A stretch of 64,000 bases of DNA from Thermoanaerobaculia bacterium (lineage in GTDB: Bacteria; Acidobacteriota; Thermoanaerobaculia; UBA5066). The notes beneath the pieces were generated by a model, which was not told where the DNA came from, ran no database searches, and was given only the letters and a program-made list of their open reading frames with translations. This document shows, piece after piece, positions 1 through 64,000 of the stretch. The DNA is taken from positions 186,001-250,000 of the forward strand of contig JAJVIN010000001.1 of the NCBI GenBank assembly GCA_022071945.1, given 5' to 3'. Numbering within the stretch: the stretch's first letter is position 1; every line of letters starts with the position of its first letter. The position numbers and the translations under genes are program-made.

Positions 1-2667
1 CTCGAGGAACGCCCGATACGCCTCCTCCGGGAGCGGCAGGCCGCGTCCCCCCAAATACGAGAGGACATCCTCGAAATCTCTCCAGAGGTAGTGGGGCAAC
101 AGGAACCGGTCATGAAGGGCCTGGCCCCAGCGAACCAGCTCTCCCTGGTAGGGCGCTTCCAAGAAGGCGGTCAGGAGTGAGCGAAGAAGCAGCGCCTGGG
201 CCGAGACCATCCTGGGGTGCGGAGGCATCTCGAACGCGCGGAACTCGACGAGACCTTGCCGGCCGTGCGCCGTCGCAGGGTCGAACAGCTTGTCGATGGA
301 AATCTCGGCTCTGTGCGTGTTGCCCGACAGGTCGACCAAGAGATGCCGGAAGAGCGAGTCGGAAAGCCACGGTGGGACCGGCTCCCCTTTCTTTCCGAAT
401 GCGTGCTCGAGGGCGATCTCGAGCTCGTAGAGCGACTCGTGGCGGGCCTCGTCGACCCTGGGCGCTTCGGATGTCGGCCCGATGAAGAGACCCGCGAAGA
501 GGTACGACAGCGACGGATGGTGCTGTGTGAAGGTCAGGAGGCTCGCGAGGAGATCCGGAAACTTCACGAACGGACTCTCGAGCGGCGTGCGGCCTCCGAA
601 CGTGAAGTGGTTTCCCCCTCCGCTCCCCGAGAGCCGGCCATCGAACAGGTACTTCTCCGAGTGGAGCCCCGCGTGGAGCGCGGCATCAAAGACCTTCTCG
701 AACAGGAGGTTGTGCTCGCCAAACGATTCCGTCGGCGGGATGTTCACCTCGAGAACCCCCGGATCGGGGGTCACCGAGAAGCGCGTCAGGTCCGGCGAAG
801 AAGGCGGCGGGTACCCCTCGAGCTCGACCGCGAAGCTCGCCCGGGCCGCGGCTTCGTTCACGACCCGGACAAGCGCCAGGAAGTCCTCGGCCCCCGCAAC
901 CGGCGGGAGGAAGACGAAGAGCCGGCCCTCCCGCGCTTCCACGCAGAGCGCCGTGCGAACGCCTCGGTGCCGCGCGGCCTCGAGTCTCCGCTTTCTCTCC
1001 GCCCTGGGAAGCTCGCGCCTCGGATCGGGCGGCTCGCTTTCCGCCTCGGGCGGCTCGGGGATGAACCCGGGCCCCAGCGAGCCCAGCGGAAGACGGAGGC
1101 CGATCGGGCTGTCACCCGGAATCAAGAAGAGGTGCCGCCTCCGGAACGTCCAGTGTTCGCTTCGCCAGCCGTCCCCCTCTCGAACCAGGGGCAGAACGTA
1201 CCCCGCTTCCGCTCGCAGACCCCGGTTCAGCACTTTTGCCAGCCGCCGCCGCTCCTCGGGGTCCTTCAGGTCTTCACGGAGGGGATCGATGTCGACCGGA
1301 ACCCGGGCCTCCTCCGACAGGAAGTGCCAGGGATCCTCGAAGGCCGGCACGAGAAACCTGGAGAGCCCGAGGCGCAAGGCGAGAACGGCCGAGAAGAAAC
1401 GAGCTGTTCCGAGGTCCGCGGCCTCCCGCTCTTCCCGTTCCGTCCAGATGGGCTCCTGGTCCCGTCTCCCGATGACGTCCAGGGCCCATCTGGGCATCGA
1501 TTCGCCCGGATAGAGCTTTCCGGTGCGGTGAAAGACCAGGCCACCCGGTGCGAGGCGGTCCCGGAGCGCCCTTGCAAGCCGCCTGGCGTGCGTCCACTTC
1601 GTCGGCCCGAGGGCGGCGGAATTCCACTCGGGCTCGTCCGGGTGCTCCCTGGAGTTGAAGGTCGGCTCCCCACCCATCGTGAGGACGACACCCAGGGACA
1701 GGAGCTTCTCGTCAACGCGCTCACCGGCCTTCAAAACTTCGGCCCAGACCTCGTCCGTGTAGGGGCGCGTGGGCCGCGGCTCGTGGCCGAGGCGGCCGAT
1801 CTTCATCTCGAACGTGACGTTCGCCGCCTCGGAGTCGCTCGTCCCCTCGAGCGGAGCGGCGAGCCGGGGGGATGCCGTCGCGGCCAAGGGGATGTGGCCC
1901 TCTCCGCACATGAGGCCGCTCGTCGCGTCCAGTCCGATCCAGCCGGCGCCCGGGAGGTAGACCTCCGTCCAGGCGTGAAGGTCCGCGACGTCGTGCGAGA
2001 CACCCTTTGGCTCGTCGGGAATCATCCCCTCGTCCGTCAGCTGGACGAGGTAGCCGCTCACGAATCGCGCGGCGAACCCGAGCCTTCTGAGAACGGTCAC
2101 GAGCAGGACAGAAGAGTCGCGGCAGCTCCCCCTGCCCTCCGCGAGCGTCGTCTCGGGGGACCAGATTCCGGTCTCTTCGCGGATCACGTACCGAATCCGC
2201 CGGTTCACGGCCTGATTGAGCTCGACGAGGAGCTCGACCGTGGGTCCCGAGTTCTTCAGGTGTGAAAAGAACTCCTCGAAGAGCGGCCCCGTGGCCGTCT
2301 CCGGTTCTTTCAGGTCGAGGAAGGGAAGGAGGTCCTGCCGGACTTCGGGCGGGTAGGTGAACGGAAAGCTCTCCGCCCACTCGTCGAGGAAGAAATCGAA
2401 CGGATTGACAGGGCGGATCTCGGCCGCGATTTCGACGAGGACCGAAAACGAGGGGACGCGCGTTCCTTCCTTGTAGGTGACGCGCGCGATGTGGTTGCCG
2501 TAGGGATCCTGCTGCCAGCGGATCTCTCCGCCGGGTTCGATGTTGAGGGAGTAGGACTCCACACGGGCCTTCGCGTGGTTCGCCGGACGGAGCCGGATCA
2601 GCTGAGGCCCGAGCGCGGCTGGATCGCGATAGTCGTATCGGCTCTTGTGCTGGATGAGGATGCGCAC
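1..2667 (-). CDS. Transglutaminase-like protein with DUF2126, 3' end outside the window
   Basis: The minus-strand frame is open from a GTG at 2667 to the window edge (889 codons), so the C-terminus is missing. Residues about 1-80 form the bacterial transglutaminase N-terminal beta domain, beginning MRILIQHKSRYDY. The cysteine-protease-like core follows: catalytic Cys182 in GRGSCRDSS, His231 in DLHAWTEVY and Asp247 in GLDATSG. The remainder, through LHDRFLLPHYLW near the truncated end, is typical of DUF2126. Full-length relatives run to about 1100 residues, so about 200 are probably missing. The family is usually cytoplasmic and often sits beside circularly permuted ATP-grasp and alpha-E genes; no substrate is established. 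A large plus-strand frame opposite it is a shadow. The gene is just outside the defence island and was probably the neighbour of the CoA-binding gene at 17323 before the island inserted. Confidence 0.9.
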   Translation of the reverse strand, partial: MRILIQHKSRYDYRDPAALGPQLIRLRPANHAKARVESYSLNIEPGGEIRWQQDPYGNHIARVTYKEGTRVPSFSVLVEIAAEIRPVNPFDFFLDEWAESFPFTYPPEVRQDLLPFLDLKEPETATGPLFEEFFSHLKNSGPTVELLVELNQAVNRRIRYVIREETGIWSPETTLAEGRGSCRDSSVLLVTVLRRLGFAARFVSGYLVQLTDEGMIPDEPKGVSHDVADLHAWTEVYLPGAGWIGLDATSGLMCGEGHIPLAATASPRLAAPLEGTSDSEAANVTFEMKIGRLGHEPRPTRPYTDEVWAEVLKAGERVDEKLLSLGVVLTMGGEPTFNSREHPDEPEWNSAALGPTKWTHARRLARALRDRLAPGGLVFHRTGKLYPGESMPRWALDVIGRRDQEPIWTEREEREAADLGTARFFSAVLALRLGLSRFLVPAFEDPWHFLSEEARVPVDIDPLREDLKDPEERRRLAKVLNRGLRAEAGYVLPLVREGDGWRSEHWTFRRRHLFLIPGDSPIGLRLPLGSLGPGFIPEPPEAESEPPDPRRELPRAERKRRLEAARHRGVRTALCVEAREGRLFVFLPPVAGAEDFLALVRVVNEAAARASFAVELEGYPPPSSPDLTRFSVTPDPGVLEVNIPPTESFGEHNLLFEKVFDAALHAGLHSEKYLFDGRLSGSGGGNHFTFGGRTPLESPFVKFPDLLASLLTFTQHHPSLSYLFAGLFIGPTSEAPRVDEARHESLYELEIALEHAFGKKGEPVPPWLSDSLFRHLLVDLSGNTHRAEISIDKLFDPATAHGRQGLVEFRAFEMPPHPRMVSAQALLLRSLLTAFLEAPYQGELVRWGQALHDRFLLPHYLWRDFEDVLSYLGGRGLPLPEEAYRAFLE

Positions 2668-2689
2668 GATCGCCACAGCCTATGGAAAA

Positions 2690-2737
2690 GGCCGCGGCCG
2701 GGTCAAGCAGATCCCGCCAGGATCAGCGGAAGTTGCT
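2690..2737. repeat. Left direct repeat bounding the defence island
   Basis: Two exact blocks recur in the same order and orientation at the right end of the island. GGCCGCGGCCGGGTCAAG (2690-2707) recurs at 17197-17214, and TCAGCGGAAGTTGCT (2723-2737) recurs at 17323-17337. On the minus strand the second block is the last 15 bases of the CoA-binding gene, stop codon included. Here it lies directly after the DUF499 stop codon and belongs to no gene. Read as a left attachment-like or recombination boundary; there is no integrase nearby. Confidence 0.75.
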
Positions 2738-2741
2738 CCAA

Positions 2742-5700
2742 TCAGAATCTCAGCTTCTTCGAGATAGGCCCGAGCATTCCGTTGAGCTTCTCCACGATTC
2801 CCGCCGGCGTCTTTGGTCCGGACCCGAGTTCGATGCGAACCACGTACCGCAACGACTGCCCCGCTGCGACTTTCCCGAGTTCACCCACGATGTCAGCAAG
2901 GTCCTGAAGCTCGTTCGGGCTCAACTCCGCCTCGGCGGAAAAGCCCTGGGCGCGCGCTTCTGGCATCTCGCTCGAAGAAGTCTCACCAGGCGATTCAAGT
3001 GGAACCTGAACCTTCACCATCGAGGCGCCACCGAAGTCGCACGGCCATGGTCCAGAGTCGAGCGAGCGCTCGAGAAGGCGCGATCGGAACGCACCATCCA
3101 GCGCTTCTCGAACGAGCATCCACGGGAGATTCTTCCCGGCCCTCCGGGAAAGGGACAGGGCGACCGAGAGTGCCGTGGAGGCATTGCCGGACCAGGCTTC
3201 GGGAAGCGAAGCGGGAAGGAGTTCGATCGGGGAGATCGCGGAGGGGGGTGCTAGCAAGACCGTGTCGTCGGAAAGTAGGCCAGCCGGGATCTCTTCCCTG
3301 AAAACGCTGGCGGGCCCGGCCAGAAGCCAGAGGGCTCCATCCTTGACGGCAGACCCAATGCACGACTCCAGTACCGCTCGTTCCACCCGGGGGACCAAAC
3401 AGGGCTCCTCATACCCGCCACGAGAGACCTTCACGGCCTTTCCACCGGCGAAGTAGGAGATCAGGTTGCCGAAGGAGATCTCGGATCCGGTCCATAGCCC
3501 CGGAAGAAATCCCGGTCCGAGAAGCGGGGCTGGCAGGCTGCCCAAGGTGGCTTGTTGAGGAAGGACGGCCTCGAGCCCGGAGTCGACCAGACTCTCATTG
3601 TTCGGCGCCTCTCGCCACCAGGTCCTCACCGTGCGGTCGGGTCGCGTCAACCGGAGGACCAGAACCCCGTCGATACATCCTCGGATGAGGGTGTCCAGAA
3701 TGGCTTGCCGGCTCAGCATCTTGGGGAGATGTGGGAACTGAGCAAACGCCCCTGCCAGATCCTTCACGCGTCTGGACGCCTCCCCTGCCCTCCAGAGGTC
3801 GTAGGGGCCGTCGGGAAGCAGCGCATCCGCACTGATCTCTGTCTCCTGGATACGGCTTCGCTGGTCCCGTTTGACGGTGTGGAAAAGGGGCTCGGAGGAT
3901 GGGGAGACCTTGAAGGCCTGGACATCGTTCTTTTCCGAGACGGTCACGACGACGCAGTAGGCCTGCTGGATCGCTTCCGCAATCCGCTTCCGGGCGCCGT
4001 CCGTGCTCAGTCGGAGAAGCTCGGCCCTGATCGGGTCAAGGTCTGGTCCTCTGAGTTGACTGCCAACTTCCTCCCAGGCCAGGTAGTCCCGAATGGCATC
4101 CCGTGCCGCATCGATGCCATCTCGTGACGGCACAGCCAGGACAACGGCGTTCCGGTAGACCCGGGGCCGGTCGCGGTTGGTCGTCTCTTCCAGAAATCGG
4201 CGGGCGTCCGGGCTAGGCTTACCGGATTCTGATGCTGCTTTCGGGCCGAGGACGGCGAAATGGAACTCCCCATCGTCTCCGATGTCCGACGGACGTTCCG
4301 GCAAAACATGAACACGGGCACCTGCGCCCGATGCCCCGGCACTGAGATTCCTCATTCGGTTGATGTCGTCGACCAGCCGTGCCTCAACTATCTCTGGCTG
4401 GACACGCTCCCGAGCCGCATGGTGCATCTGGCGCAGATTGGGCTTCGAGCCAAGCCGCCAGGTCTTGGGCAACTGCTTCATCCCGTCGGACCCCGTCCCA
4501 GCATCTGCAACGGCTCCCTCATCCAGGAACCAGGAGACTACCGCCCAGCGCCTCATGGCCTTCTCTAGCTCGATCCTGTCCGGCCGCGTGTGTCCAGCCA
4601 GGACAAGAAGCTCCCGCGTCAATGCCTTCTGTCCGATCGGCTGCGAGTGAAGGAACGTACCGAAGACGGCTTGCTCCAGCTCGCGGCCTTTCAGCCCAGT
4701 TGTCTCCTGCTCGAGGGAACGGGCCTTCCCGAGTTCTCCCTCGAGGATGCCTGTCCATTCCTGTCGCTTTCCCTCGTATTCCTCGGTCGCGGCAACAGTG
4801 GTCAGCTCGCGGGCAGCTTCAGAGAGTCCGGCTTCTCCTGGCGGTCTCAGGAACACGTTCGCGCCGATCAACGGGCTCTCGTCCCACTTCTCGGATTCCC
4901 GCAAGGCGAGGGCGAACGTCCGCAAGATCCCGCGCGTGCGTTGGAACCCTTCCAGGCTGGTCCACTTTCCGTAGAACACCTCGGTCAGGTCAGGGTGGAA
5001 GGGAAAGCTGGAAGCAAACCGCTCCTCGGCGTCACGCCCCTCTCTGCGAGTGTCTTCGTCCAGGGCAGTGATTCCTTTCAGGGCCGCGACGACATGAGGC
5101 CGGAAGGACGCTCGATCCCGAATCGAGTCCGGCGTGAAGAACCTGCGCCTCAGGATTTCGGCCACGTCCCCCTTCCCGACCGGTTGAACGCCTTCCTCCC
5201 GCTCACGCCGGAAGATCGAGTAGAGCTCCTGGGTCAGTTCCTTTCCCAACGTATCGCTCTTCTTGGGGTCCGTGGCCAACAATGAAGCGACGATCGCGCA
5301 CCGATCTACCTTGGTCGCGGCCTGGGTCAGGTACTGGAAGAAGTTGACGAGACGGCTCCGCCAGGCATCGTCGAGTCCGACCTTCTCCCGGGCATACATC
5401 AAGACCTCATCAACGAGTACCAGGGTCGAGCGTCCGTCCTTCCCCGGAAGCGACAGGAGGTCGGTCAGAAGGTTTTCCGCCGGTGCGCTTTCGCGTTCCG
5501 AGTCCTTGCCGTTTGGATGGAGAAGCTTCAGCCCATCGGAATCGGCGAGCTGGAAGGCGAGGACACTCCAAGGATTCTTGAGCCAGCGGGGTTCTCCGTT
5601 CGGCCCTCGAACCTCCATTCCCTTCTCGGCGTCGAGCTTATCGAAGCAGAGAGCCGCGATCCGGGCCTGTGGGAGCGGGATACCGATGTGCTGGCGGAAC

Positions 5701-6050
5701 TCCGCGACAGCCGGCAAGTCTGGCAGGTTCTTCGGGTCACTGGAGAGGTGGAAGAGCGTGATCAGCGTGTGTGTCTTGCCCCCTCCATATGTCAGCTCCA
5801 GCTGCCGGACGGCCTTCTCGTTCTTGCCTGCCAGCCGAGTCGCGACGTCCTTGGCCAGTTCTCGAAGGTTGTACGTCGGATACGTCAGGGCAAAAAAGTG
5901 TGACGGGTCTTCGTAAACCCTTCGCCGGCCTCGCTGCATCATGACGTCGTAAAGGTCGGCGGCAAACGTGGCGAGAGCGAGATCCCCGGAGCGGAGATCC
6001 TCACGAAGTTGGACGACCTTGTGCCATGGTTTCCAGGGAAGCGTAGGCAT
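2742..6050 (-). CDS. DUF499 family AAA+ ATPase (Hma-like defence ATPase)
   Basis: A 1102-residue protein with the DUF499/COG1483 architecture. A glycine-rich P-loop, TYGGGKTHTL, is at about 88-96, and a Walker B strand ending in acids, STLVLVDEV, at about 208-216. A long helical C-terminal region has no motif I can name. DUF499 ATPases typically accompany DUF1156 DNA methylases and SNF2 helicases in defence islands; their biochemical role is not settled. The ATG abuts the TAG of the preceding TOPRIM-like gene with no gap, and GGAGG lies 7 nt upstream, so it is the last gene of the operon that starts at 17003. Its stop is followed after 4 nt by the island's left direct repeat. I infer motor or sensor function in an anti-phage complex. 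Confidence 0.88.
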   Translation of the reverse strand: MPTLPWKPWHKVVQLREDLRSGDLALATFAADLYDVMMQRGRRRVYEDPSHFFALTYPTYNLRELAKDVATRLAGKNEKAVRQLELTYGGGKTHTLITLFHLSSDPKNLPDLPAVAEFRQHIGIPLPQARIAALCFDKLDAEKGMEVRGPNGEPRWLKNPWSVLAFQLADSDGLKLLHPNGKDSERESAPAENLLTDLLSLPGKDGRSTLVLVDEVLMYAREKVGLDDAWRSRLVNFFQYLTQAATKVDRCAIVASLLATDPKKSDTLGKELTQELYSIFRREREEGVQPVGKGDVAEILRRRFFTPDSIRDRASFRPHVVAALKGITALDEDTRREGRDAEERFASSFPFHPDLTEVFYGKWTSLEGFQRTRGILRTFALALRESEKWDESPLIGANVFLRPPGEAGLSEAARELTTVAATEEYEGKRQEWTGILEGELGKARSLEQETTGLKGRELEQAVFGTFLHSQPIGQKALTRELLVLAGHTRPDRIELEKAMRRWAVVSWFLDEGAVADAGTGSDGMKQLPKTWRLGSKPNLRQMHHAARERVQPEIVEARLVDDINRMRNLSAGASGAGARVHVLPERPSDIGDDGEFHFAVLGPKAASESGKPSPDARRFLEETTNRDRPRVYRNAVVLAVPSRDGIDAARDAIRDYLAWEEVGSQLRGPDLDPIRAELLRLSTDGARKRIAEAIQQAYCVVVTVSEKNDVQAFKVSPSSEPLFHTVKRDQRSRIQETEISADALLPDGPYDLWRAGEASRRVKDLAGAFAQFPHLPKMLSRQAILDTLIRGCIDGVLVLRLTRPDRTVRTWWREAPNNESLVDSGLEAVLPQQATLGSLPAPLLGPGFLPGLWTGSEISFGNLISYFAGGKAVKVSRGGYEEPCLVPRVERAVLESCIGSAVKDGALWLLAGPASVFREEIPAGLLSDDTVLLAPPSAISPIELLPASLPEAWSGNASTALSVALSLSRRAGKNLPWMLVREALDGAFRSRLLERSLDSGPWPCDFGGASMVKVQVPLESPGETSSSEMPEARAQGFSAEAELSPNELQDLADIVGELGKVAAGQSLRYVVRIELGSGPKTPAGIVEKLNGMLGPISKKLRF

Positions 6051-6665
6051 CTAGATTCCTCCCGTTGTGGGACTCATTCCGGGCTGAGCTTGAAGAAGCG
6101 CGGCGATGCGTTCTTCCAAGCTGCCGACATCTTCCGGGCAAAGGGATCTGATCCTGTCGTACCGGCGAGCAGCCTCTTTCGCCAGCGTCGATCTTCCTTC
6201 GCCGGGTTCGTTGAGGAGCCTGCGGCTCTCGGCGAATGGCTTGAAGTAGGTCTCTTTGGCTTGGGCCTCGGATCGGACTTGCCTCCAGTTCCACGATGAA
6301 GGCAGATCGTGGCCCGCCAGGACCCAGACTTCGACTTCTTGCCAGGCATTCTCGGCCAGGAAGTGGCGGCCGGGTGGCAGGGTTGCGTGGGCGTTCCGCT
6401 CGAGTTCGTCCAGGCGCGAGCGCCTTCCAGCCTGTCCGTCACGATCCACGAGGAGCAAGAAGATGTCCACCATTCCGCAGTAACGATCCAGGATTTCCGA
6501 GATCCTCTCCCAGTTGGTCGCCTGTGAGATCCCACCGAGAAGTGGTTCCTGACAGACCCTGACGATCGCCGTTCTCCTTCCGAGCTTCTTCAACATCGCC
6601 TCGACGACGGGCTTCAAGATGAATTGGTCGTTCCTGAAGTCCTCCGGAATAACAAGAACCCTCAA
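6051..6665 (-). CDS. Small TOPRIM-like protein (DUF4276-like), ATPase partner
   Basis: I chose the TTG at 6665. It overlaps the upstream ATPase stop (TTGA) and has GGAGG 7 nt before it; an upstream extension would read the ATPase tail out of frame. The product is 204 residues. After a first beta strand comes Glu8 (RVLVIPEDFR), then an Asp-x-Asp strand (LLLVDRDGQ, D74 and D76), then AENAWQEVEVWVLAG near 104-118. This Glu/DxD layout resembles TOPRIM nuclease domains such as DUF4276 and the OLD and PARIS partners of ABC-type ATPases. No signal peptide or membrane segment is evident. Translational coupling to the ATPase implies a stoichiometric pair. A metal-dependent nuclease effector is my inference; assignment to a specific family is uncertain. 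Confidence 0.7.
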   Translation of the reverse strand: MRVLVIPEDFRNDQFILKPVVEAMLKKLGRRTAIVRVCQEPLLGGISQATNWERISEILDRYCGMVDIFLLLVDRDGQAGRRSRLDELERNAHATLPPGRHFLAENAWQEVEVWVLAGHDLPSSWNWRQVRSEAQAKETYFKPFAESRRLLNEPGEGRSTLAKEAARRYDRIRSLCPEDVGSLEERIAALLQAQPGMSPTTGGI

Positions 6666-7930
6666 AGTGCCGCCTCCGGGCCATCGGTGAAGGCCACGGC
6701 ATCCTCGAGCCATCCGGAGGAATGCAGCCGGGCCAGGTCCCGGGTCTGGACCACTCGGGCTGCCTCGGGAATCCCCATGATTCGGCGGATGCGGGCGCAG
6801 GCCTGATTCGGCAGCCGGTAGATCAGGGCCGCGTCGCTTCGGGACGCTTCGCTGAGAGTCCCCAGCAGCTGAGGCGAGTGAGACGTCGCTACCATCTGGA
6901 TCGAGCCCGTGGCGACCTTCTGCTCGATGAGTCCGATCAGCAAGTGCAAGCGCGTCGGGTGGATTCCGTTCTCCAACTCCTCGAAGAAGTAGAAGCGTGC
7001 GGGTTGCGTCCCGAGGAGCGCGGCGATCATCGCCAGGAAACGCAACGTCCCGTCAGAGGCGCTGTAGACGGACGTTCGCTGTCCGTTCTCCTCGACCAGC
7101 GTCAGAAGTACCCGCCCGGTCTGATCCGGTGTGAACTCGAACTCAGTAGCGTCAAGAGGTGTCAGCTCGCGAACCCATTCTGTAAGGGCGTGCTCGAGTT
7201 CGGGCTTCTCACAAATCGCCTGCAGGACCGACGAGAGGTTCTCTCCCCTGTCCCCCAGAATCGTCTGCCCCGGAAGCGAAGGGAGCCGCATCGCTTCGGG
7301 TGAGAGGTCGAGGAAACGCATCGAGGCCAGCGCCGAAATCGTGTGCCTGGCCATCTCCTTTACCTTCTCCAGCTTCACTTCCGGGTGTTCGATGAGCTGT
7401 GACAGGACGGGTCTCTCGTTGATGAAGCTGACGGCCGGCCCGACCCAGCCTTCTCTTGACTTCTTCCTCAGTCGAACCGCCAGATGCAAGGGATCAGCTT
7501 GCGGGGGAGGGTTCGAATCGGGGTGGGAGTCGAATACGAATCCCTTCCCTTCAATCAGGAGCCGCTCCCGGGCGACGCGGGGAGGGGTGCCGTTGGGGCC
7601 TATTGCAACCTCGATGCGATACAAGAGCATCTGCGACGGTTCGGGTCCGTCGAAGGTCACTTCGAGAGCAAAAGCCGGAGCTTGCTGGTACGCGACCTCT
7701 CGCGTTCCGCCGCGGATTCCCTTCCACTGAAGAACGCCCCCTTCTATCCACTTCTCACCGATGATCTCGGCCATCGTGTAGCCACGCGAGACCCCATGGA
7801 GCAGGCGGAAGGCATCCCGCAGGTTGCTCTTTCCGGATGCGTTGGTACCAACGAGAAGGGTCAACGGCCCAAGATCCAGACCGGAATCTTCGAAGTTCTT
7901 GAAGCGTTCGAGCCGGAGGTGTTTCAGCAT
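6662..7930 (-). CDS. AAA family ATPase, RecF/OLD-like (AAA_15/AAA_21)
   Basis: A 422-residue ABC-class ATPase without a coiled coil long enough for SMC. It opens MLKHLRLERFKNF, has Walker A GTNASGKS at about 28-35, a signature-like SASDGTLRFLA at about 290-300, Walker B YFFEELENG at about 314-322 and a switch histidine in VATSHSPQLL at about 347-356. Such ATPases gate a nuclease partner in OLD/Gabija, PARIS and retron-type systems. Here the next gene, overlapping by 4 bp, encodes a TOPRIM-like protein. A 127-nt gap holding a REP-like element separates this pair from the methylase, so the pair may be a module added to the operon. Confidence 0.85.
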   Translation of the reverse strand: MLKHLRLERFKNFEDSGLDLGPLTLLVGTNASGKSNLRDAFRLLHGVSRGYTMAEIIGEKWIEGGVLQWKGIRGGTREVAYQQAPAFALEVTFDGPEPSQMLLYRIEVAIGPNGTPPRVARERLLIEGKGFVFDSHPDSNPPPQADPLHLAVRLRKKSREGWVGPAVSFINERPVLSQLIEHPEVKLEKVKEMARHTISALASMRFLDLSPEAMRLPSLPGQTILGDRGENLSSVLQAICEKPELEHALTEWVRELTPLDATEFEFTPDQTGRVLLTLVEENGQRTSVYSASDGTLRFLAMIAALLGTQPARFYFFEELENGIHPTRLHLLIGLIEQKVATGSIQMVATSHSPQLLGTLSEASRSDAALIYRLPNQACARIRRIMGIPEAARVVQTRDLARLHSSGWLEDAVAFTDGPEAAL

Positions 7931-7981
7931 GGAATGGCTCCCTCAATCTGGCCGCCGGGAATGCTGTCGGAGGCTTTGTTG

Positions 7982-8028
7982 CCCTCGCCCGCTTGCGGGA
8001 GAGGGTGGCGCGAAGCGCCGGGTGAGGG
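7982..8028. repeat. REP-like palindromic element, copy A
   Basis: Contains CCCTCGCCCGCTTGCGGGAG, then GAGGGTGGCGCGAAGCGCC and GGTGAGGG. Two small hairpins (CCCGCTTGCGGG and GGCGCGAAGCGCC) are framed by CCCTC/GAGGG. Related copies are at 17233-17285 and 35025-35073; this one is inverted relative to them. It lies inside the defence operon between the methylase and ATPase genes, where it could affect mRNA processing. Confidence 0.6.
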
Positions 8029-8057
8029 CTGCGGCCGCGACGCATGGCAAGGCCATT

Positions 8058-11000
8058 CTATTCAGTCCCTTCTGGAAACAGATCGCCGGTTCGGGTGCCA
8101 GGCACGCCGCGCCTCCCGGTGTGGTTGCTGATGCTCTCGAGCAGCGAGCGTTCCTCGCTCCCAGCTTCGGCCAGTTCAATGAGCGCCTGCAGGAGCTGGT
8201 GAAAGAGCGCATTCCGGCGGAGAGCGCGGGAATCGAGGTACTCGTCGACACGGGACTCCTCACCGGCGCGCCACAGGTGCATGAGCCGGTGGACCTGATC
8301 GATCAGGGGTACGGACCGCCCGACGGGGGCTTCGTATCCGAGCGTGGATCTCTTCCGTTGTTGCCAGGGCTTGAGTCGGACCTTGTTCCCGGAGCCCTCC
8401 TCGGGCGCGTCCTCGGCTTCGGCGGCCCGCTCCTCGTCTTCGTCATCATCACTGGCTCCACCACTCCGGGCGAGGATGTCCCACTGGTCGGCGAGTGCCG
8501 AATCGGAGAGACCGCAGGAAACGGAATAAAGGATCGAAGCGCCCGCCGGGGCATCCTCGGTGCCGAAGTCGTTGCGATGGAGAAGGTAGTAGGTGGTCAC
8601 GTCGTCGAGGCTGGAGGCTTCCTCCGTCGAGGCACCGGGCGAGAGGACGCGTCCGACGACGAAGTCGACGACGAGCCGCCGAACATGGCGGAGGAACTCC
8701 GAGACCTCCATGGCCTTCCCCGGCTCGTTTGCTTTCTTGACGACCGGGTGCTGGCTGTAAGCCTCCAGAGCTGGGCCGGTCGCGGCCCATACGAAGTCTG
8801 GCCCTCGGATTCCGGCGTCCCAGAAGTCGCGTAAACGCGCGGCGATTCGCGTCTTCATCTCCGCCAGGACACGGTTATCCCATCCGGGCCGGGCGTCTGC
8901 GGGGCGTTTACGGCAGACGAGCCAGACGGAGGACGAGAGAGCGGCGGAGGAAAGCGACCTGGTCCGGGCGGTTCGTTCTGTCTGTATCGGCCAGCTTCCA
9001 TCCACCACGAAGCCGGCTCGAATGATCGCGGAAACCAAGGTCTCCCAGGCGTCCGGGTGTTTGTGGGCAAACACGATAACCAGCCGCCCATCGCGGGAAA
9101 GGGCCCTGTGAGAAGCCTCGAAGGACCGGGCCATGCCGTCCTCGTATGCCGTCTTCGACTTGTCTGAATCCCCTGCGTGCCGGCTGGCGTCATCAATCAG
9201 CTCACCGTCACGAGTTACGTCGTCCCACTTGGGCCCGAGCGGGGTCGAGAACGAGGCGTCGATATCCGGCGAGAGGCCGTTCAGAGTTCGCCGGAGCCAG
9301 ACGTGGAAGAAGTCCATCAGGTCGGAGTAAGGGATGGCGTCGTAGTAGGGCGGGTCCGTGAGGATGACGTCGAAGCCGCCTCCCCGCGAGGCTATCGCGC
9401 TGCCTCGCCGAACGTTCGCAGTTCCGCCTGCCGTCGCATCGAGGAGATGCGAGACCGCCAGCGCGATCCACTCCGAGGCGCTAGGAAAGCCGCCGGTAGC
9501 CTCCGAAAGGGGATTCACCTCCGCGAAGTCCCAGATGATCGGCAGCGCGAATCGAGCGAATGTCCCTTCAATTTTCTCGCCCTTGTTGTTCCAGTGAGCC
9601 ACGGTGCTCGACTGGTTCGCGAGCCGGTCGAACATCGCTGCGAGATAAACCGAGAGGGCCTCGGACCAGTCTTGGGGGTATCCGAAGTCACGGCACCGCA
9701 TGGCCGCCTCGCGTGACAACTTGACTAGCGACGCCAGGGATAGGAGTTGCCGGAGCGTGAAGAGCTTCGACCAACGGTCGAAGCCATAGAGCGGAACGCG
9801 GAAGCCGAGCGCCTCTTTCCCAGGAAGGGGTTCGTCGGGTATGCCAAAGGGCACATCCCGAAAAACTCTCTCGAGGTCCTCTTCGGCCGGTAGGCCGGCG
9901 AGATCAGCTGCCGTCGGGGGGCGATAGTCCTTGGATGCCTTCTTCCCATCCGGCGCGGAGGCTTCCAGGACGACAGCCGTCATCGTGGCTCCGAGCCGGC
10001 CCGCGACACCCTCGTGGCGGATGTCCTCCGGCGTCATCGCGACCGTTCCCGGCTGGCCGCAGCAGGTGCACTCGGCTCCGGCGCGGGTCATCGTTCCCGC
10101 GCCCAGGCGTCTGTCGTGTTCCCGCCTCTGAGCCGTGTTTGTGCCAACGATCGGGACATCGGCCTCCACGCCGAAGATGACTCCGGTCCTCTCCGGGCTG
10201 GGCTTCAACGTGAGCAAGACTCGCTTCTTCTCCTTCTTGCAGAGCCACCGGGTCTTCAAGAGGGGAATGGTGGCGCGGCAGTTCTTGCACGTGACGGTGC
10301 GAGCCCAGAGATAGGCGATCGGTTGCCTGCCGTCCAGGACGGGATAGCGCGAAGCGAGTTCGGCCTTCGCATGCGAGAGAACCCACTTCCCCCAGGCCCG
10401 GACATGCCAAGCGAGATCGGCGTCGTAGAGACTGCTCGACGTCTCGAGAATCAGGGTCTGATCGTCTCCGGGCTTGCCAAAACCGAGCGCATCGAGTTGG
10501 GCGGCGAGCCCGGTTCCCTTCAACCCCTTGGCCTTCAAGTAGGACTCGATGAAGTCCCGGTCCTTCAAGGCGGACTCGGGAAGCGGGCGGGTCTGACCGG
10601 ACAGCCGTTGCGGGTACTCCAGCGTGGCCTTCAGGATCAACCAGGCGACGGGGTTGATGTCGTTGGCGGTCACCTCGCAGCCTAGCCGCATCGCCTCCAG
10701 AGGAATCGCGCCTCCACCGGCGAACGGGTCGAGCACCCTGGGGGCCCGGCCTCCAAATGCCTGCCGGATCTCCTGGCGAAACCGGGCCATTTCGGGGTCG
10801 GATTCGCGCTCCCAATGAAGGACGCCGCCAACGGTCTCTTCCCGTTCGACGGGAACGGTCTTGCCGCCGATCTTCTTGAACTCGACGCGTTTGACGAGAG
10901 TTCCGCCGATCCGCTCGACGAGCTTCCTTCGTGCCTCGGGCGTGCCTGGATCGGGCAGCAAGGTCGCGATCAAGGCGGCCCGGCAGGCGGCAAGCGGCCG

Positions 11001-11135
11001 CCGGGCCGGCCAGATGTGGAGAGTGGAGATGTGCCCGTGCCGGACGTTCTTCTCGTGAACGGAGTCGATGGAGGTTTGCCGCAGGGGGAAGGCGGCTTCG
11101 ATGAGGCGGGGGAACGACGCAGTTGGCTCAGGCAT
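8058..11135 (-). CDS. DUF1156 adenine-specific DNA methylase (COG1743)
   Basis: A 1025-residue methyltransferase. The N-terminal DUF1156 region includes VRHGHISTLHIWPARRPLAA. SAM-binding motif I is VLDPFAGGG at about 134-142, and the amino-methyltransferase motif is ILTDPPYYDA with DPPY at about 594-597. A zinc-binding insert is suggested by Cys283, Cys286 and Cys299, plus ECTCCG at 356-361. Predicted to methylate adenine in DNA and so mark self for the helicase/ATPase system. The ATG lies inside the end of the PycC gene, an 8-bp overlap (ATGCCTGA), so cyclase and methylase are translationally coupled. That link is unexpected, since Pycsar normally stands alone. Confidence 0.92.
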   Translation of the reverse strand: MPEPTASFPRLIEAAFPLRQTSIDSVHEKNVRHGHISTLHIWPARRPLAACRAALIATLLPDPGTPEARRKLVERIGGTLVKRVEFKKIGGKTVPVEREETVGGVLHWERESDPEMARFRQEIRQAFGGRAPRVLDPFAGGGAIPLEAMRLGCEVTANDINPVAWLILKATLEYPQRLSGQTRPLPESALKDRDFIESYLKAKGLKGTGLAAQLDALGFGKPGDDQTLILETSSSLYDADLAWHVRAWGKWVLSHAKAELASRYPVLDGRQPIAYLWARTVTCKNCRATIPLLKTRWLCKKEKKRVLLTLKPSPERTGVIFGVEADVPIVGTNTAQRREHDRRLGAGTMTRAGAECTCCGQPGTVAMTPEDIRHEGVAGRLGATMTAVVLEASAPDGKKASKDYRPPTAADLAGLPAEEDLERVFRDVPFGIPDEPLPGKEALGFRVPLYGFDRWSKLFTLRQLLSLASLVKLSREAAMRCRDFGYPQDWSEALSVYLAAMFDRLANQSSTVAHWNNKGEKIEGTFARFALPIIWDFAEVNPLSEATGGFPSASEWIALAVSHLLDATAGGTANVRRGSAIASRGGGFDVILTDPPYYDAIPYSDLMDFFHVWLRRTLNGLSPDIDASFSTPLGPKWDDVTRDGELIDDASRHAGDSDKSKTAYEDGMARSFEASHRALSRDGRLVIVFAHKHPDAWETLVSAIIRAGFVVDGSWPIQTERTARTRSLSSAALSSSVWLVCRKRPADARPGWDNRVLAEMKTRIAARLRDFWDAGIRGPDFVWAATGPALEAYSQHPVVKKANEPGKAMEVSEFLRHVRRLVVDFVVGRVLSPGASTEEASSLDDVTTYYLLHRNDFGTEDAPAGASILYSVSCGLSDSALADQWDILARSGGASDDDEDEERAAEAEDAPEEGSGNKVRLKPWQQRKRSTLGYEAPVGRSVPLIDQVHRLMHLWRAGEESRVDEYLDSRALRRNALFHQLLQALIELAEAGSEERSLLESISNHTGRRGVPGTRTGDLFPEGTE

Positions 11136-11943
11136 CGATTCTGTCCAATCCTATGATCTGTGAACAGAACTCGGCCCCATGCCTGTCACACCAACGCGTC
11201 TTGAGAAGCCACGCCGATTCAAAGTCGAAACGCGCATCCTGCTTCACGTCTATCCTCTCCCAGAGGTCGAGGGGCTGACCGCTAGGACAGCCGCAGGATC
11301 GGAGGACCTTCTCGTCTTTCAGACGTTGGAAGAAACGGTCCGAGGCGAGGAGCTGGCCGGACTTGGACAGAGAGGCCAGCTTTGCGGCCATGTTGACCGG
11401 CTTTCCCGCCCAGACTTCGTTTTGCCGGTCGTATCGCCCGTCAACGCGCCTCATCCCGATTTTCCGAACCAGCACGGTTTCCTCGTCGATCCCGATGTGT
11501 GCGCCTAGATCCACGTTCAGGTCTCGTTTCAACGCCTGGACAAACTCCAACTCCGCAAAGGACTTGAAAGTGACAGCGGCCGCGAGCGCTGTATTGGGCA
11601 TGCCAGCATCAAAGAGCGCGAATACACCATCTCCCTTGACGTCGATATAGGCGGCATTGAAAGCGGCGAACAGCCTTACTGCCGTCCCAGTAAACAGTTG
11701 GTATGCCCGGGCGGTGTCCTGCTCGCGCTCGGACGCCGAAAGACGAGTCGATCCCACCATATCCACATATACACAGATTACCGATGGGATCCTGATCCAG
11801 TGCACAGGATTGTCCAGCGGAATCTGATTCTGGTCTGGGATCGAGTTCACACGAGTGATCGATGTCCTCTTCTGATAGATGCTCGTCTGTTCCTCAATGA
11901 CCTTCAGGAATCTCTCGGGAACCTGCGTTGGCTTCATTTCCAT
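11128..11943 (-). CDS. pycC: Pycsar pyrimidine cyclase-like class III nucleotidyl cyclase (PycC)
   Basis: A 271-residue single-domain class III cyclase. Metal-binding Asp61 is in VYVDMVGSTRLS and Asp105 in DVKGDGVFALF. VNMAAKLASLSKSGQL (about 183-198) is the N-x-x-x-R motif with Lys188 in place of the usual Arg. The C-terminal Cys/His motif WCDRHGAEFC resembles the tail of Pycsar cyclases as I remember them. In characterised systems these enzymes make cCMP or cUMP upon phage infection. The gene begins 9 nt after a DUF5706-type membrane effector gene, the canonical Pycsar partner. Whether the product is cCMP, cUMP or a purine cannot be read from the sequence. Spot-counted G+C here is about 50-55%, well below the flanks. 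Confidence 0.85.
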   Translation of the reverse strand: MEMKPTQVPERFLKVIEEQTSIYQKRTSITRVNSIPDQNQIPLDNPVHWIRIPSVICVYVDMVGSTRLSASEREQDTARAYQLFTGTAVRLFAAFNAAYIDVKGDGVFALFDAGMPNTALAAAVTFKSFAELEFVQALKRDLNVDLGAHIGIDEETVLVRKIGMRRVDGRYDRQNEVWAGKPVNMAAKLASLSKSGQLLASDRFFQRLKDEKVLRSCGCPSGQPLDLWERIDVKQDARFDFESAWLLKTRWCDRHGAEFCSQIIGLDRIDA

Positions 11944-11952
11944 CGCGCTTGC

Positions 11953-12435
11953 CTATCCCTTGATCCGGGAAAAAAGGAACATGGCAGGGAGCCAAAGTAG
12001 CAAACCCAGGAACATGCATTTCATGGCCCACTGTAGCCACCGGTATTTAATGGTCGCGATAACCCCATTTCGGTGGCACTGCGCTATGAGGTCATCACAA
12101 TACGCAGCCTCATCCGCCGCGCCGACTCTGGCGGCATAGTCGGCTTCAGTACTCGACGCTATAGCCCCGAAGTAGAGCAGGGAGTCACTTGGCCCCTCCG
12201 TCCTTGGAAAGACTGCCCATGCCAAAAGGCTAAGGCTCGCGATGAGGACGAGACCTGCGAGCAGTCCGAACGTCGCGATCAGTATCGTTGCTTTCGATCC
12301 CGGCGGTGCCATCGCCGCGAGAAGCCCGAGCATCGCGGCGTCGACTGCGAAGACGATGTTCGACTTGGCATCGGCCGCCGCTATCTGAGCGTGAAGTCTG
12401 GTCAGCGTCGCCTCGAGAATGGCTGCTTTGTTCAT
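11953..12435 (-). CDS. pycTM: Pycsar transmembrane effector (PycTM, DUF5706-like)
   Basis: A 160-residue membrane protein. A short amphipathic N-terminus (HAQIAAADAKSNIVFAVDAA) leads into two predicted membrane helices at about 27-44 and 49-76. A soluble stretch rich in acidic residues follows, then a third helix at about 137-156. This is the layout of PycTM effectors, which on binding cCMP or cUMP are thought to permeabilise the inner membrane and halt infected cells. The ATG is preceded by GGAGGG at 6-nt spacing. The 85 bases between it and the DUF5677 gene show no convincing promoter, so expression is probably from the island promoter. Immediately followed by the cyclase gene. Confidence 0.85.
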   Translation of the reverse strand: MNKAAILEATLTRLHAQIAAADAKSNIVFAVDAAMLGLLAAMAPPGSKATILIATFGLLAGLVLIASLSLLAWAVFPRTEGPSDSLLYFGAIASSTEADYAARVGAADEAAYCDDLIAQCHRNGVIATIKYRWLQWAMKCMFLGLLLWLPAMFLFSRIKG

Positions 12436-12520
12436 CGGATTCCCTCCGGGGTTCCTTGAGGATGCTTCATCATTGAATGGGTCCGTTGATTCCAGAGGCC
12501 CTTCGTGTAAACCAGATGGG

Positions 12521-13321
12521 TCATCCCCAGGCCTCCATGGCCGAGGTTTCCAACTCGATTAGCCTCGACCTCGAGCCCAGGCCAAAAGTCAGTTCCTGGA
12601 AATGGAGGTCGATCAGGAGAAGAAGATGGGCGAACCGGATAGCCCTTTCGGCCAGATCCCGGCGGGGTTCCTGATCGAAGATAGCGCCCCTCTCCACCGA
12701 GGGCCGAACTCTGTATACGACCGAGAGCGGCGTGCCGTGGGCGTACTGGGTCGGCTCCCAGTAGCAGGCAACGTACAGCTGATCCAGCGTGATCCCTGCC
12801 GGCTCGTAACGGACCGCCCGAGCCATCGTCCGGAGATCGAGGCTGGACCACTGCCGCCTGTCGCCAAAACGGGTCCGCGCCGCCGCGTAGTTGGTTTCTA
12901 CTTTCTGCTCATCAGCCGATGAGAGTCCCAAGCTATGCCCGAGGTCTCGAGCGTGGCGCAGGAACTTTCCCTGAAGGATGTCGCCATACGCCAGGAACTC
13001 ATCAGCTGCCGCCGGGTTGCCGTGGACGTATCCGAGCGCCACGACCCGCTCGTACATCCCACGGAGAAGCTGGAGGGCGGCCACTCCGTTCCCGTTTCCT
13101 CCGAGCAGGACGATCTCCGCGAAGTTCTCGGCACAGATGTTCCCGAGAAAGAAGATCACCCTCTCCGCTGGCGAGGTCGTTTGGAATGTCCGGCCGAAGA
13201 CTTCTCTCACGGTAACTGAGAGTTCGGGTAGGAGGCGGAAGAATGCTGGATGGCTGTTCTTGAACGCCATCTGCTCTTCGGGTAGTCCGGAAACAAGATC
13301 GCGCAGGACGAGACTACTCAT
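12521..13321 (-). CDS. DUF5677 family protein of unknown function
   Basis: I chose the ATG at 13321. GGAGG lies 6 nt before it, and it overlaps the helicase stop by 8 bp (ATGAGTAG); a frame extending 17 codons further upstream lacks these signals. The 266-residue, mostly helical protein carries GNGNGVAALQLLRGMYERV (about 93-111) and later YEPAGITLDQLYVACYWEP, a pattern typical of DUF5677. No catalytic motif, signal peptide or membrane helix is visible. DUF5677 proteins turn up near defence genes but have no assigned activity. Coupling to the helicase makes a shared role likely; it could be a HEPN-like helical effector or a scaffold, which I cannot decide. Confidence 0.75.
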   Translation of the reverse strand: MSSLVLRDLVSGLPEEQMAFKNSHPAFFRLLPELSVTVREVFGRTFQTTSPAERVIFFLGNICAENFAEIVLLGGNGNGVAALQLLRGMYERVVALGYVHGNPAAADEFLAYGDILQGKFLRHARDLGHSLGLSSADEQKVETNYAAARTRFGDRRQWSSLDLRTMARAVRYEPAGITLDQLYVACYWEPTQYAHGTPLSVVYRVRPSVERGAIFDQEPRRDLAERAIRFAHLLLLIDLHFQELTFGLGSRSRLIELETSAMEAWG

Positions 13322-16300
13322 TCTTTTCCTCCTCGCCGTAGGTGGCCGCCTCGTGAAGCTGCTGGGGTCCAATCACAAATGACGCCTTTGTTGTGGCGAG
13401 GAGGCTGGCGAATGGGTCGCGAATCCGGAGAAGCCGCGGAGACGGACCCCCACATTCGAAGACGACGTAGAGCCAGTACCGTTCCCTCAGATTGCAAGCC
13501 TTCGCCCACTCGTTTCCTGTCAACTCGATGTCGCCGACTCCGGCCCTGCCCTTGACCTCGATTGCCCGGTCGCCTTCAGGATGTTTCGAGAGCAGGTCGA
13601 AGCCCGGGTAGTCGGTCAAGCCGGCGAGACGGGCGGGAAGGGCCGTCGAGACATCGAGAACCGTCGCACCCCTCGCTTCTTCATGAGCACGCGCGACACG
13701 CATCGCGATCGCCTCGACCTCGGCGTCGTATCGCTTCTGATCCGTTGGTTCCACCGTCGGGACGACCAGGATGTGCGCCAGGAACGTCAAGTCGCCGGTT
13801 TCGATCAGCTCGGGTTCGCGGCGCAGGGCTGCAAGTGCTTCGTCTCGGCGGCTGACGAGGCTCCGTTGCCGCTCTCGAATCCGGTCCAGTTCTGCTCTGG
13901 CAAGCTGGTCGCCGGCCCGGGCCCTCTCGGAGACGTTGACTCTCCGGATCGCCACTTCCGAGGATTGGTAGTCGTACCCACGGCTCACGAAGTCGAGCCT
14001 CTCGTCGAGCGCCGAAGAAAGCGCGGAGCGGATGCTCTCGGCCCTGGGATCACCGAGCATCCGCTTCCCTCGCTCCCCGGCCACTTCCGTGAGCGCCCGG
14101 CTCATCGAGGCGAGTTCGTGAGCGACCCCGGGAATTCCTCGCCTCTCGGAAAGGAGCTGGAGGCGTTCCAGAGGGACCTCACTGAGGGCGCCGGCAGAAT
14201 CCTGTGCCATGGCCACCGGACGGACATCGAGTACCTCGGGCTGCGCGAACATCCGAATCGCGGGATCAGCTCGCCGCTCCACCGGCACGAGGGCTAGGTG
14301 GAGGAGGTAGGGGCGCTCCGCCTCCGGGTCCACCATGACGCACCCTCGGAGCGAGTCCCCCTCGAACTGGGCTACCAGCGCCGACCGCAACATATCGAAG
14401 TAAGGCTCTCCCGGGTGAAGCCAGATGGCATCCCGAAGGTCCTTGGGGCGGTGCAGCGTGAAGCGGGGCGTGGCCGAGGCTGGCCAGTCATCGAGGAGAG
14501 CGAGAAGAGGGTCGAGCGCCCCGGGCCTCAGAGGCCTCATCGAAAAGACGCTGTCGAGGTCTCCTTCGATCTTGATTCCGAGGAGAGGAGCGGCCAGTTC
14601 GAGGAAGAGCCGGACGTATCCCGGCAGGAGGCGCCGATAGGTCTCGTTTCCGAGATCTCGGATGAGCCTTGGAAGCTCCTTCTTGACCTCGCCTCCCTCG
14701 CCGAAAAGGCGGCGTTCCCGCTCTTCCAGAGCAGTAACTTGTTCTTTGGTCAGCCTTCCTTCGATCTCGGCGGCGATACCTTCCGGCGTGCCGCCCGCGA
14801 GGATCGACTGCATGTAGTCCCGGAGCGAGATGCCCTCGAAGAGCCTCCCGATGACGTCGAAGACCTTGTCGGAGCGTAGTTCCTTTCGGATGCGCTCGAG
14901 TTTGTCGAGCAGCGTCTTCATCACGCGGCCTTCCCGCGTCTTTCCCGCTACCAGGTTGAAGATGAAGACCGGGTCGTGGGTCTGGCCGTAGCGATGGATC
15001 CGGCCCATTCGCTGCTCCAGACGAGCCGGGTTCCACGGAAGGTCGTAGTTCACCATCAACCAACAGAACTGTAGGTTGATGCCTTCGCCGGCGGCGTCGG
15101 TTCCCACCATGTAGATCGCTCCGCCATCGGATGCGGGTTTCCTGAACATCTCGACCTGTTCGTCGCGCTCCCGAAAGTCCATCCCGCCGTGAATGCTGGC
15201 AACCTGGCCTGCGAATCCCAGGCCCTCCAAACGCCGGACAAGAAACTCGAGAGTGTCGCGGTGCTCGGTGAAGATGAGGATCTTCTCACCGCGAAACCGT
15301 TCATCCCCAAGCAGGTCTTTCAGGGTTTGAAACTTCGACTCATCCCCTCGCGCGAGGACCCGCTGTGCCAGTTCCAGAAGCCCGCGGACCTGATCCCGCT
15401 CCGCCTGAAGTTCGGCGAGAGAACCAGCCACCACGCCACCGAGCGCCTTAGACTCCTCCGGCTCCCCATCGCCGTCCGAACCTTCCGGATCCGCGGCCTC
15501 CTCATCAGCCGAGGTCTCGGAGAGGGGGTCCCGGAGCGAGTCGAGCCGGCGCTGCATCGCCTGGAGTTGCTCGATCGTCAGCTTCCCAACCTGAATGTCC
15601 TCGATGAGTCTTTCCAGCTTCTGAATCCGCCGTTCGAACGAGCGGATGAGTGCCCATGTGCTGCTCGCGAGGCGTCGCTGAAAGACGCTCATCGCCAATC
15701 GTGCCGCCGAGCGGTTGAGTATCCGCGCCGTGTTGTAGACGGCCTTGATGTATGCGGTTGTGTCGTCGTAGAGCTGCTGCTCGCTATCAGGCCCGGCTGT
15801 CAGCTCGTAGCTGAAGGTATCCGAGATCCGCTCCGGGTAAATGTTGCCGCCGTCGAATCGGACCATCTCCTCCTTCACGCGCCGAATGAAATGCCGGCTG
15901 CGAGCCTCTGCCGGATACGCCGCGAAAGCCTGTTCGGTGGACAGGACCTCGGGTTCGAGGAGGCGCCAGAGGCAGTACCAGGGGAACTCCTTCCCCATGT
16001 GGGGCGTGGCGGTGAGGAGCAGGAGATGCTGACACGACCACGCCAGGCTCCACTCCGGGTCGAGACCAGGAACCGCTGTGAGGGCCTCGGCTAGCCGATA
16101 TCGGTCGGTAGCGCGAAACGTCCCATCCGGGTCGCGGCGCGCGGAAAGCTTGTGCGCCTCGTCGAAGATGACGAGGTCATACGGCGCGACCGGCTCCTCA
16201 CGAAGGCGCCCGAACATTCGCTCGCTTGCAAGGGTGTCGATGCTGATGATGACGAGATCGCTGCCTTGCCCGGTGAAGGGGTTTCCAGAGCGAGCCTCTC

Positions 16301-17003
16301 CCCCGCTGACGATGCGGAAGGGAAGGCGGAACAGCTTCCGCATCTCCCGCTGCCAGTTACCGACGAGACCGGCAGGAGGGACGACGAGGACCCGCCGGAT
16401 GAGTCGCCGGGCTAGCATTTCGCGAATGTAGAGGCCAGCCATGATCGTCTTTCCGGCTCCGGCATCGTCGGCGAGGAGGAACCGGAGTCGAGGCTGCTTT
16501 AGCATTCGCTCGTAAACAGCAATCCGTTGATGAGGAAGCGGGTCGATCAGCGAGATCTCGGTCGCGAAGGCCGGATTGAAGAGATGACCGAAACCGAGGC
16601 GGTGGGCTTCGACCACGGCTCGGACGGCTCTCGGATCGCCTCCGAAATCCATGAAAGGAAGCCCTGTGGCCGACCGCGCCTTCCGGGGTTCCACTGGGTC
16701 GGATGCTCGCGGGGCGGTGAGCATATCGGGAGCAGGCGAGGGGGGCGAGGGGCCCTGAATAGCATCCAGCCCTTGTTCTTCCGCGAGCAGAATTCGCTTC
16801 CAGACTGCGGACGAGGGTCTCGTCTGGCTGTTCTCCCATCTGTTCACCGTGGCGAAAGAGACCCCGAGAAGCTCGGCCAGGCGGGTCTGAGTCAGACCGA
16901 AGCGTCCCCGGAACGCCCGAAGCCGCGAGGGTCCATCAAACGGAGCTTCCCGGCCTCCTTCGCCGCGTGCACTCGAAGCGTTATGCCTATCACCAGTGTC
17001 CAC
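13314..17003 (-). CDS. HTH-SNF2 helicase with C-terminal DUF3883 nuclease-like domain
   Basis: A 1229-residue fusion. An Xre-type helix-turn-helix occupies about 28-75 (LTQTRLAELLGVSFATVNRW). The SNF2 helicase core has Walker A DDAGAGKT (179-186), DEAH (281-284), TATPHMG and, in the second RecA lobe, motif VI QRMGRIHRYGQ. The C-terminal DUF3883-type domain shows Asp1136 and Glu1149-Val-Lys1151 (IEVKG), a PD-(D/E)xK pattern. It therefore combines a DNA motor, a possible nuclease and a promoter-binding domain; SNF2 motors of this kind drive DISARM- and Hma-type systems. The GTG at 17003 is the only usual start in frame before the HTH. It has no Shine-Dalgarno and sits where transcription should begin, so the mRNA is probably leaderless. 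First gene of the operon. Confidence 0.9.
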   Translation of the reverse strand: MDTGDRHNASSARGEGGREAPFDGPSRLRAFRGRFGLTQTRLAELLGVSFATVNRWENSQTRPSSAVWKRILLAEEQGLDAIQGPSPPSPAPDMLTAPRASDPVEPRKARSATGLPFMDFGGDPRAVRAVVEAHRLGFGHLFNPAFATEISLIDPLPHQRIAVYERMLKQPRLRFLLADDAGAGKTIMAGLYIREMLARRLIRRVLVVPPAGLVGNWQREMRKLFRLPFRIVSGGEARSGNPFTGQGSDLVIISIDTLASERMFGRLREEPVAPYDLVIFDEAHKLSARRDPDGTFRATDRYRLAEALTAVPGLDPEWSLAWSCQHLLLLTATPHMGKEFPWYCLWRLLEPEVLSTEQAFAAYPAEARSRHFIRRVKEEMVRFDGGNIYPERISDTFSYELTAGPDSEQQLYDDTTAYIKAVYNTARILNRSAARLAMSVFQRRLASSTWALIRSFERRIQKLERLIEDIQVGKLTIEQLQAMQRRLDSLRDPLSETSADEEAADPEGSDGDGEPEESKALGGVVAGSLAELQAERDQVRGLLELAQRVLARGDESKFQTLKDLLGDERFRGEKILIFTEHRDTLEFLVRRLEGLGFAGQVASIHGGMDFRERDEQVEMFRKPASDGGAIYMVGTDAAGEGINLQFCWLMVNYDLPWNPARLEQRMGRIHRYGQTHDPVFIFNLVAGKTREGRVMKTLLDKLERIRKELRSDKVFDVIGRLFEGISLRDYMQSILAGGTPEGIAAEIEGRLTKEQVTALEERERRLFGEGGEVKKELPRLIRDLGNETYRRLLPGYVRLFLELAAPLLGIKIEGDLDSVFSMRPLRPGALDPLLALLDDWPASATPRFTLHRPKDLRDAIWLHPGEPYFDMLRSALVAQFEGDSLRGCVMVDPEAERPYLLHLALVPVERRADPAIRMFAQPEVLDVRPVAMAQDSAGALSEVPLERLQLLSERRGIPGVAHELASMSRALTEVAGERGKRMLGDPRAESIRSALSSALDERLDFVSRGYDYQSSEVAIRRVNVSERARAGDQLARAELDRIRERQRSLVSRRDEALAALRREPELIETGDLTFLAHILVVPTVEPTDQKRYDAEVEAIAMRVARAHEEARGATVLDVSTALPARLAGLTDYPGFDLLSKHPEGDRAIEVKGRAGVGDIELTGNEWAKACNLRERYWLYVVFECGGPSPRLLRIRDPFASLLATTKASFVIGPQQLHEAATYGEEEKNE

Positions 17004-17009
17004 GCCACT

Positions 17010-17038
17010 AATCTAGATCGATCTCGTGGCGACGTCAA
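17010..17038 (-). promoter_or_regulatory. Promoter of the defence operon
   Basis: On the minus strand, TTGACG (17033-17038) is separated by exactly 17 bp from TAGATT (17010-17015), a strong sigma70-type match. Six bases separate the -10 box from the GTG start at 17003, so transcription would begin at about the start codon. The spacer contains a perfect 10-bp palindrome, AGATCGATCT (17015-17024). Confidence 0.7.
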
Positions 17039-17052
17039 GTGCTATATAACAC
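17039..17052. promoter_or_regulatory. Candidate operator abutting the -35 box
   Basis: GTGCTATATAACAC is a 14-bp palindrome with one imperfect pair, directly upstream of the -35 hexamer. With the palindrome in the promoter spacer it is a plausible binding site for the Xre-type HTH at the N-terminus of the helicase. This is inference from position and symmetry only. Confidence 0.4.
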
Positions 17053-17196
17053 ATTGATCGGGGCGAGGACGGGGCATTCGAGTTGCTGGGATTGGACGGC
17101 CCGAACATCGCCTGTGCCCGGTGCTCGGCGCGGAACAAAACGTCGAGCGGGCTACTAGCCTGATGTCTGGAGCAGAGCCGTACCGGGCTTCTGTCT

Positions 17197-17337
17197 GGCC
17201 GCGGCCGGGTCAAGGATGACCGCTGCCAGAGTCCCTTCACCCGGTCCTGCGCACCACCCTCTCCCCGAATCCGCCGGGTAAGGGCACGCCCCACCGCTCT
17301 CCCGTCGTGCCCCCGCCCGTCTTCAGCGGAAGTTGCT
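17197..17337. repeat. Right direct repeat bounding the defence island
   Basis: Carries the same two blocks as 2690-2737 in the same order: an exact 18-mer at 17197-17214 and an exact 15-mer at 17323-17337. The 15-mer is the true 3' end of the CoA-binding gene (Ser-Asn-Phe-Arg-stop). The blocks are farther apart here, with a REP-like element between them. The rest of 17053-17196 holds no gene or repeat that I can see. Confidence 0.75.
17233..17285. repeat. REP-like palindromic element, copy B
   Basis: CCCTTCACCCGG, ACCACCCTCTCCCC and CCGCCGGGTAAGGG follow the same plan as copies A and C: CCCTCACCC, a stem, ACCCTCTCCC, a stem, then an AGGG end. More degenerate than copy A. It splits the right direct repeat, so it probably arrived after the repeat formed, or was lost from the left copy. 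Confidence 0.5.
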
Positions 17338-17742
17338 GGCCACCATGATGCAGGCCTCGTAGACCGTCTTGAAGGGGGCCTTCGCGAAGAGCTCGAGGAC
17401 CGCGTCGTCGTAGCTGCCGTCTTGCAGCCACACCGCGGGCAGGTTCAATCGCGACACATCCGCCAGAACGGCTCGCGTGACCTTCGGCGGAGTCACCACG
17501 TTCACGAGGTGGACCGGTCCGGGCACGGAACCCAGATCCGGAAACGCCGGCAGGCCCGCGATCTCCGATTCCTTCGGGTTGACCGGAATCACGGTGTACC
17601 CCTTTGACGAGAGGTTCCTCACGATGATGTTGCCGTACTTGGACGGGTCGTTACTCGCCCCGACGACGGCGATCCGCGTCTCGGGACTCCGGTTCTTCAG
17701 AAGGGCGAGGATCTCGGCGGGATGAGGGTCTGGGAAATTCAT
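17323..17742 (-). CDS. CoA-binding domain protein (YccU-like)
   Basis: A 139-residue single Rossmann domain of the CoA_binding_2/YccU family. It shows IAVVGASNDPSKYG (about 24-37), GYTVIPVNPKESEI (about 48-61) and VWLQDGSYDDAVLELFAKA near the end. Members bind CoA-like nucleotides and resemble the alpha subunit of succinyl-CoA synthetase; the cellular role is unclear. The start is an ATG at 17742, 11 bases after the stop of the solute-binding-protein gene, so they form one unit. Its final 15 bases are duplicated at the far end of the defence island, which marks this 3' end as the insertion site. Confidence 0.88.
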   Translation of the reverse strand: MNFPDPHPAEILALLKNRSPETRIAVVGASNDPSKYGNIIVRNLSSKGYTVIPVNPKESEIAGLPAFPDLGSVPGPVHLVNVVTPPKVTRAVLADVSRLNLPAVWLQDGSYDDAVLELFAKAPFKTVYEACIMVASNFR

Positions 17743-17753
17743 GTGAGGACGGC

Positions 17754-18719
17754 CTACTTGGCCCCGAGGGCCTTCTTGGCGGCTGCCAGGAGGTCGAGCT
17801 TGACCCACTCCTTTGCGACCGGCGGCTTCTCCAGCTTGCCGACGCCGTTTCTCACCATCATGTCGGTCGTCACCTGGACGTGGTCGAGCGTGATGTCGTA
17901 CGTGAACGACGCATTCCCCATGACTTCCTGGTAGTCGGCCGCGCTTAACTGCCCCTTGAACACCGTCTCGCGGACGTACTTCTCCGCGACCGCGGGCTCC
18001 TTGATGAACGTGCTCGTCGCCTCGACGAAGCACTTCAAAACGCGCGCGGCGACGTCGGGCTTCTCTTCGTACAGCTTCTTCGTCATGACGAGAGCGCGCA
18101 CCGGCTCTCCCATCGGGGTGTTGTACGGCTTGACGATCTCCGTACCGAACCCCTTCGCGATCGCCTGGGTCGACTGCGGCTCGGACTGGCACATGGCGTC
18201 GATCTTCTTGTTGAGGAGCGCGTCGTTGAGCTCGGGGTAGGCCATGTAGACGACCTGGACGTCCTTGTCACCCTTCTCGGACCACGTCAAACCCACCTTG
18301 CCGAGCTGGGCGATGAGGGCGAGCTCCTGCGCGCCTCCGCGCGCGACACCCACCTTCTTGCCCTTCAGATCCGTGACGTTCTTCAGCTTCAGATCCGCCC
18401 GGCCCACGATGCGGACACCACCCTTGGCGAACCCGGCCACCACGTAGACCGGAGCGCCCGAGGAACGGCCAACGATCGCGGCGTCGAGCGCGCTCGCCGC
18501 GACGTCGATCTCGCCCGCCAGGATACCGGGCAGGATGTCGATCCCCTTCTCGAAGACCTTCTCCTGGATCTTGAGGTTGTATTTCGGGGCGATCTCTTTC
18601 ATGTACCAGACGGCCCCGTAGTGAGCGAATTTCAGATTCCCGAGACGGACGGCATCCTGGGCACAAACCGGCGTCGCGAACAGGGCTGAGGCCAGAACGA
18701 ACAAGATGGCCTTCTTCAC
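17754..18719 (-). CDS. NMT1/SsuA-like ABC solute-binding protein
   Basis: A 321-residue secreted protein. A signal peptide (about 1-20, cleavage near Val-Cys-Ala-Gln) is followed by an NMT1/ThiY/SsuA-type periplasmic binding fold: LGNLKFAHYGAVWYMKEIA, then GEIDVAASALDAAIVG and DLKGKKVGVARGGAQE. Such proteins deliver sulfonates, nitrate, taurine or thiamine precursors to an ABC transporter. No permease or ATPase gene lies beside it in this window, so it is an orphan here. GTG start with AGAGGAGG a few bases upstream. The ligand cannot be predicted. Confidence 0.87.
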   Translation of the reverse strand: MKKAILFVLASALFATPVCAQDAVRLGNLKFAHYGAVWYMKEIAPKYNLKIQEKVFEKGIDILPGILAGEIDVAASALDAAIVGRSSGAPVYVVAGFAKGGVRIVGRADLKLKNVTDLKGKKVGVARGGAQELALIAQLGKVGLTWSEKGDKDVQVVYMAYPELNDALLNKKIDAMCQSEPQSTQAIAKGFGTEIVKPYNTPMGEPVRALVMTKKLYEEKPDVAARVLKCFVEATSTFIKEPAVAEKYVRETVFKGQLSAADYQEVMGNASFTYDITLDHVQVTTDMMVRNGVGKLEKPPVAKEWVKLDLLAAAKKALGAK

Positions 18720-18947
18720 GGTATCGCCTCCTCTACGGGCAGGGTGGAACTTCGGCTCCCACCGATTCTAGAGCCCCTGCGCTCATCCACGGAACCGCAT
18801 CACCCGTCTTCGTGACACGGCCAGCTCCATCCACTCCTTCAGTGGTCATCGATCCGGAATTGGTTCGCCGCCTCCGCCGGCTTGCGTTAGAGTCGCACGC
18901 CTCCGGCCGACCGAATCGGCGAGAACCCAAGAAGACAGGATGCACCC

Positions 18948-20324
18948 ATGAAGCATCACGAGAACATCCTCAGCCTCATCGGCGGGACTCCCCTCATCAA
19001 GCTGCATCGTTTGACCGCCGGTCTGCGAGCGACCGTTCTCGCGAAGATGGAGAACCTCAATCCGGGCGGCTCCGTGAAGGACCGAATCGGGCTCTCCATG
19101 GTGGAAGCTGCCGAGCGCGAGGGGCTCCTGAAGCCCGGAAGTACCATCGTCGAGGCGACGTCCGGCAACACCGGGATCGGCCTCGCCCTGGCCGCGGCCG
19201 TCAAGGGGTACAAGTGCGTCTTCGTGATGACGGACAAGGCCTCGGTCGAAAAGAGCCGCTACCTGAAGGCCCTCGGCGCTGACGTCGTCATCACGCCCGT
19301 GACCGCGAAGCCGGGCTCGCCCGACCACTACGTGGAGACGGCTCGCCGAATCGCCCGCGAGACCCCGAACTCCTTCTTCCCCTTCCAGTACGCCAACACG
19401 AGCAATCCCGATGCGCACTACCGGACAACCGGACCCGAGCTCTGGGAACAGACCGCGGGCCGTATCACCCACTTTGTCGCCGGTCTTGGGACCGGGGGAA
19501 CGATCTCGGGAACAGGCCGCTACCTCAAGGAGAGAAACCCCGGCGTCCGTGTGGTCGGCGCGGATCCCTACGGGTCCATCTTCAAGACCTACAAGGAAAC
19601 GGGCCACGTCCCGCAGGTGACGCCCTACCTCGTCGAGGGGATCGGTCAGGAAGTCATTCCCGAGAATGCCCACCTGCGCTACGTCGACGAGATCATCAAC
19701 GTCACCGACAAGGAGTCGTTCGACCTCTCGCGCCAGCTCGGACGCCTGGAGGGAATCTTCTGCGGCGGATCCACGGGGACGAACCTGGCGGCGGCCCTCC
19801 GCGTGGCGCGCGACCTCGATGAGTCGGGGCTCGTCGTCTTCATCGTCTGTGACACGGGAGAGCGCTACCTCTCCAAGCATCACTCGGATGAGTGGATGCG
19901 CGAAAAACGCATGCTCGAGCCGCAACGGATCACCGCTGGACTCCTCGCCAAGACGAAGAACACCCGGGCGGCCCCCGAAGTCCTCGTCTCCGCGGCCAGC
20001 AGCGAGACCGTCGCGACGGCCCTCGCCCGCATGGACGAGCTCGGCCTGTCCCAGCTGCCGGTCCTGGAGAACGGGCGCTGTGTCGGTTCGCTGAGAGAAA
20101 ACCGTGTGCTGGCGCGCGTCCTGGCGGATCGGGCGCTCGTGGACTCCCCCGTTTCGGTCGTCATGGGCGAGCCCTTCCCGGTCCTCGACGTCGACGCTCC
20201 GCTCGCGGAGGTGGTCAAGGAGCTCCAGTCGGGTCCCGCCGTCCTCGTCGAGGAATACGGACGGATCATCAGCATGCTGACCCGGCACGACGTCCTCGAC
20301 GCCACGGCCATGGCCAGCCGCTGA
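18948..20324 (+). CDS. cbs: Cystathionine beta-synthase (PLP fold plus two CBS domains)
   Basis: A 458-residue enzyme. Residues about 1-320 are a fold-type II PLP domain with the Schiff-base lysine in [11 protein letters not shown] (Lys44), the phosphate-binding SGNTGIG and the [12 protein letters not shown] loop. The tail (about 345-455) contains two CBS motifs. It condenses serine (or O-acetylserine) with homocysteine or sulfide; the CBS tail favours true cystathionine beta-synthase over cysteine synthase. Monocistronic: divergent from the solute-binding gene and convergent with the nuclease gene. No cystathionine gamma-lyase gene is nearby to confirm transsulfuration. Confidence 0.9.
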
Positions 20325-20420
20325 GGACACGAGCCGCACGCTCCGGACCGCGTCCCTGCCAGGGCTCGCTCCTCCCGTTCCGGCCGTTCCGACAGGGGCG
20401 GACGCGCTTCTCTCTGGCCC

Positions 20421-20442
20421 CGGATCTCCGACTCGAGATCCG
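20421..20442. terminator. Hairpin between convergent genes
   Basis: CGGATCTC, a 6-nt loop and GAGATCCG form a perfect 8-bp stem between the cbs stop and the nuclease stop. There is no T-run on either side, so intrinsic termination is uncertain. The remaining bases between 20325 and 20445 show nothing else. Confidence 0.4.
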
Positions 20443-20445
20443 CCC

Positions 20446-23400
20446 TCACTTCGCGGGAGTACCGGCGAAGCCCGTCATCTCGAGATAGGTTCCGTCGCTC
20501 GTGCCTGAATCCACGTCGCGCCCATCATTGACCACGCCGTACGTGACGAAGGGCCCCGAGCCAGCCGTTCGGGTCACCCGGGCCCAACCCTCCGAGACCC
20601 CAAAAGGCTGAAGCACCAGATTCAGCTGCTTCCAGCCACCTGGCGGCAGCCTGTACGTCCCTGCCCGGCCCTTCTCCGCTCCGGTCGGTCCGTCATGGAC
20701 GAAGACCTCGAGGGTGATCTCGGCCTCCCCGGCGTTGACGAGCGCCAGATTCGACCGGCTCGTGTCGTCCTGGCGGAGTCCGTGAACGTAGGCCGTCGTC
20801 GTGGCCATCTGGCCGGCGGGAACGGCGGCGTAGAAGAGACCGAAGGCGCCTCCAGCCGGGTCCGGAGCGCTTGTCCGCGCTCCGGCGACTCCCGGTACCC
20901 GCTGACCGTCCGGCGTCTGGAACTCGATCCGAAGCGCACCCGCCCGGTCAGGACCGGCGGGACCGGCTCCTCCGGCCTTCCGGATCTCCTCGAGCGCATC
21001 CGCCAGGATCAACTGCCGGACTCCGCGCATCGAGAACTTCACGGGAGTCGACGCCTCCGTGCCCGGAGGAAAAGCCAGCGACTCGACGTACGAAACGACG
21101 GCCTCGACGTTCTGGCTGTTCGTGCCCAGCACGAGCTCGCTTTTGAACTTCGAGGTTTCCACCAGGGCGGGGAGGACATGCGAACTGGCGGTCAGCTCGG
21201 ACGGCACCGCCGGCACGAACGAACCGTCGTTCGTCGTGTTGTCGTTGATGACGGCATAGGCCAGGAAGGGCTCCGTGCCCTCGACGCGTGTCACGGTGGC
21301 GAGACCCGACGAGAACGGCGTTCTCGACAGGACCCGGTCGAGCTGCATCCACTGGCCCGGAGCAAGGACGAAGGACCCGATTTCGAAGTCCGGCGTGCCC
21401 TCGCCGACTCCGAGGGAAACCGTCACGGAGAGCGTGATCGAGGACCTCTTTCCCGCATTCGTGAGGGCGAGGTTCGTCCGGTCGGAATCGTTCTGTCGCA
21501 GCCCGAAGAGGTTCACGCTCGCCGCCGAAAGAGACCCAACGGGCAAGGCGGAGTAGGCGAGGCCTGCCCGCCCCGCACCGGCGGGCGCGGTCGTCCGTGC
21601 TCCGGCGAATACGGCGTCTGGGCTCTCCACCCCCGAGAAGAGACACCGAAGCGTCCCGCCTTGCGGGGCTTCTGGCGGGATGGGGAGCCCCTGTCCCCTG
21701 AGAAAGGCGATCGCGTCCGGGATCGTCCTCTGCTGTCCCGGCGCCAGATCGAGAGAGGCCACTCCCGTTCCGGTCGCGTGGAGAGCCTCGGCCGCCGTGT
21801 AGACCAGGTTGACCCGGGCCGGTGCCGCTCCTCGATTGGCGAGGGTGACTTCCGTCTGATAGCGGGCGCCACCGAATCCCTCCACGTCGAGGACGATCGG
21901 CAAGAAGAGCTCCGCATCGTGGCTCTTCGGGCGGGGCAGGAAATAGGCAACGGCGGGATCGTGGTCGGACAGCCTCTCGGGACGGGAGAAGTCGGCCCTC
22001 GGAACCGGACCCTCCGGGAAATCCGCGTTCACGCGGGCGAAGGCCAACCGTCTGTGGGAAGTCGCTGCCACCAGGGCCTCGTTGACGAGGATGTGGTCGA
22101 TCGCCTGCGCGTTCCCATCGAAGACGTAGGAGTACCGCTCCAGGGGAGGGAGAGTTTCGAGGAGGTTCGTCAGGTCGGGTTCCACGAGATCCGGGCTCGT
22201 GAGGACAGCCTGTCCCGCGCCGGCCGGCCGGCCCAGAATCGTCCCGACGACGTCGACGAGTCCATCATTGAAGGGGTAGGCATTGAGGTCGCCCAGCACG
22301 ATGATGTTCTCGGCAGCGTCGGCCGCCTGCCGCTCCTGGACGAGCTTTGCGACGTACTCGGCCTGAGCTCTCCTCTTCTGTCTGACCCTGTCCCCGGAGG
22401 ATGGATCCGTGATGTCGTTGAGGGAGCGGAGGTGATTCGCGATGACGGTGAGAGGAAAGCTCCCGCCGGAAGGCAAGGCGACGACGGCCCGGAGCACGAG
22501 CGGCGGCCGGTCGTTGAGGAGCGATCCGTCGACGGCGAAGATCTCGTTCTTCCCGATCTGCTCGACCGAGACGATGGTCACCCGCGGACTCTGATTGGCG
22601 AGGGCGACTGTCTTGACCAGGAATCCGATGTCGATGCCCCCGGGGTCGTTCCCCTCCTCGAGGTAGGCGGCATAGGTCGGGTCGGGAACCCCCGCGGCAA
22701 TCGCGTCCGCCGAGATGCGGGTCGCGATCGCCTTCAAGGTGGCCAGGTTCTCGACCTCTTCCAGGGCGATGATGTCGGGCGAGTGAAGGACCTCTCTGAT
22801 GAGTTTCGAGGCCTTTCTCAGCCGGCCCGCGAAGGCTTGCTGGGTCAAGACAGGCTCGCTCTTGACCGGATCATTGACGTCGTCAAAGAATCGCTCCGTG
22901 TTGAACGTGGCGACCGTGACCTCGTCCGGATCCGGCCGGGCCGGGGCCCGAGCGGACGTGAGGCCACCCGTGAGCGTCAGTTCCGCACCCGGATCGGGCA
23001 GGATCGTGTAGGCACGAGAGCCGTAGTCGAGAACCCCGGTCATTCCCTCGATGACGGTTCCCGCCGTCACGTCCAGAGCGCGGGCGCCGGTCTGGCCATC
23101 GCTGTCCACCCGCAGTCTCTCGGGGTTGGCGTCAAAGCGCGGAATCGGAGGGATGGATCCGGAAGGCGCGGGGTCATTGGCCGGGATTCCCGGTTCGCGA
23201 AAGGGGCGCGCCACTCCGGTGACGACCGCGTAAAAGACCCCGTTCCCGGCCGCCGTCGCGCTGACCTCGTTACTCGCTGACTGAGAGCCTAGGGTCGGGC
23301 CGCAGACCGTGAGGGAAGAGACACGAACGCGCATTCCCTCGAGGTGTTCGAGTTGCTCGATGATGCCGGAAGGACTCGTTTCCGAGGGGGTGATCTCGAC

Positions 23401-23808
23401 TGGGGCCGGGAGGGCATTCCCGGTGGAGTGAGCGAGGTAGTTCCTGGGAGACGTCAGTTCCGTGAGGGAAGGGCTGCCGGCGTCCGAGGAGGGGATGAAC
23501 TCGGTGACCGTTCCCGTGACCGTCAGATCTGTTCCAACAGCGGCGGTGTCGGGAGGGGCTGACGAGGTGAAGACGAGAATCCCCTCGGAGGTGCCGGGGT
23601 CGGTGTCCGCCTCGCCGTCTCTGGCTTGAAGGTAGAACCCGCTGGCGCGTCGCGCGGTCACGATTCCCCTGACTGTCACGGTCTGGCCAGTCAAGGGAGA
23701 CCGGACACCCCGTCCCTGGACATCGTGGATGGGCGTCTGGGCGAGGGCGGTTGGAGCACCAAGGAGCACCGCGGCAAAGGCCCATGAGAGCAGGAGCTTG
23801 ACCGGCAT
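20446..23808 (-). CDS. Large secreted endonuclease/exonuclease/phosphatase-family nuclease
   Basis: A 1120-residue exported protein related to extracellular nucleases (COG2374). The start is the ATG at 23808, which has GAGGAG upstream and begins a clear signal peptide (PVKLLLSWAFAAVLLG, cleaved near ALAQ). An OB-like region of about 25-270 is followed by the EEP nuclease domain: ATFNTERFF, IALEEVENL, VLGDLNAYPF, IDHILVNE and LSDHDPAVAYF supply the metal and catalytic Glu/Asp/His residues. After about 640 come two related beta-rich modules (FGLRQNDSDRTNLALTNAG and HGLRQDDTSRSNLALVNAG), probably for surface or substrate binding. Likely role: digestion of external DNA for phosphate or nutrients. 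Confidence 0.88.
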   Translation of the reverse strand: MPVKLLLSWAFAAVLLGAPTALAQTPIHDVQGRGVRSPLTGQTVTVRGIVTARRASGFYLQARDGEADTDPGTSEGILVFTSSAPPDTAAVGTDLTVTGTVTEFIPSSDAGSPSLTELTSPRNYLAHSTGNALPAPVEITPSETSPSGIIEQLEHLEGMRVRVSSLTVCGPTLGSQSASNEVSATAAGNGVFYAVVTGVARPFREPGIPANDPAPSGSIPPIPRFDANPERLRVDSDGQTGARALDVTAGTVIEGMTGVLDYGSRAYTILPDPGAELTLTGGLTSARAPARPDPDEVTVATFNTERFFDDVNDPVKSEPVLTQQAFAGRLRKASKLIREVLHSPDIIALEEVENLATLKAIATRISADAIAAGVPDPTYAAYLEEGNDPGGIDIGFLVKTVALANQSPRVTIVSVEQIGKNEIFAVDGSLLNDRPPLVLRAVVALPSGGSFPLTVIANHLRSLNDITDPSSGDRVRQKRRAQAEYVAKLVQERQAADAAENIIVLGDLNAYPFNDGLVDVVGTILGRPAGAGQAVLTSPDLVEPDLTNLLETLPPLERYSYVFDGNAQAIDHILVNEALVAATSHRRLAFARVNADFPEGPVPRADFSRPERLSDHDPAVAYFLPRPKSHDAELFLPIVLDVEGFGGARYQTEVTLANRGAAPARVNLVYTAAEALHATGTGVASLDLAPGQQRTIPDAIAFLRGQGLPIPPEAPQGGTLRCLFSGVESPDAVFAGARTTAPAGAGRAGLAYSALPVGSLSAASVNLFGLRQNDSDRTNLALTNAGKRSSITLSVTVSLGVGEGTPDFEIGSFVLAPGQWMQLDRVLSRTPFSSGLATVTRVEGTEPFLAYAVINDNTTNDGSFVPAVPSELTASSHVLPALVETSKFKSELVLGTNSQNVEAVVSYVESLAFPPGTEASTPVKFSMRGVRQLILADALEEIRKAGGAGPAGPDRAGALRIEFQTPDGQRVPGVAGARTSAPDPAGGAFGLFYAAVPAGQMATTTAYVHGLRQDDTSRSNLALVNAGEAEITLEVFVHDGPTGAEKGRAGTYRLPPGGWKQLNLVLQPFGVSEGWARVTRTAGSGPFVTYGVVNDGRDVDSGTSDGTYLEMTGFAGTPAK

Positions 23809-23995
23809 CGAAAGTTCTCCTCGAGGAGATCGTAGGCGAGGCGGTAGCGAGTGGGAAGCCTCCTGGCTGCCATGGATCCCGATGCGTCGCACCGGACCCT
23901 GGCGAGTTCTCGACTCTCGAGACAGGTCGAGAGGAGCTTCGAGCAGGGGCAGCGAGGAGACCTTCTAATCCTCCTCGCGGCCGTGTCATCATTCG

Positions 23996-24012
23996 TTTCA
24001 CATTGCGTGAAA
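23996..24012. promoter_or_regulatory. Inverted repeat over the kinase start
   Basis: TTTCAC, five bases, GTGAAA: a perfect 6-bp inverted repeat in the region between the divergent nuclease and kinase genes, overlapping the likely TTG start of the kinase. A regulator site is possible. The rest of the 194-base divergent region shows no clear promoter. Confidence 0.4.
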
Positions 24013-26255
24013 TCGCGGGGCGTTACAGGCTGCTGGGAGAAGCAGGAAGCGGGGGTATGGGCGTCGTCTGGGCGGCGCGCGATCTCGTACTGGAGCGGGA
24101 TATCGCCCTGAAGACCGTCATCGACCGCTCCGATCCCGTCGCCGTGGAGAGGCTGCGGCAGGAAGCCAGGGCGGCGGCCGGGATCAGCCACCCGAATGTC
24201 TGCCACGTCTTCGACCTCGTCGAGGACGCGGACACCATTTACCTCTCGATGGAGTTGCTCGAGGGCGAGACTCTCGAGAAGAGACTCGGGCGTGGGCCCA
24301 CCGGCCTCGAGGAGGCGCTGCAGATCGCGAGCGGCATCCTCGCCGCTCTCGCGGTCCTCCACCGGAAGGGAATCGTCCACCGAGACCTCAAGCCGGGCAA
24401 CGTCTTCCTGACCCCGCACGGACTGAAGGTCACCGACTTTGGTCTTGCGAGGCTCACACAGTCGGACCAACGGATCACGCAGACGGGAGCCCTCGTCGGG
24501 ACACCCCGGTACATGGCTCCCGAGCAGTGGAACGGCGAGCCCGCGACGTTCGCGAGCGACCTCTTTGCCTGTGGCGCGATCCTCTTCGAGTGCCTCTCTG
24601 GAAGGCCCGCCTTCGATGGAGAGACGATCGCCGCTGTGTGCCGGGCCGTGCTCGGCTGTGATCCTCCCCCGCTCTCCGGCGGGGCCGCTGCCTCGGCGGT
24701 CGACCGCGTCATCCGGCGAGCCCTGTTGAAACGGCCCGAGCGCCGGTTTGGATCAGCGGAAGAGATGGCGAGGGCCCTGTCGGAAGTCGAGAAGGGTGTC
24801 TCGGCCACGCAACGGCTCGAGATAAGGGCTCTCACCAGGCTTCTGGTGGCTCCGTTCCGTCTGCTGCGGCCGGACCCTGAGATCGACTACCTGAGCCTCG
24901 GTCTGGCCGACGCTCTGACGGTCACCCTGTCGACCTATCCCGGCCTTCTCCTGCGCTCGCCGCGCTCGGTCAAGGAGGTGGAATCGCGCGACCTGATGGA
25001 GGTGGCCTGCGAGGCCGGAGTCGACGCGATTCTCACGGGCTCGCTCCTGAGGGGAGGGCAGCGCGTGAGGCTCTCGGCTCAGCTCATCGAGGCGCCCCGC
25101 GGAACCGTCCTGAAGACGACGACGGCCGAAGCCCCGCTGGACGACATCTTCGCGCTTTCCGACACGCTGACCCGGGCCGTTGCCGAGGCATTGAGCCCGG
25201 TCCTGACGCCGAGAGAGGAGAGCGCGGCTGCGAGAAACCAGCCGGCCAGCAGCAAGGCGTACGACCTCTATCTCCGGGCGCAGGGCCTCCCCTTCAGCTC
25301 GGGAGCCCCCTCGGTCCTCGTCTCGGCTCGCGATCTCCTCGAGGCATGCGTGGCGGAAGACCCCGGCTTCGCCCCGGCCTGGGCGCGGCTGGGTCGGATC
25401 TGGAGAGTCCTCGGAAAGTTCGGCCACGACGACGCCGCGAAATGCCGCGCCCAGGCACAGACCTGCTTCTCGACGGCCCTTCGGCTCGACCCGTCCCTCC
25501 CGCTGACGCACAACCTCTACACCTATTTCGAGATCGAAGAGCTGGGAGAACCGCTCGGCGCCGTTCGCAGGCTCCTGGGCCGGGCCCGCCAGGGAGGAGG
25601 CGATCCGGACCTCTACGCCGGTCTGGTCGTCGCCCTGCGATTCACGGGTCTTCTGGAGGCCTCTCTCGAAGCCCACGAGAAGGCGATCCGACTCGACCCG
25701 AGAATCCAGACCAGCGTTTCCTACACCTTTCTCTTCGCCGGGAACTGGGAGCGGGCCGCGGAGGAGGACAAGGACCCGATTTCTTCCGTGAGAGCCACGG
25801 CCTTCGCCCAGATGGGCCGCGAGGACGAGGCCCGGACCATTCTCCGTGAGCTCGACCGCCGCCGGTTTCCGGGCTCGGAATCCCACTTCCTCACACTGGC
25901 CCTGGCGGCCGTCGACAAGGACAGGACGGAGCCCGTCCCGGACGTCCGTCCGTACTTCAAGGACTTCAACGATCCGGAAGGCCTCGCGCACGGCGCGATG
26001 CTGGCCGCCAAGGCCGGCGCGAATCTGGCGGCGATGGAGCTTCTGACGAGAGCCGTCGGCCATGGATTTCACGTACCGCAGTGGTTGCGTTCGAATCCGT
26101 GGCTTTCGGAGCTGAGAAGGCTCCCTGGCTTCGCTCCTCTCCTGGCCACGGCGGAAGAAGGACATCAGAAGGCCCGGGCCGTCTTCGTCGAGTGTGGGGG
26201 CGAGGCCATCCTGGGTCCACTTCCAGGCCAAGAGAGATCGAGGGGCGGAAACTAG
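24003..26255 (+). CDS. Ser/Thr protein kinase with FlgO/TolB-like region and TPRs
   Basis: A 750-residue cytoplasmic protein. The PknB-type kinase domain (about 7-275) has the glycine loop GEAGSGGMGVVWAA, catalytic loop VHRDLKPGNV, TDFGLARL and YMAPEQ, all intact. Residues about 290-400 resemble the FlgO/TolB-like module found in many acidobacterial kinases (LSLGLADALTVTLSTYPGLL, then AGVDAILTGSLLRGGQRVRL). The rest is TPR-like helical repeats with no membrane segment. The start is uncertain: TTG at 24003 is the first usual codon in frame and begins close before the glycine loop, but there is no convincing ribosome-binding site. Its stop shares the palindrome CTAG with the stop of the convergent MBL gene. 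Confidence 0.88.
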   Translation: MREIAGRYRLLGEAGSGGMGVVWAARDLVLERDIALKTVIDRSDPVAVERLRQEARAAAGISHPNVCHVFDLVEDADTIYLSMELLEGETLEKRLGRGPTGLEEALQIASGILAALAVLHRKGIVHRDLKPGNVFLTPHGLKVTDFGLARLTQSDQRITQTGALVGTPRYMAPEQWNGEPATFASDLFACGAILFECLSGRPAFDGETIAAVCRAVLGCDPPPLSGGAAASAVDRVIRRALLKRPERRFGSAEEMARALSEVEKGVSATQRLEIRALTRLLVAPFRLLRPDPEIDYLSLGLADALTVTLSTYPGLLLRSPRSVKEVESRDLMEVACEAGVDAILTGSLLRGGQRVRLSAQLIEAPRGTVLKTTTAEAPLDDIFALSDTLTRAVAEALSPVLTPREESAAARNQPASSKAYDLYLRAQGLPFSSGAPSVLVSARDLLEACVAEDPGFAPAWARLGRIWRVLGKFGHDDAAKCRAQAQTCFSTALRLDPSLPLTHNLYTYFEIEELGEPLGAVRRLLGRARQGGGDPDLYAGLVVALRFTGLLEASLEAHEKAIRLDPRIQTSVSYTFLFAGNWERAAEEDKDPISSVRATAFAQMGREDEARTILRELDRRRFPGSESHFLTLALAAVDKDRTEPVPDVRPYFKDFNDPEGLAHGAMLAAKAGANLAAMELLTRAVGHGFHVPQWLRSNPWLSELRRLPGFAPLLATAEEGHQKARAVFVECGGEAILGPLPGQERSRGGN

Positions 26256-27229
26256 TTCGGATTCAAAACGTACCGGTCGAGATTCCGTCCCTGGAGCTTC
26301 TCCACTCTTCCCTGGTCCTCGAGGTACATGAGGAACCCCAGGACCTCGGAGTAGGCGAGGTAGATGTTGAGCGTCTGGACTCTCGGGAAGAGGATCGTGA
26401 CGAGCTCCCGGACCGTCTTGGGCCCCGAGGCGAGTGCCTCGTTGAGCTTCTGAAGGCGCGCCTGGTAGCGCAGGACGACGTCGCCGTGATGCGAGTCGAA
26501 GTCGGGAATCGACCTCCCGTGACCGGTCAGGAGCCGGGCTCCGGAATGAGACGCCGAGATGTCATCCAGGCTCTCGAAGTAGCGGCTCAGGCTCCGGAAC
26601 GTCTCTCCCGGCGACTCGGGGTCCTCGTCCACGATCGCATTCGGAGTGATGTCGCGAAGGACCGTGTCCCCGGTGAAGAGGAGGCCCGTCTGGGGGATTG
26701 CGAACGTCAAGCTTCCGGGGGTGTGGCCCGGCGTCGACTGGACCGCGATCGAGTAGCCGTCGCCTGGCAACTCCTCGCCGCCCGAAAGCTCGCGCCAGGC
26801 CCTGAGGGGCTCGGCGAAGTGGTCGACAGCGGAGACGGCGACCATCACGGCCAGCCGCTCCAGGTACCCGAACCCTCCCCGTGCCAGCCGGTCGAGGAGC
26901 CGGACGGTGGGACGCTCCATCTTGAAGTGCCTCCGGTCGAGGCGGCCTCCGTAGAGGATCGCGCCGGACGTGTCGGCGATCTTGCCGGCGAGGCCGTAGT
27001 GGTCCTGGTGACCGTGCGTCAAGAGGACCCTCTCGACGTCGAAGATCGACAGACCCGCCCGCTTCAGACCATGGCGCAGGGCCTCCCAGGCGTCCTCGGT
27101 GTGGGGGCCCGTGTCGATGAGAGTGACGGGATCCGCCGCGACGAGGTGAACGTTGACGGGTCCGACCGGAAACGGTGTCGGAACCGGAATCGTGTGGACC
27201 TTCACGGACTTGATGTCTCGCGAGTTCAC
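26252..27229 (-). CDS. MBL-fold hydrolase (LACTB2/glyoxalase-II-like)
   Basis: A 325-residue metallo-beta-lactamase-fold protein. The metal motif is LLTHGHQDHYG (HxHxDH), with further ligands in STPGHTPGS and FTGDTV. A C-terminal winged-helix-like segment (RLQKLNEALASGPKTVREL onward) matches the LACTB2-type tail, which in relatives goes with hydrolase or RNase activity. A thioesterase or lactonase role is also possible next to the fatty-acid genes. It is upstream-independent of the acyl-CoA dehydrogenase gene, from which a strong hairpin separates it. Convergent with the kinase gene, overlapping by 4 bp. Confidence 0.85.
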   Translation of the reverse strand: MNSRDIKSVKVHTIPVPTPFPVGPVNVHLVAADPVTLIDTGPHTEDAWEALRHGLKRAGLSIFDVERVLLTHGHQDHYGLAGKIADTSGAILYGGRLDRRHFKMERPTVRLLDRLARGGFGYLERLAVMVAVSAVDHFAEPLRAWRELSGGEELPGDGYSIAVQSTPGHTPGSLTFAIPQTGLLFTGDTVLRDITPNAIVDEDPESPGETFRSLSRYFESLDDISASHSGARLLTGHGRSIPDFDSHHGDVVLRYQARLQKLNEALASGPKTVRELVTILFPRVQTLNIYLAYSEVLGFLMYLEDQGRVEKLQGRNLDRYVLNPN

Positions 27230-27250
27230 GCTGGCTCCCTGTGATGAGAA

Positions 27251-27286
27251 GGCCCGGCTCGCCGGAATGACCGGAGGAGCCGGGCC
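27251..27286 (-). terminator. Terminator of the beta-oxidation operon
   Basis: GGCCCGGCTC and GAGCCGGGCC form a perfect 10-bp stem with an inner CCGG/CCGG extension. It lies 40 bases past the acyl-CoA dehydrogenase stop and upstream of the MBL start. On the minus strand it is followed by TTCTC, a weak T-tract. Confidence 0.55.
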
Positions 27287-27326
27287 ATGAAATCGAGTGG
27301 TCTCTAGAGCGCTTTCGAAGTGGGGT

Positions 27327-29084
27327 CTAGGTCCAGAGGTCGAAGGGGTAGCCGCCGGCCTCGTAGATCGCGTTGGAAATCGCGGTCGCCTCGGCGTCCT
27401 TGTTCTTCTCGAGGGATTTCATGTTGGAGACGATGCGGCGCTTGGACTGGTAACAGAACCACCGGGCGACATTGATCTCGCCCCGCGCCTTCTCCTCGCC
27501 CTTGGTCTCGATCGCCTTGGTGACGCGAGAGAGGGTGGCGATCTGGGCGTAGAGGTCGATCATGATGTTGCCGATCCGCTCGAGCTGATACTGCTTGTCG
27601 ACGACCTTCTGTCCGTGCTTCCAGACGATGATGCGCATCGCGTTGGCGAGAGCCGTGACGTACTTTCCGAGCGCGGCCGCCTCGGTTGAGAGGAGCGGGT
27701 GGACCTTCGTGAAGATCGGGTTCGTGATCTGGCCGATCAGGCGCTTCTGGGCGAAGTCGGTCAGCAGGCCGAACTTCGACAGGGGGTCCTTCAGGGCGTT
27801 CTGGACGTTCTTCAGCTCGGCCCCGACTTCCTTCATCCCCGCGAGCGCGATGTAGAGCCTGAGGATCTCGTTGGTCCCCTCGAAGATCATGTTGATGCGG
27901 CTGTCGCGCAGGGCCCGGCCGTAGGGGTACTCGTTCATGAAACCGTTGCCGCCGGCGATCTGGAGAGCCTCGTTGATGTTGTCCCAGAGGATCTCGGTGC
28001 CGAACACCTTGCAGCAGGCGCCTTCCAGCGAGTAGTCGGGCATGTAGCGGTCGACGAGGGCTGCCGTGAGGTAGACCATCGACTCGAGAGCGTAGGTGTT
28101 CGCCGTCATCTTGGTGATCTTGTGACGGATCATCTCGAAGTCGCCGATCTTGGTCTTGAACTGCTTGCGCTGGGTCGCGTGTTCGGCCGCCAGCTTCAGC
28201 ATCATCTTCGAGCCGCCCACGGCGCCCGCGCCGAGAGAGGTGCGGCCGGTGTTGAGGGTCTCGACGGCGACCCTGAAGCCATTACCCTTTCCGCCGATGA
28301 TGTTCCAGGCCGGGACCCGGCAGTTGTCGAGGATGATCTGGCAGGTCGAGGAGCCGCAGAGCCCGAGCTTCTTCTCTTCCACGCCCCTGGAGAGTCCGGG
28401 CAGGTTGCCGTTTTCGTCCGCGATGACGGCGAAGCAGACGATTTCCTTGTGCTTCTCGGGAATGTCGGAGGGGATGCGGGCGAAGATCGAGAAGAACCTC
28501 GCGAAGCCTCCGTTGGAGATCCACTGCTTGGTGCCGTTCAGGATGTACTCGTCGGTCTCCGGGTCATAGACGGCGGTGGTCTTCAGGGAGGCGGCATCGG
28601 AGCCGGCTTCCGGCTCGGTGAGGCAGAACGCTCCGACCATCTCGCCCGTCGCCAGCTGCGGAAGCCACTTCTTCTTCTGCTGGTCGCTCCCGAACAGGAG
28701 CAGCGGCTTGATGCCGATCGACTGGTGGGCGCCGATGACGATCGCGGCGGAGGCGTCGAGGGGCCCGACCGTCTCCATCGTCTTGCAGTAGGCGGTGGCG
28801 GAAAAGCCGCTGCCGCCGTACTCCTCTGGAATGGTCATCCCCATGGCGCCGAGGTCTCCGAGGCCCTTGACGACGTCCCTCGGGAAGAAGTGGTCGTGAT
28901 CGATCTTCTCCGAGTCGATGTGGGCGGCGTCGAAGTCCTTGTAGGCATCGGTGAAGGCCGCGACGATCTCCTTCGTATCCTCCGGAATGTCGGGATACGG
29001 GAAGATGTACGACTCCTCGATGTGGCCGAGGAAGACGGCCTTCAAGAAGGAGGTGATTTCGGTTTCAGTCTTGACAGTCGACAT
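27327..29084 (-). CDS. Acyl-CoA dehydrogenase (VLCAD/ACAD9-like length)
   Basis: A 585-residue flavoenzyme that introduces the alpha-beta double bond into acyl-CoA, the first step of beta-oxidation. It shows CLTEPEAGSDAASL and WISNGGFARF for FAD/substrate contacts, and IFEGTNEILRLY carrying the catalytic glutamate. An extra helical C-terminal region of about 150 residues fits very-long-chain-type enzymes rather than the shorter 380-residue class. Last gene of the tetR-thiolase-fadB operon: 3 bases after the FadB-like stop, with GAGGAG inside the end of that gene serving as ribosome-binding site. Confidence 0.93.
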   Translation of the reverse strand: MSTVKTETEITSFLKAVFLGHIEESYIFPYPDIPEDTKEIVAAFTDAYKDFDAAHIDSEKIDHDHFFPRDVVKGLGDLGAMGMTIPEEYGGSGFSATAYCKTMETVGPLDASAAIVIGAHQSIGIKPLLLFGSDQQKKKWLPQLATGEMVGAFCLTEPEAGSDAASLKTTAVYDPETDEYILNGTKQWISNGGFARFFSIFARIPSDIPEKHKEIVCFAVIADENGNLPGLSRGVEEKKLGLCGSSTCQIILDNCRVPAWNIIGGKGNGFRVAVETLNTGRTSLGAGAVGGSKMMLKLAAEHATQRKQFKTKIGDFEMIRHKITKMTANTYALESMVYLTAALVDRYMPDYSLEGACCKVFGTEILWDNINEALQIAGGNGFMNEYPYGRALRDSRINMIFEGTNEILRLYIALAGMKEVGAELKNVQNALKDPLSKFGLLTDFAQKRLIGQITNPIFTKVHPLLSTEAAALGKYVTALANAMRIIVWKHGQKVVDKQYQLERIGNIMIDLYAQIATLSRVTKAIETKGEEKARGEINVARWFCYQSKRRIVSNMKSLEKNKDAEATAISNAIYEAGGYPFDLWT

Positions 29085-29087
29085 GGG

Positions 29088-31292
29088 TCACGGCTCCTCT
29101 GGGCTGAAGTTCTTCCCGCCGCGAACGAGTTCCAGCAGGTATGGAGAGGGAGTGAATCTGGATCCGATTGAAGACGCGAGGCTTTCGAGAGCGGTTGCGA
29201 TCTCCTTCAGCCCGCGGGAATCCGCGAACGCCATGAGACCACCGCGGAACGGTGGGAATCCGGTGCCGAATATCATTGCGAGATCGAGCTTTCCCGCATC
29301 CGGAACAATGCCCTCGGCCAGGCAGAACGCGCCCTCGTTGACCATCGGATAGATGAGGCGCGCCTCGAGCTGTTCCTGCTTCATCGTCGACTGCGAGGGA
29401 ACGGGCAAGCCGAGCTCCTTGTAGACGTCGAGATCGGGTCCGACGCGCTTGTCCCCCTCGTACTTGTAGAAGCCCTTTTTCGTCTTGCGGCCCAGCCGCT
29501 CCGCGTTGACGAGCTTGAGGAAGGAGGGATCGAGCGGCATCCGCTCGGGCCAGACCGCCGTCAACGTCTCGGCCCCCTTGGCGGCCACGTCGATCCCGAC
29601 GTCGTCGAGAAGCTCGATCGGCCCGACCGGCATCCCGAAAGCCCGCATTGCGTGGTCGATCGCCTCCATCGGAACCCCCTCGAGCAGAAGGCGCACGGCC
29701 TCGCCGAGATAGGGGGAGAGGATCCGGTTGACGAGGAAGCCGGGCGCGTCCTTGACGACGACGGGCGTCTTCCCCCACTTCTTGGCCAGATCGAAGATGG
29801 TGGCCGTGACGGCGGGATCGGTCTTGGCGCTGAAAATCACCTCGACGAGAGGCATCTTGTGCACGGGATTGAAGAAGTGCATTCCGCACACGCGCTCTGG
29901 GTGCTTGGCCTCGGCGGCGATCTCGGCGATGGGAAGGGTCGATGTATTCGACGCGAAGATCGCGTCCTCTCGTGAGACGGCCTCCCACTCCTTCAGGACC
30001 GCGCGCTTGACCGCCATCTTCTCCAGGACTGCCTCCACAGTGACGTCGCACTGTGCGAATCCAGTGTAGTCCAGCGAGGCGGAGAGAAGCGACATTTTCG
30101 AGGCGAATTCGGACTTCGTCATCCGCCGCTTGTCGAGCTTCTCCTTCCAGATCCTCGCGGCCGCGCCGTAGCCGGCGGCAAGCTGCTCCACCTTGATGTC
30201 CTTCATCCGGACCGGCAGGCCGCGGTCGGCGGCGAGCTGGGCGATGCCGCCCCCCATGACGCCGGCACCCAGGACGCCGACGCGGGAGACCTCCCGCGGT
30301 TTGACCCCGGCCGGGGCGCCCGTCTCCTTCTTGACGTCCTCCATCCGGAAGAAGAGGTTGACGAGGGCCTTCATCACCGGGGTCCCGACCAGCTGCTCGG
30401 CCGACTCGACCTCGAGGAGGAGGGCCTCCGGGAAGGGCCTGGAAAAGCCCTTTTCAATCGCGTCCAGAGCGGCGAGAGGCGCCGGATAGTTGCCGTGGGT
30501 TTCTTTCAGAACGGTGGCCCGCGCCTGCTTGAAGACGAGACCCTGGCCCAAGCCCTCCATGAGCCTGTCCTGGGGAGCGGCCGCCTCGGCCCTGGCGGGT
30601 CCGCCTCCGGGCCCGGCATTGGCCCTCTTGGCCGTTCCGAACTTCCCGCGGGTGAACTCCCGGGCGTAGTCGGCAAGGAGAACCTGCGGCACCACTTCGT
30701 CCACGAGGTGCGCCCGCTTGGCCCTCTTGGCGTCGAGGGCCTTGCCAGCCAGGATGATGTCGAGGGCCGTCGTCAAGCCGGTCACGCGAGGAAGCCGGGT
30801 CGTCCCGCCCCACGCGGGCAGGATGCCGAGCTTGACCTCGGGCAGGCCGATCGACGTCTTTTTCGAATCGGAGGCGAGGCGCCAGTCCATGGCAAGAGCG
30901 GTCTCGCAGCCGCCGCCCAGGCAGGCCCCGTCGATGGCGGCCACCGTCGGATAGCGGAGATTGGCGAGCTTCGACATCACCTGCTGCCCGCGCAGGACTC
31001 CCTCGCGGACGTCTTTCTTCTTCGCGCCCGCGATCTCCCTGACGTCGGCGCCCGCGATGAAGACATCGGGTTTGCCCGAGATGAGGAGGAGGCCCCGAAC
31101 ATCGAGCCGGCGTCCCAGCTCGTCGAGGAACTGCTCGAACTCATCGATGACGGACCGGGAGTACTTGTTGACCTTCTCGCCCGGACAGTCGAAGACGAGC
31201 GTGGCGAGGCCGTCGGTTTCGACAGTCAGCCTGAAGTTCGTCCCAGCCTTGCTGGTCTTGATCTGTCCAGGCTCCACGAGAGTGCTGCTCAT
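29088..31292 (-). CDS. fadB: Enoyl-CoA hydratase / 3-hydroxyacyl-CoA dehydrogenase (FadB/FadJ-like)
   Basis: A 734-residue bifunctional enzyme for the second and third steps of beta-oxidation. The N-terminal crotonase half has VFIAGADVREIAG and GACLGGGCETALAMDWR. The NAD-binding half starts at GVLGAGVMGGGIAQLA (GxGxMGxGIA) and includes MHFFNPVHKMPLVEVI and the C-terminal 3HCDH domain. The true start is the ATG at 31292, which overlaps the thiolase stop (ATGA); a longer frame upstream is thiolase sequence read out of frame. Probably acts with the thiolase as an alpha2beta2-type complex, which is known for the family and inferred here. Confidence 0.93.
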   Translation of the reverse strand: MSSTLVEPGQIKTSKAGTNFRLTVETDGLATLVFDCPGEKVNKYSRSVIDEFEQFLDELGRRLDVRGLLLISGKPDVFIAGADVREIAGAKKKDVREGVLRGQQVMSKLANLRYPTVAAIDGACLGGGCETALAMDWRLASDSKKTSIGLPEVKLGILPAWGGTTRLPRVTGLTTALDIILAGKALDAKRAKRAHLVDEVVPQVLLADYAREFTRGKFGTAKRANAGPGGGPARAEAAAPQDRLMEGLGQGLVFKQARATVLKETHGNYPAPLAALDAIEKGFSRPFPEALLLEVESAEQLVGTPVMKALVNLFFRMEDVKKETGAPAGVKPREVSRVGVLGAGVMGGGIAQLAADRGLPVRMKDIKVEQLAAGYGAAARIWKEKLDKRRMTKSEFASKMSLLSASLDYTGFAQCDVTVEAVLEKMAVKRAVLKEWEAVSREDAIFASNTSTLPIAEIAAEAKHPERVCGMHFFNPVHKMPLVEVIFSAKTDPAVTATIFDLAKKWGKTPVVVKDAPGFLVNRILSPYLGEAVRLLLEGVPMEAIDHAMRAFGMPVGPIELLDDVGIDVAAKGAETLTAVWPERMPLDPSFLKLVNAERLGRKTKKGFYKYEGDKRVGPDLDVYKELGLPVPSQSTMKQEQLEARLIYPMVNEGAFCLAEGIVPDAGKLDLAMIFGTGFPPFRGGLMAFADSRGLKEIATALESLASSIGSRFTPSPYLLELVRGGKNFSPEEP

Positions 31293-32545
31293 GCTGCCTC
31301 CACGATGATCGAAGCTCCCTGTCCCCCGCCGATGCACAGGGTCGCCAGGCCCTTCGCGACTTTCCTGCGGCGCATCTCCATGAGAAGGGTCAGGACGAGA
31401 CGGGTCCCCGAGGATCCGACCGGATGACCCAGGGCGATGGCGCCTCCGTTCACGTTCAAGATCTCCTCGTCGATCGGGCCGAGCTCCGGGTCGTTCTTGA
31501 AGGCCACGAGATTCGCCAGCACCTGCGCGGCAAAGGCCTCGTTCATCTCGATGAGGCCGAGGTCCTTCACTTTCAATCCGCCTCGCCTGAGAGCGACGGG
31601 CGTGGACCGAGCGGGTCCGAGTCCCATTCGCTCGGGCTCGAGACCTCCGAAACCCCAGCTGACGACCCGGCCAATGGGGCGGAGTTTTCTCTTGGAGAGG
31701 AACTCTTCAGAAACGAGAACGACGGCCGCGCCTCCGTCGGTGATCTGCGACGAATTCCCGGCCGTGACGCTCCCGTACTTGCGGTCGAAGAACGGCTTGA
31801 GCTTCGACAGGGCGTCGAAGCTCTGGTTTTCCCGAATCCCGTTGTCCGCGCTCGCGAGGGAATCGAACTTCGGCGGAATCGGCACCGGGACGATCTCGCC
31901 GGCGAGTTTTTCCCTGGCCGCCGTGGCGCGCTGGTGAGACCTGAGCGCGAAGCGGTCCTGCATCTCCCGCGAGAGCTTGTTCTCCTTGGCCAGGATCTCG
32001 GCCGTTTCGCCCATGTTGAGGTCGCAGACGGGATCCGTCAGACCCTGCTTGAGACCGATGACGGGATCGAGGAGCTCGGTCCAGGGAACCTTCGAGAAGG
32101 CGAGGAGCTTGTCGGCCGGCGACCGGGCCATGCCGACCTGGGTGAGGGCCTGCTTGACCGGCTCGGAGTAGAGGAAGGGGATCAGGGACATGCTCTCCGC
32201 GCCTCCGGCGAGGACGACGTCCGCCTCACCCGTCTGGATCAGGCGCGCTCCCTGCACGATCGACTCGATACCGGACGCGCAGTTGCGGGAGACGGAGAAG
32301 GCCGTGCGGTCTTTCGGGACCCCGGTTCTGAGGGCGATGACCCGGGCGATGTTGGCGGCATCGACGGGAGTCGCGATGTTGCCGAACACGACCTGGTCCA
32401 CCTCCGCCGCCTCGACTCCGGCCCGGGCCAGGGCTTCGACCGAAGCGGCGCGGCCGAGATCGACGGCCGACACCTCCTTGAACTCGGTTCCGGCCTTGAG
32501 AAACGGTGTGCGCGCCCCGTTGACGATGAAGGCAGCTCGACTCAA
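31289..32545 (-). CDS. fadI: Acetyl-CoA C-acyltransferase (thiolase, FadA/FadI-like)
   Basis: A 418-residue thiolase. The nucleophilic cysteine is in SVSRNCASGIESI, the base histidine in ALGHPVGSSGTR, and the second cysteine in LCIGGGQGASI. It cleaves 3-ketoacyl-CoA to acetyl-CoA. I start it at TTG 32545, which overlaps the TetR stop (TTGA) and precedes SRAAFIVNGARTPF, the expected N-terminus; GGGGAA lies upstream. The frame continues into tetR but that extension is not thiolase-like. Coupled translation places it under the same FadR-type control as tetR. Confidence 0.92.
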   Translation of the reverse strand: MSRAAFIVNGARTPFLKAGTEFKEVSAVDLGRAASVEALARAGVEAAEVDQVVFGNIATPVDAANIARVIALRTGVPKDRTAFSVSRNCASGIESIVQGARLIQTGEADVVLAGGAESMSLIPFLYSEPVKQALTQVGMARSPADKLLAFSKVPWTELLDPVIGLKQGLTDPVCDLNMGETAEILAKENKLSREMQDRFALRSHQRATAAREKLAGEIVPVPIPPKFDSLASADNGIRENQSFDALSKLKPFFDRKYGSVTAGNSSQITDGGAAVVLVSEEFLSKRKLRPIGRVVSWGFGGLEPERMGLGPARSTPVALRRGGLKVKDLGLIEMNEAFAAQVLANLVAFKNDPELGPIDEEILNVNGGAIALGHPVGSSGTRLVLTLLMEMRRRKVAKGLATLCIGGGQGASIIVEAA

Positions 32546-33261
32546 GAGGATTCCCCTTTCCCGCGGCTTCTTTGCCGCGGCTTCTTCTCCTTGACTGTCT
32601 CCCGGTTCTCGAAGCCCGGCACCAGCGTGTCGATCAGCTGGCGGCCGCTGGCCGCCGGCTTTGCTTCTCCCAGGATCAGCCACTCGGACAGGATCTCGTC
32701 GGCTCCGCCGAAGATGATGCGGACGGCGAGACGTGGATTGAGGTTGGACCGGAACTCCCCCCGCTTCTGGCCATCCCGGATCACGCTCTCGAGGAGCCGG
32801 AAGTACTCGACGAGCTTGGAGCGGGAGAACCGCTCGACGAGCCGCGCGGACCGCCTGAGCTCGATCTGGAAGACGGAGGCGAGGTGCCGGTCGCCCGAGA
32901 GGAAGTCGATGTGGAGTCCGACCATCTTCGCGAGCCTCTCCGAGGCAGGAAGGTCCTCTGCGTCCAGCCGCCGCCCTTCGGCGAGGACCTCGTCCATTGT
33001 CTCATCGAAGACGACTCCCAGAAGGTCTTCCTTGTTGTGGAAGTAGAGGTAGACCGTTCCCTCGGCGACACCCGCTTCCGAGGCGATCTCGGCGATCCGG
33101 GCTTCGTGGAAACCTCGCTCGCCGAAGACCCGGATGGCGGCGGCGAGAAGACGTTTCCGCTTGTCGGGGTCGGCCCCGGTGAGGGGCTTGAGCGGCTTCT
33201 CTTGCGGGGCGGGTGATCTCGAGCGCGAACGGGCGGGGCCCGAGGATGAGTGAGCCATCAC
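32542..33261 (-). CDS. fadR: TetR-family regulator, probable FadR of the beta-oxidation operon
   Basis: A 239-residue repressor. The N-terminal TetR HTH is at about 37-82 (RIAEIASEAGVAEGTVYLYF), followed by a helical ligand domain like that of the FadR_C class. It starts at GTG 33261 or ATG 33258. First gene of the operon, overlapping the thiolase gene by 4 bp. The start codon lies within a perfect TGAGTGA-N4-TCACTCA palindrome, the geometry of Bacillus FadR sites, so it most likely represses itself and the operon until long-chain acyl-CoA accumulates. The ligand is inferred from context. Confidence 0.87.
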   Translation of the reverse strand: MMAHSSSGPARSRSRSPAPQEKPLKPLTGADPDKRKRLLAAAIRVFGERGFHEARIAEIASEAGVAEGTVYLYFHNKEDLLGVVFDETMDEVLAEGRRLDAEDLPASERLAKMVGLHIDFLSGDRHLASVFQIELRRSARLVERFSRSKLVEYFRLLESVIRDGQKRGEFRSNLNPRLAVRIIFGGADEILSEWLILGEAKPAASGRQLIDTLVPGFENRETVKEKKPRQRSRGKGESS

Positions 33262-33264
33262 TCA
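33247..33264. promoter_or_regulatory. FadR-type operator
   Basis: TGAGTGAGCCATCACTCA: perfect 7-bp arms with a 4-bp centre. It differs from the known B. subtilis FadR consensus (TGAATGA-N4-TCATTCA) only by one symmetric base change per arm. It spans the TetR start codon, just downstream of the -10 box, where a repressor would block initiation. It also lies about 80 bases from the divergent kinase start. Confidence 0.65.
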
Positions 33265-33266
33265 TA

Positions 33267-33295
33267 AACCTATCGCGAGGCCGGTCGTTCGTCAA
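33267..33295 (-). promoter_or_regulatory. Promoter of the beta-oxidation operon
   Basis: TTGACG (33290-33295), a 17-bp spacer, then TAGGTT (33267-33272) on the minus strand. The GTG at 33261 begins 6 bases after the -10 box, so the transcript may be leaderless; no Shine-Dalgarno precedes it. Same geometry as the defence-operon promoter at 17010-17038. Confidence 0.6.
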
Positions 33296-33340
33296 CCGGA
33301 TTCGCAGAGCGGCTTATGATCGGCCGTCCAGACCCCGACG

Positions 33341-34894
33341 ATGGACCTACTCGGCAAGAACATCGGAAGATTCTGTCTCACCTCGGAGATCGGCCGGGGC
33401 GGGATGGGCGTCGTCTACGTCGGCATCGACCAGTTCCTCAAGAGGTCGGTCGCCATCAAGCTCATCTCCCCCGACGCGGGCCACACCCCGGACGCCGTCG
33501 AAAGGTTCTTCCGGGAGGCACGGGCCGTCGCGCGGCTCGACCACCCCAACATCGTGAAGATCTACGAGGCGGGCCAGATCGAGGGCTTCCCCTTCATCGC
33601 CATGGAGCTCGTCAGGGGCCGCGATGCGCGCGCCGTGATCGCCGACAAGCCGCCACTCTCCACCAAGCTCGACATCATGGCCCAGGTGCTCGACGGACTC
33701 GGCCACGCTCACGCCAACGGCGTCATCCACCGCGACATGAAGCCCGCGAACATCCTGGTCGACGGATCGGGGGTCGCCAAGATCATCGACTTCGGCCTCG
33801 CGCGCCTCACCGACGACAACAGGGACCTCACCCGCGGGCAGGTCTTTGGCAGCGCCTGCTACATGGCGCCCGAACAGATCATGGACCCCAGGGGCGTCGA
33901 CTGGAGGGTCGACATCTACGCGGCAGGCATCATCCTCTTCCAGTTCCTCGCCAACCGCGTTCCCTTCCTCGGCAAGTCCCTGCCCGAGACCCTCTCCCGC
34001 ATCGTCCAGGAGCCGTTCGTCTTTCCGGACCACTCCGAGCTGGACGTACCCCCGGAGATCGGCGAGGTCGTCAAGCTGTGCCTCGAGAAGGACCGGAACA
34101 GGAGGCCGCAATCGGCGCGTCAGCTGGCGGAGGAGCTCAGACGCCTCAGGACCCTGTTTTCCGAGAGCCAGACAGTGGTCGAGCCGGTCCTTCAAACGAG
34201 CCAGACGCGGTCCGCGATCGTGATGTCCGAGGACTCGGATACGGTGCTCGACGCCGATTCCTCGACCGCCATCGGCGTCACGGCCAAAGCCCTGGCCCCT
34301 CCCGCGGTTTCCGCGAGGACAGTCCCACCCCTGGCTCCATCGGCACGCACGCTTCCCGCCTCCGCACAGCTTCACGACTACGACCTCTCGGCCGGTGGCG
34401 AGGCGCCCTTGCCCCAGGCTGGCCTCGCGAATAGACCGTCCTCTCCCCTCACCCGTCATCCCTACCTCACGGGCGCCGCCATCGGGGTCGCGCTTCTCGC
34501 CGTGGCGCTTCCGCTCGTTTTCGCGCTGAGAGGGTTCCGCTCCGCGCCGCCGGCCGTGCCGGCTCCGAGTCCGGCTCTGCCGGCCGTGACTCCCGCCCCG
34601 TCAGCCCCGCCGGCCCGCGAGGACACGCCGCCCCCCGCCCTCGTTTCCGTGACTCCGGCTCCGGGGGTCCTCTCGCTGGAAATCAGGTCGGGCCAGGACT
34701 ACACATTCGCCGTCAAGGCTCCGCTTCCCGCCTCGCGGCTCACCTGGCGCGTCAACGACGAGGAAGTGGGTTCCGGCCCCGAGTTTCGGTACCGCGCGGG
34801 CAAGGGGGGGTTCAAGGACCTCGTGTCCGTGACCTCGGTGACGCCGGGCCGGGAAGAACCGGAAACCCTGATCTGGTACGTCACCAGCTACTGA
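33341..34894 (+). CDS. Membrane-anchored PknB-type Ser/Thr kinase
   Basis: A 517-residue kinase. The cytoplasmic kinase domain (about 10-270) has GRGGMGVVYVGID, VAIKLIS, VIHRDMKPANILVD, IIDFGLARL and YMAPEQ, all catalytic residues present. A linker of about 110 residues leads to a membrane helix at about 370-393 (LTGAAIGVALLAVALPLVFA). An extracytoplasmic Pro/Ala-rich stalk and a small beta domain at about 435-517 may sense an envelope signal. Transcribed divergently from the fatty-acid regulator; no cognate phosphatase gene is adjacent. Confidence 0.9.
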   Translation: MDLLGKNIGRFCLTSEIGRGGMGVVYVGIDQFLKRSVAIKLISPDAGHTPDAVERFFREARAVARLDHPNIVKIYEAGQIEGFPFIAMELVRGRDARAVIADKPPLSTKLDIMAQVLDGLGHAHANGVIHRDMKPANILVDGSGVAKIIDFGLARLTDDNRDLTRGQVFGSACYMAPEQIMDPRGVDWRVDIYAAGIILFQFLANRVPFLGKSLPETLSRIVQEPFVFPDHSELDVPPEIGEVVKLCLEKDRNRRPQSARQLAEELRRLRTLFSESQTVVEPVLQTSQTRSAIVMSEDSDTVLDADSSTAIGVTAKALAPPAVSARTVPPLAPSARTLPASAQLHDYDLSAGGEAPLPQAGLANRPSSPLTRHPYLTGAAIGVALLAVALPLVFALRGFRSAPPAVPAPSPALPAVTPAPSAPPAREDTPPPALVSVTPAPGVLSLEIRSGQDYTFAVKAPLPASRLTWRVNDEEVGSGPEFRYRAGKGGFKDLVSVTSVTPGREEPETLIWYVTSY

Positions 34895-35024
34895 CACCGG
34901 CTTGCCTTCAAGTCGAGACCACCGAGGGCTCGGTTCGTATGCCCCACGTCACACATTCCTGATCCCCGCCGTTCTGATCATGCCAGACAGGTCGAGCGTG
35001 GCGCGGCGGCGTCAGGAGAGGGGG

Positions 35025-35073
35025 CCCCTCACCCGCCCGCCGGCACCCTCTCCCCGCCGCCGCGGGGCGAGGG
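35025..35073. repeat. REP-like palindromic element, copy C
   Basis: CCCCTCACCCGCCCG, CACCCTCTCCCCGCC and GCGGGGCGAGGG share the plan of copies A and B. It lies between the convergent kinase (ends 34894) and FGE-like (ends 35221) genes. That 326-base gap otherwise holds only the repeat at 35067-35151 and no gene. Confidence 0.5.
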
Positions 35074-35151
35074 AAAGAGATGGGCTCACCCGGAGCGAGG
35101 CCCCGGAGTCGATTCCGGCGAGGGAAAGAGAGGGGCTCACCCGGAGCGAGG
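35067..35151. repeat. 34-bp direct repeat, 51-bp period
   Basis: A 34-base sequence starting GCGAGGGAAAGAGA and ending CTCACCCGGAGCGAGG occurs at 35067-35100 and again at 35118-35151 with one mismatch. It continues from REP copy C and appears to be a partial tandem amplification of its edge. No coding role. Confidence 0.7.
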
Positions 35152-35220
35152 GGGAACCATGCTCATCAGGAAGGCGAACGGGAATGAGGATTGCCCTCGG
35201 CAGTTCGTGAAGCCGCGGGC

Positions 35221-37401
35221 TCAGGGCTTGACGGGCTGAGCCTCCGTCCCTGGCTCCCGGACCTTCTCCGGCTGCGGTTCGTCGTTCAGCCAGGAAGGCA
35301 CCTCCGCGGTGTTCGAGGCGCACCGGAAGCTCAGGTCGGCGTCGCGGCGGACCGGCGCCCGCTTGTCCCTGGCCGAAACCTCGAGCGCTTTCTCGATTCC
35401 GGGGAAGGAGGCACTCCTGGCGCCACCGCGGACGACCTTGAAGGTCTCGCGCGCGACATTGCGGACCGAGGCCTCGTCGTTGCCCGGATAGGGTGCGAAC
35501 CACGAGGACGTCCACTCCCAGTGGTTCGTGTGCATTCCCTCGATCTTGAAGGGACTGGCCAGCCCCGGCCACCGGTTCACCGCGTACTCCTGGAACGGGT
35601 TGTACTGCTTGCGCTCCTTTCCCGGGGCGTCGTCGTAAGGGAAGTCGAGGCCGTCCGTGCCGCGGGCGGCCTTCTCCCACTCGAACTCGTCGGGCAGCCG
35701 CTTTCCGATCCACCGGCAGTAGGCTTCGGCCTCCGCGTAGCCGATCCCGGAGACGGCGTAGTCGGCCTTCTGCGGCTCGGGGAGGGCGTCCTTCCAGGTC
35801 TCCGGCACCTTGGCCCCCGTCGCCTGGACGAAGAACTGGTACTGAGCGTTGGAGACCTTGTACCGGTCGAGGACATACGGTTCGGTTGAGGCGTTCTTGT
35901 TCTTGGGCTTGGACTCGGGTGTCGGACCGCCGCCGAGAGTGAAGCGTCCGCCCGGGATCATCTCCATGAACGCCCAGAGTTTCTTCTTCTGATCCCGGAT
36001 CTGAGTCCGGGCCCTGTCGCGGCCCTCCTGGGCCTCGGTCTGCCCGGGCACGACCGCGAGCGCCTTCTCGAACCAGACGATCGCGTCGAACAGTCTCCCT
36101 TCCCTGGACGCTGTCTTGCCGCTCTCGAGCCTCCTGGCCACTTCCTGGAGCGTGGCGGCGACCGAGTCCTTCGCCTTCTGGTTCGCCGGGAACTTCGAGG
36201 CGAGTTCCTTGGCCGTTTCGTAGACCAGCCCGAAGTTGCCTTTCTCCGTTTCGCGATCGAGGGAAGCCTCGAGCTTTCGGCGCACCTCGTCGATCTCGGA
36301 GATCGCGTCCTGGGCCACCCCGAGGAAGGGGTAGTTGTCGCGGATGACCTCGTACTTCCTGCGTGCTTCCTCAAGGCGGCCCCCCTTGAGGGATTCCTCC
36401 GCCGACTTCAGAGCCTGATCGTTCTTCTCGAGGATCTCGTTGTACTTCTTCTCGCCGAACTCCGATCTCGGGAAGTTGAAGAGGAGCCGGTTCACCTCCG
36501 AGATGGCGTCCCGGTACAGCCCTTTCAGCATGAAGCCCTCGATGTTGTTGCGGTACGACTGGTAGATCTTCTGTCCCGCGACGCTCTCCATGGCGGCCCG
36601 GGAGTACTTCAGCTGGAGCCTCACGTAGGTCTCGAGCGCCACGGGCTCGTCGGGGAAGAAGCGCAGGAGCTCCGCCGCCTCGGACTGTGCCGCCGCGAGG
36701 TTGCTGGCCTCGAGCGACTGGAGTTTCAGGATGCGCTGGCCGAAGAGGCGGTCGATCTTCGAACGGACCCGTTCGCGGTCAGCGACCGCGGGAGGGGGCG
36801 GCACGTTCTGGACCTCGTCGAAGTTCTTCTTCGCCTCGAGAAGATCTCCCGAGTCGGCCTGGGACTCCGCGAGCCGCAGGAGTCCCTCGGCTTCGATCGG
36901 ACGGGGGGCCGGAGCGTCCCCGACGACTCCCGCGGCCTTTCGGGCCTCGGCGACCAGGGCCACGACTCCGGGCTTGGCGCTTTGAGGCAAGGACCTCTGG
37001 TAGGCGGGACTCAGCTCGTAACACTTGCGAAAGTGCTCGAGGGCCTTGCGCCGCGACTCCGCCATCGGCCGAGCCTCGTTGTAGAGAGCCCAGGAGAACC
37101 CGAGCTCCCAGTGTCCATCCGGATCCCGGTCGTTGCCGGTGACGTAGATCGTGAGATCGTCAATGGCCTCGCGATACCGGAGCTGCTGCCTTCTGGCGAT
37201 CCCGGAGAGCAGATAGGCGGTCTTCTGCTCCTCGACGTGCTCGATTGAGGGTTGTGCCGCCACAGGTTGGGATTCCGCCGGCTTTGGCTTCGGTTTCTGA
37301 GAAGCCGCCGGGCGTGTGCCCTGGGCAAGAGCCGAAGTCGCAGCCACAATCCCCGCCCAGACAGCCCCTACGATCAGCGGGCGGAATCTCGCTATCAGCA
37401 T
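35221..37401 (-). CDS. Exported TPR protein with FGE-sulfatase (SUMF1-like) domain
   Basis: A 726-residue protein. A hydrophobic N-terminal export signal (about 5-27) is followed by a Pro/Lys-rich linker, then about 400 residues of TPR-like and coiled helices. The C-terminal FGE-sulfatase domain begins near MEMIPGGRFTLGGG and includes YKVSNAQYQFFVQATG, CRWIGKRLPDEFEWEKAARG and VVRGGARSASFPG, ending in SFRCASN. Only the structural FRCA cysteine is visible; the active-site cysteine pair of true formylglycine-generating enzymes is not, so sulfatase activation is unlikely. Similar domains serve as binding or regulatory modules beside Ser/Thr kinases such as the convergent one here. ATG start with GGAG 8 nt upstream. 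Confidence 0.83.
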   Translation of the reverse strand: MLIARFRPLIVGAVWAGIVAATSALAQGTRPAASQKPKPKPAESQPVAAQPSIEHVEEQKTAYLLSGIARRQQLRYREAIDDLTIYVTGNDRDPDGHWELGFSWALYNEARPMAESRRKALEHFRKCYELSPAYQRSLPQSAKPGVVALVAEARKAAGVVGDAPAPRPIEAEGLLRLAESQADSGDLLEAKKNFDEVQNVPPPPAVADRERVRSKIDRLFGQRILKLQSLEASNLAAAQSEAAELLRFFPDEPVALETYVRLQLKYSRAAMESVAGQKIYQSYRNNIEGFMLKGLYRDAISEVNRLLFNFPRSEFGEKKYNEILEKNDQALKSAEESLKGGRLEEARRKYEVIRDNYPFLGVAQDAISEIDEVRRKLEASLDRETEKGNFGLVYETAKELASKFPANQKAKDSVAATLQEVARRLESGKTASREGRLFDAIVWFEKALAVVPGQTEAQEGRDRARTQIRDQKKKLWAFMEMIPGGRFTLGGGPTPESKPKNKNASTEPYVLDRYKVSNAQYQFFVQATGAKVPETWKDALPEPQKADYAVSGIGYAEAEAYCRWIGKRLPDEFEWEKAARGTDGLDFPYDDAPGKERKQYNPFQEYAVNRWPGLASPFKIEGMHTNHWEWTSSWFAPYPGNDEASVRNVARETFKVVRGGARSASFPGIEKALEVSARDKRAPVRRDADLSFRCASNTAEVPSWLNDEPQPEKVREPGTEAQPVKP

Positions 37402-37588
37402 CCCTCACACTCCAGATGCCCCGTACTCGGGCGGCGGGAAAGGATTTGGACCGCGTCAGATCTTACCCCGCTTACCCTCGTCGCACCGATGCCGGATGGA
37501 GTCGCCAGCCAGGCCGGAAAGCCTCCCGAGTCCCTCGGGTGAGAGCACGCCCTTTGCTATGCTAGCTGCCGAAAATCCAGGAGGTTTC

Positions 37589-38506
37589 ATGAGACTCATC
37601 ACGCGTGGCGACGTGGACGGAATCATGTGCGCGGTCCTGCTCAAGGCCGCTGGCGTCGTCGATTCGTTCCTCCAGGCCCATCCGAAGGACGTGCAGGACG
37701 GCCTCGTCAAGGCAACGCCCGAGGACATCGTCTGCAATCTGCCGTTCATCGAGGGCTGCGGCCTCTGGTTCGACCATCACTCGAGTGAGGACACGGGAGT
37801 CCGCAGGCCCGCGAAATTCGAGGGCCGCTACGAGATCGCTCCGAGCGCGGCGCGGCTCGTCTATGAGTACTACCTTCCCTCCCACCCCGAGCTGTCCCGT
37901 TTCCTGGCACTCCTCTCGGTGGTCGACCGGTTCGACAGCGCCCAGCTGACCATCGAGGACGTCAAGAACCCCGAGCCGGCGATGCTCCTGTCCTTTCTCG
38001 TCGATCCCCGCACCGGCCTCGGGCTCCACCACCACTTCCGGATCAGCAACAAGCAGATGACCGACTCTCTGCCCGGCCTCCTCATCGAGCACTCGCCCGA
38101 GGAGGTCCTCGCGCTCCCGGACTTTCAGGAGCGGGTCGCCGCCTACGAGAAGGACCAGGAGACGGCCCGGGCGTTTTACAAGGAGCACTCGCGGGTCGAG
38201 GGGAACGTCCTCGTCACCGACCTGCGAGGCGTGGCGTCCGTTCCGCCGGCCAACCGGTTCCTCATCTACACGATCGACGGGTTCGAGAAGACCAACATCT
38301 CGATCCGCATCTCCGCGGCGAAGGGTGGAGAGAAACTCTCGATCCAGGCGGGCCACAACATCTTCAACCGGACCTCGAAGGTCAACGTGGGCGAACTGAT
38401 GGCGAAGTTCGGCGGAGGCGGTCACCGGGGAGCCGGCACCTGCCAGGTCGACGCGACGACGGCAGAGGCCGTCCTCGCACGGATCCTGGAAGCAGCTCGC
38501 GAGTGA
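37589..38506 (+). CDS. DHH/DHHA1 family phosphoesterase
   Basis: A 305-residue enzyme of the DHH superfamily. N-terminal RGDVDGIMCAVLL and WFDHHSSED supply metal-binding Asp/His residues, and the C-terminal GGGGHRGAGTC is the DHHA1 substrate loop. Relatives are exopolyphosphatases, RecJ-like exonucleases and nano-RNases or cyclic-dinucleotide phosphodiesterases; the motif set does not decide between them. The start is the ATG at 37589 with AGGAGG upstream; a much longer open frame upstream is non-coding. The nearby GGDEF gene makes a c-di-GMP/pGpG role conceivable but unproven. Confidence 0.87.
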   Translation: MRLITRGDVDGIMCAVLLKAAGVVDSFLQAHPKDVQDGLVKATPEDIVCNLPFIEGCGLWFDHHSSEDTGVRRPAKFEGRYEIAPSAARLVYEYYLPSHPELSRFLALLSVVDRFDSAQLTIEDVKNPEPAMLLSFLVDPRTGLGLHHHFRISNKQMTDSLPGLLIEHSPEEVLALPDFQERVAAYEKDQETARAFYKEHSRVEGNVLVTDLRGVASVPPANRFLIYTIDGFEKTNISIRISAAKGGEKLSIQAGHNIFNRTSKVNVGELMAKFGGGGHRGAGTCQVDATTAEAVLARILEAARE

Positions 38507-38521
38507 ACGAGCCGGAGCGCG

Positions 38522-38549
38522 CGAGTCCGGGCCTCCTCGCCCGGACTCG
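38522..38549. terminator. Hairpin between convergent DHH and histidine-kinase genes
   Basis: CGAGTCCGGGC, loop CTCCTC, GCCCGGACTCG: a perfect 11-bp stem filling the gap and abutting the histidine-kinase stop. There is no T-run, but its position suggests two-way termination. Confidence 0.5.
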
Positions 38550-41500
38550 TCACGGCTCCGTTCGTTTCCCTCCCACGAGCCCCTCGATCTCCTCGAAGCG
38601 GAAAGCCTCGGCAAGCTCGCGCAAGGTCTTCGCGGTCTGAGGATCGGCCGTTTCGATCTCGCCGATGGCCTCCAGGGCGGCCGCGAGGTCGGATTCGACC
38701 GCGGCCCTCCGCAACCGGTCGCGCAGTTCCTTCGGGATGTTCACGACGGTCCCCAGAATCTCGTTTGAGCGTGCGCGCCGCCGGCTGGCGTAGTCGCCCG
38801 AAATCTCCTCGAAGACGAACTCGAGATTCAGGTGCCGCGAGAGAAGGTCGAAGACCTCTCCGTGCCGGAAAGGCTTGCAGAGGACGTCGTCGAAACCCGC
38901 GGCCATGAGCTTCGCGGTGTTTTCCTCGAAGGCGGATGCCGTCACCGCGATGACGGGCACCCGGCCCCTTCCCGCCGCCTTCTCCCGCTCTCGGATCCTC
39001 TGCAGAACTTCCGTTCCCGCGAGCCCTGGCATCCTGTCATCGAGCCAGACGAGATCAGGCTTCTCGGTCTCCCAAAGGGTGACCGCCATCTCGCCGCTGT
39101 TCGCCTCCAGGACCGTCAAACCGGTGGCCCGCTGCATCTCCGCGAGGAGAAGCCGGTTTTCATCCGTGTCGTCCGCCACCATCACCTTGCGTGGAACCTG
39201 ACCGCGCGCGAGCCCGATGACTCTGCGGGCCGCGGGCTTGGAAACGTGGCCCCTGGCTTCTGGCATCTCAAGCGAAAACCAGAAGCGCGTTCCCGCTCCC
39301 GGCCGGCTCTCGACCTCCAGCTCGCCCCCCATGAGACGGATGAGGCGCTGGCTGATGGTCAACCCGAGTCCGCTCCCCTCGCCGGAACGCCAACCCGCAT
39401 CGGTCTGGACGAAGGCCTCGAACAGACGGTCTTTCTCTCCCGGCCGCAATCCCCCTCCGGTGTCCTCCACCTCGATCTTGACCCGGCCTCCCTGCCAGTC
39501 AGCCCTCAGGGTGATGCTCCCCTTCTGCGTGAACTTCGCTGCATTGCTGAGCAGGTTCAGGACGACCTGGCGGATCCTGGGCTCGTCGCCCAGAACGAGC
39601 GGCGGGATGGAGTTCGAAAGCTCGAGGTCCAAGTCAAGGTCCTTGGCTTCAACTCTCGGACGCACCATCTCGGCCGCATTCCGGAGGAGGTCCCGGAGTG
39701 AAAAGGGCTTCCTTCTGATCTCGAGCTGGCCGGCCTCGATCTTCGAGATCGACAGGACGTCGTTGATCAGGGCCAGGAGGTGCTCGCCGCTGTTGGAGAT
39801 GATCTCGAGGTACTTCCGGTCTTCCGCGGAGCGCGCCTTCGTCCTGACCATCACCTGCACGAAGCCGAGGATGGCGTTGAGGGGGGTCCGGAGCTCGTGG
39901 CTCATGCTCGCCAGGAACATGCTCTTGGCCCTGTTCGCCTCCTCGGACCGCCGGCGTTCGGCTTCCGCCTCGGCCCGGGCCTCGGCTTCTTTCTTCAGGG
40001 CGCTCTCCACGTCGCGGGTCCGGTCGCGGACTCTCTCCTCGAGCTCTTCTCTTCGCCTCTCGAGAGCTCGAACCCGCAGCTTGACGAGACCCACGCCGGC
40101 CGCCCCGAGAAGGAAGAGGACTCCGGCGCGAAACCAGACCGTCTCGAACGGCCGGGGCGTGACGAGGACCCGGATGGATTTCCGGGATTCCTGCCACGGG
40201 CCGTTCTTGCGGCGAACTTCCACCCGGAACCGGTAGTTGCCGGCCGGGATGTGAGTGAAGAAGGCTTCGCGCCGGCTCGAGGCCTCGGTCCACTCTGTTT
40301 CCAGGCCCTCGAACCGGTACCGAAACTCGAGCTCCTCGGCCTGACGGAACAGGAGTCCCGTGTACTGGACCTCGATGGGTCCCTTTCCCGACGGCACCTT
40401 CAGGGAGTCCTGCCCGGGAAGCAGGCTCAAAGCACCAGCGCGCACGGACTCGATGACGGCCTCCGGTTCCAGTGAAGGCCGTCTGAAGCTCTCCGGCTTG
40501 AGGGTGACGATCCCCTTGATGGTGGTGAACCAGAGTGCTCCGTTGCGGGCACGGACGGAGTTCGGCTGGGTACTCCCCGTGCCCTCGGCCGACTTCATCC
40601 CGGCTGAGACGCCGAGAACGGTGGAAGTGACAGTCTTCTTGCGGCCGTCCAGGACCTCCTCGGCCTCGGTCTTTCTCACCGTCACGAGGCCGTGATTCGT
40701 GCTCATCCAGAGATTGCCCTCACCATCCTCCAGGATCGAGTGCAGGACATCGTCGGGGAGCCCCTCTGAGAGCCCCAGGGAACGGATCCCCCTCTCATCG
40801 AGTCGAGCCAGGCCTCCCCCGTCGGTGGCGATCCAGAGCTTGCCGTTGGCGTCCTGGTAGAAGTCCATGACGGTGCCGGTTGGAAGCCCGTCGTCCGTCC
40901 GGAAGATCTTGACGTGTCCGCCTCGGATTCTGACGAGGCCCTCTCCGCCCGTGCCCACCCAGATGTCACCCGACTCGTCCTCCTTGATCACGTATCCCGG
41001 GACCCTGGGAAACCCGTCCAGTTCGTGCAGGCTCGTGAGCGTGCCGTCCTTCAGGCGGCAGACACCGCAGTCGCGGTTCCCAAACCAGAGGGCCCCGTCG
41101 CGGGCGGTGAAGAGCGACCAGGCCGGACCGATCGTCCGGCCATCGGGCAGCCTGTAGATCGACGCGGAGCCGTCCTTCAGGAGCGAGAGGGGGGCGTCGA
41201 AAAAGCCGGCCCAGATAGAGCAGTCCGGACCCGGGGCGAGGGACCGGACATTGTCGCTGGGGAGCCCCTGCGCCCGGGTGAAGGTCTGGACCTTGCCATC
41301 CTTCAGACGGCTCACACCTCCGCCGATCGAGCCGGCCCAGATGGCCCCTTCCCTGTCTTCCATGACGGTCCAGAACTCGTCGCCGGCAAGCCCCTCCTCC
41401 GAGGAGAAGGTCTCGACGGGCCCGTCCCGCAGGCGAAGGAGGCCGTCGCTCCAGGTGCCCACCCAGACGTTGCCTTCCCGGTCGGCGAGGAGACTGTGAA

Positions 41501-42449
41501 CCGCCCGGGCCTTGCTGGCGAGAGGAAGGGCCGTGGCCTCGATCCCCTGCCCGTCGAAGCGGCAGAGCTCCCCGTCCGCCGTTCCCGCCCAGACGTAGCC
41601 GGTTGGTGATTCCGTGAAGGCCGTGAACGCCCTCGTCCCCCCTTCCCGGACGACCTCGGAATCCAGGAGTTCGGGTGGCCGGGCTCGCCACAGCCCGCCA
41701 TTCGCGAAGGCCACCCAGAGGCGGCCGGCCGAGTCAAGAAAGAGCTTGCTCGGTTTCGCGAAGGCCTTGTCGCCAGAGGGAGACATGTCGCGCAGTTCTC
41801 CGTTCCAGTAGCGCCAGAGCCCTTTTCCCCGGGTGGCGATCCAGATCTCTCCCTTCAGGCCCGCGACTAGCCCCAGGATCATGGTGTCGTTCAGGCCATC
41901 GATTCGCTCCGCCCTGGCCCGGCAGACCCGAAGGAGGCCAGCGGTGGAGCCTGCATAAACGCACCCGTCCGCCCCGAGAGCCAGCGACGTGATTCGCTGC
42001 CTCAGGAGCTTTTCCGGCGCGCCAACAATGGCTGGCGCGCCAACAACGGCTGGCGCGCCCGCGCTCACGGCTTCTCCGCCGATGAACCGGATGAGCCCGT
42101 CACTGGAACCGGCCCAGAGTCCCCCTGCCGGATCCGCGGCGAGGGCCTCGATCGAGCTACTCGGGAAGCCGGGTGTGTTCCGCTTGTTGTACGTGCGGAA
42201 GCGGAATCCGTCGAACCGTGCCAGGCCGTCGTCCGTCGCGAGCCAGAGATACCCGTCGGTGGTCTGCACGATCGACTTCACGTCGTTCTGGGGCAGTCCC
42301 TTTTCGGCAGTCCAGCGAGTCAGTCCGTACTGGCTGATTCTCTTTCCGGGGTGGAGGGCGAGCGCCGAGCCGGCGTACAGCGCCAGGCCGAGCACGAAGA
42401 GCCGGCAGAGGGTGGCCGGAGACCTCTTGCTGCCGCGAGCCGTCTTCAC
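38550..42449 (-). CDS. Hybrid histidine kinase with Reg_prop beta-propeller sensor
   Basis: A 1299-residue membrane sensor. A signal peptide is followed by a two-propeller extracytoplasmic sensor (repeats such as DGYLWLATDDGLARFDG), a Y_Y_Y domain (YRFEGLETEWTEAS, IPAGNYRFRVEVRRKNG) and a membrane helix (VWFRAGVLFLLGAAGVGLV). A HisKA domain with phospho-His in MSHELRTPLNAILGF, an HATPase with NLLSNAAKFT, VEDTGGGL and GSGLGLTIS, and a receiver domain (LVWLDDRMPG) complete it. Similar sensors in Bacteroidetes detect glycans. GTG start overlapping the diguanylate-cyclase stop (GTGA), so both come from one mRNA. An in-frame 18-bp repeat inserts GAPAVV/GAPAIV-type residues in the first propeller. 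Confidence 0.92.
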   Translation of the reverse strand: MKTARGSKRSPATLCRLFVLGLALYAGSALALHPGKRISQYGLTRWTAEKGLPQNDVKSIVQTTDGYLWLATDDGLARFDGFRFRTYNKRNTPGFPSSSIEALAADPAGGLWAGSSDGLIRFIGGEAVSAGAPAVVGAPAIVGAPEKLLRQRITSLALGADGCVYAGSTAGLLRVCRARAERIDGLNDTMILGLVAGLKGEIWIATRGKGLWRYWNGELRDMSPSGDKAFAKPSKLFLDSAGRLWVAFANGGLWRARPPELLDSEVVREGGTRAFTAFTESPTGYVWAGTADGELCRFDGQGIEATALPLASKARAVHSLLADREGNVWVGTWSDGLLRLRDGPVETFSSEEGLAGDEFWTVMEDREGAIWAGSIGGGVSRLKDGKVQTFTRAQGLPSDNVRSLAPGPDCSIWAGFFDAPLSLLKDGSASIYRLPDGRTIGPAWSLFTARDGALWFGNRDCGVCRLKDGTLTSLHELDGFPRVPGYVIKEDESGDIWVGTGGEGLVRIRGGHVKIFRTDDGLPTGTVMDFYQDANGKLWIATDGGGLARLDERGIRSLGLSEGLPDDVLHSILEDGEGNLWMSTNHGLVTVRKTEAEEVLDGRKKTVTSTVLGVSAGMKSAEGTGSTQPNSVRARNGALWFTTIKGIVTLKPESFRRPSLEPEAVIESVRAGALSLLPGQDSLKVPSGKGPIEVQYTGLLFRQAEELEFRYRFEGLETEWTEASSRREAFFTHIPAGNYRFRVEVRRKNGPWQESRKSIRVLVTPRPFETVWFRAGVLFLLGAAGVGLVKLRVRALERRREELEERVRDRTRDVESALKKEAEARAEAEAERRRSEEANRAKSMFLASMSHELRTPLNAILGFVQVMVRTKARSAEDRKYLEIISNSGEHLLALINDVLSISKIEAGQLEIRRKPFSLRDLLRNAAEMVRPRVEAKDLDLDLELSNSIPPLVLGDEPRIRQVVLNLLSNAAKFTQKGSITLRADWQGGRVKIEVEDTGGGLRPGEKDRLFEAFVQTDAGWRSGEGSGLGLTISQRLIRLMGGELEVESRPGAGTRFWFSLEMPEARGHVSKPAARRVIGLARGQVPRKVMVADDTDENRLLLAEMQRATGLTVLEANSGEMAVTLWETEKPDLVWLDDRMPGLAGTEVLQRIREREKAAGRGRVPVIAVTASAFEENTAKLMAAGFDDVLCKPFRHGEVFDLLSRHLNLEFVFEEISGDYASRRRARSNEILGTVVNIPKELRDRLRRAAVESDLAAALEAIGEIETADPQTAKTLRELAEAFRFEEIEGLVGGKRTEP
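42016..42051. repeat. 18-bp in-frame tandem repeat in the sensor gene
   Basis: GGCGCGCCAACAATGGCT is followed by the same unit with one change (T to C) and then by a partial third, GGCGCGCC. On the coding strand it adds six-residue steps (Val-Val-Gly-Ala-Pro-Ala and similar). Every unit starts with the 8-bp palindrome GGCGCGCC. Confidence 0.75.
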
Positions 42450-43447
42450 TTGGCGATCTCTTCGAATCCCTCGAGGATGACCCGGTCGCGCCCGTCCTTC
42501 TTGGCGGCATAGAGGGCGGCATCCGCTCTCTTGACGAGGGACGACGGCGACTCCGTCCAGTCAGGAATGGCCCCCGCCACTCCGGCGCTGATGGTGACGA
42601 GGGTCTCCGAAGGCGAGGCGTTATGGAGGATTCCGAGCTCCCGCACGGCGATCCTGGCCCGCTCGGCGGCGATGTGGGCCTTGTCCGGGGCCGTTTCCGG
42701 GAGAAGGACGGCGAACTCCTCTCCGCCGTAGCGGGTCACGAGATCCCCTCCGCGTCGAAAGACCGTGTTGATCGCCTCGGCGACCCTCTTGAGGCAGTCG
42801 TCTCCGGCCTGGTGACCGTAGAAGTCGTTGAAGCTCTTGAAGTGGTCGATGTCGATCATGACGAGCGAGAGCGGCTGACGGGAACGGATGCAGCGGCGGA
42901 AGTCCGCATCCAGCCTCGTGTCGAAGTGCCGCCGGTTGGCGATTCCCGTCAGTCCATCCGACAGCGAGAGGCTCTCGAGAACCCGGTTCGCCTCCTCCAG
43001 CGCGCGCGATTTCAGCTCGACCGTCTCGACGAGGCGAGCGAGCTCCGCATTGCGCTCGGCGAGCTCGCGCATCATGCGCGCCAGGCGGAGCTGCGTTTCG
43101 ATGCGGGTCACGATCTCGGCGGCGTGGAAGGGCTTGGTGATGTAGTCGACACACCCGCACTCGAAGGCCTTCACCTTGTCGAAGACCTCGTCCAGGGCGC
43201 TCAGGAAGATCACCGGGACGTTCTCGGAGGCTGGATCCGCCTTGAGCTGGCGGCAGACCTCGTACCCGTCCATCTCGGGCATCATGATGTCGAGAAGGAC
43301 GAGATCCGGCAGGGCTGCCTGGGCGGAGCGCAGGGCACGGAAACCCGAGTTGGCCGGACGCACCTTGTAGCCCTGCCCCTGAAGCAGGGCCGTGAGGACC
43401 TGCAGGTTCACAGGGTTGTCGTCGACGACGAGGATATCGCCCTTCAT
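42446..43447 (-). CDS. PleD-like response regulator with GGDEF diguanylate cyclase
   Basis: A 333-residue protein. The receiver domain (about 1-125) has acceptor Asp in LVLLDIMMPEMDGYE; a coiled linker leads to a GGDEF domain (about 165-330). The active site is RYGGEEFAVLLP, and RGGD sits five residues before it, the product-inhibition I-site. It should make c-di-GMP when phosphorylated, presumably by the hybrid kinase encoded next, whose GTG overlaps its stop by 4 bp. Cytoplasmic. ATG start with a GGGGG-type ribosome-binding site. Confidence 0.93.
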   Translation of the reverse strand: MKGDILVVDDNPVNLQVLTALLQGQGYKVRPANSGFRALRSAQAALPDLVLLDIMMPEMDGYEVCRQLKADPASENVPVIFLSALDEVFDKVKAFECGCVDYITKPFHAAEIVTRIETQLRLARMMRELAERNAELARLVETVELKSRALEEANRVLESLSLSDGLTGIANRRHFDTRLDADFRRCIRSRQPLSLVMIDIDHFKSFNDFYGHQAGDDCLKRVAEAINTVFRRGGDLVTRYGGEEFAVLLPETAPDKAHIAAERARIAVRELGILHNASPSETLVTISAGVAGAIPDWTESPSSLVKRADAALYAAKKDGRDRVILEGFEEIAK

Positions 43448-43576
43448 TCTCGCCCCCCGCCCTGGCCGCTGGCCCTTGGCCGTCTGACCTCCCCGTTCCT
43501 ACCGCCGCGGCGCTTCACGGGGATGTTCGCCGACCCATGGAGGCTCGTGCAAGCGAAGAAAGGTCCGGGAACACAC

Positions 43577-43600
43577 GGGGCCGGCGCGGCGGCCGGCCCC
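43577..43600 (-). terminator. Hairpin after the acyl-CoA synthetase gene
   Basis: GGGGCCGGC, a 6-nt loop, GCCGGCCCC: a 9-bp GC stem 34 bases past the stop of the fadD-like gene and upstream of the response-regulator gene. Loose T-rich sequence follows on the minus strand. Confidence 0.45.
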
Positions 43601-43634
43601 GATGGCTTCCAGCAGAGAGTTTCCGCGGTTTCCG

Positions 43635-45425
43635 TCAGTCCTTCGACCCAGCGTACATCTGATCGATCAGGTCCTTGTACTTCGTGTCGACGACGCGCCT
43701 CTTGACGGAGAGCTTCGGTGTCAGCTCTCCGCCCTCGATCGTGAACTCGGCGGGCAGGAGCATGAAGCGGCGGATCATCTGTTCGTGGGGCTTGTCGGTG
43801 TTGGCGCGATCGAGGATCTTCTGGTAGATCGCCTTCACGCGCTCGTCCGCGATCAGGTCCTCGGCCCTCTTGCCCGCCATCCCGTTGCTGTTCGCCCAGT
43901 CGGCGAGTTTTTCGAGATTCGGGACGATCAGGCACGAGAGGAACTTCCGCCGGTCGCCAATGATGACGGCCTGAGAGATGAACGGCTCGGTTTTCAGGGC
44001 GTTCTCGAGCGGTGCGGGAGCGATGTTCTTTCCGTTCGAGTTGACGATGAGTTCCTTCTTGCGGTCGGTGATCTTCAGGAACCCGTCCTCGTCCACGATC
44101 CCGATGTCGCCGGTGTGGAACCATCCATCCGGGTCGATCGCTTCCCGGGTGGCCTCGGGCTTGTTGAAGTACCCCTTCATGATGTTGGGCCCGCGGGCGA
44201 GGATCTCGCCGTCCTCGGCAATCTTCACCTCGACCCCGGGGAGGACCCGCCCGACCGTGCCCAGCTTCCAGGCCGAGGGCGTGTTGACCGCGATGACGGG
44301 GCTCGTCTCGGTCAGGCCATAGCCCTCGTAGATCTCCACCCCGATGCCCCAGAAGAACTGCGCCAGATCCTTGGCGAGAGGAGCTCCTCCGGAGATCGCG
44401 AGGCGGAAGCGGCTGCCGAGAGCCGCCCGGATCTTCCCGTAGACGAGCTTCTCGAACAGGAAGTGCTTGGCCGCCAGGACGGCGCCGGGAGACTTCTTTG
44501 CCTGCCGCAGCTCCAGGACCTCCTTGCCTGTCTCGATGGCCGACTCGAAGATCTTCTTCTGAAGGGGCGTCCCCTTGGCGACCTTGTCGTGAATGCGGCC
44601 GTAGACCTTCTCGTAGACACGGGGAACCGCGCCGAAGAGGGTGGGGTTCACCTCGAGGAGGTTGTCCTTCAGGGCGTCGATGGACTCCGCGAAGGCAATC
44701 GTGGCTCCCCTGTGGTAGTAGCAGTACTCGATGAGTCTCTCGAAGACGTGGGAAAGCGGCAGGAAGGAGAGGGCCACGTTCGAAGAATCGAACGGCAGCA
44801 CCTGGCATCCGGCCAGCACGTTGGAGACGAAGTTGTTCTGGGTGAGCATGGCTCCCTTGGGCTCACCCGTGGTGCCAGATGTGTAGATGAGGGTCGCGAG
44901 GTCGTCGGGAGTGCGCGAGTCGGCCCGCTGGTCGAAGGCCGACGGATTGCTCTCGTGGATCTTCTTTCCCTCGGCGAGGAGGGACTCGTAGGAGATCAGG
45001 CCCGGCTCGTGCAGGTCGTTGAAGACGACGACGTGCTTCAACTTTGGGCAGTTGCCCTTGGCATCCAGCACCTTCTTGGCCTGCTCGTCCGTGGAGGCAA
45101 AGGCGACGACCGTGCCGCTATCCTGCAGGAGGTACTCGGCCTGAGCCGACACCATCGTCGGGAAGATCGGCACCATGACGGCCCCGTAGCACTGACAGGC
45201 AAAGTCGACCGTGGCCCATTCCGTGCGGTTCTCGGAGAGAAGCGCGACCCGGTCGCCCTGCCCCACCCCGAGACCCTCGAGCGCGCAGGAGACCCACTTG
45301 ACGCGTTCGATGAACTCGTTCGACGAGATCGGGTGCCACTGCCCGTCCTTCTTGTACAAGTGGAGGTCGGGCTTGTTGAGAGACTTCAGGTTTCGAAAGA
45401 TGTCGACCAGAGTCCGGGGCGTCAT
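43635..45425 (-). CDS. fadD: Long-chain acyl-CoA synthetase (AMP-forming)
   Basis: A 596-residue ANL-superfamily ligase. The P-loop is LIYTSGTTGEPKGAML, the adenine motif YEGYGLTETSPV, and the hinge/C-terminal motif WFHTGDIGIVDEDGFLKITD. It activates free fatty acids to acyl-CoA with ATP, feeding the beta-oxidation operon 10 kb away. The length and N-terminus fit the FAA1/FadD15 branch rather than the E. coli FadD type. The start is the ATG at 45425, GGAGG 5 nt upstream; a 12-codon upstream extension lacks support. Single gene, divergent from the SDR gene. Confidence 0.92.
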   Translation of the reverse strand: MTPRTLVDIFRNLKSLNKPDLHLYKKDGQWHPISSNEFIERVKWVSCALEGLGVGQGDRVALLSENRTEWATVDFACQCYGAVMVPIFPTMVSAQAEYLLQDSGTVVAFASTDEQAKKVLDAKGNCPKLKHVVVFNDLHEPGLISYESLLAEGKKIHESNPSAFDQRADSRTPDDLATLIYTSGTTGEPKGAMLTQNNFVSNVLAGCQVLPFDSSNVALSFLPLSHVFERLIEYCYYHRGATIAFAESIDALKDNLLEVNPTLFGAVPRVYEKVYGRIHDKVAKGTPLQKKIFESAIETGKEVLELRQAKKSPGAVLAAKHFLFEKLVYGKIRAALGSRFRLAISGGAPLAKDLAQFFWGIGVEIYEGYGLTETSPVIAVNTPSAWKLGTVGRVLPGVEVKIAEDGEILARGPNIMKGYFNKPEATREAIDPDGWFHTGDIGIVDEDGFLKITDRKKELIVNSNGKNIAPAPLENALKTEPFISQAVIIGDRRKFLSCLIVPNLEKLADWANSNGMAGKRAEDLIADERVKAIYQKILDRANTDKPHEQMIRRFMLLPAEFTIEGGELTPKLSVKRRVVDTKYKDLIDQMYAGSKD

Positions 45426-45574
45426 CGAGTCCTCCAATAAATATGGACGTAGGTTCCCCACTCCCCGGGGACCGGAGCGCCTCTGGCCCGGGCGGCCGCC
45501 GTGGACCCCTGCCGGAACGAGAGCCGGCGGGGGAATTCCGGGCTGAGTCCTGTGGCTAGTTTACACTCGATCGC

Positions 45575-46315
45575 GTGGGATCCGGGCCGCTCGCACAACG
45601 ACCTGTTGCCCTGGTGACGGGCTCGGCGCACCGTCTCGGAAAGGCGATCGCCGTGGGCCTGGCCGAGGCCGGTTTCCAGATCGCGATTCACTACAACGGC
45701 TCCAGCCAGGCGGCCCAGGAGACACAGACCGAGCTTTGGCGGATCTGTCCCGGCCACTTCGTCCTGAAGGCCGATCTGAGTGACGTGAACGCCTGCAGGG
45801 AGCTCGTCGCGGCCGCCTCGCGGCATCACGGACGCCTGGACCTCCTCGTTCACAGCGCCTCTCCGTGGCACGAGGGGCCGATCGAGGCGGTGACACCTGG
45901 CGAGTGGGACGACGTCTTCGCCGTTGGACCACGGGCAGGGTTCTTCCTGGCGCAGGCGGCCTTTCCCCACCTTCGCGAGAACCGGGGAGCGATCGTCTTG
46001 ATCTCGGATGTCGCGGCGACTCAGGCGTGGCCGTCTCACGTTCCCCACGCGGTGGCCAAGGCGGCCGTGAACGCCCTCGTCCGGAACCTGGCCGCAAGCA
46101 TGGGACCGTGGGTCCGGGTCAACGGCGTCGCACCTGGAATCGTCCTTCCCCCGCCGGACATGCCGGACACCCAGGTCGAGCGCCTCGTCGCCCGAACACC
46201 CCTTGCGACCCTGGTGAGGGTGGAGGATGTGGTGGGCGCGGTCACGAGCCTCGTCTCGAACCGGTCGATCACGGGCCAGATCTTGGCCGTGGACGCGGGC
46301 CGCGGAATCGTTTGA
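45575..46315 (+). CDS. Short-chain dehydrogenase/reductase, pteridine-reductase-like
   Basis: A 246-residue classical-SDR-fold protein. The cofactor loop TGSAHRLGKA has the TGxxxRxG form used by NADPH-dependent pteridine reductases (PTR1/FolM) rather than TGxxxGIG. HSASPWH is the NNAG-like strand, ISDVAATQ carries the catalytic Ser. The expected YxxxK motif is HAVAK (VPHAVAKAAVNAL): His replaces the catalytic Tyr. Activity may be altered or lost, or another residue may substitute. GTG start at 45575 with no Shine-Dalgarno; TACACT ends 7 bases upstream, so a leaderless start is possible. Followed by a minisatellite. Confidence 0.83.
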   Translation: MGSGPLAQRPVALVTGSAHRLGKAIAVGLAEAGFQIAIHYNGSSQAAQETQTELWRICPGHFVLKADLSDVNACRELVAAASRHHGRLDLLVHSASPWHEGPIEAVTPGEWDDVFAVGPRAGFFLAQAAFPHLRENRGAIVLISDVAATQAWPSHVPHAVAKAAVNALVRNLAASMGPWVRVNGVAPGIVLPPPDMPDTQVERLVARTPLATLVRVEDVVGAVTSLVSNRSITGQILAVDAGRGIV

Positions 46316-46340
46316 GCCCCTCGTCAGGCCCGAGCCTGCT

Positions 46341-46474
46341 GTCCGAGCCAAGCTCGGCGTCCGAGCCAAGCTCGGTATCCGAGCCAAGCTCAGTATCCGA
46401 GCCAAGCTCGGCATCCGAGCCAAGCTCGGCATCCGAGCCAAGCTCGGTATCCGAGCCAAGCTCGGCATCCGAGC
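46341..46474. repeat. 18-bp hairpin-forming tandem repeat (minisatellite)
   Basis: Seven full units of TCCGAGCCAAGCTCGGYA (46341-46466) and a partial eighth. Unit three has CTCAG for CTCGG. Each unit holds CCGAGC-CAA-GCTCGG, a 6-bp stem with a 3-nt loop, so the RNA or single-stranded DNA can form a row of seven hairpins. It lies 26 bases after the SDR stop and 45 bases before the lipoprotein start. Not CRISPR: no spacers. May act as terminator/attenuator or be slippage-expanded. Confidence 0.95.
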
Positions 46475-46518
46475 CATAATCCCGACGTGGGATCCAATCG
46501 ATCTGCAGGGGGACTCGC

Positions 46519-47508
46519 GTGAGACGCACGAGCCTGGCGTTGTTGTTCTTGTTTCTGGCCTCGGTTCCAGGACTCGGAGGCTGCCGGCCTGCCGAGACGC
46601 CCGCCTCGGATTCGCGGTTCAGAGCGGGGCTCCTGACCCCGGGCCCTGTCTCGGACGCCGGCTGGAATGCGGGTGCGTACGAGGGCCTGAAGGCCATCGA
46701 GAAGGAGCTCGGTGCCGAGGTCTCGCACGTCCAGGTCAAGTCGCCCTCCGAGTTCGAGGAGCAGTTCCGCGCTTACGCCGCCAAGGGCACGGACGTCTGC
46801 TTCGGCCACGGCTTCGAATTCCAGGACGCCGCCGCCCGGGTGGCGAAGGAGTACCCGAACACGGTCTTCATCACGACGTCGGGTAGCCGGACCGCCAAGA
46901 ACCTCGCCCCGATCGTCTTCGAGCTCGAGGAAGCCACCTACCTCTGCGGCCTGGCCGCGGGCCGCATGTCGAAGTCCGCCAAGGCTGGAATGGTTTCCGG
47001 AGTCGAGCTCCCCTCGATCAAGTCGACGTTCCTGGCTTTCGAGGCGGGGCTTCGGGCCGGCAACCCCGGGGCGCGCGCCGTGTCGGTCTTCACCGGCTCG
47101 TTCGAGGACGTGGCCGGGGCAAAGACCGCTACCCTCGCCCTGGCGGATCAGGGCTGCGACTTCATCTTCCAGAACGCAGACGCCGCCGCCCTGGGGGTCT
47201 TCCGCGCGGCAGCCGAACGCGGCATCTACACCTTCGGGGCCAACAAGGACCAGAACGCGCTCTCCCCGGCGATTCTGGCCTCGGCCGTCATCGACATGCC
47301 TCGCGCCTTCGTCGAGGCGGCGCGATCCGTCAAGGAAAAGAAGTTCACGGGCGCTCCCATCCGGTACGGACTCAAGAGCGGCGTCATCACGTTCGTCTGG
47401 AATCCCGCCGTAGCCGGGAAGGTCCCCGCGCCCGTCCTCGATGAGATCAAGCAGGTGGAAGGGCGCATCGCGAGAGGAGAGCTGAAGGTTCCTCGCGGGG
47501 ATTTCTGA
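46519..47508 (+). CDS. BMP/PnrA-family nucleoside-binding lipoprotein
   Basis: A 329-residue lipoprotein. The signal peptide ends in LGGC, with Cys22 as lipid anchor. The BMP (Med/PnrA) periplasmic binding fold follows: GLLTPGPVSDAGWNAGAYEG, CFGHGFEFQDAA, and VFTGSFEDVAGAKT. PnrA-type proteins bind purine nucleosides. First gene of a four-gene ABC importer with the ATPase and two permeases that follow, equivalent to B. subtilis YufN-O-P-Q. GTG start with AGGGGG 6 nt upstream. The row of hairpins just upstream may limit read-through from the SDR gene. Confidence 0.9.
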   Translation: MRRTSLALLFLFLASVPGLGGCRPAETPASDSRFRAGLLTPGPVSDAGWNAGAYEGLKAIEKELGAEVSHVQVKSPSEFEEQFRAYAAKGTDVCFGHGFEFQDAAARVAKEYPNTVFITTSGSRTAKNLAPIVFELEEATYLCGLAAGRMSKSAKAGMVSGVELPSIKSTFLAFEAGLRAGNPGARAVSVFTGSFEDVAGAKTATLALADQGCDFIFQNADAAALGVFRAAAERGIYTFGANKDQNALSPAILASAVIDMPRAFVEAARSVKEKKFTGAPIRYGLKSGVITFVWNPAVAGKVPAPVLDEIKQVEGRIARGELKVPRGDF

Positions 47509-47509
47509 T

Positions 47510-49075
47510 CTGAGCGAACCGCTTTCCGGGACCGAGCTCCCGGCCGCCCTCGAGCTGAGGGGGGTCTTCAAGAAGTTCGGCGAGGTCGCGGCCCTGCGCG
47601 GGGCGCGGCTGAGCGTGGCGCCCGGCCGGATCCACGCACTTCTGGGAGAGAACGGAGCCGGCAAGTCCACCCTCGTCGCGATCGCTTCCGGACAGCTGCG
47701 CCCGGACACCGCCGATATCCTCCGGGACGGACGGGCTGTCACATGGACTTCACCGCGACAGGCACGGGCAGAGGGGGTCACGCTCGTTCCTCAGCACGAC
47801 CTCCTCGTCGACAACGCCACGGTGGCCGAGAACCTCGCGCTCCTCGATCCCATGGCTCCTTTCTTCGAGTCGAAACGAAAGAGACGCGATCGAGTGGCCA
47901 GGGCTGAGTCCCTCTTCGGGCTCCCCCTTCCCCCGCCGGAGGACCTCGCGTCCAGCCTCCCCGTCGGCTCCCGCCAGCGGGTCGAGATTGCCGGAGCCCT
48001 GCTCACGGGGCCGTCAGTCTTGATCCTCGACGAGCCCACGGCTGTCCTGTCCCCTCCCGAGGTCCAGACGCTTCTCCAGGCGCTCAGGACTCTTTCGGAG
48101 AGCGGAACAGCGGTCCTCGTGATCACGCACCGGCTCGCGGAAGTCTTCGAGGCGGCGGACGACCTGACTGTCCTCTGCCGGGGAGAAACCGTCCTGACGC
48201 GCCGGGTCGAGGAGGTCACCCCTCCTGAAGTTGCCGCCCTGATCCTGGCCGGTTCGGAGGGTGGCAGCCGCGACGAGGTGATGGCCGGTCTCTCGGAAAC
48301 GGACTCGCGGAAGATCGAACCTCCGAGACGGGCGGCGACCTCCGGGCAGCTCGAGGAGGACCTCGTCTTGGAGGTGCGGGCTCTCGCGACCCTCGACTCG
48401 AAGGTCCCGTCGGCTTCACTGGAGCTGAAACCGGGCGAGGCTCTCACTCTTCTGGCCATCGACGGGAACGGCGCCGATTCCTTCGCGGCAGCCATAGCCG
48501 GCTTGCGGCCCGCCACGGGTTCGGTCCGGGTGGCCGGGGCGCCCGTGGCCCTGGGTGATCCGGGGTCGTATCACGACGCGGGAGGTGCTGTGATCCCGGC
48601 GGACAGGCGGCTCGAGGGGCTGTTTCCGAACCTGACCCTGACAGAGAACTTCGCCGTCTCGGACAGGAGAAGAGGCTTCTGGCTCACCCGGAAGAGCCTC
48701 GAGGAGGACGCGCGTGCGCGGATGTCGCGCTTCTCGATCCGGGCCTCGGGTCCCGAGGCGAGGACCCGCGAACTCTCTGGAGGGAATCAGCAGAAAGTGC
48801 TGCTCGCCCGAGCCTTGACTCCCCTTCCCAAGCTCCTGATCGCGATTCATCCGTCCCGCGGGCTCGATCTCGGATCCTCCGCCTCGGTTCGCGGGTTTCT
48901 GAGAGACGCTCTCGAGGAGGGAACCGCGGTCCTGATCGTCACCTCCGACCCGGACGAAGCCAGGCTTCTCGGGGCCCCGATCCGCGTGATGTACCGGGGC
49001 AGGTTGTCGCGCGTGCTCGATCCCGAGACGCCGGTGGCGGAGCTCGGGCGCTACATGGCGGGGCTTGCGGAATGA
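47510..49075 (+). CDS. Nucleoside ABC transporter ATPase, duplicated NBD
   Basis: Two ABC ATPase halves on one chain (521 residues with this start). First half: GENGAGKST Walker A, VGSRQRVEI signature-like, LILDEPTAVLSP Walker B. Second half: a degenerate Walker A region (AIDGNGADSFAAA), LSGGNQQKVLLARAL signature and IHPSRGLDLGS in place of the canonical DEP. This asymmetry is usual in the RbsA/YufO class. The first conventional start (GTG 47615) would cut off the initial strands (ALELRGVFKKFGEVAALRG), so translation probably begins at CTG 47510 or ATT 47501, at the lipoprotein stop. The downstream permease overlaps by 4 bp. Confidence 0.87.
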   Translation: MSEPLSGTELPAALELRGVFKKFGEVAALRGARLSVAPGRIHALLGENGAGKSTLVAIASGQLRPDTADILRDGRAVTWTSPRQARAEGVTLVPQHDLLVDNATVAENLALLDPMAPFFESKRKRRDRVARAESLFGLPLPPPEDLASSLPVGSRQRVEIAGALLTGPSVLILDEPTAVLSPPEVQTLLQALRTLSESGTAVLVITHRLAEVFEAADDLTVLCRGETVLTRRVEEVTPPEVAALILAGSEGGSRDEVMAGLSETDSRKIEPPRRAATSGQLEEDLVLEVRALATLDSKVPSASLELKPGEALTLLAIDGNGADSFAAAIAGLRPATGSVRVAGAPVALGDPGSYHDAGGAVIPADRRLEGLFPNLTLTENFAVSDRRRGFWLTRKSLEEDARARMSRFSIRASGPEARTRELSGGNQQKVLLARALTPLPKLLIAIHPSRGLDLGSSASVRGFLRDALEEGTAVLIVTSDPDEARLLGAPIRVMYRGRLSRVLDPETPVAELGRYMAGLAE

Positions 49076-50085
49076 AGCGCTTGTTCACCGGATGGTCCTG
49101 GATTCCCTGGCTCACCTACGGGGCGGCCGCGGGGCTTTCGGTGGCTCTCGTCCTGATTGCCGGGGGATCGCCGGCTGCTTCCGCGAGGGCCCTCATCGAG
49201 AGCTCGGTTCTCTCCGCGCCGGCCCTGGGCGAGTCGCTCTCGAGACTGACGGGAATTCTCTTCTCGGCTCTCGCGGCCGTTCTCGCTTTTCGCGGCGGAG
49301 TCTTGAACATCGGGATCGAGGGACAGTTCCTGATGGGAGGCATCGCGGCGGCCGCGATCGGCCCGATGACCGGCCTGGGGGCCGCCTCGATGCCCCTGGC
49401 GCTTCTCGCCTCGGCTCTGGCCGGCGCTCTCGCGTGCCTGCCGGCGGCGTGGCTCTCCGAGTCGCGCGGCGTCCCGCCCGTCCTCTCGACGATCCTCCTG
49501 AACCTCGTCTTCGCGGCGGCCGTGACCTGGGCCGTGCGCGGGCCCCTGCGCGACCCCGCGGGCGACTACCCGCAGAGCCGGCCGATTCCCGACGAACAAG
49601 CGATCTCGACGATGGTCCCCGGCACGAGAATCACACCGGCCCCGTTCCTGGCGCTGGCGGCGGCCGCCGGCCTGGCCGTGTTCCTGTGGAAGACGAGCCC
49701 GGGGTTGAAGCTCAGGGCCGCCGGCGACTCGCCGCTTGCGGCCAAGAGCGCGGGCCTTTCCGACGTCAAGATCCGCACCTGGGTCTTTCTCGGCTCGGGA
49801 GGCCTTGCGGGCCTGGGTGGAGGGCTGGAAGTTCTGTCCGTGACGAGACGCCTCTACGACCCGTTCGCGACGGGGACAGGCTATAGCGGAATCGCCGCCG
49901 CCCTCCTCGGCGCCACGGATCCCCTCGGAGCCATCCTCTCGTCCTTCTTTCTCGCCGCGCTCGGCGCCGGATCTCGCGCGATGGAGCGAGAAGCCGGGGT
50001 TCCAGCAGCGATTGCCACGATCATTCCCGCCCTGGCGGTACTGGCGGTCCTGACCCACAGGGCGTGGCGGGAAAGAGGCCAGTAA
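49072..50085 (+). CDS. Nucleoside ABC transporter permease (YufP-like)
   Basis: A 337-residue integral membrane protein of the BPD_transp_2 family, about nine hydrophobic helices. The conserved GVLNIGIEGQFLMGG loop identifies the BMP-dependent nucleoside transporter class; GLSDVKIRTWVFLGSGGLAG is the cytoplasmic coupling region. The ATG overlaps the ATPase stop (ATGA). It pairs with the next permease to form the channel. Confidence 0.9.
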   Translation: MKRLFTGWSWIPWLTYGAAAGLSVALVLIAGGSPAASARALIESSVLSAPALGESLSRLTGILFSALAAVLAFRGGVLNIGIEGQFLMGGIAAAAIGPMTGLGAASMPLALLASALAGALACLPAAWLSESRGVPPVLSTILLNLVFAAAVTWAVRGPLRDPAGDYPQSRPIPDEQAISTMVPGTRITPAPFLALAAAAGLAVFLWKTSPGLKLRAAGDSPLAAKSAGLSDVKIRTWVFLGSGGLAGLGGGLEVLSVTRRLYDPFATGTGYSGIAAALLGATDPLGAILSSFFLAALGAGSRAMEREAGVPAAIATIIPALAVLAVLTHRAWRERGQ

Positions 50086-50949
50086 GTGCCCGGAATCCTG
50101 GAGACCACGCTTCTCCTCTCCGTTCCGCTCCTCCTGGCGGCCGCTGGCGAGCTCGTTCTGGAGAGGTCGGGAAGCCTCCAGATCGGGATGGAAGGAACGA
50201 TGCTGACGGGCGCGTTCGTGGCTTTCGCCATCGTCCACGCCGGGAAAAGTCCCGGGGCGGGTCTGTGGGGAGCCGTGGCGGCCGGCCTCCTCTCAGGAGC
50301 CCTCTTCGCTCTCTTTGCCATCGTCCTCAGGGCAGATCCGATCCTGACCGGGACTGCCTGGAACCTCTTGGCAGCCGGTTCGACCGCCTTCGGCTACGAG
50401 CTGATCGCGGGAAAGACAGGTGCCGTTCTCGAGCTCCCCTCCCTGCCAGTCGTGGTCATGGGGCTGCCGTGGGCGGGCCTTGCAGCCTTCGCGTTTCCGG
50501 TCATCCTGCACATCTTCTTCTCCCGGACCAGGCCGGGACTCGTCCTGGGAGCCGCCGGGGAAACGCCGATGGCGGTCCGGGCGCAGGGGTACTCGGTCGC
50601 CGGGGTCCGGTCCCTGGCCTCCCTGTTTTCCGGGGCGCTGTCGGGTGCTGGAGGTGCTGTCCTGACCCTCTCGATCTCTCACACGTTCGTGGAGGGCCTG
50701 ACGGCGGGGCGCGGGTTCCTGGCGCTCGGGATCGTGGTGTTCGCTCGCTGGCGCCCCCTCGCCCTCTTGCCGGCGACCCTTCTCGTGGCAGGCGCCACAG
50801 CGCTTCAGTACCGGCTGCAAGCGGGAGGCTCGACGCAGATTCCCTATGCGGTCTTCATTGCGCTGCCGAGTCTTCTGTCGCTCGCGGCGCTCGCGGTCGC
50901 GACCTCACGCCGGGGCGCTCCGAAAGCCCTGGGGACCCCGGCGCCCTGA
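50086..50949 (+). CDS. Nucleoside ABC transporter permease (YufQ-like)
   Basis: A 287-residue membrane protein, second permease of the importer. It carries the matching LQIGMEGTMLTGAFVAF loop near residue 40 and about eight hydrophobic helices. Its GTG directly follows the TAA of the first permease gene. Last gene of the operon; convergent with the Spy-like gene 46 bases away, where no clear terminator is visible. Confidence 0.9.
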   Translation: MPGILETTLLLSVPLLLAAAGELVLERSGSLQIGMEGTMLTGAFVAFAIVHAGKSPGAGLWGAVAAGLLSGALFALFAIVLRADPILTGTAWNLLAAGSTAFGYELIAGKTGAVLELPSLPVVVMGLPWAGLAAFAFPVILHIFFSRTRPGLVLGAAGETPMAVRAQGYSVAGVRSLASLFSGALSGAGGAVLTLSISHTFVEGLTAGRGFLALGIVVFARWRPLALLPATLLVAGATALQYRLQAGGSTQIPYAVFIALPSLLSLAALAVATSRRGAPKALGTPAP

Positions 50950-50995
50950 GCTCTGGCTGACGGGAACCCGAGGAAACGAGGTTCCTGGCGGAAGA

Positions 50996-51493
50996 CTATT
51001 GAGGGGGTTCCGCGTCGGGGCGTGGTCCGCGCCTTTGACCCTTGCGGTTTTCCCGGAATTCCTCCATCCGCTCGGCCTTCCAGCGATCCCGTGCTTCGAG
51101 GATCTTCTGCCACTGTTGATCCGTCAAAACGCCCCGCATCTCCACGACGAGCATGGTTCGAGCCTTTCCGAGTCTCGCCCTGGCCTGCTCGAGAGCCTCG
51201 CTGGCGGCGGCGACCCGTTTCGGGTCGGCATCCCGCTTGGCCAGGAGCTCCTCGAGGTCGAGCTGGCGCCGTTCCACCTCGGCCCTGAGGTCGATGAAGG
51301 CCCGGCGGTTCTTCGAGAAGATCTCATCGAGTCTCTCTTGCTGGTCGGGCTGCAGGGCGAGCTGTTCGACGACCCGGGGTCTCTTCCACCACTTCCCGGG
51401 AGGCATCTCTGGGAGCTGGGCTCCGATGGGGAGCGCCCCCAGAAGCGCTGCGCCCAGGACCAACCCCAGGAGCCAGGAGCGAGTTCTTCTCAT
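50996..51493 (-). CDS. Spy/CpxP-like periplasmic stress protein
   Basis: A 165-residue secreted helical protein. A signal peptide (SWLLGLVLGAALLGALPIGA) is followed by a charged helical domain with LALQPDQQERL and VLTDQQWQKIL, the LTxxQ motifs of Spy/CpxP/heavy-metal resistance proteins. Such proteins act as periplasmic chaperones or metal sensors. The ATG overlaps the anti-sigma stop (ATGA), so it is the target gene of an ECF sigma/anti-sigma operon. A longer frame upstream is anti-sigma sequence out of frame. Confidence 0.82.
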   Translation of the reverse strand: MRRTRSWLLGLVLGAALLGALPIGAQLPEMPPGKWWKRPRVVEQLALQPDQQERLDEIFSKNRRAFIDLRAEVERRQLDLEELLAKRDADPKRVAAASEALEQARARLGKARTMLVVEMRGVLTDQQWQKILEARDRWKAERMEEFRENRKGQRRGPRPDAEPPQ

Positions 51494-52041
51494 ACGTCCT
51501 CCGGGAGCAGATAGGCGACGGAGTCTTCCTCGGAGAGGGTTTGATCGACGAAGAGAAGCAGCTCGTCGTCGAGACGGTCGGCCTCCGACAGCGCCGCTGT
51601 CACGGGCGTGACCGTGGCCGGGGCGGTGTTCTTGACCTGGGGGACGGGATCGGGCGAGCTCCTGGAGAGGCTGAGCACGGCCACCAGCAGGATGGCCGCG
51701 GCGAGGCTCCCCAGGGCGAGGGCCGGGCGGCGCAGGAGCTGGCCCGAGACGGGGAGGCGAAACGCGAGGACTCGCGGCTTCTCGGCCGCGGCGGACCGGA
51801 CCTGCTGCATGACCTGCAACTCTTGCTGGCGCCAGAACTCCTCCGGGATGGCGCCCAGGACTCCGTCGATGGCCCCCTGCTCCATGAGGGCCCCTTCTCG
51901 AAGCCGGGCGACCCGGGACTGACAGCTCTGGCACGCCGCGAGGTGGAGCGGAACGGGAGAAGCGCCATCTCCGACGGGGAAGACCCGCAGGACGATCTCT
52001 TCGTTCGAGAGGTGGGAACCGGGGGGAGCCTGCGTCTTCAT
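51490..52041 (-). CDS. Membrane anti-sigma factor, zinc-finger type
   Basis: A 183-residue protein. The cytoplasmic N-terminus contains PLHLAACQSCQSRV, an HxxxCxxC zinc-binding anti-sigma motif at about 32-40. One membrane helix is at about 110-128 (ALGSLAAAILLVAVLSL), and the C-terminal part is outside. It should hold the adjacent ECF sigma factor inactive until an envelope signal arrives. The ATG overlaps the sigma stop by 4 bp and its own stop overlaps the Spy-like start by 4 bp, a tight three-gene operon. Confidence 0.85.
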   Translation of the reverse strand: MKTQAPPGSHLSNEEIVLRVFPVGDGASPVPLHLAACQSCQSRVARLREGALMEQGAIDGVLGAIPEEFWRQQELQVMQQVRSAAAEKPRVLAFRLPVSGQLLRRPALALGSLAAAILLVAVLSLSRSSPDPVPQVKNTAPATVTPVTAALSEADRLDDELLLFVDQTLSEEDSVAYLLPEDV

Positions 52042-52655
52042 TTCAGATCCTCCAGGAGTTCGCGGAGCTTCCGGGCAGCGCGGAAGAGGTGCGATTTGAT
52101 CGTTCCCTCGTCCAGTCCGATGGCCTTGCTGATTTCGGGTATCGACTTCTGATTGAAGTGCTTGAGGACGAAGACCGCTCGCTGGCGCGGCGAGAGCGAC
52201 ACGAGAGCCTTGTTGACCCGCTGACGGATCTCCCGCGAGAGGGCCTCTTTCTCGGGAGACGTCCCATCCGTGGGGTCGAGGGACCGGGGAAGCGGTCCGT
52301 CGGAATCCTCCTCGTCACGGGAGATCTCGGAGAACGAGACGACGGGACGCCTCCTTCTTTCGTGATCCCGGACGGTGTTGATGGCGATCCGGATCAGCCA
52401 GGTCTCGAACGTCGACTCCCCCTTGAATCCCCCTGCCGACCGGAAGGCCTTCACGAAGACGTCCTGGGTGATCCCGTCGGCTTCGTGGGGATCGCGGACA
52501 AGGGTGTAAACGAACCTGAAGATCCGCTTCTGGTACGTCCTCACGAAATACTCGAACGCGTCGACATCGCCCGCCTTGACCTGGGAAAGGATATCCGCCT
52601 CGATGTTGCGATCCACCGGTTTGAGCGCCGGCCTCCCCGAGCGTTCGGGTTCCAC
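52038..52655 (-). CDS. ECF-type RNA polymerase sigma factor
   Basis: A 205-residue sigma70-family factor. Region 2 has FEYFVRTYQKRIFRFVYTLV and HEADGITQDVFVKAF; region 4 has LSPRQRAVFVLKHFNQKS and GLDEGTIKSHLFRAARKL. I start it at GTG 52655, with GGAGG 6 nt upstream; the longer frame from 52730 has no ribosome-binding site. Probably directs its own operon (anti-sigma, Spy-like). I did not find a convincing ECF promoter in 52656-52796, the gap to the kinase-like gene. Confidence 0.9.
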   Translation of the reverse strand: MEPERSGRPALKPVDRNIEADILSQVKAGDVDAFEYFVRTYQKRIFRFVYTLVRDPHEADGITQDVFVKAFRSAGGFKGESTFETWLIRIAINTVRDHERRRRPVVSFSEISRDEEDSDGPLPRSLDPTDGTSPEKEALSREIRQRVNKALVSLSPRQRAVFVLKHFNQKSIPEISKAIGLDEGTIKSHLFRAARKLRELLEDLK

Positions 52656-52796
52656 GTCAGACCTCCATCGGGTCAGGTCCGAAGGGACCCCGTTGCGTGG
52701 GACTGCCTGTAACGCCGCGACTCCATACACATCCGTTGGACGATCCGATCGGTCTCACGGTTTACGATTTCCAGCCGTTCGAAAGAGGATAACTCC

Positions 52797-53510
52797 TCAC
52801 CACCGCCAGGGCCTAACGGCCCGCTTGAACGTGTCCCAGACGCGAGTCTTGAGCCGCAGGGCGGAAACGCCGAAGAGCCAGAGAGCCAGAGGCGAGGCCC
52901 CATAAGCCCTCAGGAGAGCCCGCTGATCGGAGGGGGCGTTCAACCCGGGACGAGACAAGTCCCTGAGTCTTCTCACGATCCCGAGGGGCCCCTTCGACCT
53001 TCTGGCTCGGTCGAGATCGACGAGCCACAGGACAGGCCCCGAGTCCCCCGTCGTCACGAGGATGTTGCCGTCGGTGAAGTCCCGAAAAAAGACGCCACCG
53101 TCGTGCATCGCCCGCGCAAGACGTCCGAGCGCCTCGACGACTTCATCGAAACCATGAGGCGAGGGCGGCGCCGCGACACTGGTTTCGTAGCGGTGCCTGA
53201 ACCAGGCCCGGACCTGCACCGCCTCCGGGAGCTGGCGGCAGACGTAGGCGCTCTCTCCTTCGCCCCTCTCCACAGCCAGAGGCTCGGGAGTGGCGACGCC
53301 GGCCGTCCTCAGCCATTCGGCCGTGCGGAGGCACCGCTCGGCGCGGCTCGGTCCCAGGAGCCGATCCCAGCGAGAGGCAGGCATTCGCTTGACGACGGCG
53401 GGAATCCTCTCCCCTTCCGCCGTGACGAAGAGACATCGACGGACGTCGAAGCGGCCCGGAAAGCGATTCTCCGGGCTGTCCAGATCTCGGATCGTTCCTT
53501 CGAGGACCAT
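52797..53510 (-). CDS. LPS-kinase-like (Kdo/WaaP/RIO-type) protein
   Basis: A 237-residue protein of the lipopolysaccharide-kinase superfamily. VVKRMPASRW carries the ATP lysine. VFFRDFTDGNILVTTG is the catalytic loop (Asp and Asn present, with FRD for HRD), and WLVDLDRARR is the metal-binding DFG equivalent. Predicted to phosphorylate a lipid-linked sugar of the outer membrane. The ATG shares one base with the stop of the ArnT-like gene (TGATG), so the two are coupled and probably modify the same glycolipid. Confidence 0.75.
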   Translation of the reverse strand: MVLEGTIRDLDSPENRFPGRFDVRRCLFVTAEGERIPAVVKRMPASRWDRLLGPSRAERCLRTAEWLRTAGVATPEPLAVERGEGESAYVCRQLPEAVQVRAWFRHRYETSVAAPPSPHGFDEVVEALGRLARAMHDGGVFFRDFTDGNILVTTGDSGPVLWLVDLDRARRSKGPLGIVRRLRDLSRPGLNAPSDQRALLRAYGASPLALWLFGVSALRLKTRVWDTFKRAVRPWRW

Positions 53511-55126
53511 CAGGGCGCGAGAAGCTGGGCGATGTCTCCACCGACGGGCTGCCGGTCCAGGATCCGGAGCCTCTTCAGATAGGGGTCCTGCCAGTTCCGG
53601 CTCTCGGACTCATCCGCCAGGACGGCCCCGCCGGGAGTCTGCAGAAGCCAGTTCTTCAGGTCGGTCTCGGTCCACACGTGGGCCGTTCGACGCTCGAGGA
53701 TGAGGATGGGATAGCACCTGTAGGTCTTTCCGTAATAGGCGAGGGGCTTGTCCTTGCCGTGCGACTCCTTCAGGCGCTCGTAGAAGGGGCGGCCCGTCTT
53801 TGCCTCGTCCATCGCGCTGAAGACGACTCGTCCGACGATGCCTTCCGAGACACCGAGCGTGAGGGCAACGGCGAGAAGGGCTGGAGTGGACTCCCGGCGC
53901 TTCCAGATCCACGCGGCGGCGATCGCGATGGCACCCGCGAGGAAGGGGACGGTCACGTAGGGGCCGAGACGCGCGTACGACGGATAGCGGGCCGCGGCGA
54001 GTTTCGGGACGAGGAACGCGGCCGTGGCAAAGAGGACCGCAAGAACGAGGGCGTAGGTCCTCAGGAAGGTCATGAACCTGCCCTTCTCTTCGTCCGCGAG
54101 GGCCACGGCCGCCGCCGCCACGACGGCCGCGAGCGGAAAGACCATGAGGAGGTACTTGCCCTGCTTGGAATCCGATGTCGACAGGAAGAGGAAGACGACC
54201 GCGAAGATCTGGACGCAGTAGGCAAGCTCGGGCCTCGCCTTCAGAAGCCCGCGCCGGTAGAGGTAGATGGCTCCGGCGATTGCCGGCAGAGTCCAGGGTG
54301 AGAAGTCGCCCCAGATCGACTCGAAGTAGAACCACCAGGGCCAGATGTGATCAAAGGCCTCGAAGAACCGGATGAAGTTCTGCCGGACGATGAGGTCGTA
54401 GGCGTAGGCCTTCCCGGCCGCCCGGACCGCCAGGAAGTACCAGGGAAGGACGAGAGCCAGGAAGATCAGGATGCCCCGGAGGGGACGCAGCCTGAGGATC
54501 GGCTGCCAGGACCGATCGATGACACACCTGAGGATCGCGAAGAGCCCAGTCAAGACGAGCGCGAGAGGGCCCTTCGTCAGGATCGCCAGCGAGAGGAGCA
54601 CGTGGAAGGCCAGAACCCACCGTGGCAGGTTCTCAGCGTCCTCCGTTGCCATGATCTGGCAGATGAGGGCCCACAGTACGAGAGCCGAGAACATGGCGTC
54701 GATCTGCAGGAACTGTCCTTGCCAGAAGACCAGGGGTGCCGACGCCGTCATCGCCGCGGCGAGCAGAGTCTCTTTCTTTCCTCCCCGAAACCCGGCCAGG
54801 AACGCGGCGCCCAGGACCAGAAACGCGGAGCCGAGGACCGAGGGCAGGCGCAGGAAGACGGGTGTCAGGTTGAAGCCGGAGACCGCGTTTCCCACGGACA
54901 TGGCCCAGTAAAAGAGGATGGGCTTCTCCGAATACGGAATCCCGTTCTGCAGGGGCACGAGATAGCTCCCCCGCGCTTGCATCTCCCGGACGGCGTTGGC
55001 AAAGTCGGGCTCGTCCGGGGACCAATAGTCCCGGGCCGAGGCTGCGAGAAGGTAGATGACGGCCGCGGCCGCCGCGACGGCCAGGCCGGTTTTCATGTAG
55101 CTTCGGAGCAGGGGCTTCTCCGTCAC
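53510..55126 (-). CDS. ArnT/PMT-family (GT39-like) membrane glycosyltransferase
   Basis: A 538-residue protein with about 11-12 membrane helices. The first periplasmic loop begins WSPDEPDFANAVREM, the Asp-Glu pair of GT-C/ArnT-type enzymes, followed by NGIPYSEKPILFYW. ArnT relatives transfer sugars from undecaprenyl phosphate to lipid A or other acceptors; donor and acceptor here are unknown. The GTG at 55126 is chosen; an ATG ten codons later is possible, and neither has a good Shine-Dalgarno. The coupled LPS-kinase-like gene supports an outer-membrane glycolipid target. Confidence 0.87.
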   Translation of the reverse strand: MTEKPLLRSYMKTGLAVAAAAAVIYLLAASARDYWSPDEPDFANAVREMQARGSYLVPLQNGIPYSEKPILFYWAMSVGNAVSGFNLTPVFLRLPSVLGSAFLVLGAAFLAGFRGGKKETLLAAAMTASAPLVFWQGQFLQIDAMFSALVLWALICQIMATEDAENLPRWVLAFHVLLSLAILTKGPLALVLTGLFAILRCVIDRSWQPILRLRPLRGILIFLALVLPWYFLAVRAAGKAYAYDLIVRQNFIRFFEAFDHIWPWWFYFESIWGDFSPWTLPAIAGAIYLYRRGLLKARPELAYCVQIFAVVFLFLSTSDSKQGKYLLMVFPLAAVVAAAAVALADEEKGRFMTFLRTYALVLAVLFATAAFLVPKLAAARYPSYARLGPYVTVPFLAGAIAIAAAWIWKRRESTPALLAVALTLGVSEGIVGRVVFSAMDEAKTGRPFYERLKESHGKDKPLAYYGKTYRCYPILILERRTAHVWTETDLKNWLLQTPGGAVLADESESRNWQDPYLKRLRILDRQPVGGDIAQLLAP

Positions 55127-55219
55127 GCACGGAGAATACGACGGAACCGAACCTCTAGGAGAAAGGGCGGCCTGCCAGGAAGCTTCTGGAGCCCGGCGGC
55201 CAGAAGGTGGTCAGCGGAG

Positions 55220-55456
55220 ATGGAACACAACTTCCTACACACGTTCGAGCTCGCGGTGGAAGGGCTTTCCGAGAGGCTCGAGTTCTCGATGTACTTCGAG
55301 ACGGCCGACGTGAAGGAGGCGACGGATGCCTTTGCCGCCTACGTGGCCCGGCAAGAGGACAACTTCCTCCCCCTTGGTCTCGATGCCGCGGTGCGGGCCC
55401 ACCGGATCTATTTCATCCGACACGTGCGGGTAGGCGACATTCCGCTCGAGAACTGA
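55220..55456 (+). CDS. Small conserved-looking hypothetical protein
   Basis: Seventy-eight residues beginning MEHNFLHTFELAVEGLSERL with balanced composition and no motif I recognise. It looks like an alpha/beta single domain (ADVKEATDAFAAYVA as a helix, RIYFIRHVRVGDIP as the last strands). ATG at 55220 with CGGAG immediately before. It lies alone between two minus-strand genes. Plausible gene, function unknown; the opposite strand has a weaker overlapping frame. Confidence 0.55.
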   Translation: MEHNFLHTFELAVEGLSERLEFSMYFETADVKEATDAFAAYVARQEDNFLPLGLDAAVRAHRIYFIRHVRVGDIPLEN

Positions 55457-55475
55457 CGGGCAAGAACCCGCGGGG

Positions 55476-56066
55476 TCAGACGCCGTCGAAGATCCCGGCG
55501 ATCAGGCTGATGACCACCTCGATTGCCACCTCGACGGCCGTCTCGGCCACGGTCTCGCCGATCCCGGAGCTGGCGATGGAGGCGGAGGCCGGCGAAACGG
55601 CAGGTTGTCCGGCCAGGGAGAGCCCGCCTGCCGCTGCTGCGGCGGCGCCGGCGGCGGCGGCGGTCGCGAAGGCACCACCGGCGGTTGCATGGCCCGCCAC
55701 CCTGCGCGGTTTCGGAAGTCCGCGAGAGGCCTGGACCTTCTCCAGCTCGGTGCGGTCGAACCAGACGCCGTGCTGCTGGCAGACGTCGACCGGAACCTTC
55801 AGCGGGCCGGCCTCGATCCGCGACAGCGGGGCCTGGCACTCGGGGCAGCTGATCTCCTCCTTCACGTCCCACGTCTGACTCCTCGCGGCGGCCTCGTGAG
55901 CCGCCCTCACGGCCTCGGGGCCGAGATCCGTTTCGAGGTGCGTGGAGGCGAATCGCTGGCCCCAGATCCCCCCGCACCGGTTGCACAGATGGAGAGCGTG
56001 GGTTCCACAGGGGCGAGGAGCCAGCAGAGAACGGCAGCGGGGACACCGGAGAGGCTCGGCGAACAT
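55476..56066 (-). CDS. Double zinc-ribbon (zf-TFIIB-like) protein with hydrophobic tail
   Basis: A 196-residue protein with two TFIIB-type zinc ribbons: CPRCRSLL with LCNRCGGIWG, and CPECQAPL with VDVCQQHGVWFD. The C-terminal 80 residues are Ala/Gly-rich, ending in a possible membrane helix (VEVAIEVVISLIAGIF). Such zf-TFIIB proteins are common and mostly uncharacterised. The ATG at 56066 has no strong ribosome-binding site. Convergent with the 78-residue gene. Confidence 0.75.
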   Translation of the reverse strand: MFAEPLRCPRCRSLLAPRPCGTHALHLCNRCGGIWGQRFASTHLETDLGPEAVRAAHEAAARSQTWDVKEEISCPECQAPLSRIEAGPLKVPVDVCQQHGVWFDRTELEKVQASRGLPKPRRVAGHATAGGAFATAAAAGAAAAAAGGLSLAGQPAVSPASASIASSGIGETVAETAVEVAIEVVISLIAGIFDGV

Positions 56067-56395
56067 GGTGGGATGCTACACAGGAAAGGCCGCTCCCGCG
56101 TCTCGGGAGACTCTGGCTGGCATACGACTCCGCGGCCGGGAACGTGTGTCCTTCACAGGCTCCGGATCCTGTGAGGGCTCCTGGACCTGCCGGGACCCGC
56201 CGGTGGGAGCGCCGCCCTCCCTGGTTCCGGACGTGATGGGACGGATGGCCGGAGGGGAGAGGGATTGTGGTGCGCTTCCCGAGTGCGGGGTTCGTTCTGG
56301 CTGGCGGGGACGGCTCCGCCGGTGCTAGGATCCGCCCCTGCGCCGCCCGCCCGAAGGCTTCTGCTGGAGGGACCGCCGCGGCCGTCCTTCCGAAC
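56067..56395. other. Non-coding gap upstream of tRNA-Arg
   Basis: No open frame of coding character. It must hold the tRNA promoter, but no convincing -35/-10 pair was found; TAGGAT at 56326-56331 is the best -10-like hexamer and lacks a -35 at normal spacing. Confidence 0.5.
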
Positions 56396-56472
56396 GGGCC
56401 CGTAGCTCAGGTGGATAGAGCAGCGGTTTCCTAAACCGCGTGTCGCGTGTTCGAGTCACGCCGGGCCCACCA
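56396..56472 (+). tRNA. tRNA-Arg (anticodon CCU)
   Basis: Acceptor arms GGGCCCG and CGGGCCC pair fully; discriminator A and an encoded CCA follow. The D-arm is GCTCAGGTGGATAGAGC. The anticodon stem GCGGT/ACCGC encloses loop TTCCTAA, so the anticodon is CCT, reading AGG. The T-arm carries TTCGAGTC. Seventy-seven bases including CCA. No phage or island genes follow directly. Confidence 0.97.
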
Positions 56473-56685
56473 ATTCAAGATAAAGGACTTAGCTGACTTT
56501 CCGGCTCTTGGCTTTCGGAGCTGAAGTGGCACCATGCTGCCTCTTCGCGGCGGTCAGTCGCGATCCTCCGTCGTCCGTCTCCGGATCCGTCGGGAAGGAC
56601 GGCGACGTCTGCGGTAGATTTCCATCCAATCGGTCGATTGCCGCCAGCTGGCGAGGAACGGCAGCGATCGGTGGAGGTGTTCGCC

Positions 56686-57039
56686 GTGTCCTTCATGCGT
56701 TGTGATGTCTGCGGCTCGGAACTGGATGGCAACTGCAACGAAACCGGGATTCGAGGAGAGGAGAAGCACGAGGCAATCCTCTGCACCCTGCACCACGTGG
56801 TCCTTCGGGGTGTGGTTCAGTCGGGACGCAGCGTGAACTGGCCCGCCATTTCCCTGGCAACTCTCCGCCTAAACCAGGAGTGCCCGACCGCGGAGGACGA
56901 CGACGAGGTCTGGATGCGCTGGTCACCCGTGGATCGCCTGGCGGAACTCTACGAGGAACTCGCCCCCGTCACTCCGGACGATTGGTCGATCGAACCGGAC
57001 GGTCCTCGAAAGGCTCCTTCAGTCCCGCCTCGGGAGTGA
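56686..57039 (+). CDS. Hypothetical protein with CxxC motif
   Basis: About 117 residues from GTG 56686 (GGAGG 8 nt upstream) or 114 from ATG 56695. It begins MRCDVCGSELDGNCNETG, a zinc-ribbon-like half with later Cys and His in AILCTLHHVV. The acidic C-terminal half includes DDDEVWMRWSPVDRL. No family recognised. It is alone downstream of the tRNA; the gap from 57040 to 57153 shows nothing. Confidence 0.5.
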   Translation: MSFMRCDVCGSELDGNCNETGIRGEEKHEAILCTLHHVVLRGVVQSGRSVNWPAISLATLRLNQECPTAEDDDEVWMRWSPVDRLAELYEELAPVTPDDWSIEPDGPRKAPSVPPRE

Positions 57040-57153
57040 TCCAACCTTCGGTGGCCAAGGCCTATCTCGATGACCTTCATCGGGCGTGGGAACGGCTCCG
57101 GGCGGGCGCCGGCGGCGACACGACCGGGATCAAACGCCTGAGTTTCGCAGGGG

Positions 57154-58920
57154 CTATTCCCAGCCCGCCTGTCGCCCCTTGTTCGCCTTTGCGAGCCACT
57201 TCTCGAGGGGCTTGAAGTACTCGGCCATCGCGCGGGTCGAGAGATCCTCGCCGGTGGCCTCCTTCAGGACCTTGCGCCAGTCTTCCGTGGCTCCCTTTTC
57301 CAGGATCTTCCGCAGCCACTGTCCCACATCCTTTCGCCCCGCATAGTTGGCGGCGTGGACGTCCTGTTTGAGGATGTTCTTCGCGATGTAGTCGTGGAGC
57401 TGGTACTTGAGGACAGTCGCGATCGCGTAGTTGTAGTAGTAGGCCGGAGCGTCATTGATGTGGGTCTTGGTCGCGGCGTCGCAGGAGCGCTCGTCCCTCA
57501 CCGAGGGAGGCACGACTCCCTGCTTCTCCTTGACGATCGCCCACCAGCGCTCGTTCAGCTTGTCCGCCGGCATCCCCTTCGCGTAGAACTCCGCCTCCCA
57601 CTCCGTCATGGTCCCGCTCGACCAGAAGAGCATCGGGATCGCGACCTCGAGCGCGTCGTTGAGAAGAACCTGGGTCTCGTCGGCTTCGAAGTCTGGAGGC
57701 AGGACGCCGACGGACTTGAGGTAAGGGGTCTGCCGCGTGGCCAGGGAGATCAGCTCCGCGATCCCCTCGTGGAAAGCCGGGCTCGCGCTGTCGCGCAGGA
57801 GCATCGGGACCTCGGGCCGCGAGTAGGCCTGCATGTAGAAGCCGTGTCCGAGCTCGTGGTGAGCCGTGCCGAACCACTCCATGTTCGGCGTAACGCTCAT
57901 CAGGGAGCGGATGTCGGTGTCGAGATCGACGTGCTGGCACCAGGCGTGGCTGTTCTTCTTGCGAGTGTCGCCCGGGCCGAGAGGGAGCATGTCCGACTTC
58001 TTCCAGAAGGACTCGGGAAGGGGCGGGAATCCGAGTCCCACGTAGAACTGTTCGGCCGTCTTGATGATCTTCTCGGCGGACCAGCCCTTCATGTAGGGGT
58101 CGAGCTCGACCGCGGAGACGAGGCCCGTCCACTCCTGGCTCCACCGGTTGTCGATCCAGTGCGCGGGGATCGCCTTCGGGACGGGTTGCCCGTACCTCTT
58201 CGCGAGCTCGTACTTGGCCCAGGTGTGAAGCTCGCGATAGAGCGGCAGGACGTCGGCGAGAAACCGGCGCTGCATCTCGACCATTTCCCCGGCCGTCATC
58301 CCGTGCTTGGCGACTTGAAGCGAGAAGTAGTCGGGATATCCGAGCTCCCTCGCGCACCCGTTCCTGAGCTCCCTGAGCTTCAGGAGACCGTCCCTGAGCG
58401 CCGGACCGTTCTCCTTGGAGGCCTCCCAGACCTTCCTGCGTTCGGTCAGGTCGCGGCTCTTTTTCAGGAGGTCGTCGATCTGGTTGGCCGTGATGGGCTT
58501 GCCATCGAGCTTCCAGACGAAGCTGTTGAGGGTCGAGGCCTGGGCGGTCTCGGCCTTGATGCGCTCGGCGGTCAGAGCCGGATTCGTCATCGGCCCCTCG
58601 GCGGCATTCAACAGGATGCGCTCGAGCTGCTTCACCGTGAGCGGTGAGAGTTCGGCCCGGTGAGTCAGGAGCTCGCGGGCCTCGTTGATGACGGCCTTGT
58701 TGCCATTGAAGGCCGCGTAGGCCCTCCCCGCGGCCTCCAGCGCGGCATCGTACTCGGGCGAAACATCCGTCCAGGCCGACCACTGAGCTTCCTGCAGGAC
58801 AGTGGAGAGGGCCTGGTAGTTGGAGTTGACGAGGACGAGGAACCGGCTGGCCCGCTCCTCGAGCGGCGTGGCCGCCATGAGCGTGAGGGGAAGCACGAGG
58901 AGTGCGACGGCAAGGCGCAT
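57154..58920 (-). CDS. M2-family (angiotensin-converting-enzyme-like) peptidase
   Basis: A 588-residue secreted zinc dipeptidyl carboxypeptidase. A short signal peptide (RLAVALLVLPLTLMAA) leads to an all-helical M2 domain with HHELGHGFYMQAY (HExxH) and the downstream Glu in FHEGIAELISLAT. SLMSVTPNMEWFGTAHHE is the expected lead-in. The start is the ATG at 58920 with AAGGAG upstream; a 28-codon extension upstream is not signal-like. It probably releases dipeptides from peptides in the periplasm or medium. Single gene. Confidence 0.93.
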   Translation of the reverse strand: MRLAVALLVLPLTLMAATPLEERASRFLVLVNSNYQALSTVLQEAQWSAWTDVSPEYDAALEAAGRAYAAFNGNKAVINEARELLTHRAELSPLTVKQLERILLNAAEGPMTNPALTAERIKAETAQASTLNSFVWKLDGKPITANQIDDLLKKSRDLTERRKVWEASKENGPALRDGLLKLRELRNGCARELGYPDYFSLQVAKHGMTAGEMVEMQRRFLADVLPLYRELHTWAKYELAKRYGQPVPKAIPAHWIDNRWSQEWTGLVSAVELDPYMKGWSAEKIIKTAEQFYVGLGFPPLPESFWKKSDMLPLGPGDTRKKNSHAWCQHVDLDTDIRSLMSVTPNMEWFGTAHHELGHGFYMQAYSRPEVPMLLRDSASPAFHEGIAELISLATRQTPYLKSVGVLPPDFEADETQVLLNDALEVAIPMLFWSSGTMTEWEAEFYAKGMPADKLNERWWAIVKEKQGVVPPSVRDERSCDAATKTHINDAPAYYYNYAIATVLKYQLHDYIAKNILKQDVHAANYAGRKDVGQWLRKILEKGATEDWRKVLKEATGEDLSTRAMAEYFKPLEKWLAKANKGRQAGWE

Positions 58921-59097
58921 GGAGACTCCTTCCTGAGGGCGCCCTGCCGGGAGGGGACTCGCCGGGCCCGGGCGCTTCTTGCAAGGATAGGCGATCCCGG
59001 GCAACGCCGCCGCCGCGGTGCTGGAGGAGAAAGAAGGGGGGCGCCCTCACCCCGGTGGCTCTCGCGATCTCGAGAGAAACGCGGTAGCGTTCCCTAC

Positions 59098-59484
59098 ATG
59101 GCGTCCCACCGCTTCACGATTCTCGAGGGCTCCTGGGCGGTCGTAAAACTCGACGCCGAGTCCAGCGTGCCGGACTGGGCTCTCGGACCGTCCCGGTTCA
59201 GCTCGATCACGAGAACCGCCGAAGAGCTGTCTCTCGTCTGTGCGGAATCCGCGGTGCCAAAGGACTCCAGGGCGGAAAGAGGCTGGAGCGTCGTGAAGCT
59301 CGTCGGCCCCTTCCCCTTCGACCTGGTCGGCGTGCTGGCGTCGTTCGTCTCACCCCTGGCGGAGGCCGGGATCAGCATCTTCGCCCTCAGCACCTTCGAT
59401 ACCGACTATCTCCTGGTGAAGTCGGAGAAGGCGCACGAGGCCGTATCCGTGCTGACCCGTCACGGGCACGAGTTCGTTCCCTGA
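59098..59484 (+). CDS. ACT-domain protein (ACT_7-like)
   Basis: A 128-residue protein made of two ACT-like halves. The N-terminal part is FTILEGSWAVVKLD; the C-terminal part is GISIFALSTFDTDYLLVK, typical of the small ACT_7/CASTOR-like family. These usually bind amino acids and regulate, but no partner is known. ATG at 59098 with little ribosome-binding site, only 5 bases from TAGCGT. Single gene, convergent with the small secreted-protein gene. Confidence 0.85.
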   Translation: MASHRFTILEGSWAVVKLDAESSVPDWALGPSRFSSITRTAEELSLVCAESAVPKDSRAERGWSVVKLVGPFPFDLVGVLASFVSPLAEAGISIFALSTFDTDYLLVKSEKAHEAVSVLTRHGHEFVP

Positions 59485-59496
59485 TGTGGGGAGATT

Positions 59497-59529
59497 CCGG
59501 GCCACGGAGCGAAACCTCCGGTGGCCCGG
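59497..59529. terminator. Hairpin between ACT and small secreted-protein genes
   Basis: CCGGGCCAC and GTGGCCCGG form a 9-bp stem continued by GGAG/CTCC across one bulged base, loop CGAAAC. No T-run follows on either strand, so its terminator role rests on position. Confidence 0.45.
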
Positions 59530-59554
59530 CAGGGCGCGACGCCCACTCGAGGAC

Positions 59555-59854
59555 TTACCGGTGGCCATGGCCACGGTACCGATGGTGCGGAGGGTAAGGC
59601 GCGTAGTGCCGTCTCGGGTAGCGGTAGTGCGGATAGGGCGGATAAACCACGGGTCCGTATCCGTAGGCACCGTAGACCCCATACGGGACGGGGAGCGGGG
59701 GGAGCCAACCGGTGACGACGGGCGGCAGGACGGGACGCGGTGCGACGATGACGCGAACCGGGGGCCCGTAGCGGCCATGGGCTTCGGCCGGGAGCGACGG
59801 AATCACCAGGGCAGCGAGAAGAGCGAAGGCAGCGAGAAGTGGTTTGAATCTCAT
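59555..59854 (-). CDS. Small secreted Tyr/Pro/His-rich protein
   Basis: Ninety-nine residues. A clear signal peptide (RFKPLLAAFALLAALVIPSL, cleaved near AEA) is followed by a low-complexity tail rich in Tyr, Pro, His and Arg (GVYGAYGYGPVVYPPYPHY, ending RYRGHGHR). Possibly an envelope or metal-binding protein; no enzyme motif. The ATG at 59854 has GGAGGTGGAGGT upstream and is preferred to one four codons earlier. Confidence 0.75.
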   Translation of the reverse strand: MRFKPLLAAFALLAALVIPSLPAEAHGRYGPPVRVIVAPRPVLPPVVTGWLPPLPVPYGVYGAYGYGPVVYPPYPHYRYPRRHYAPYPPHHRYRGHGHR

Positions 59855-59921
59855 GATGACCTCCACCTCCGATAGAGCAACTGCCGTGCCTTCCTTCCTG
59901 TCCTCGCGCGAGGCCGGATAG

Positions 59922-59957
59922 AAAATGAGGCCGGGCTTGTGGGCCCGGCCTCATTTT
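59922..59957. terminator. Bidirectional intrinsic terminator
   Basis: AAAATGAGGCCGGGC, a 6-nt loop and GCCCGGCCTCATTTT: a perfect 15-bp stem whose arms end in A- and T-runs, so it works on both strands. It lies 21 bases after the acs stop, the best terminator in the window. Confidence 0.92.
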
Positions 59958-59978
59958 TCCGTCTGAATCGGAAAGGGC

Positions 59979-61937
<1,959 letters not shown>

Positions 61938-62103
61938 GGAACCTCCCTCTCCGATGGATACCGCACACGGTGGTGGGCGAGACGGCTCGAGTGAACCGCG
62001 AGACTGCAGGATGGACGAGGACCGGACTCCTCTGGCTGCCGGACTCAGGCTGAGCGGGCGAATGTTAAGCGAGCGGCGACGGCGAGGGCAAATAGACGCG
62101 AAA

Positions 62104-62127
62104 CGGGCGGCCCCGAAGGACCGCCCG
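62104..62127 (-). terminator. Probable terminator of the amylase gene
   Basis: CGGGCGGCC, a 5-nt loop and GGACCGCCCG form a stem with one bulged base, 40 bases past the amylase stop. On the minus strand only GTTT follows. Confidence 0.4.
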
Positions 62128-62166
62128 CAAGAGGCTCTGGCCGAAAAGAAGGTGATCAGCCCGGAA

Positions 62167-63789
62167 TCAGAACTTGAAGTTGCCGTCGCTTCGAGAAACG
62201 GAGGATCCGCACGTCCCGGGCGTCGTGAACTCGCGATTCCCGCTGGGAGTCGCCTGGTTGCTCTCCCAGACCGCGGTTGACCCGTTGAACTTCACGTACT
62301 TGTACTGGACCGCCTTGCCCGCCGGGACCGCCACGGTGCCGCTCCAGGTGGCGTTGGAACCGGTGCCCTGGATCGTCAGCTTGAAGCTGGCGGCAGGGCT
62401 CCAGTTGCCGAGCGAGGTCTGGTTGCCGACGACGTAGAGGCTCTGACCCCAGCTCGTGTTCGCGTTGGCGATCGTGAAGGTGACGTTGACGTTGCAGACC
62501 GGGGCCGACCCCTTCGTCCACACCGCGTAGTTCGTCCCCGAGGCCTTGAGAGTCCAGCCCGTGCCCGGATTCCAGTCATTCGGCCCGATCTTCATGGCGA
62601 CCTGGTTGACCGTTCCGGTGATGATGGCGGCGTAGAGCCCGTTCTGGGCCGCCTGGATCGACACCGCCGAGGTCGAGGTGATCCCGGCCGCCTTGCGCAC
62701 GTCGATGAGGGCCTTGACGGAGGAACGGAGGCCCCAGTCGTAGACGTGCGGCCAGTAGACCGTCGGGATTCCCGGGTGCGTCAGGATGTAGGCATAGCCC
62801 GGGAGGACGGAACTGCACGGAACCGGCCAGTGGTTCTGCCCGTTACCACAGGTCTCGGACGGGCCGGTGTCGTGGTTGTCGACGAACGTGACGGACTTCT
62901 GGGGCCACCAGCCGATGGCACCGGCGGGCTTTCCCGCGCCGTCGCGAAGCCGCCAGTACTCGTTGTAGGCCAGAGCCTGATTCAGCAGGCCCTTGGTCGT
63001 GAAGTCGAAGGCCGCGCACGTGCCAGCCGTGCCGTCGATGTAGTTCATCAGGAGCTGCCGGTGGGCGTCGACGTTGTTGTAGTCGAGATTGGTCCAGACC
63101 TCTCCCACGCAGAAGTCGGGGCTCCACGCATCGTGGTAGACCTTCGCGTACGAGGGGGCATAGCCCTTCGAGTAGTCGTAGCGAATGCCGGAGAAGCCCG
63201 CGGCCTTCAGCTTCGTCGACATCCACGTCTTGAGGCTGTCCTGGACGAACGTCTGGCTGTGGTCGATGTCACGGGCCGCCGAGTAGCCATCACCCGAGTC
63301 GCCGTTGCCGCAGCGCCCGGTCCACTCGTCGTTATTCACCACCGACCGGCAATCCCACGCGGGGTTGGTGAAGTCCGCCCAGTTCGACGTCCCGACACGG
63401 TGGTTGATGACGATGTCGGCGATCGACTTGATTCCCTGGCCGTTCAGAGCCGAGATCGCGCTCTTGAGTTGCGCCTCGGTCCCGTACTTGGAATCGAGCA
63501 GGTTCAGCTGGCGCGGCAGGTAACCCTCGGCCGACGCCGCATCACTCGGCGGCGGGAACCAGACGTGCGTGATCCCCAGGTCCTTCATGTCCGAGGCCTT
63601 CGCGTTCACCTTGTCATACCAGGTGTAGCCGTAGGCCGAGGAGTTCCAGTGGAACCCCTGCATCACGATGGCCGTGCTGGCCGTGTTCTGCTGCGTGGCC
63701 GCAAGGGCCGAAGGCGCCACCAGGACGCCCGCCGCCCCCAGGACGGCCACCACCGCGATCGCGAGTCTCTTGAAGGTCGTGCTGCTCAT
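62167..63789 (-). CDS. amyA: Secreted alpha-amylase, plant-type GH13_6-like, with CBM20
   Basis: A 540-residue enzyme from the ATG at 63789 (GAGGGA upstream); an upstream extension is not signal-like. The signal peptide has [20 protein letters not shown]. The GH13 regions occur in order: [19 protein letters not shown] (nucleophile Asp), VGEVW (acid/base Glu), [10 protein letters not shown]. The sequence pattern ([35 protein letters not shown]) follows plant alpha-amylases of GH13_6. A C-terminal CBM20 starch-binding domain starts near [12 protein letters not shown] and ends with TTPGTCG. Degrades external starch; a LacI-type palindrome lies upstream. Confidence 0.93.
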
Positions 63790-63836
63790 ACGTCGTGTTC
63801 CCTCTTTCAGTGATGTGAGAAGCACGGCCCATGCCA

Positions 63837-63846
63837 GCGTTAACGC
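63837..63846. promoter_or_regulatory. Candidate LacI-family operator upstream of the amylase
   Basis: GCGTTAACGC is a perfect 10-bp palindrome with the central form used by LacI/MalR/CcpA-type sugar regulators, 48 bases before the amylase ATG. Upstream, 63855-63900 is unusually AT-rich and probably contains the promoter; no single -35/-10 pair stands out. No gene is visible between 63790 and 64000. Confidence 0.4.
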
Positions 63847-64000
63847 GCTTTCGATTTTCTCGTATCTAACTGAAATCCAACTATTTATTATCAATCATAC
63901 CGACGGCACGATCGCGAAACTCCTGACCCGTTCCAGGAATCGACCCATCTTGTGGGTTCACAACTGACCCATCACATCGGGTCTACGGCCGGGAATGTGC

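Follow-up and report, generated by a model that had tools for sequence, protein, structure and literature searches.

FadR of Bacillus subtilis represses the fad operons until C14-20 acyl-CoA releases it, and the Bacillus FadR regulon controls the regulator's own gene together with beta-oxidation operons (PMC4525379). In Sulfolobus acidocaldarius, a TetR repressor also named FadR has only four genomic sites, controls lipases and beta-oxidation, and is released by acyl-CoA through ligand contacts that are not homologous to the bacterial ones (PMC6449355). The AcuR-AcuI-DddL operon of Rhodobacter sphaeroides begins with its TetR gene, carries an inverted-repeat operator by the promoter, and is expressed as a leaderless, autorepressed transcript (PMC3017554). 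The operator of Thermus thermophilus FadR is TTRNACYNRGTNYAA (PMC5597230).

The locus compared with these systems lies in a 64,000-nucleotide stretch of a Thermoanaerobaculia genome, the whole of which is referred to below as the window. Its features are as follows.

33267..33295, minus strand: predicted sigma70-type promoter of the tetR operon (-35 TTGACG, 17 bp spacer, -10 TAGGTT; the -10 box ends 8 nt before the ATG)
33247..33264, no strand assigned: predicted FadR operator; the minus strand reads TGAGTGATGGCTCACTCA and includes the tetR start codon
32542..33258, minus strand: tetR/fadR, encoding a YsiA-type TetR repressor of 238 aa (TetR_C_4 'YsiA-like' domain, 8.5e-20; best PDB matches are Bacillus FadR)
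31289..32545, minus strand: acetyl-CoA C-acyltransferase (thiolase), by profile matches; directly after tetR
29088..31292, minus strand: FadJ/FadB-like multifunctional enzyme, by profile matches; its start overlaps the thiolase stop
27327..29084, minus strand: acyl-CoA dehydrogenase of the FadE/ACADV type, by profile matches; 3 bp after fadJ
26252..27229, minus strand: MBL-fold hydrolase, likely the final operon gene; 97 bp gap, position kept in relatives
43635..45461, minus strand: long-chain acyl-CoA ligase (FadD), by profile matches; upstream region without the operator

With the FadR (YsiA) regulon of B. subtilis and B. halodurans the locus shares the TetR subfamily, the fold, and the operator word and spacing found in Bacillota loci, and the same control of the regulator's own gene and of beta-oxidation is predicted. 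It differs in belonging to another phylum, in one symmetric base change per operator arm, in an operator embedded in the tetR start codon, in a tetR that is probably leaderless, in the lipase genes of its predicted regulon, and in an etfBA of its own that lacks a site. Like the S. acidocaldarius regulon it has four genomic sites and a (here predicted) coupling of lipases with beta-oxidation; that regulon is archaeal and forms one clustered locus, whereas the lipase genes here are unlinked. The AcuR operon is likewise led by its TetR gene and has an inverted-repeat operator at the promoter, but its ligand is acrylate, its other genes and its operator differ, and its leaderless start was shown where ours is predicted. 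T. thermophilus FadR is a TetR repressor of fatty-acid degradation, as proposed here, with a different operator. The palindrome at 33247-33264 is very probably the operator of the YsiA/FadR-type TetR protein whose gene it overlaps, with this protein proposed as an acyl-CoA-released repressor of the fad operon and of lipases.

A preliminary description of this DNA had claimed a palindrome TGAGTGA-N4-TCACTCA at 33247-33264, and TGAGTGAGCCATCACTCA, 18 bp in length with perfect 7+7 symmetry, is present at exactly that position. The symmetry was dropped as evidence and is uninformative by itself, because perfect 7-N4-7 inverted repeats are no commoner than chance in the GC-rich window (7 observed, approximately 7.2 expected). 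The description had further claimed the spacing of Bacillus FadR sites with one symmetric change per arm. The Bacillus-type operator word used here was read directly from Bacillota loci, in 12 of which TGAATGA-N4-TCATTCA stands directly upstream of a TetR gene (9 exact, 3 with one mismatch); relative to it, the 33247-33264 site carries one A>G or T>C change per arm, placed symmetrically, as claimed. The general word TGANTGA-N4-TCANTCA was found at four sites in the whole 6.17 Mb genome, with no additional ones at one mismatch, against chance expectations under an independent-base model of 0.06 exact sites and 2.8 sites with up to one mismatch; in the reversed (backwards) genome used as control it was absent, even with one mismatch allowed. 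The palindrome is thus unremarkable as a bare inverted repeat, but highly specific as a word. With two mismatches allowed, this genome gave 9 sites (control, 4), nearly all of them within reading frames, and these were not used.

All four genome sites stand before lipid-use genes: one at tetR, two before a LipA-type lipase and its chaperone, and the last before the gene of a second secreted lipase-like protein, so that a scan for the motif before other fatty-acid genes yielded three further sites, all before lipase-type genes outside the window. Within the window, the scan returned no site beyond 33247-33264. This agrees with the earlier statements that no second copy lies upstream of acs or of fadD, near which the best match is 5 mismatches off.

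The regulator matched PF08359 (YsiA-like C-terminal domain, 8.5e-20) and PF00440 (7.1e-17), both above cut-off. Among all NCBIfam models its best match was Bacillus FadR, NF053878, at 154 bits; because this lies below the 200-bit equivalog cut-off, the protein was classed as a homologue working like FadR, not as an NF053878 equivalog. Its best PDB sequence matches were 1vi0 (titled 'transcriptional regulator'), B. subtilis FadR 3whb and B. halodurans FadR 5gp9/5gpa. An AlphaFold model (mean pLDDT 86) was used in a fold search, in which 11 of the top 13 PDB matches were titled Bacillus FadR and the other 2 were 1vi0, at 33-35% identity; the top fold matches were 3whb, 1vi0, 5gpc, 3whc, 5gpa and 5gp9, with TM (target) values of 0.80-0.89. 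Judged by its sequence and its modelled structure, the protein is a YsiA/FadR homologue, nearest to Bacillus FadR in both respects, and this grouping by Pfam, NCBIfam best match, PDB sequence and fold bears out the FadR-type operator reading first given to the site. The recognition helix reads VAEGT in same-family TetR proteins and VADGT in most others. A co-variation of this D>E exchange with the A>G exchange in the operator was considered and is not claimed, VAEGT occurring also with TGAATGA, and TGAGTGA arms also with VADGT.

The thiolase, FadB-like and acyl-CoA dehydrogenase genes follow the TetR gene as described previously. They are co-directional with tetR and the junctions are overlaps or 3-bp gaps, a layout that would fit control of the beta-oxidation genes from the tetR promoter; the gene order from tetR on is the same in same-family relatives. 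In same-family loci where fadD was found, it is the next gene upstream of tetR, in the same orientation. Here the two genes, adjacent in those relatives, are separated by approximately 10 kb (33341-43447) containing a Ser/Thr kinase, a hybrid sensor kinase and other genes. A tandem repeat (18-bp unit, 7.5 copies) is located at 46342-46476, where it overlaps open frames of both strands at their ends.

Ligands vary among many TetR repressors of CoA-thioester catabolism, and the NCBIfam FadR cut-off is not reached; both would suit a regulator that uses the same operator and responds to another acyl-CoA (short-chain, branched or aromatic), the operon then serving a different degradation route. We regard this as unlikely, given the ACADV/ACAD9-type dehydrogenase domain and the FadJ-type enzyme in the operon, the adjoining of fadD and tetR in relatives, the lipase genes that carry the same site, and FadR as the nearest structures. 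Control of the divergent Ser/Thr kinase gene (33341-34894, plus strand), in addition to or instead of the operon, would fit a kinase start 77 bp from the site; it is very improbable, since same-family relatives have fadD and not the kinase upstream of tetR, yet keep the site, and the promoter spacing matches the tetR side.

The site had been placed between the -10 box and the tetR start, and this holds with TAGGTT as the -10 box; the site additionally covers the ATG. The minus strand is laid out as TTGACG-N17-TAGGTT-TA-TGAGTGATGGCTCACTCA, with the ATG (33258-33256) inside the operator; an in-frame GTG at 33261 is also possible as a start. The promoter was aligned across the 12 same-family genomes with a readable tetR site (this genome and 11 others). 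Little is invariant apart from TTGAC, the TA of the -10 box and TGAGTGATGGCTCAYTCA; the operator block reads TGAGTGATGGCTCA(C/T)TCA, varying at the single C/T position, and the remaining sequence diverges. The distance from the -10 box to the ATG is 7-8 nt in 11 of the 12 genomes and 6 in G001 (best-scoring hexamer). Neither GGAG nor AGGA occurs in the 20 nt before the tetR ATG in any of the 12. From the position of the ATG within the operator, 7-8 nt past the -10 box, and from the lack of a Shine-Dalgarno sequence, we predict that the tetR mRNA is probably leaderless. Orthologues of tetR at six loci from Myxococcota and related groups (L115, L116, L122, L128, L133 and L183) have TGAATGGYGRTTCATTCA-type sites with an in-frame ATG within the site; because these sites, too, enclose a start, the placement of the operator over the start codon may have more than one origin.

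In every same-family genome the palindrome falls within the first codons, as it would if it were kept for encoding Met-Ala-His-Ser and not as an operator. In the coding half, however, Ala is encoded by GCT and Ser by TCA, codons that serve for 7% and 3% of these residues, respectively, in the fad genes of the window. All 12 genomes retain both rare codons, and coding constraint does not account for this. The bases upstream of the ATG are equally invariant, orthologues with another N terminus have the word outside the coding region, and the same word stands before unrelated proteins, so that the sites at lipase and etf genes mostly refute a coding origin, and we give it next to no weight.

Among 61 genomes (own, family, order and class), the TetR protein was detected in 36 (E<=1e-20). 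Site and TetR occurred together in 34, TetR alone in 2, the site alone in 1 and neither in 24 (Fisher p=1.3e-13, a test that treats the 61 genomes as independent though they are not, and that rests on two slightly different site patterns). In G006, the genome with the site only, the site is near a contig end; of the two with TetR only, G042 has TGAATGAAGGTTCAGTCA at its tetR, missed by the narrower R/Y pattern, and G030 has a decayed site only. The base change in both arms of the tetR site was seen only in this genome and in G006. TetR orthologues outside the family (approximately 40% identity, other phyla included) carry the Bacillus word TGAATGA-N4-TCATTCA. The motif is kept in orthologous promoters both near and far: in 12 of 12 readable same-family genomes and in 56 of 80 named loci (Acidobacteriota, Myxococcota, Deltaproteobacteria, KSB1, Bacillota and others), where the Bacillus-type word stands by the tetR start with at most one mismatch. 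The preliminary description had named loss of the motif from such promoters as grounds for refuting its reading, which passes this check. Across the 44 longest loci, the 14.5 kb near tetR hold 20 exact sites and the other 537 kb hold 4. The nearest relatives with a name carry the labels Acidobacteria, Thermoanaerobaculia or Holophagales.

Two of the remaining genome sites lie 80 bp apart before the LipA-type lipase gene on C2, which is followed by the lipase chaperone gene (PF03280, in Pfam the proteobacterial lipase chaperone); the two genes together are at L005 7905-9771. The lipase is closest to lactonizing lipase 1ex9 (373 bits). It was probably acquired horizontally, because orthologues were absent from the 40 relatives searched (E<=1e-40); nonetheless, this presumed acquisition carries two FadR-type sites. 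The fourth site, on C45 (L006), precedes the gene of the second secreted lipase-like protein, which had no Pfam match and is labelled a lipase on the basis of a weak PDB match to BlEst2 (7e-4) and a THSFGG motif resembling GxSxG. Only 2 of the 5 same-family members have a clear site in the promoter of this gene: among the four close orthologues, G006 has clear sites, G005 and G003 have decayed site-like sequence at the same place, and G011 has none.

The lipase promoters also share CTGGCAT-N5-T(T/C)G just 5' of the operator or of an operator-like palindrome (L005, G000:C2, upstream of 9771; L006, G000:C45, near 9940; L094, G006, upstream of 1300). This resembles a -24/-12 sigma54 promoter, and RpoN is encoded in the same genome as the C2 and C45 lipases.

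Elsewhere in the family, the site stands before etfBA in G010 (exact) and in G001 and G007 (one mismatch), unlike in the present genome, whose etfBA promoter has no site; in G006, one site precedes fadB-thiolase and two precede the lipase-like orthologue. The genes that the word precedes in sister families include acyl-CoA dehydrogenase, fadB-thiolase and thiolase-led genes, along with others. These names were read from the translations, and Pfam confirmed them for one thiolase and one ETF subunit. The predicted regulon would thus extend from the beta-oxidation operon to lipase genes. The same operator word before the fad operon and two lipase-type genes suggests that the cell probably turns on the digestion and the burning of fat at the same time.

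The sequence itself supplies the site, its conservation, the gene context, and the family and predicted fold of the regulator. From these we infer binding, an acyl-CoA ligand, the direction of repression, the leaderless start and the regulation of the lipases, which would operate as follows. When fatty acids are absent, a FadR dimer would sit on the 18-bp site that lies between the -10 box and the start codon, blocking initiation of the tetR-thiolase-fadJ-acyl-CoA dehydrogenase(-MBL) operon, its own gene included; the two sites before the LipA-type lipase and chaperone, and the one before the second lipase-like gene, would place these under the same control. Incoming fatty acids would be converted by FadD into long-chain acyl-CoA, which would bind FadR and release it from the DNA, and lipid hydrolysis and beta-oxidation would rise together. 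A leaderless tetR mRNA would keep the level of the repressor low and tied to promoter occupancy.

No description of a FadR regulon in Acidobacteria was found in the literature searched, which is not proof of absence from all literature. An acyl-CoA-released FadR repressor is a known type; what appears new in the searched literature is its presence in Acidobacteriota, the fused block of promoter, operator and start codon, and the unlinked lipase targets. We lean, if only slightly, towards regarding the arrangement as novel: in this acidobacterial family, promoter, FadR operator and start codon fused within approximately 50 bp and giving a leaderless autorepressed transcript, with an apparently acquired LipA-type and a second secreted lipase-like gene under the same acyl-CoA-released repressor, an unlinked lipolysis and beta-oxidation regulon of a kind undescribed in bacteria in the literature searched. 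On this reading, a regulatory code known experimentally from Bacillus would be extended to Acidobacteriota and to neighbouring phyla, in which regulation is little known. The operator sites would predict which genes respond to fats, and with the lipase sites it can be tested whether a regulator that responds to acyl-CoA acts directly on bacterial lipase genes.
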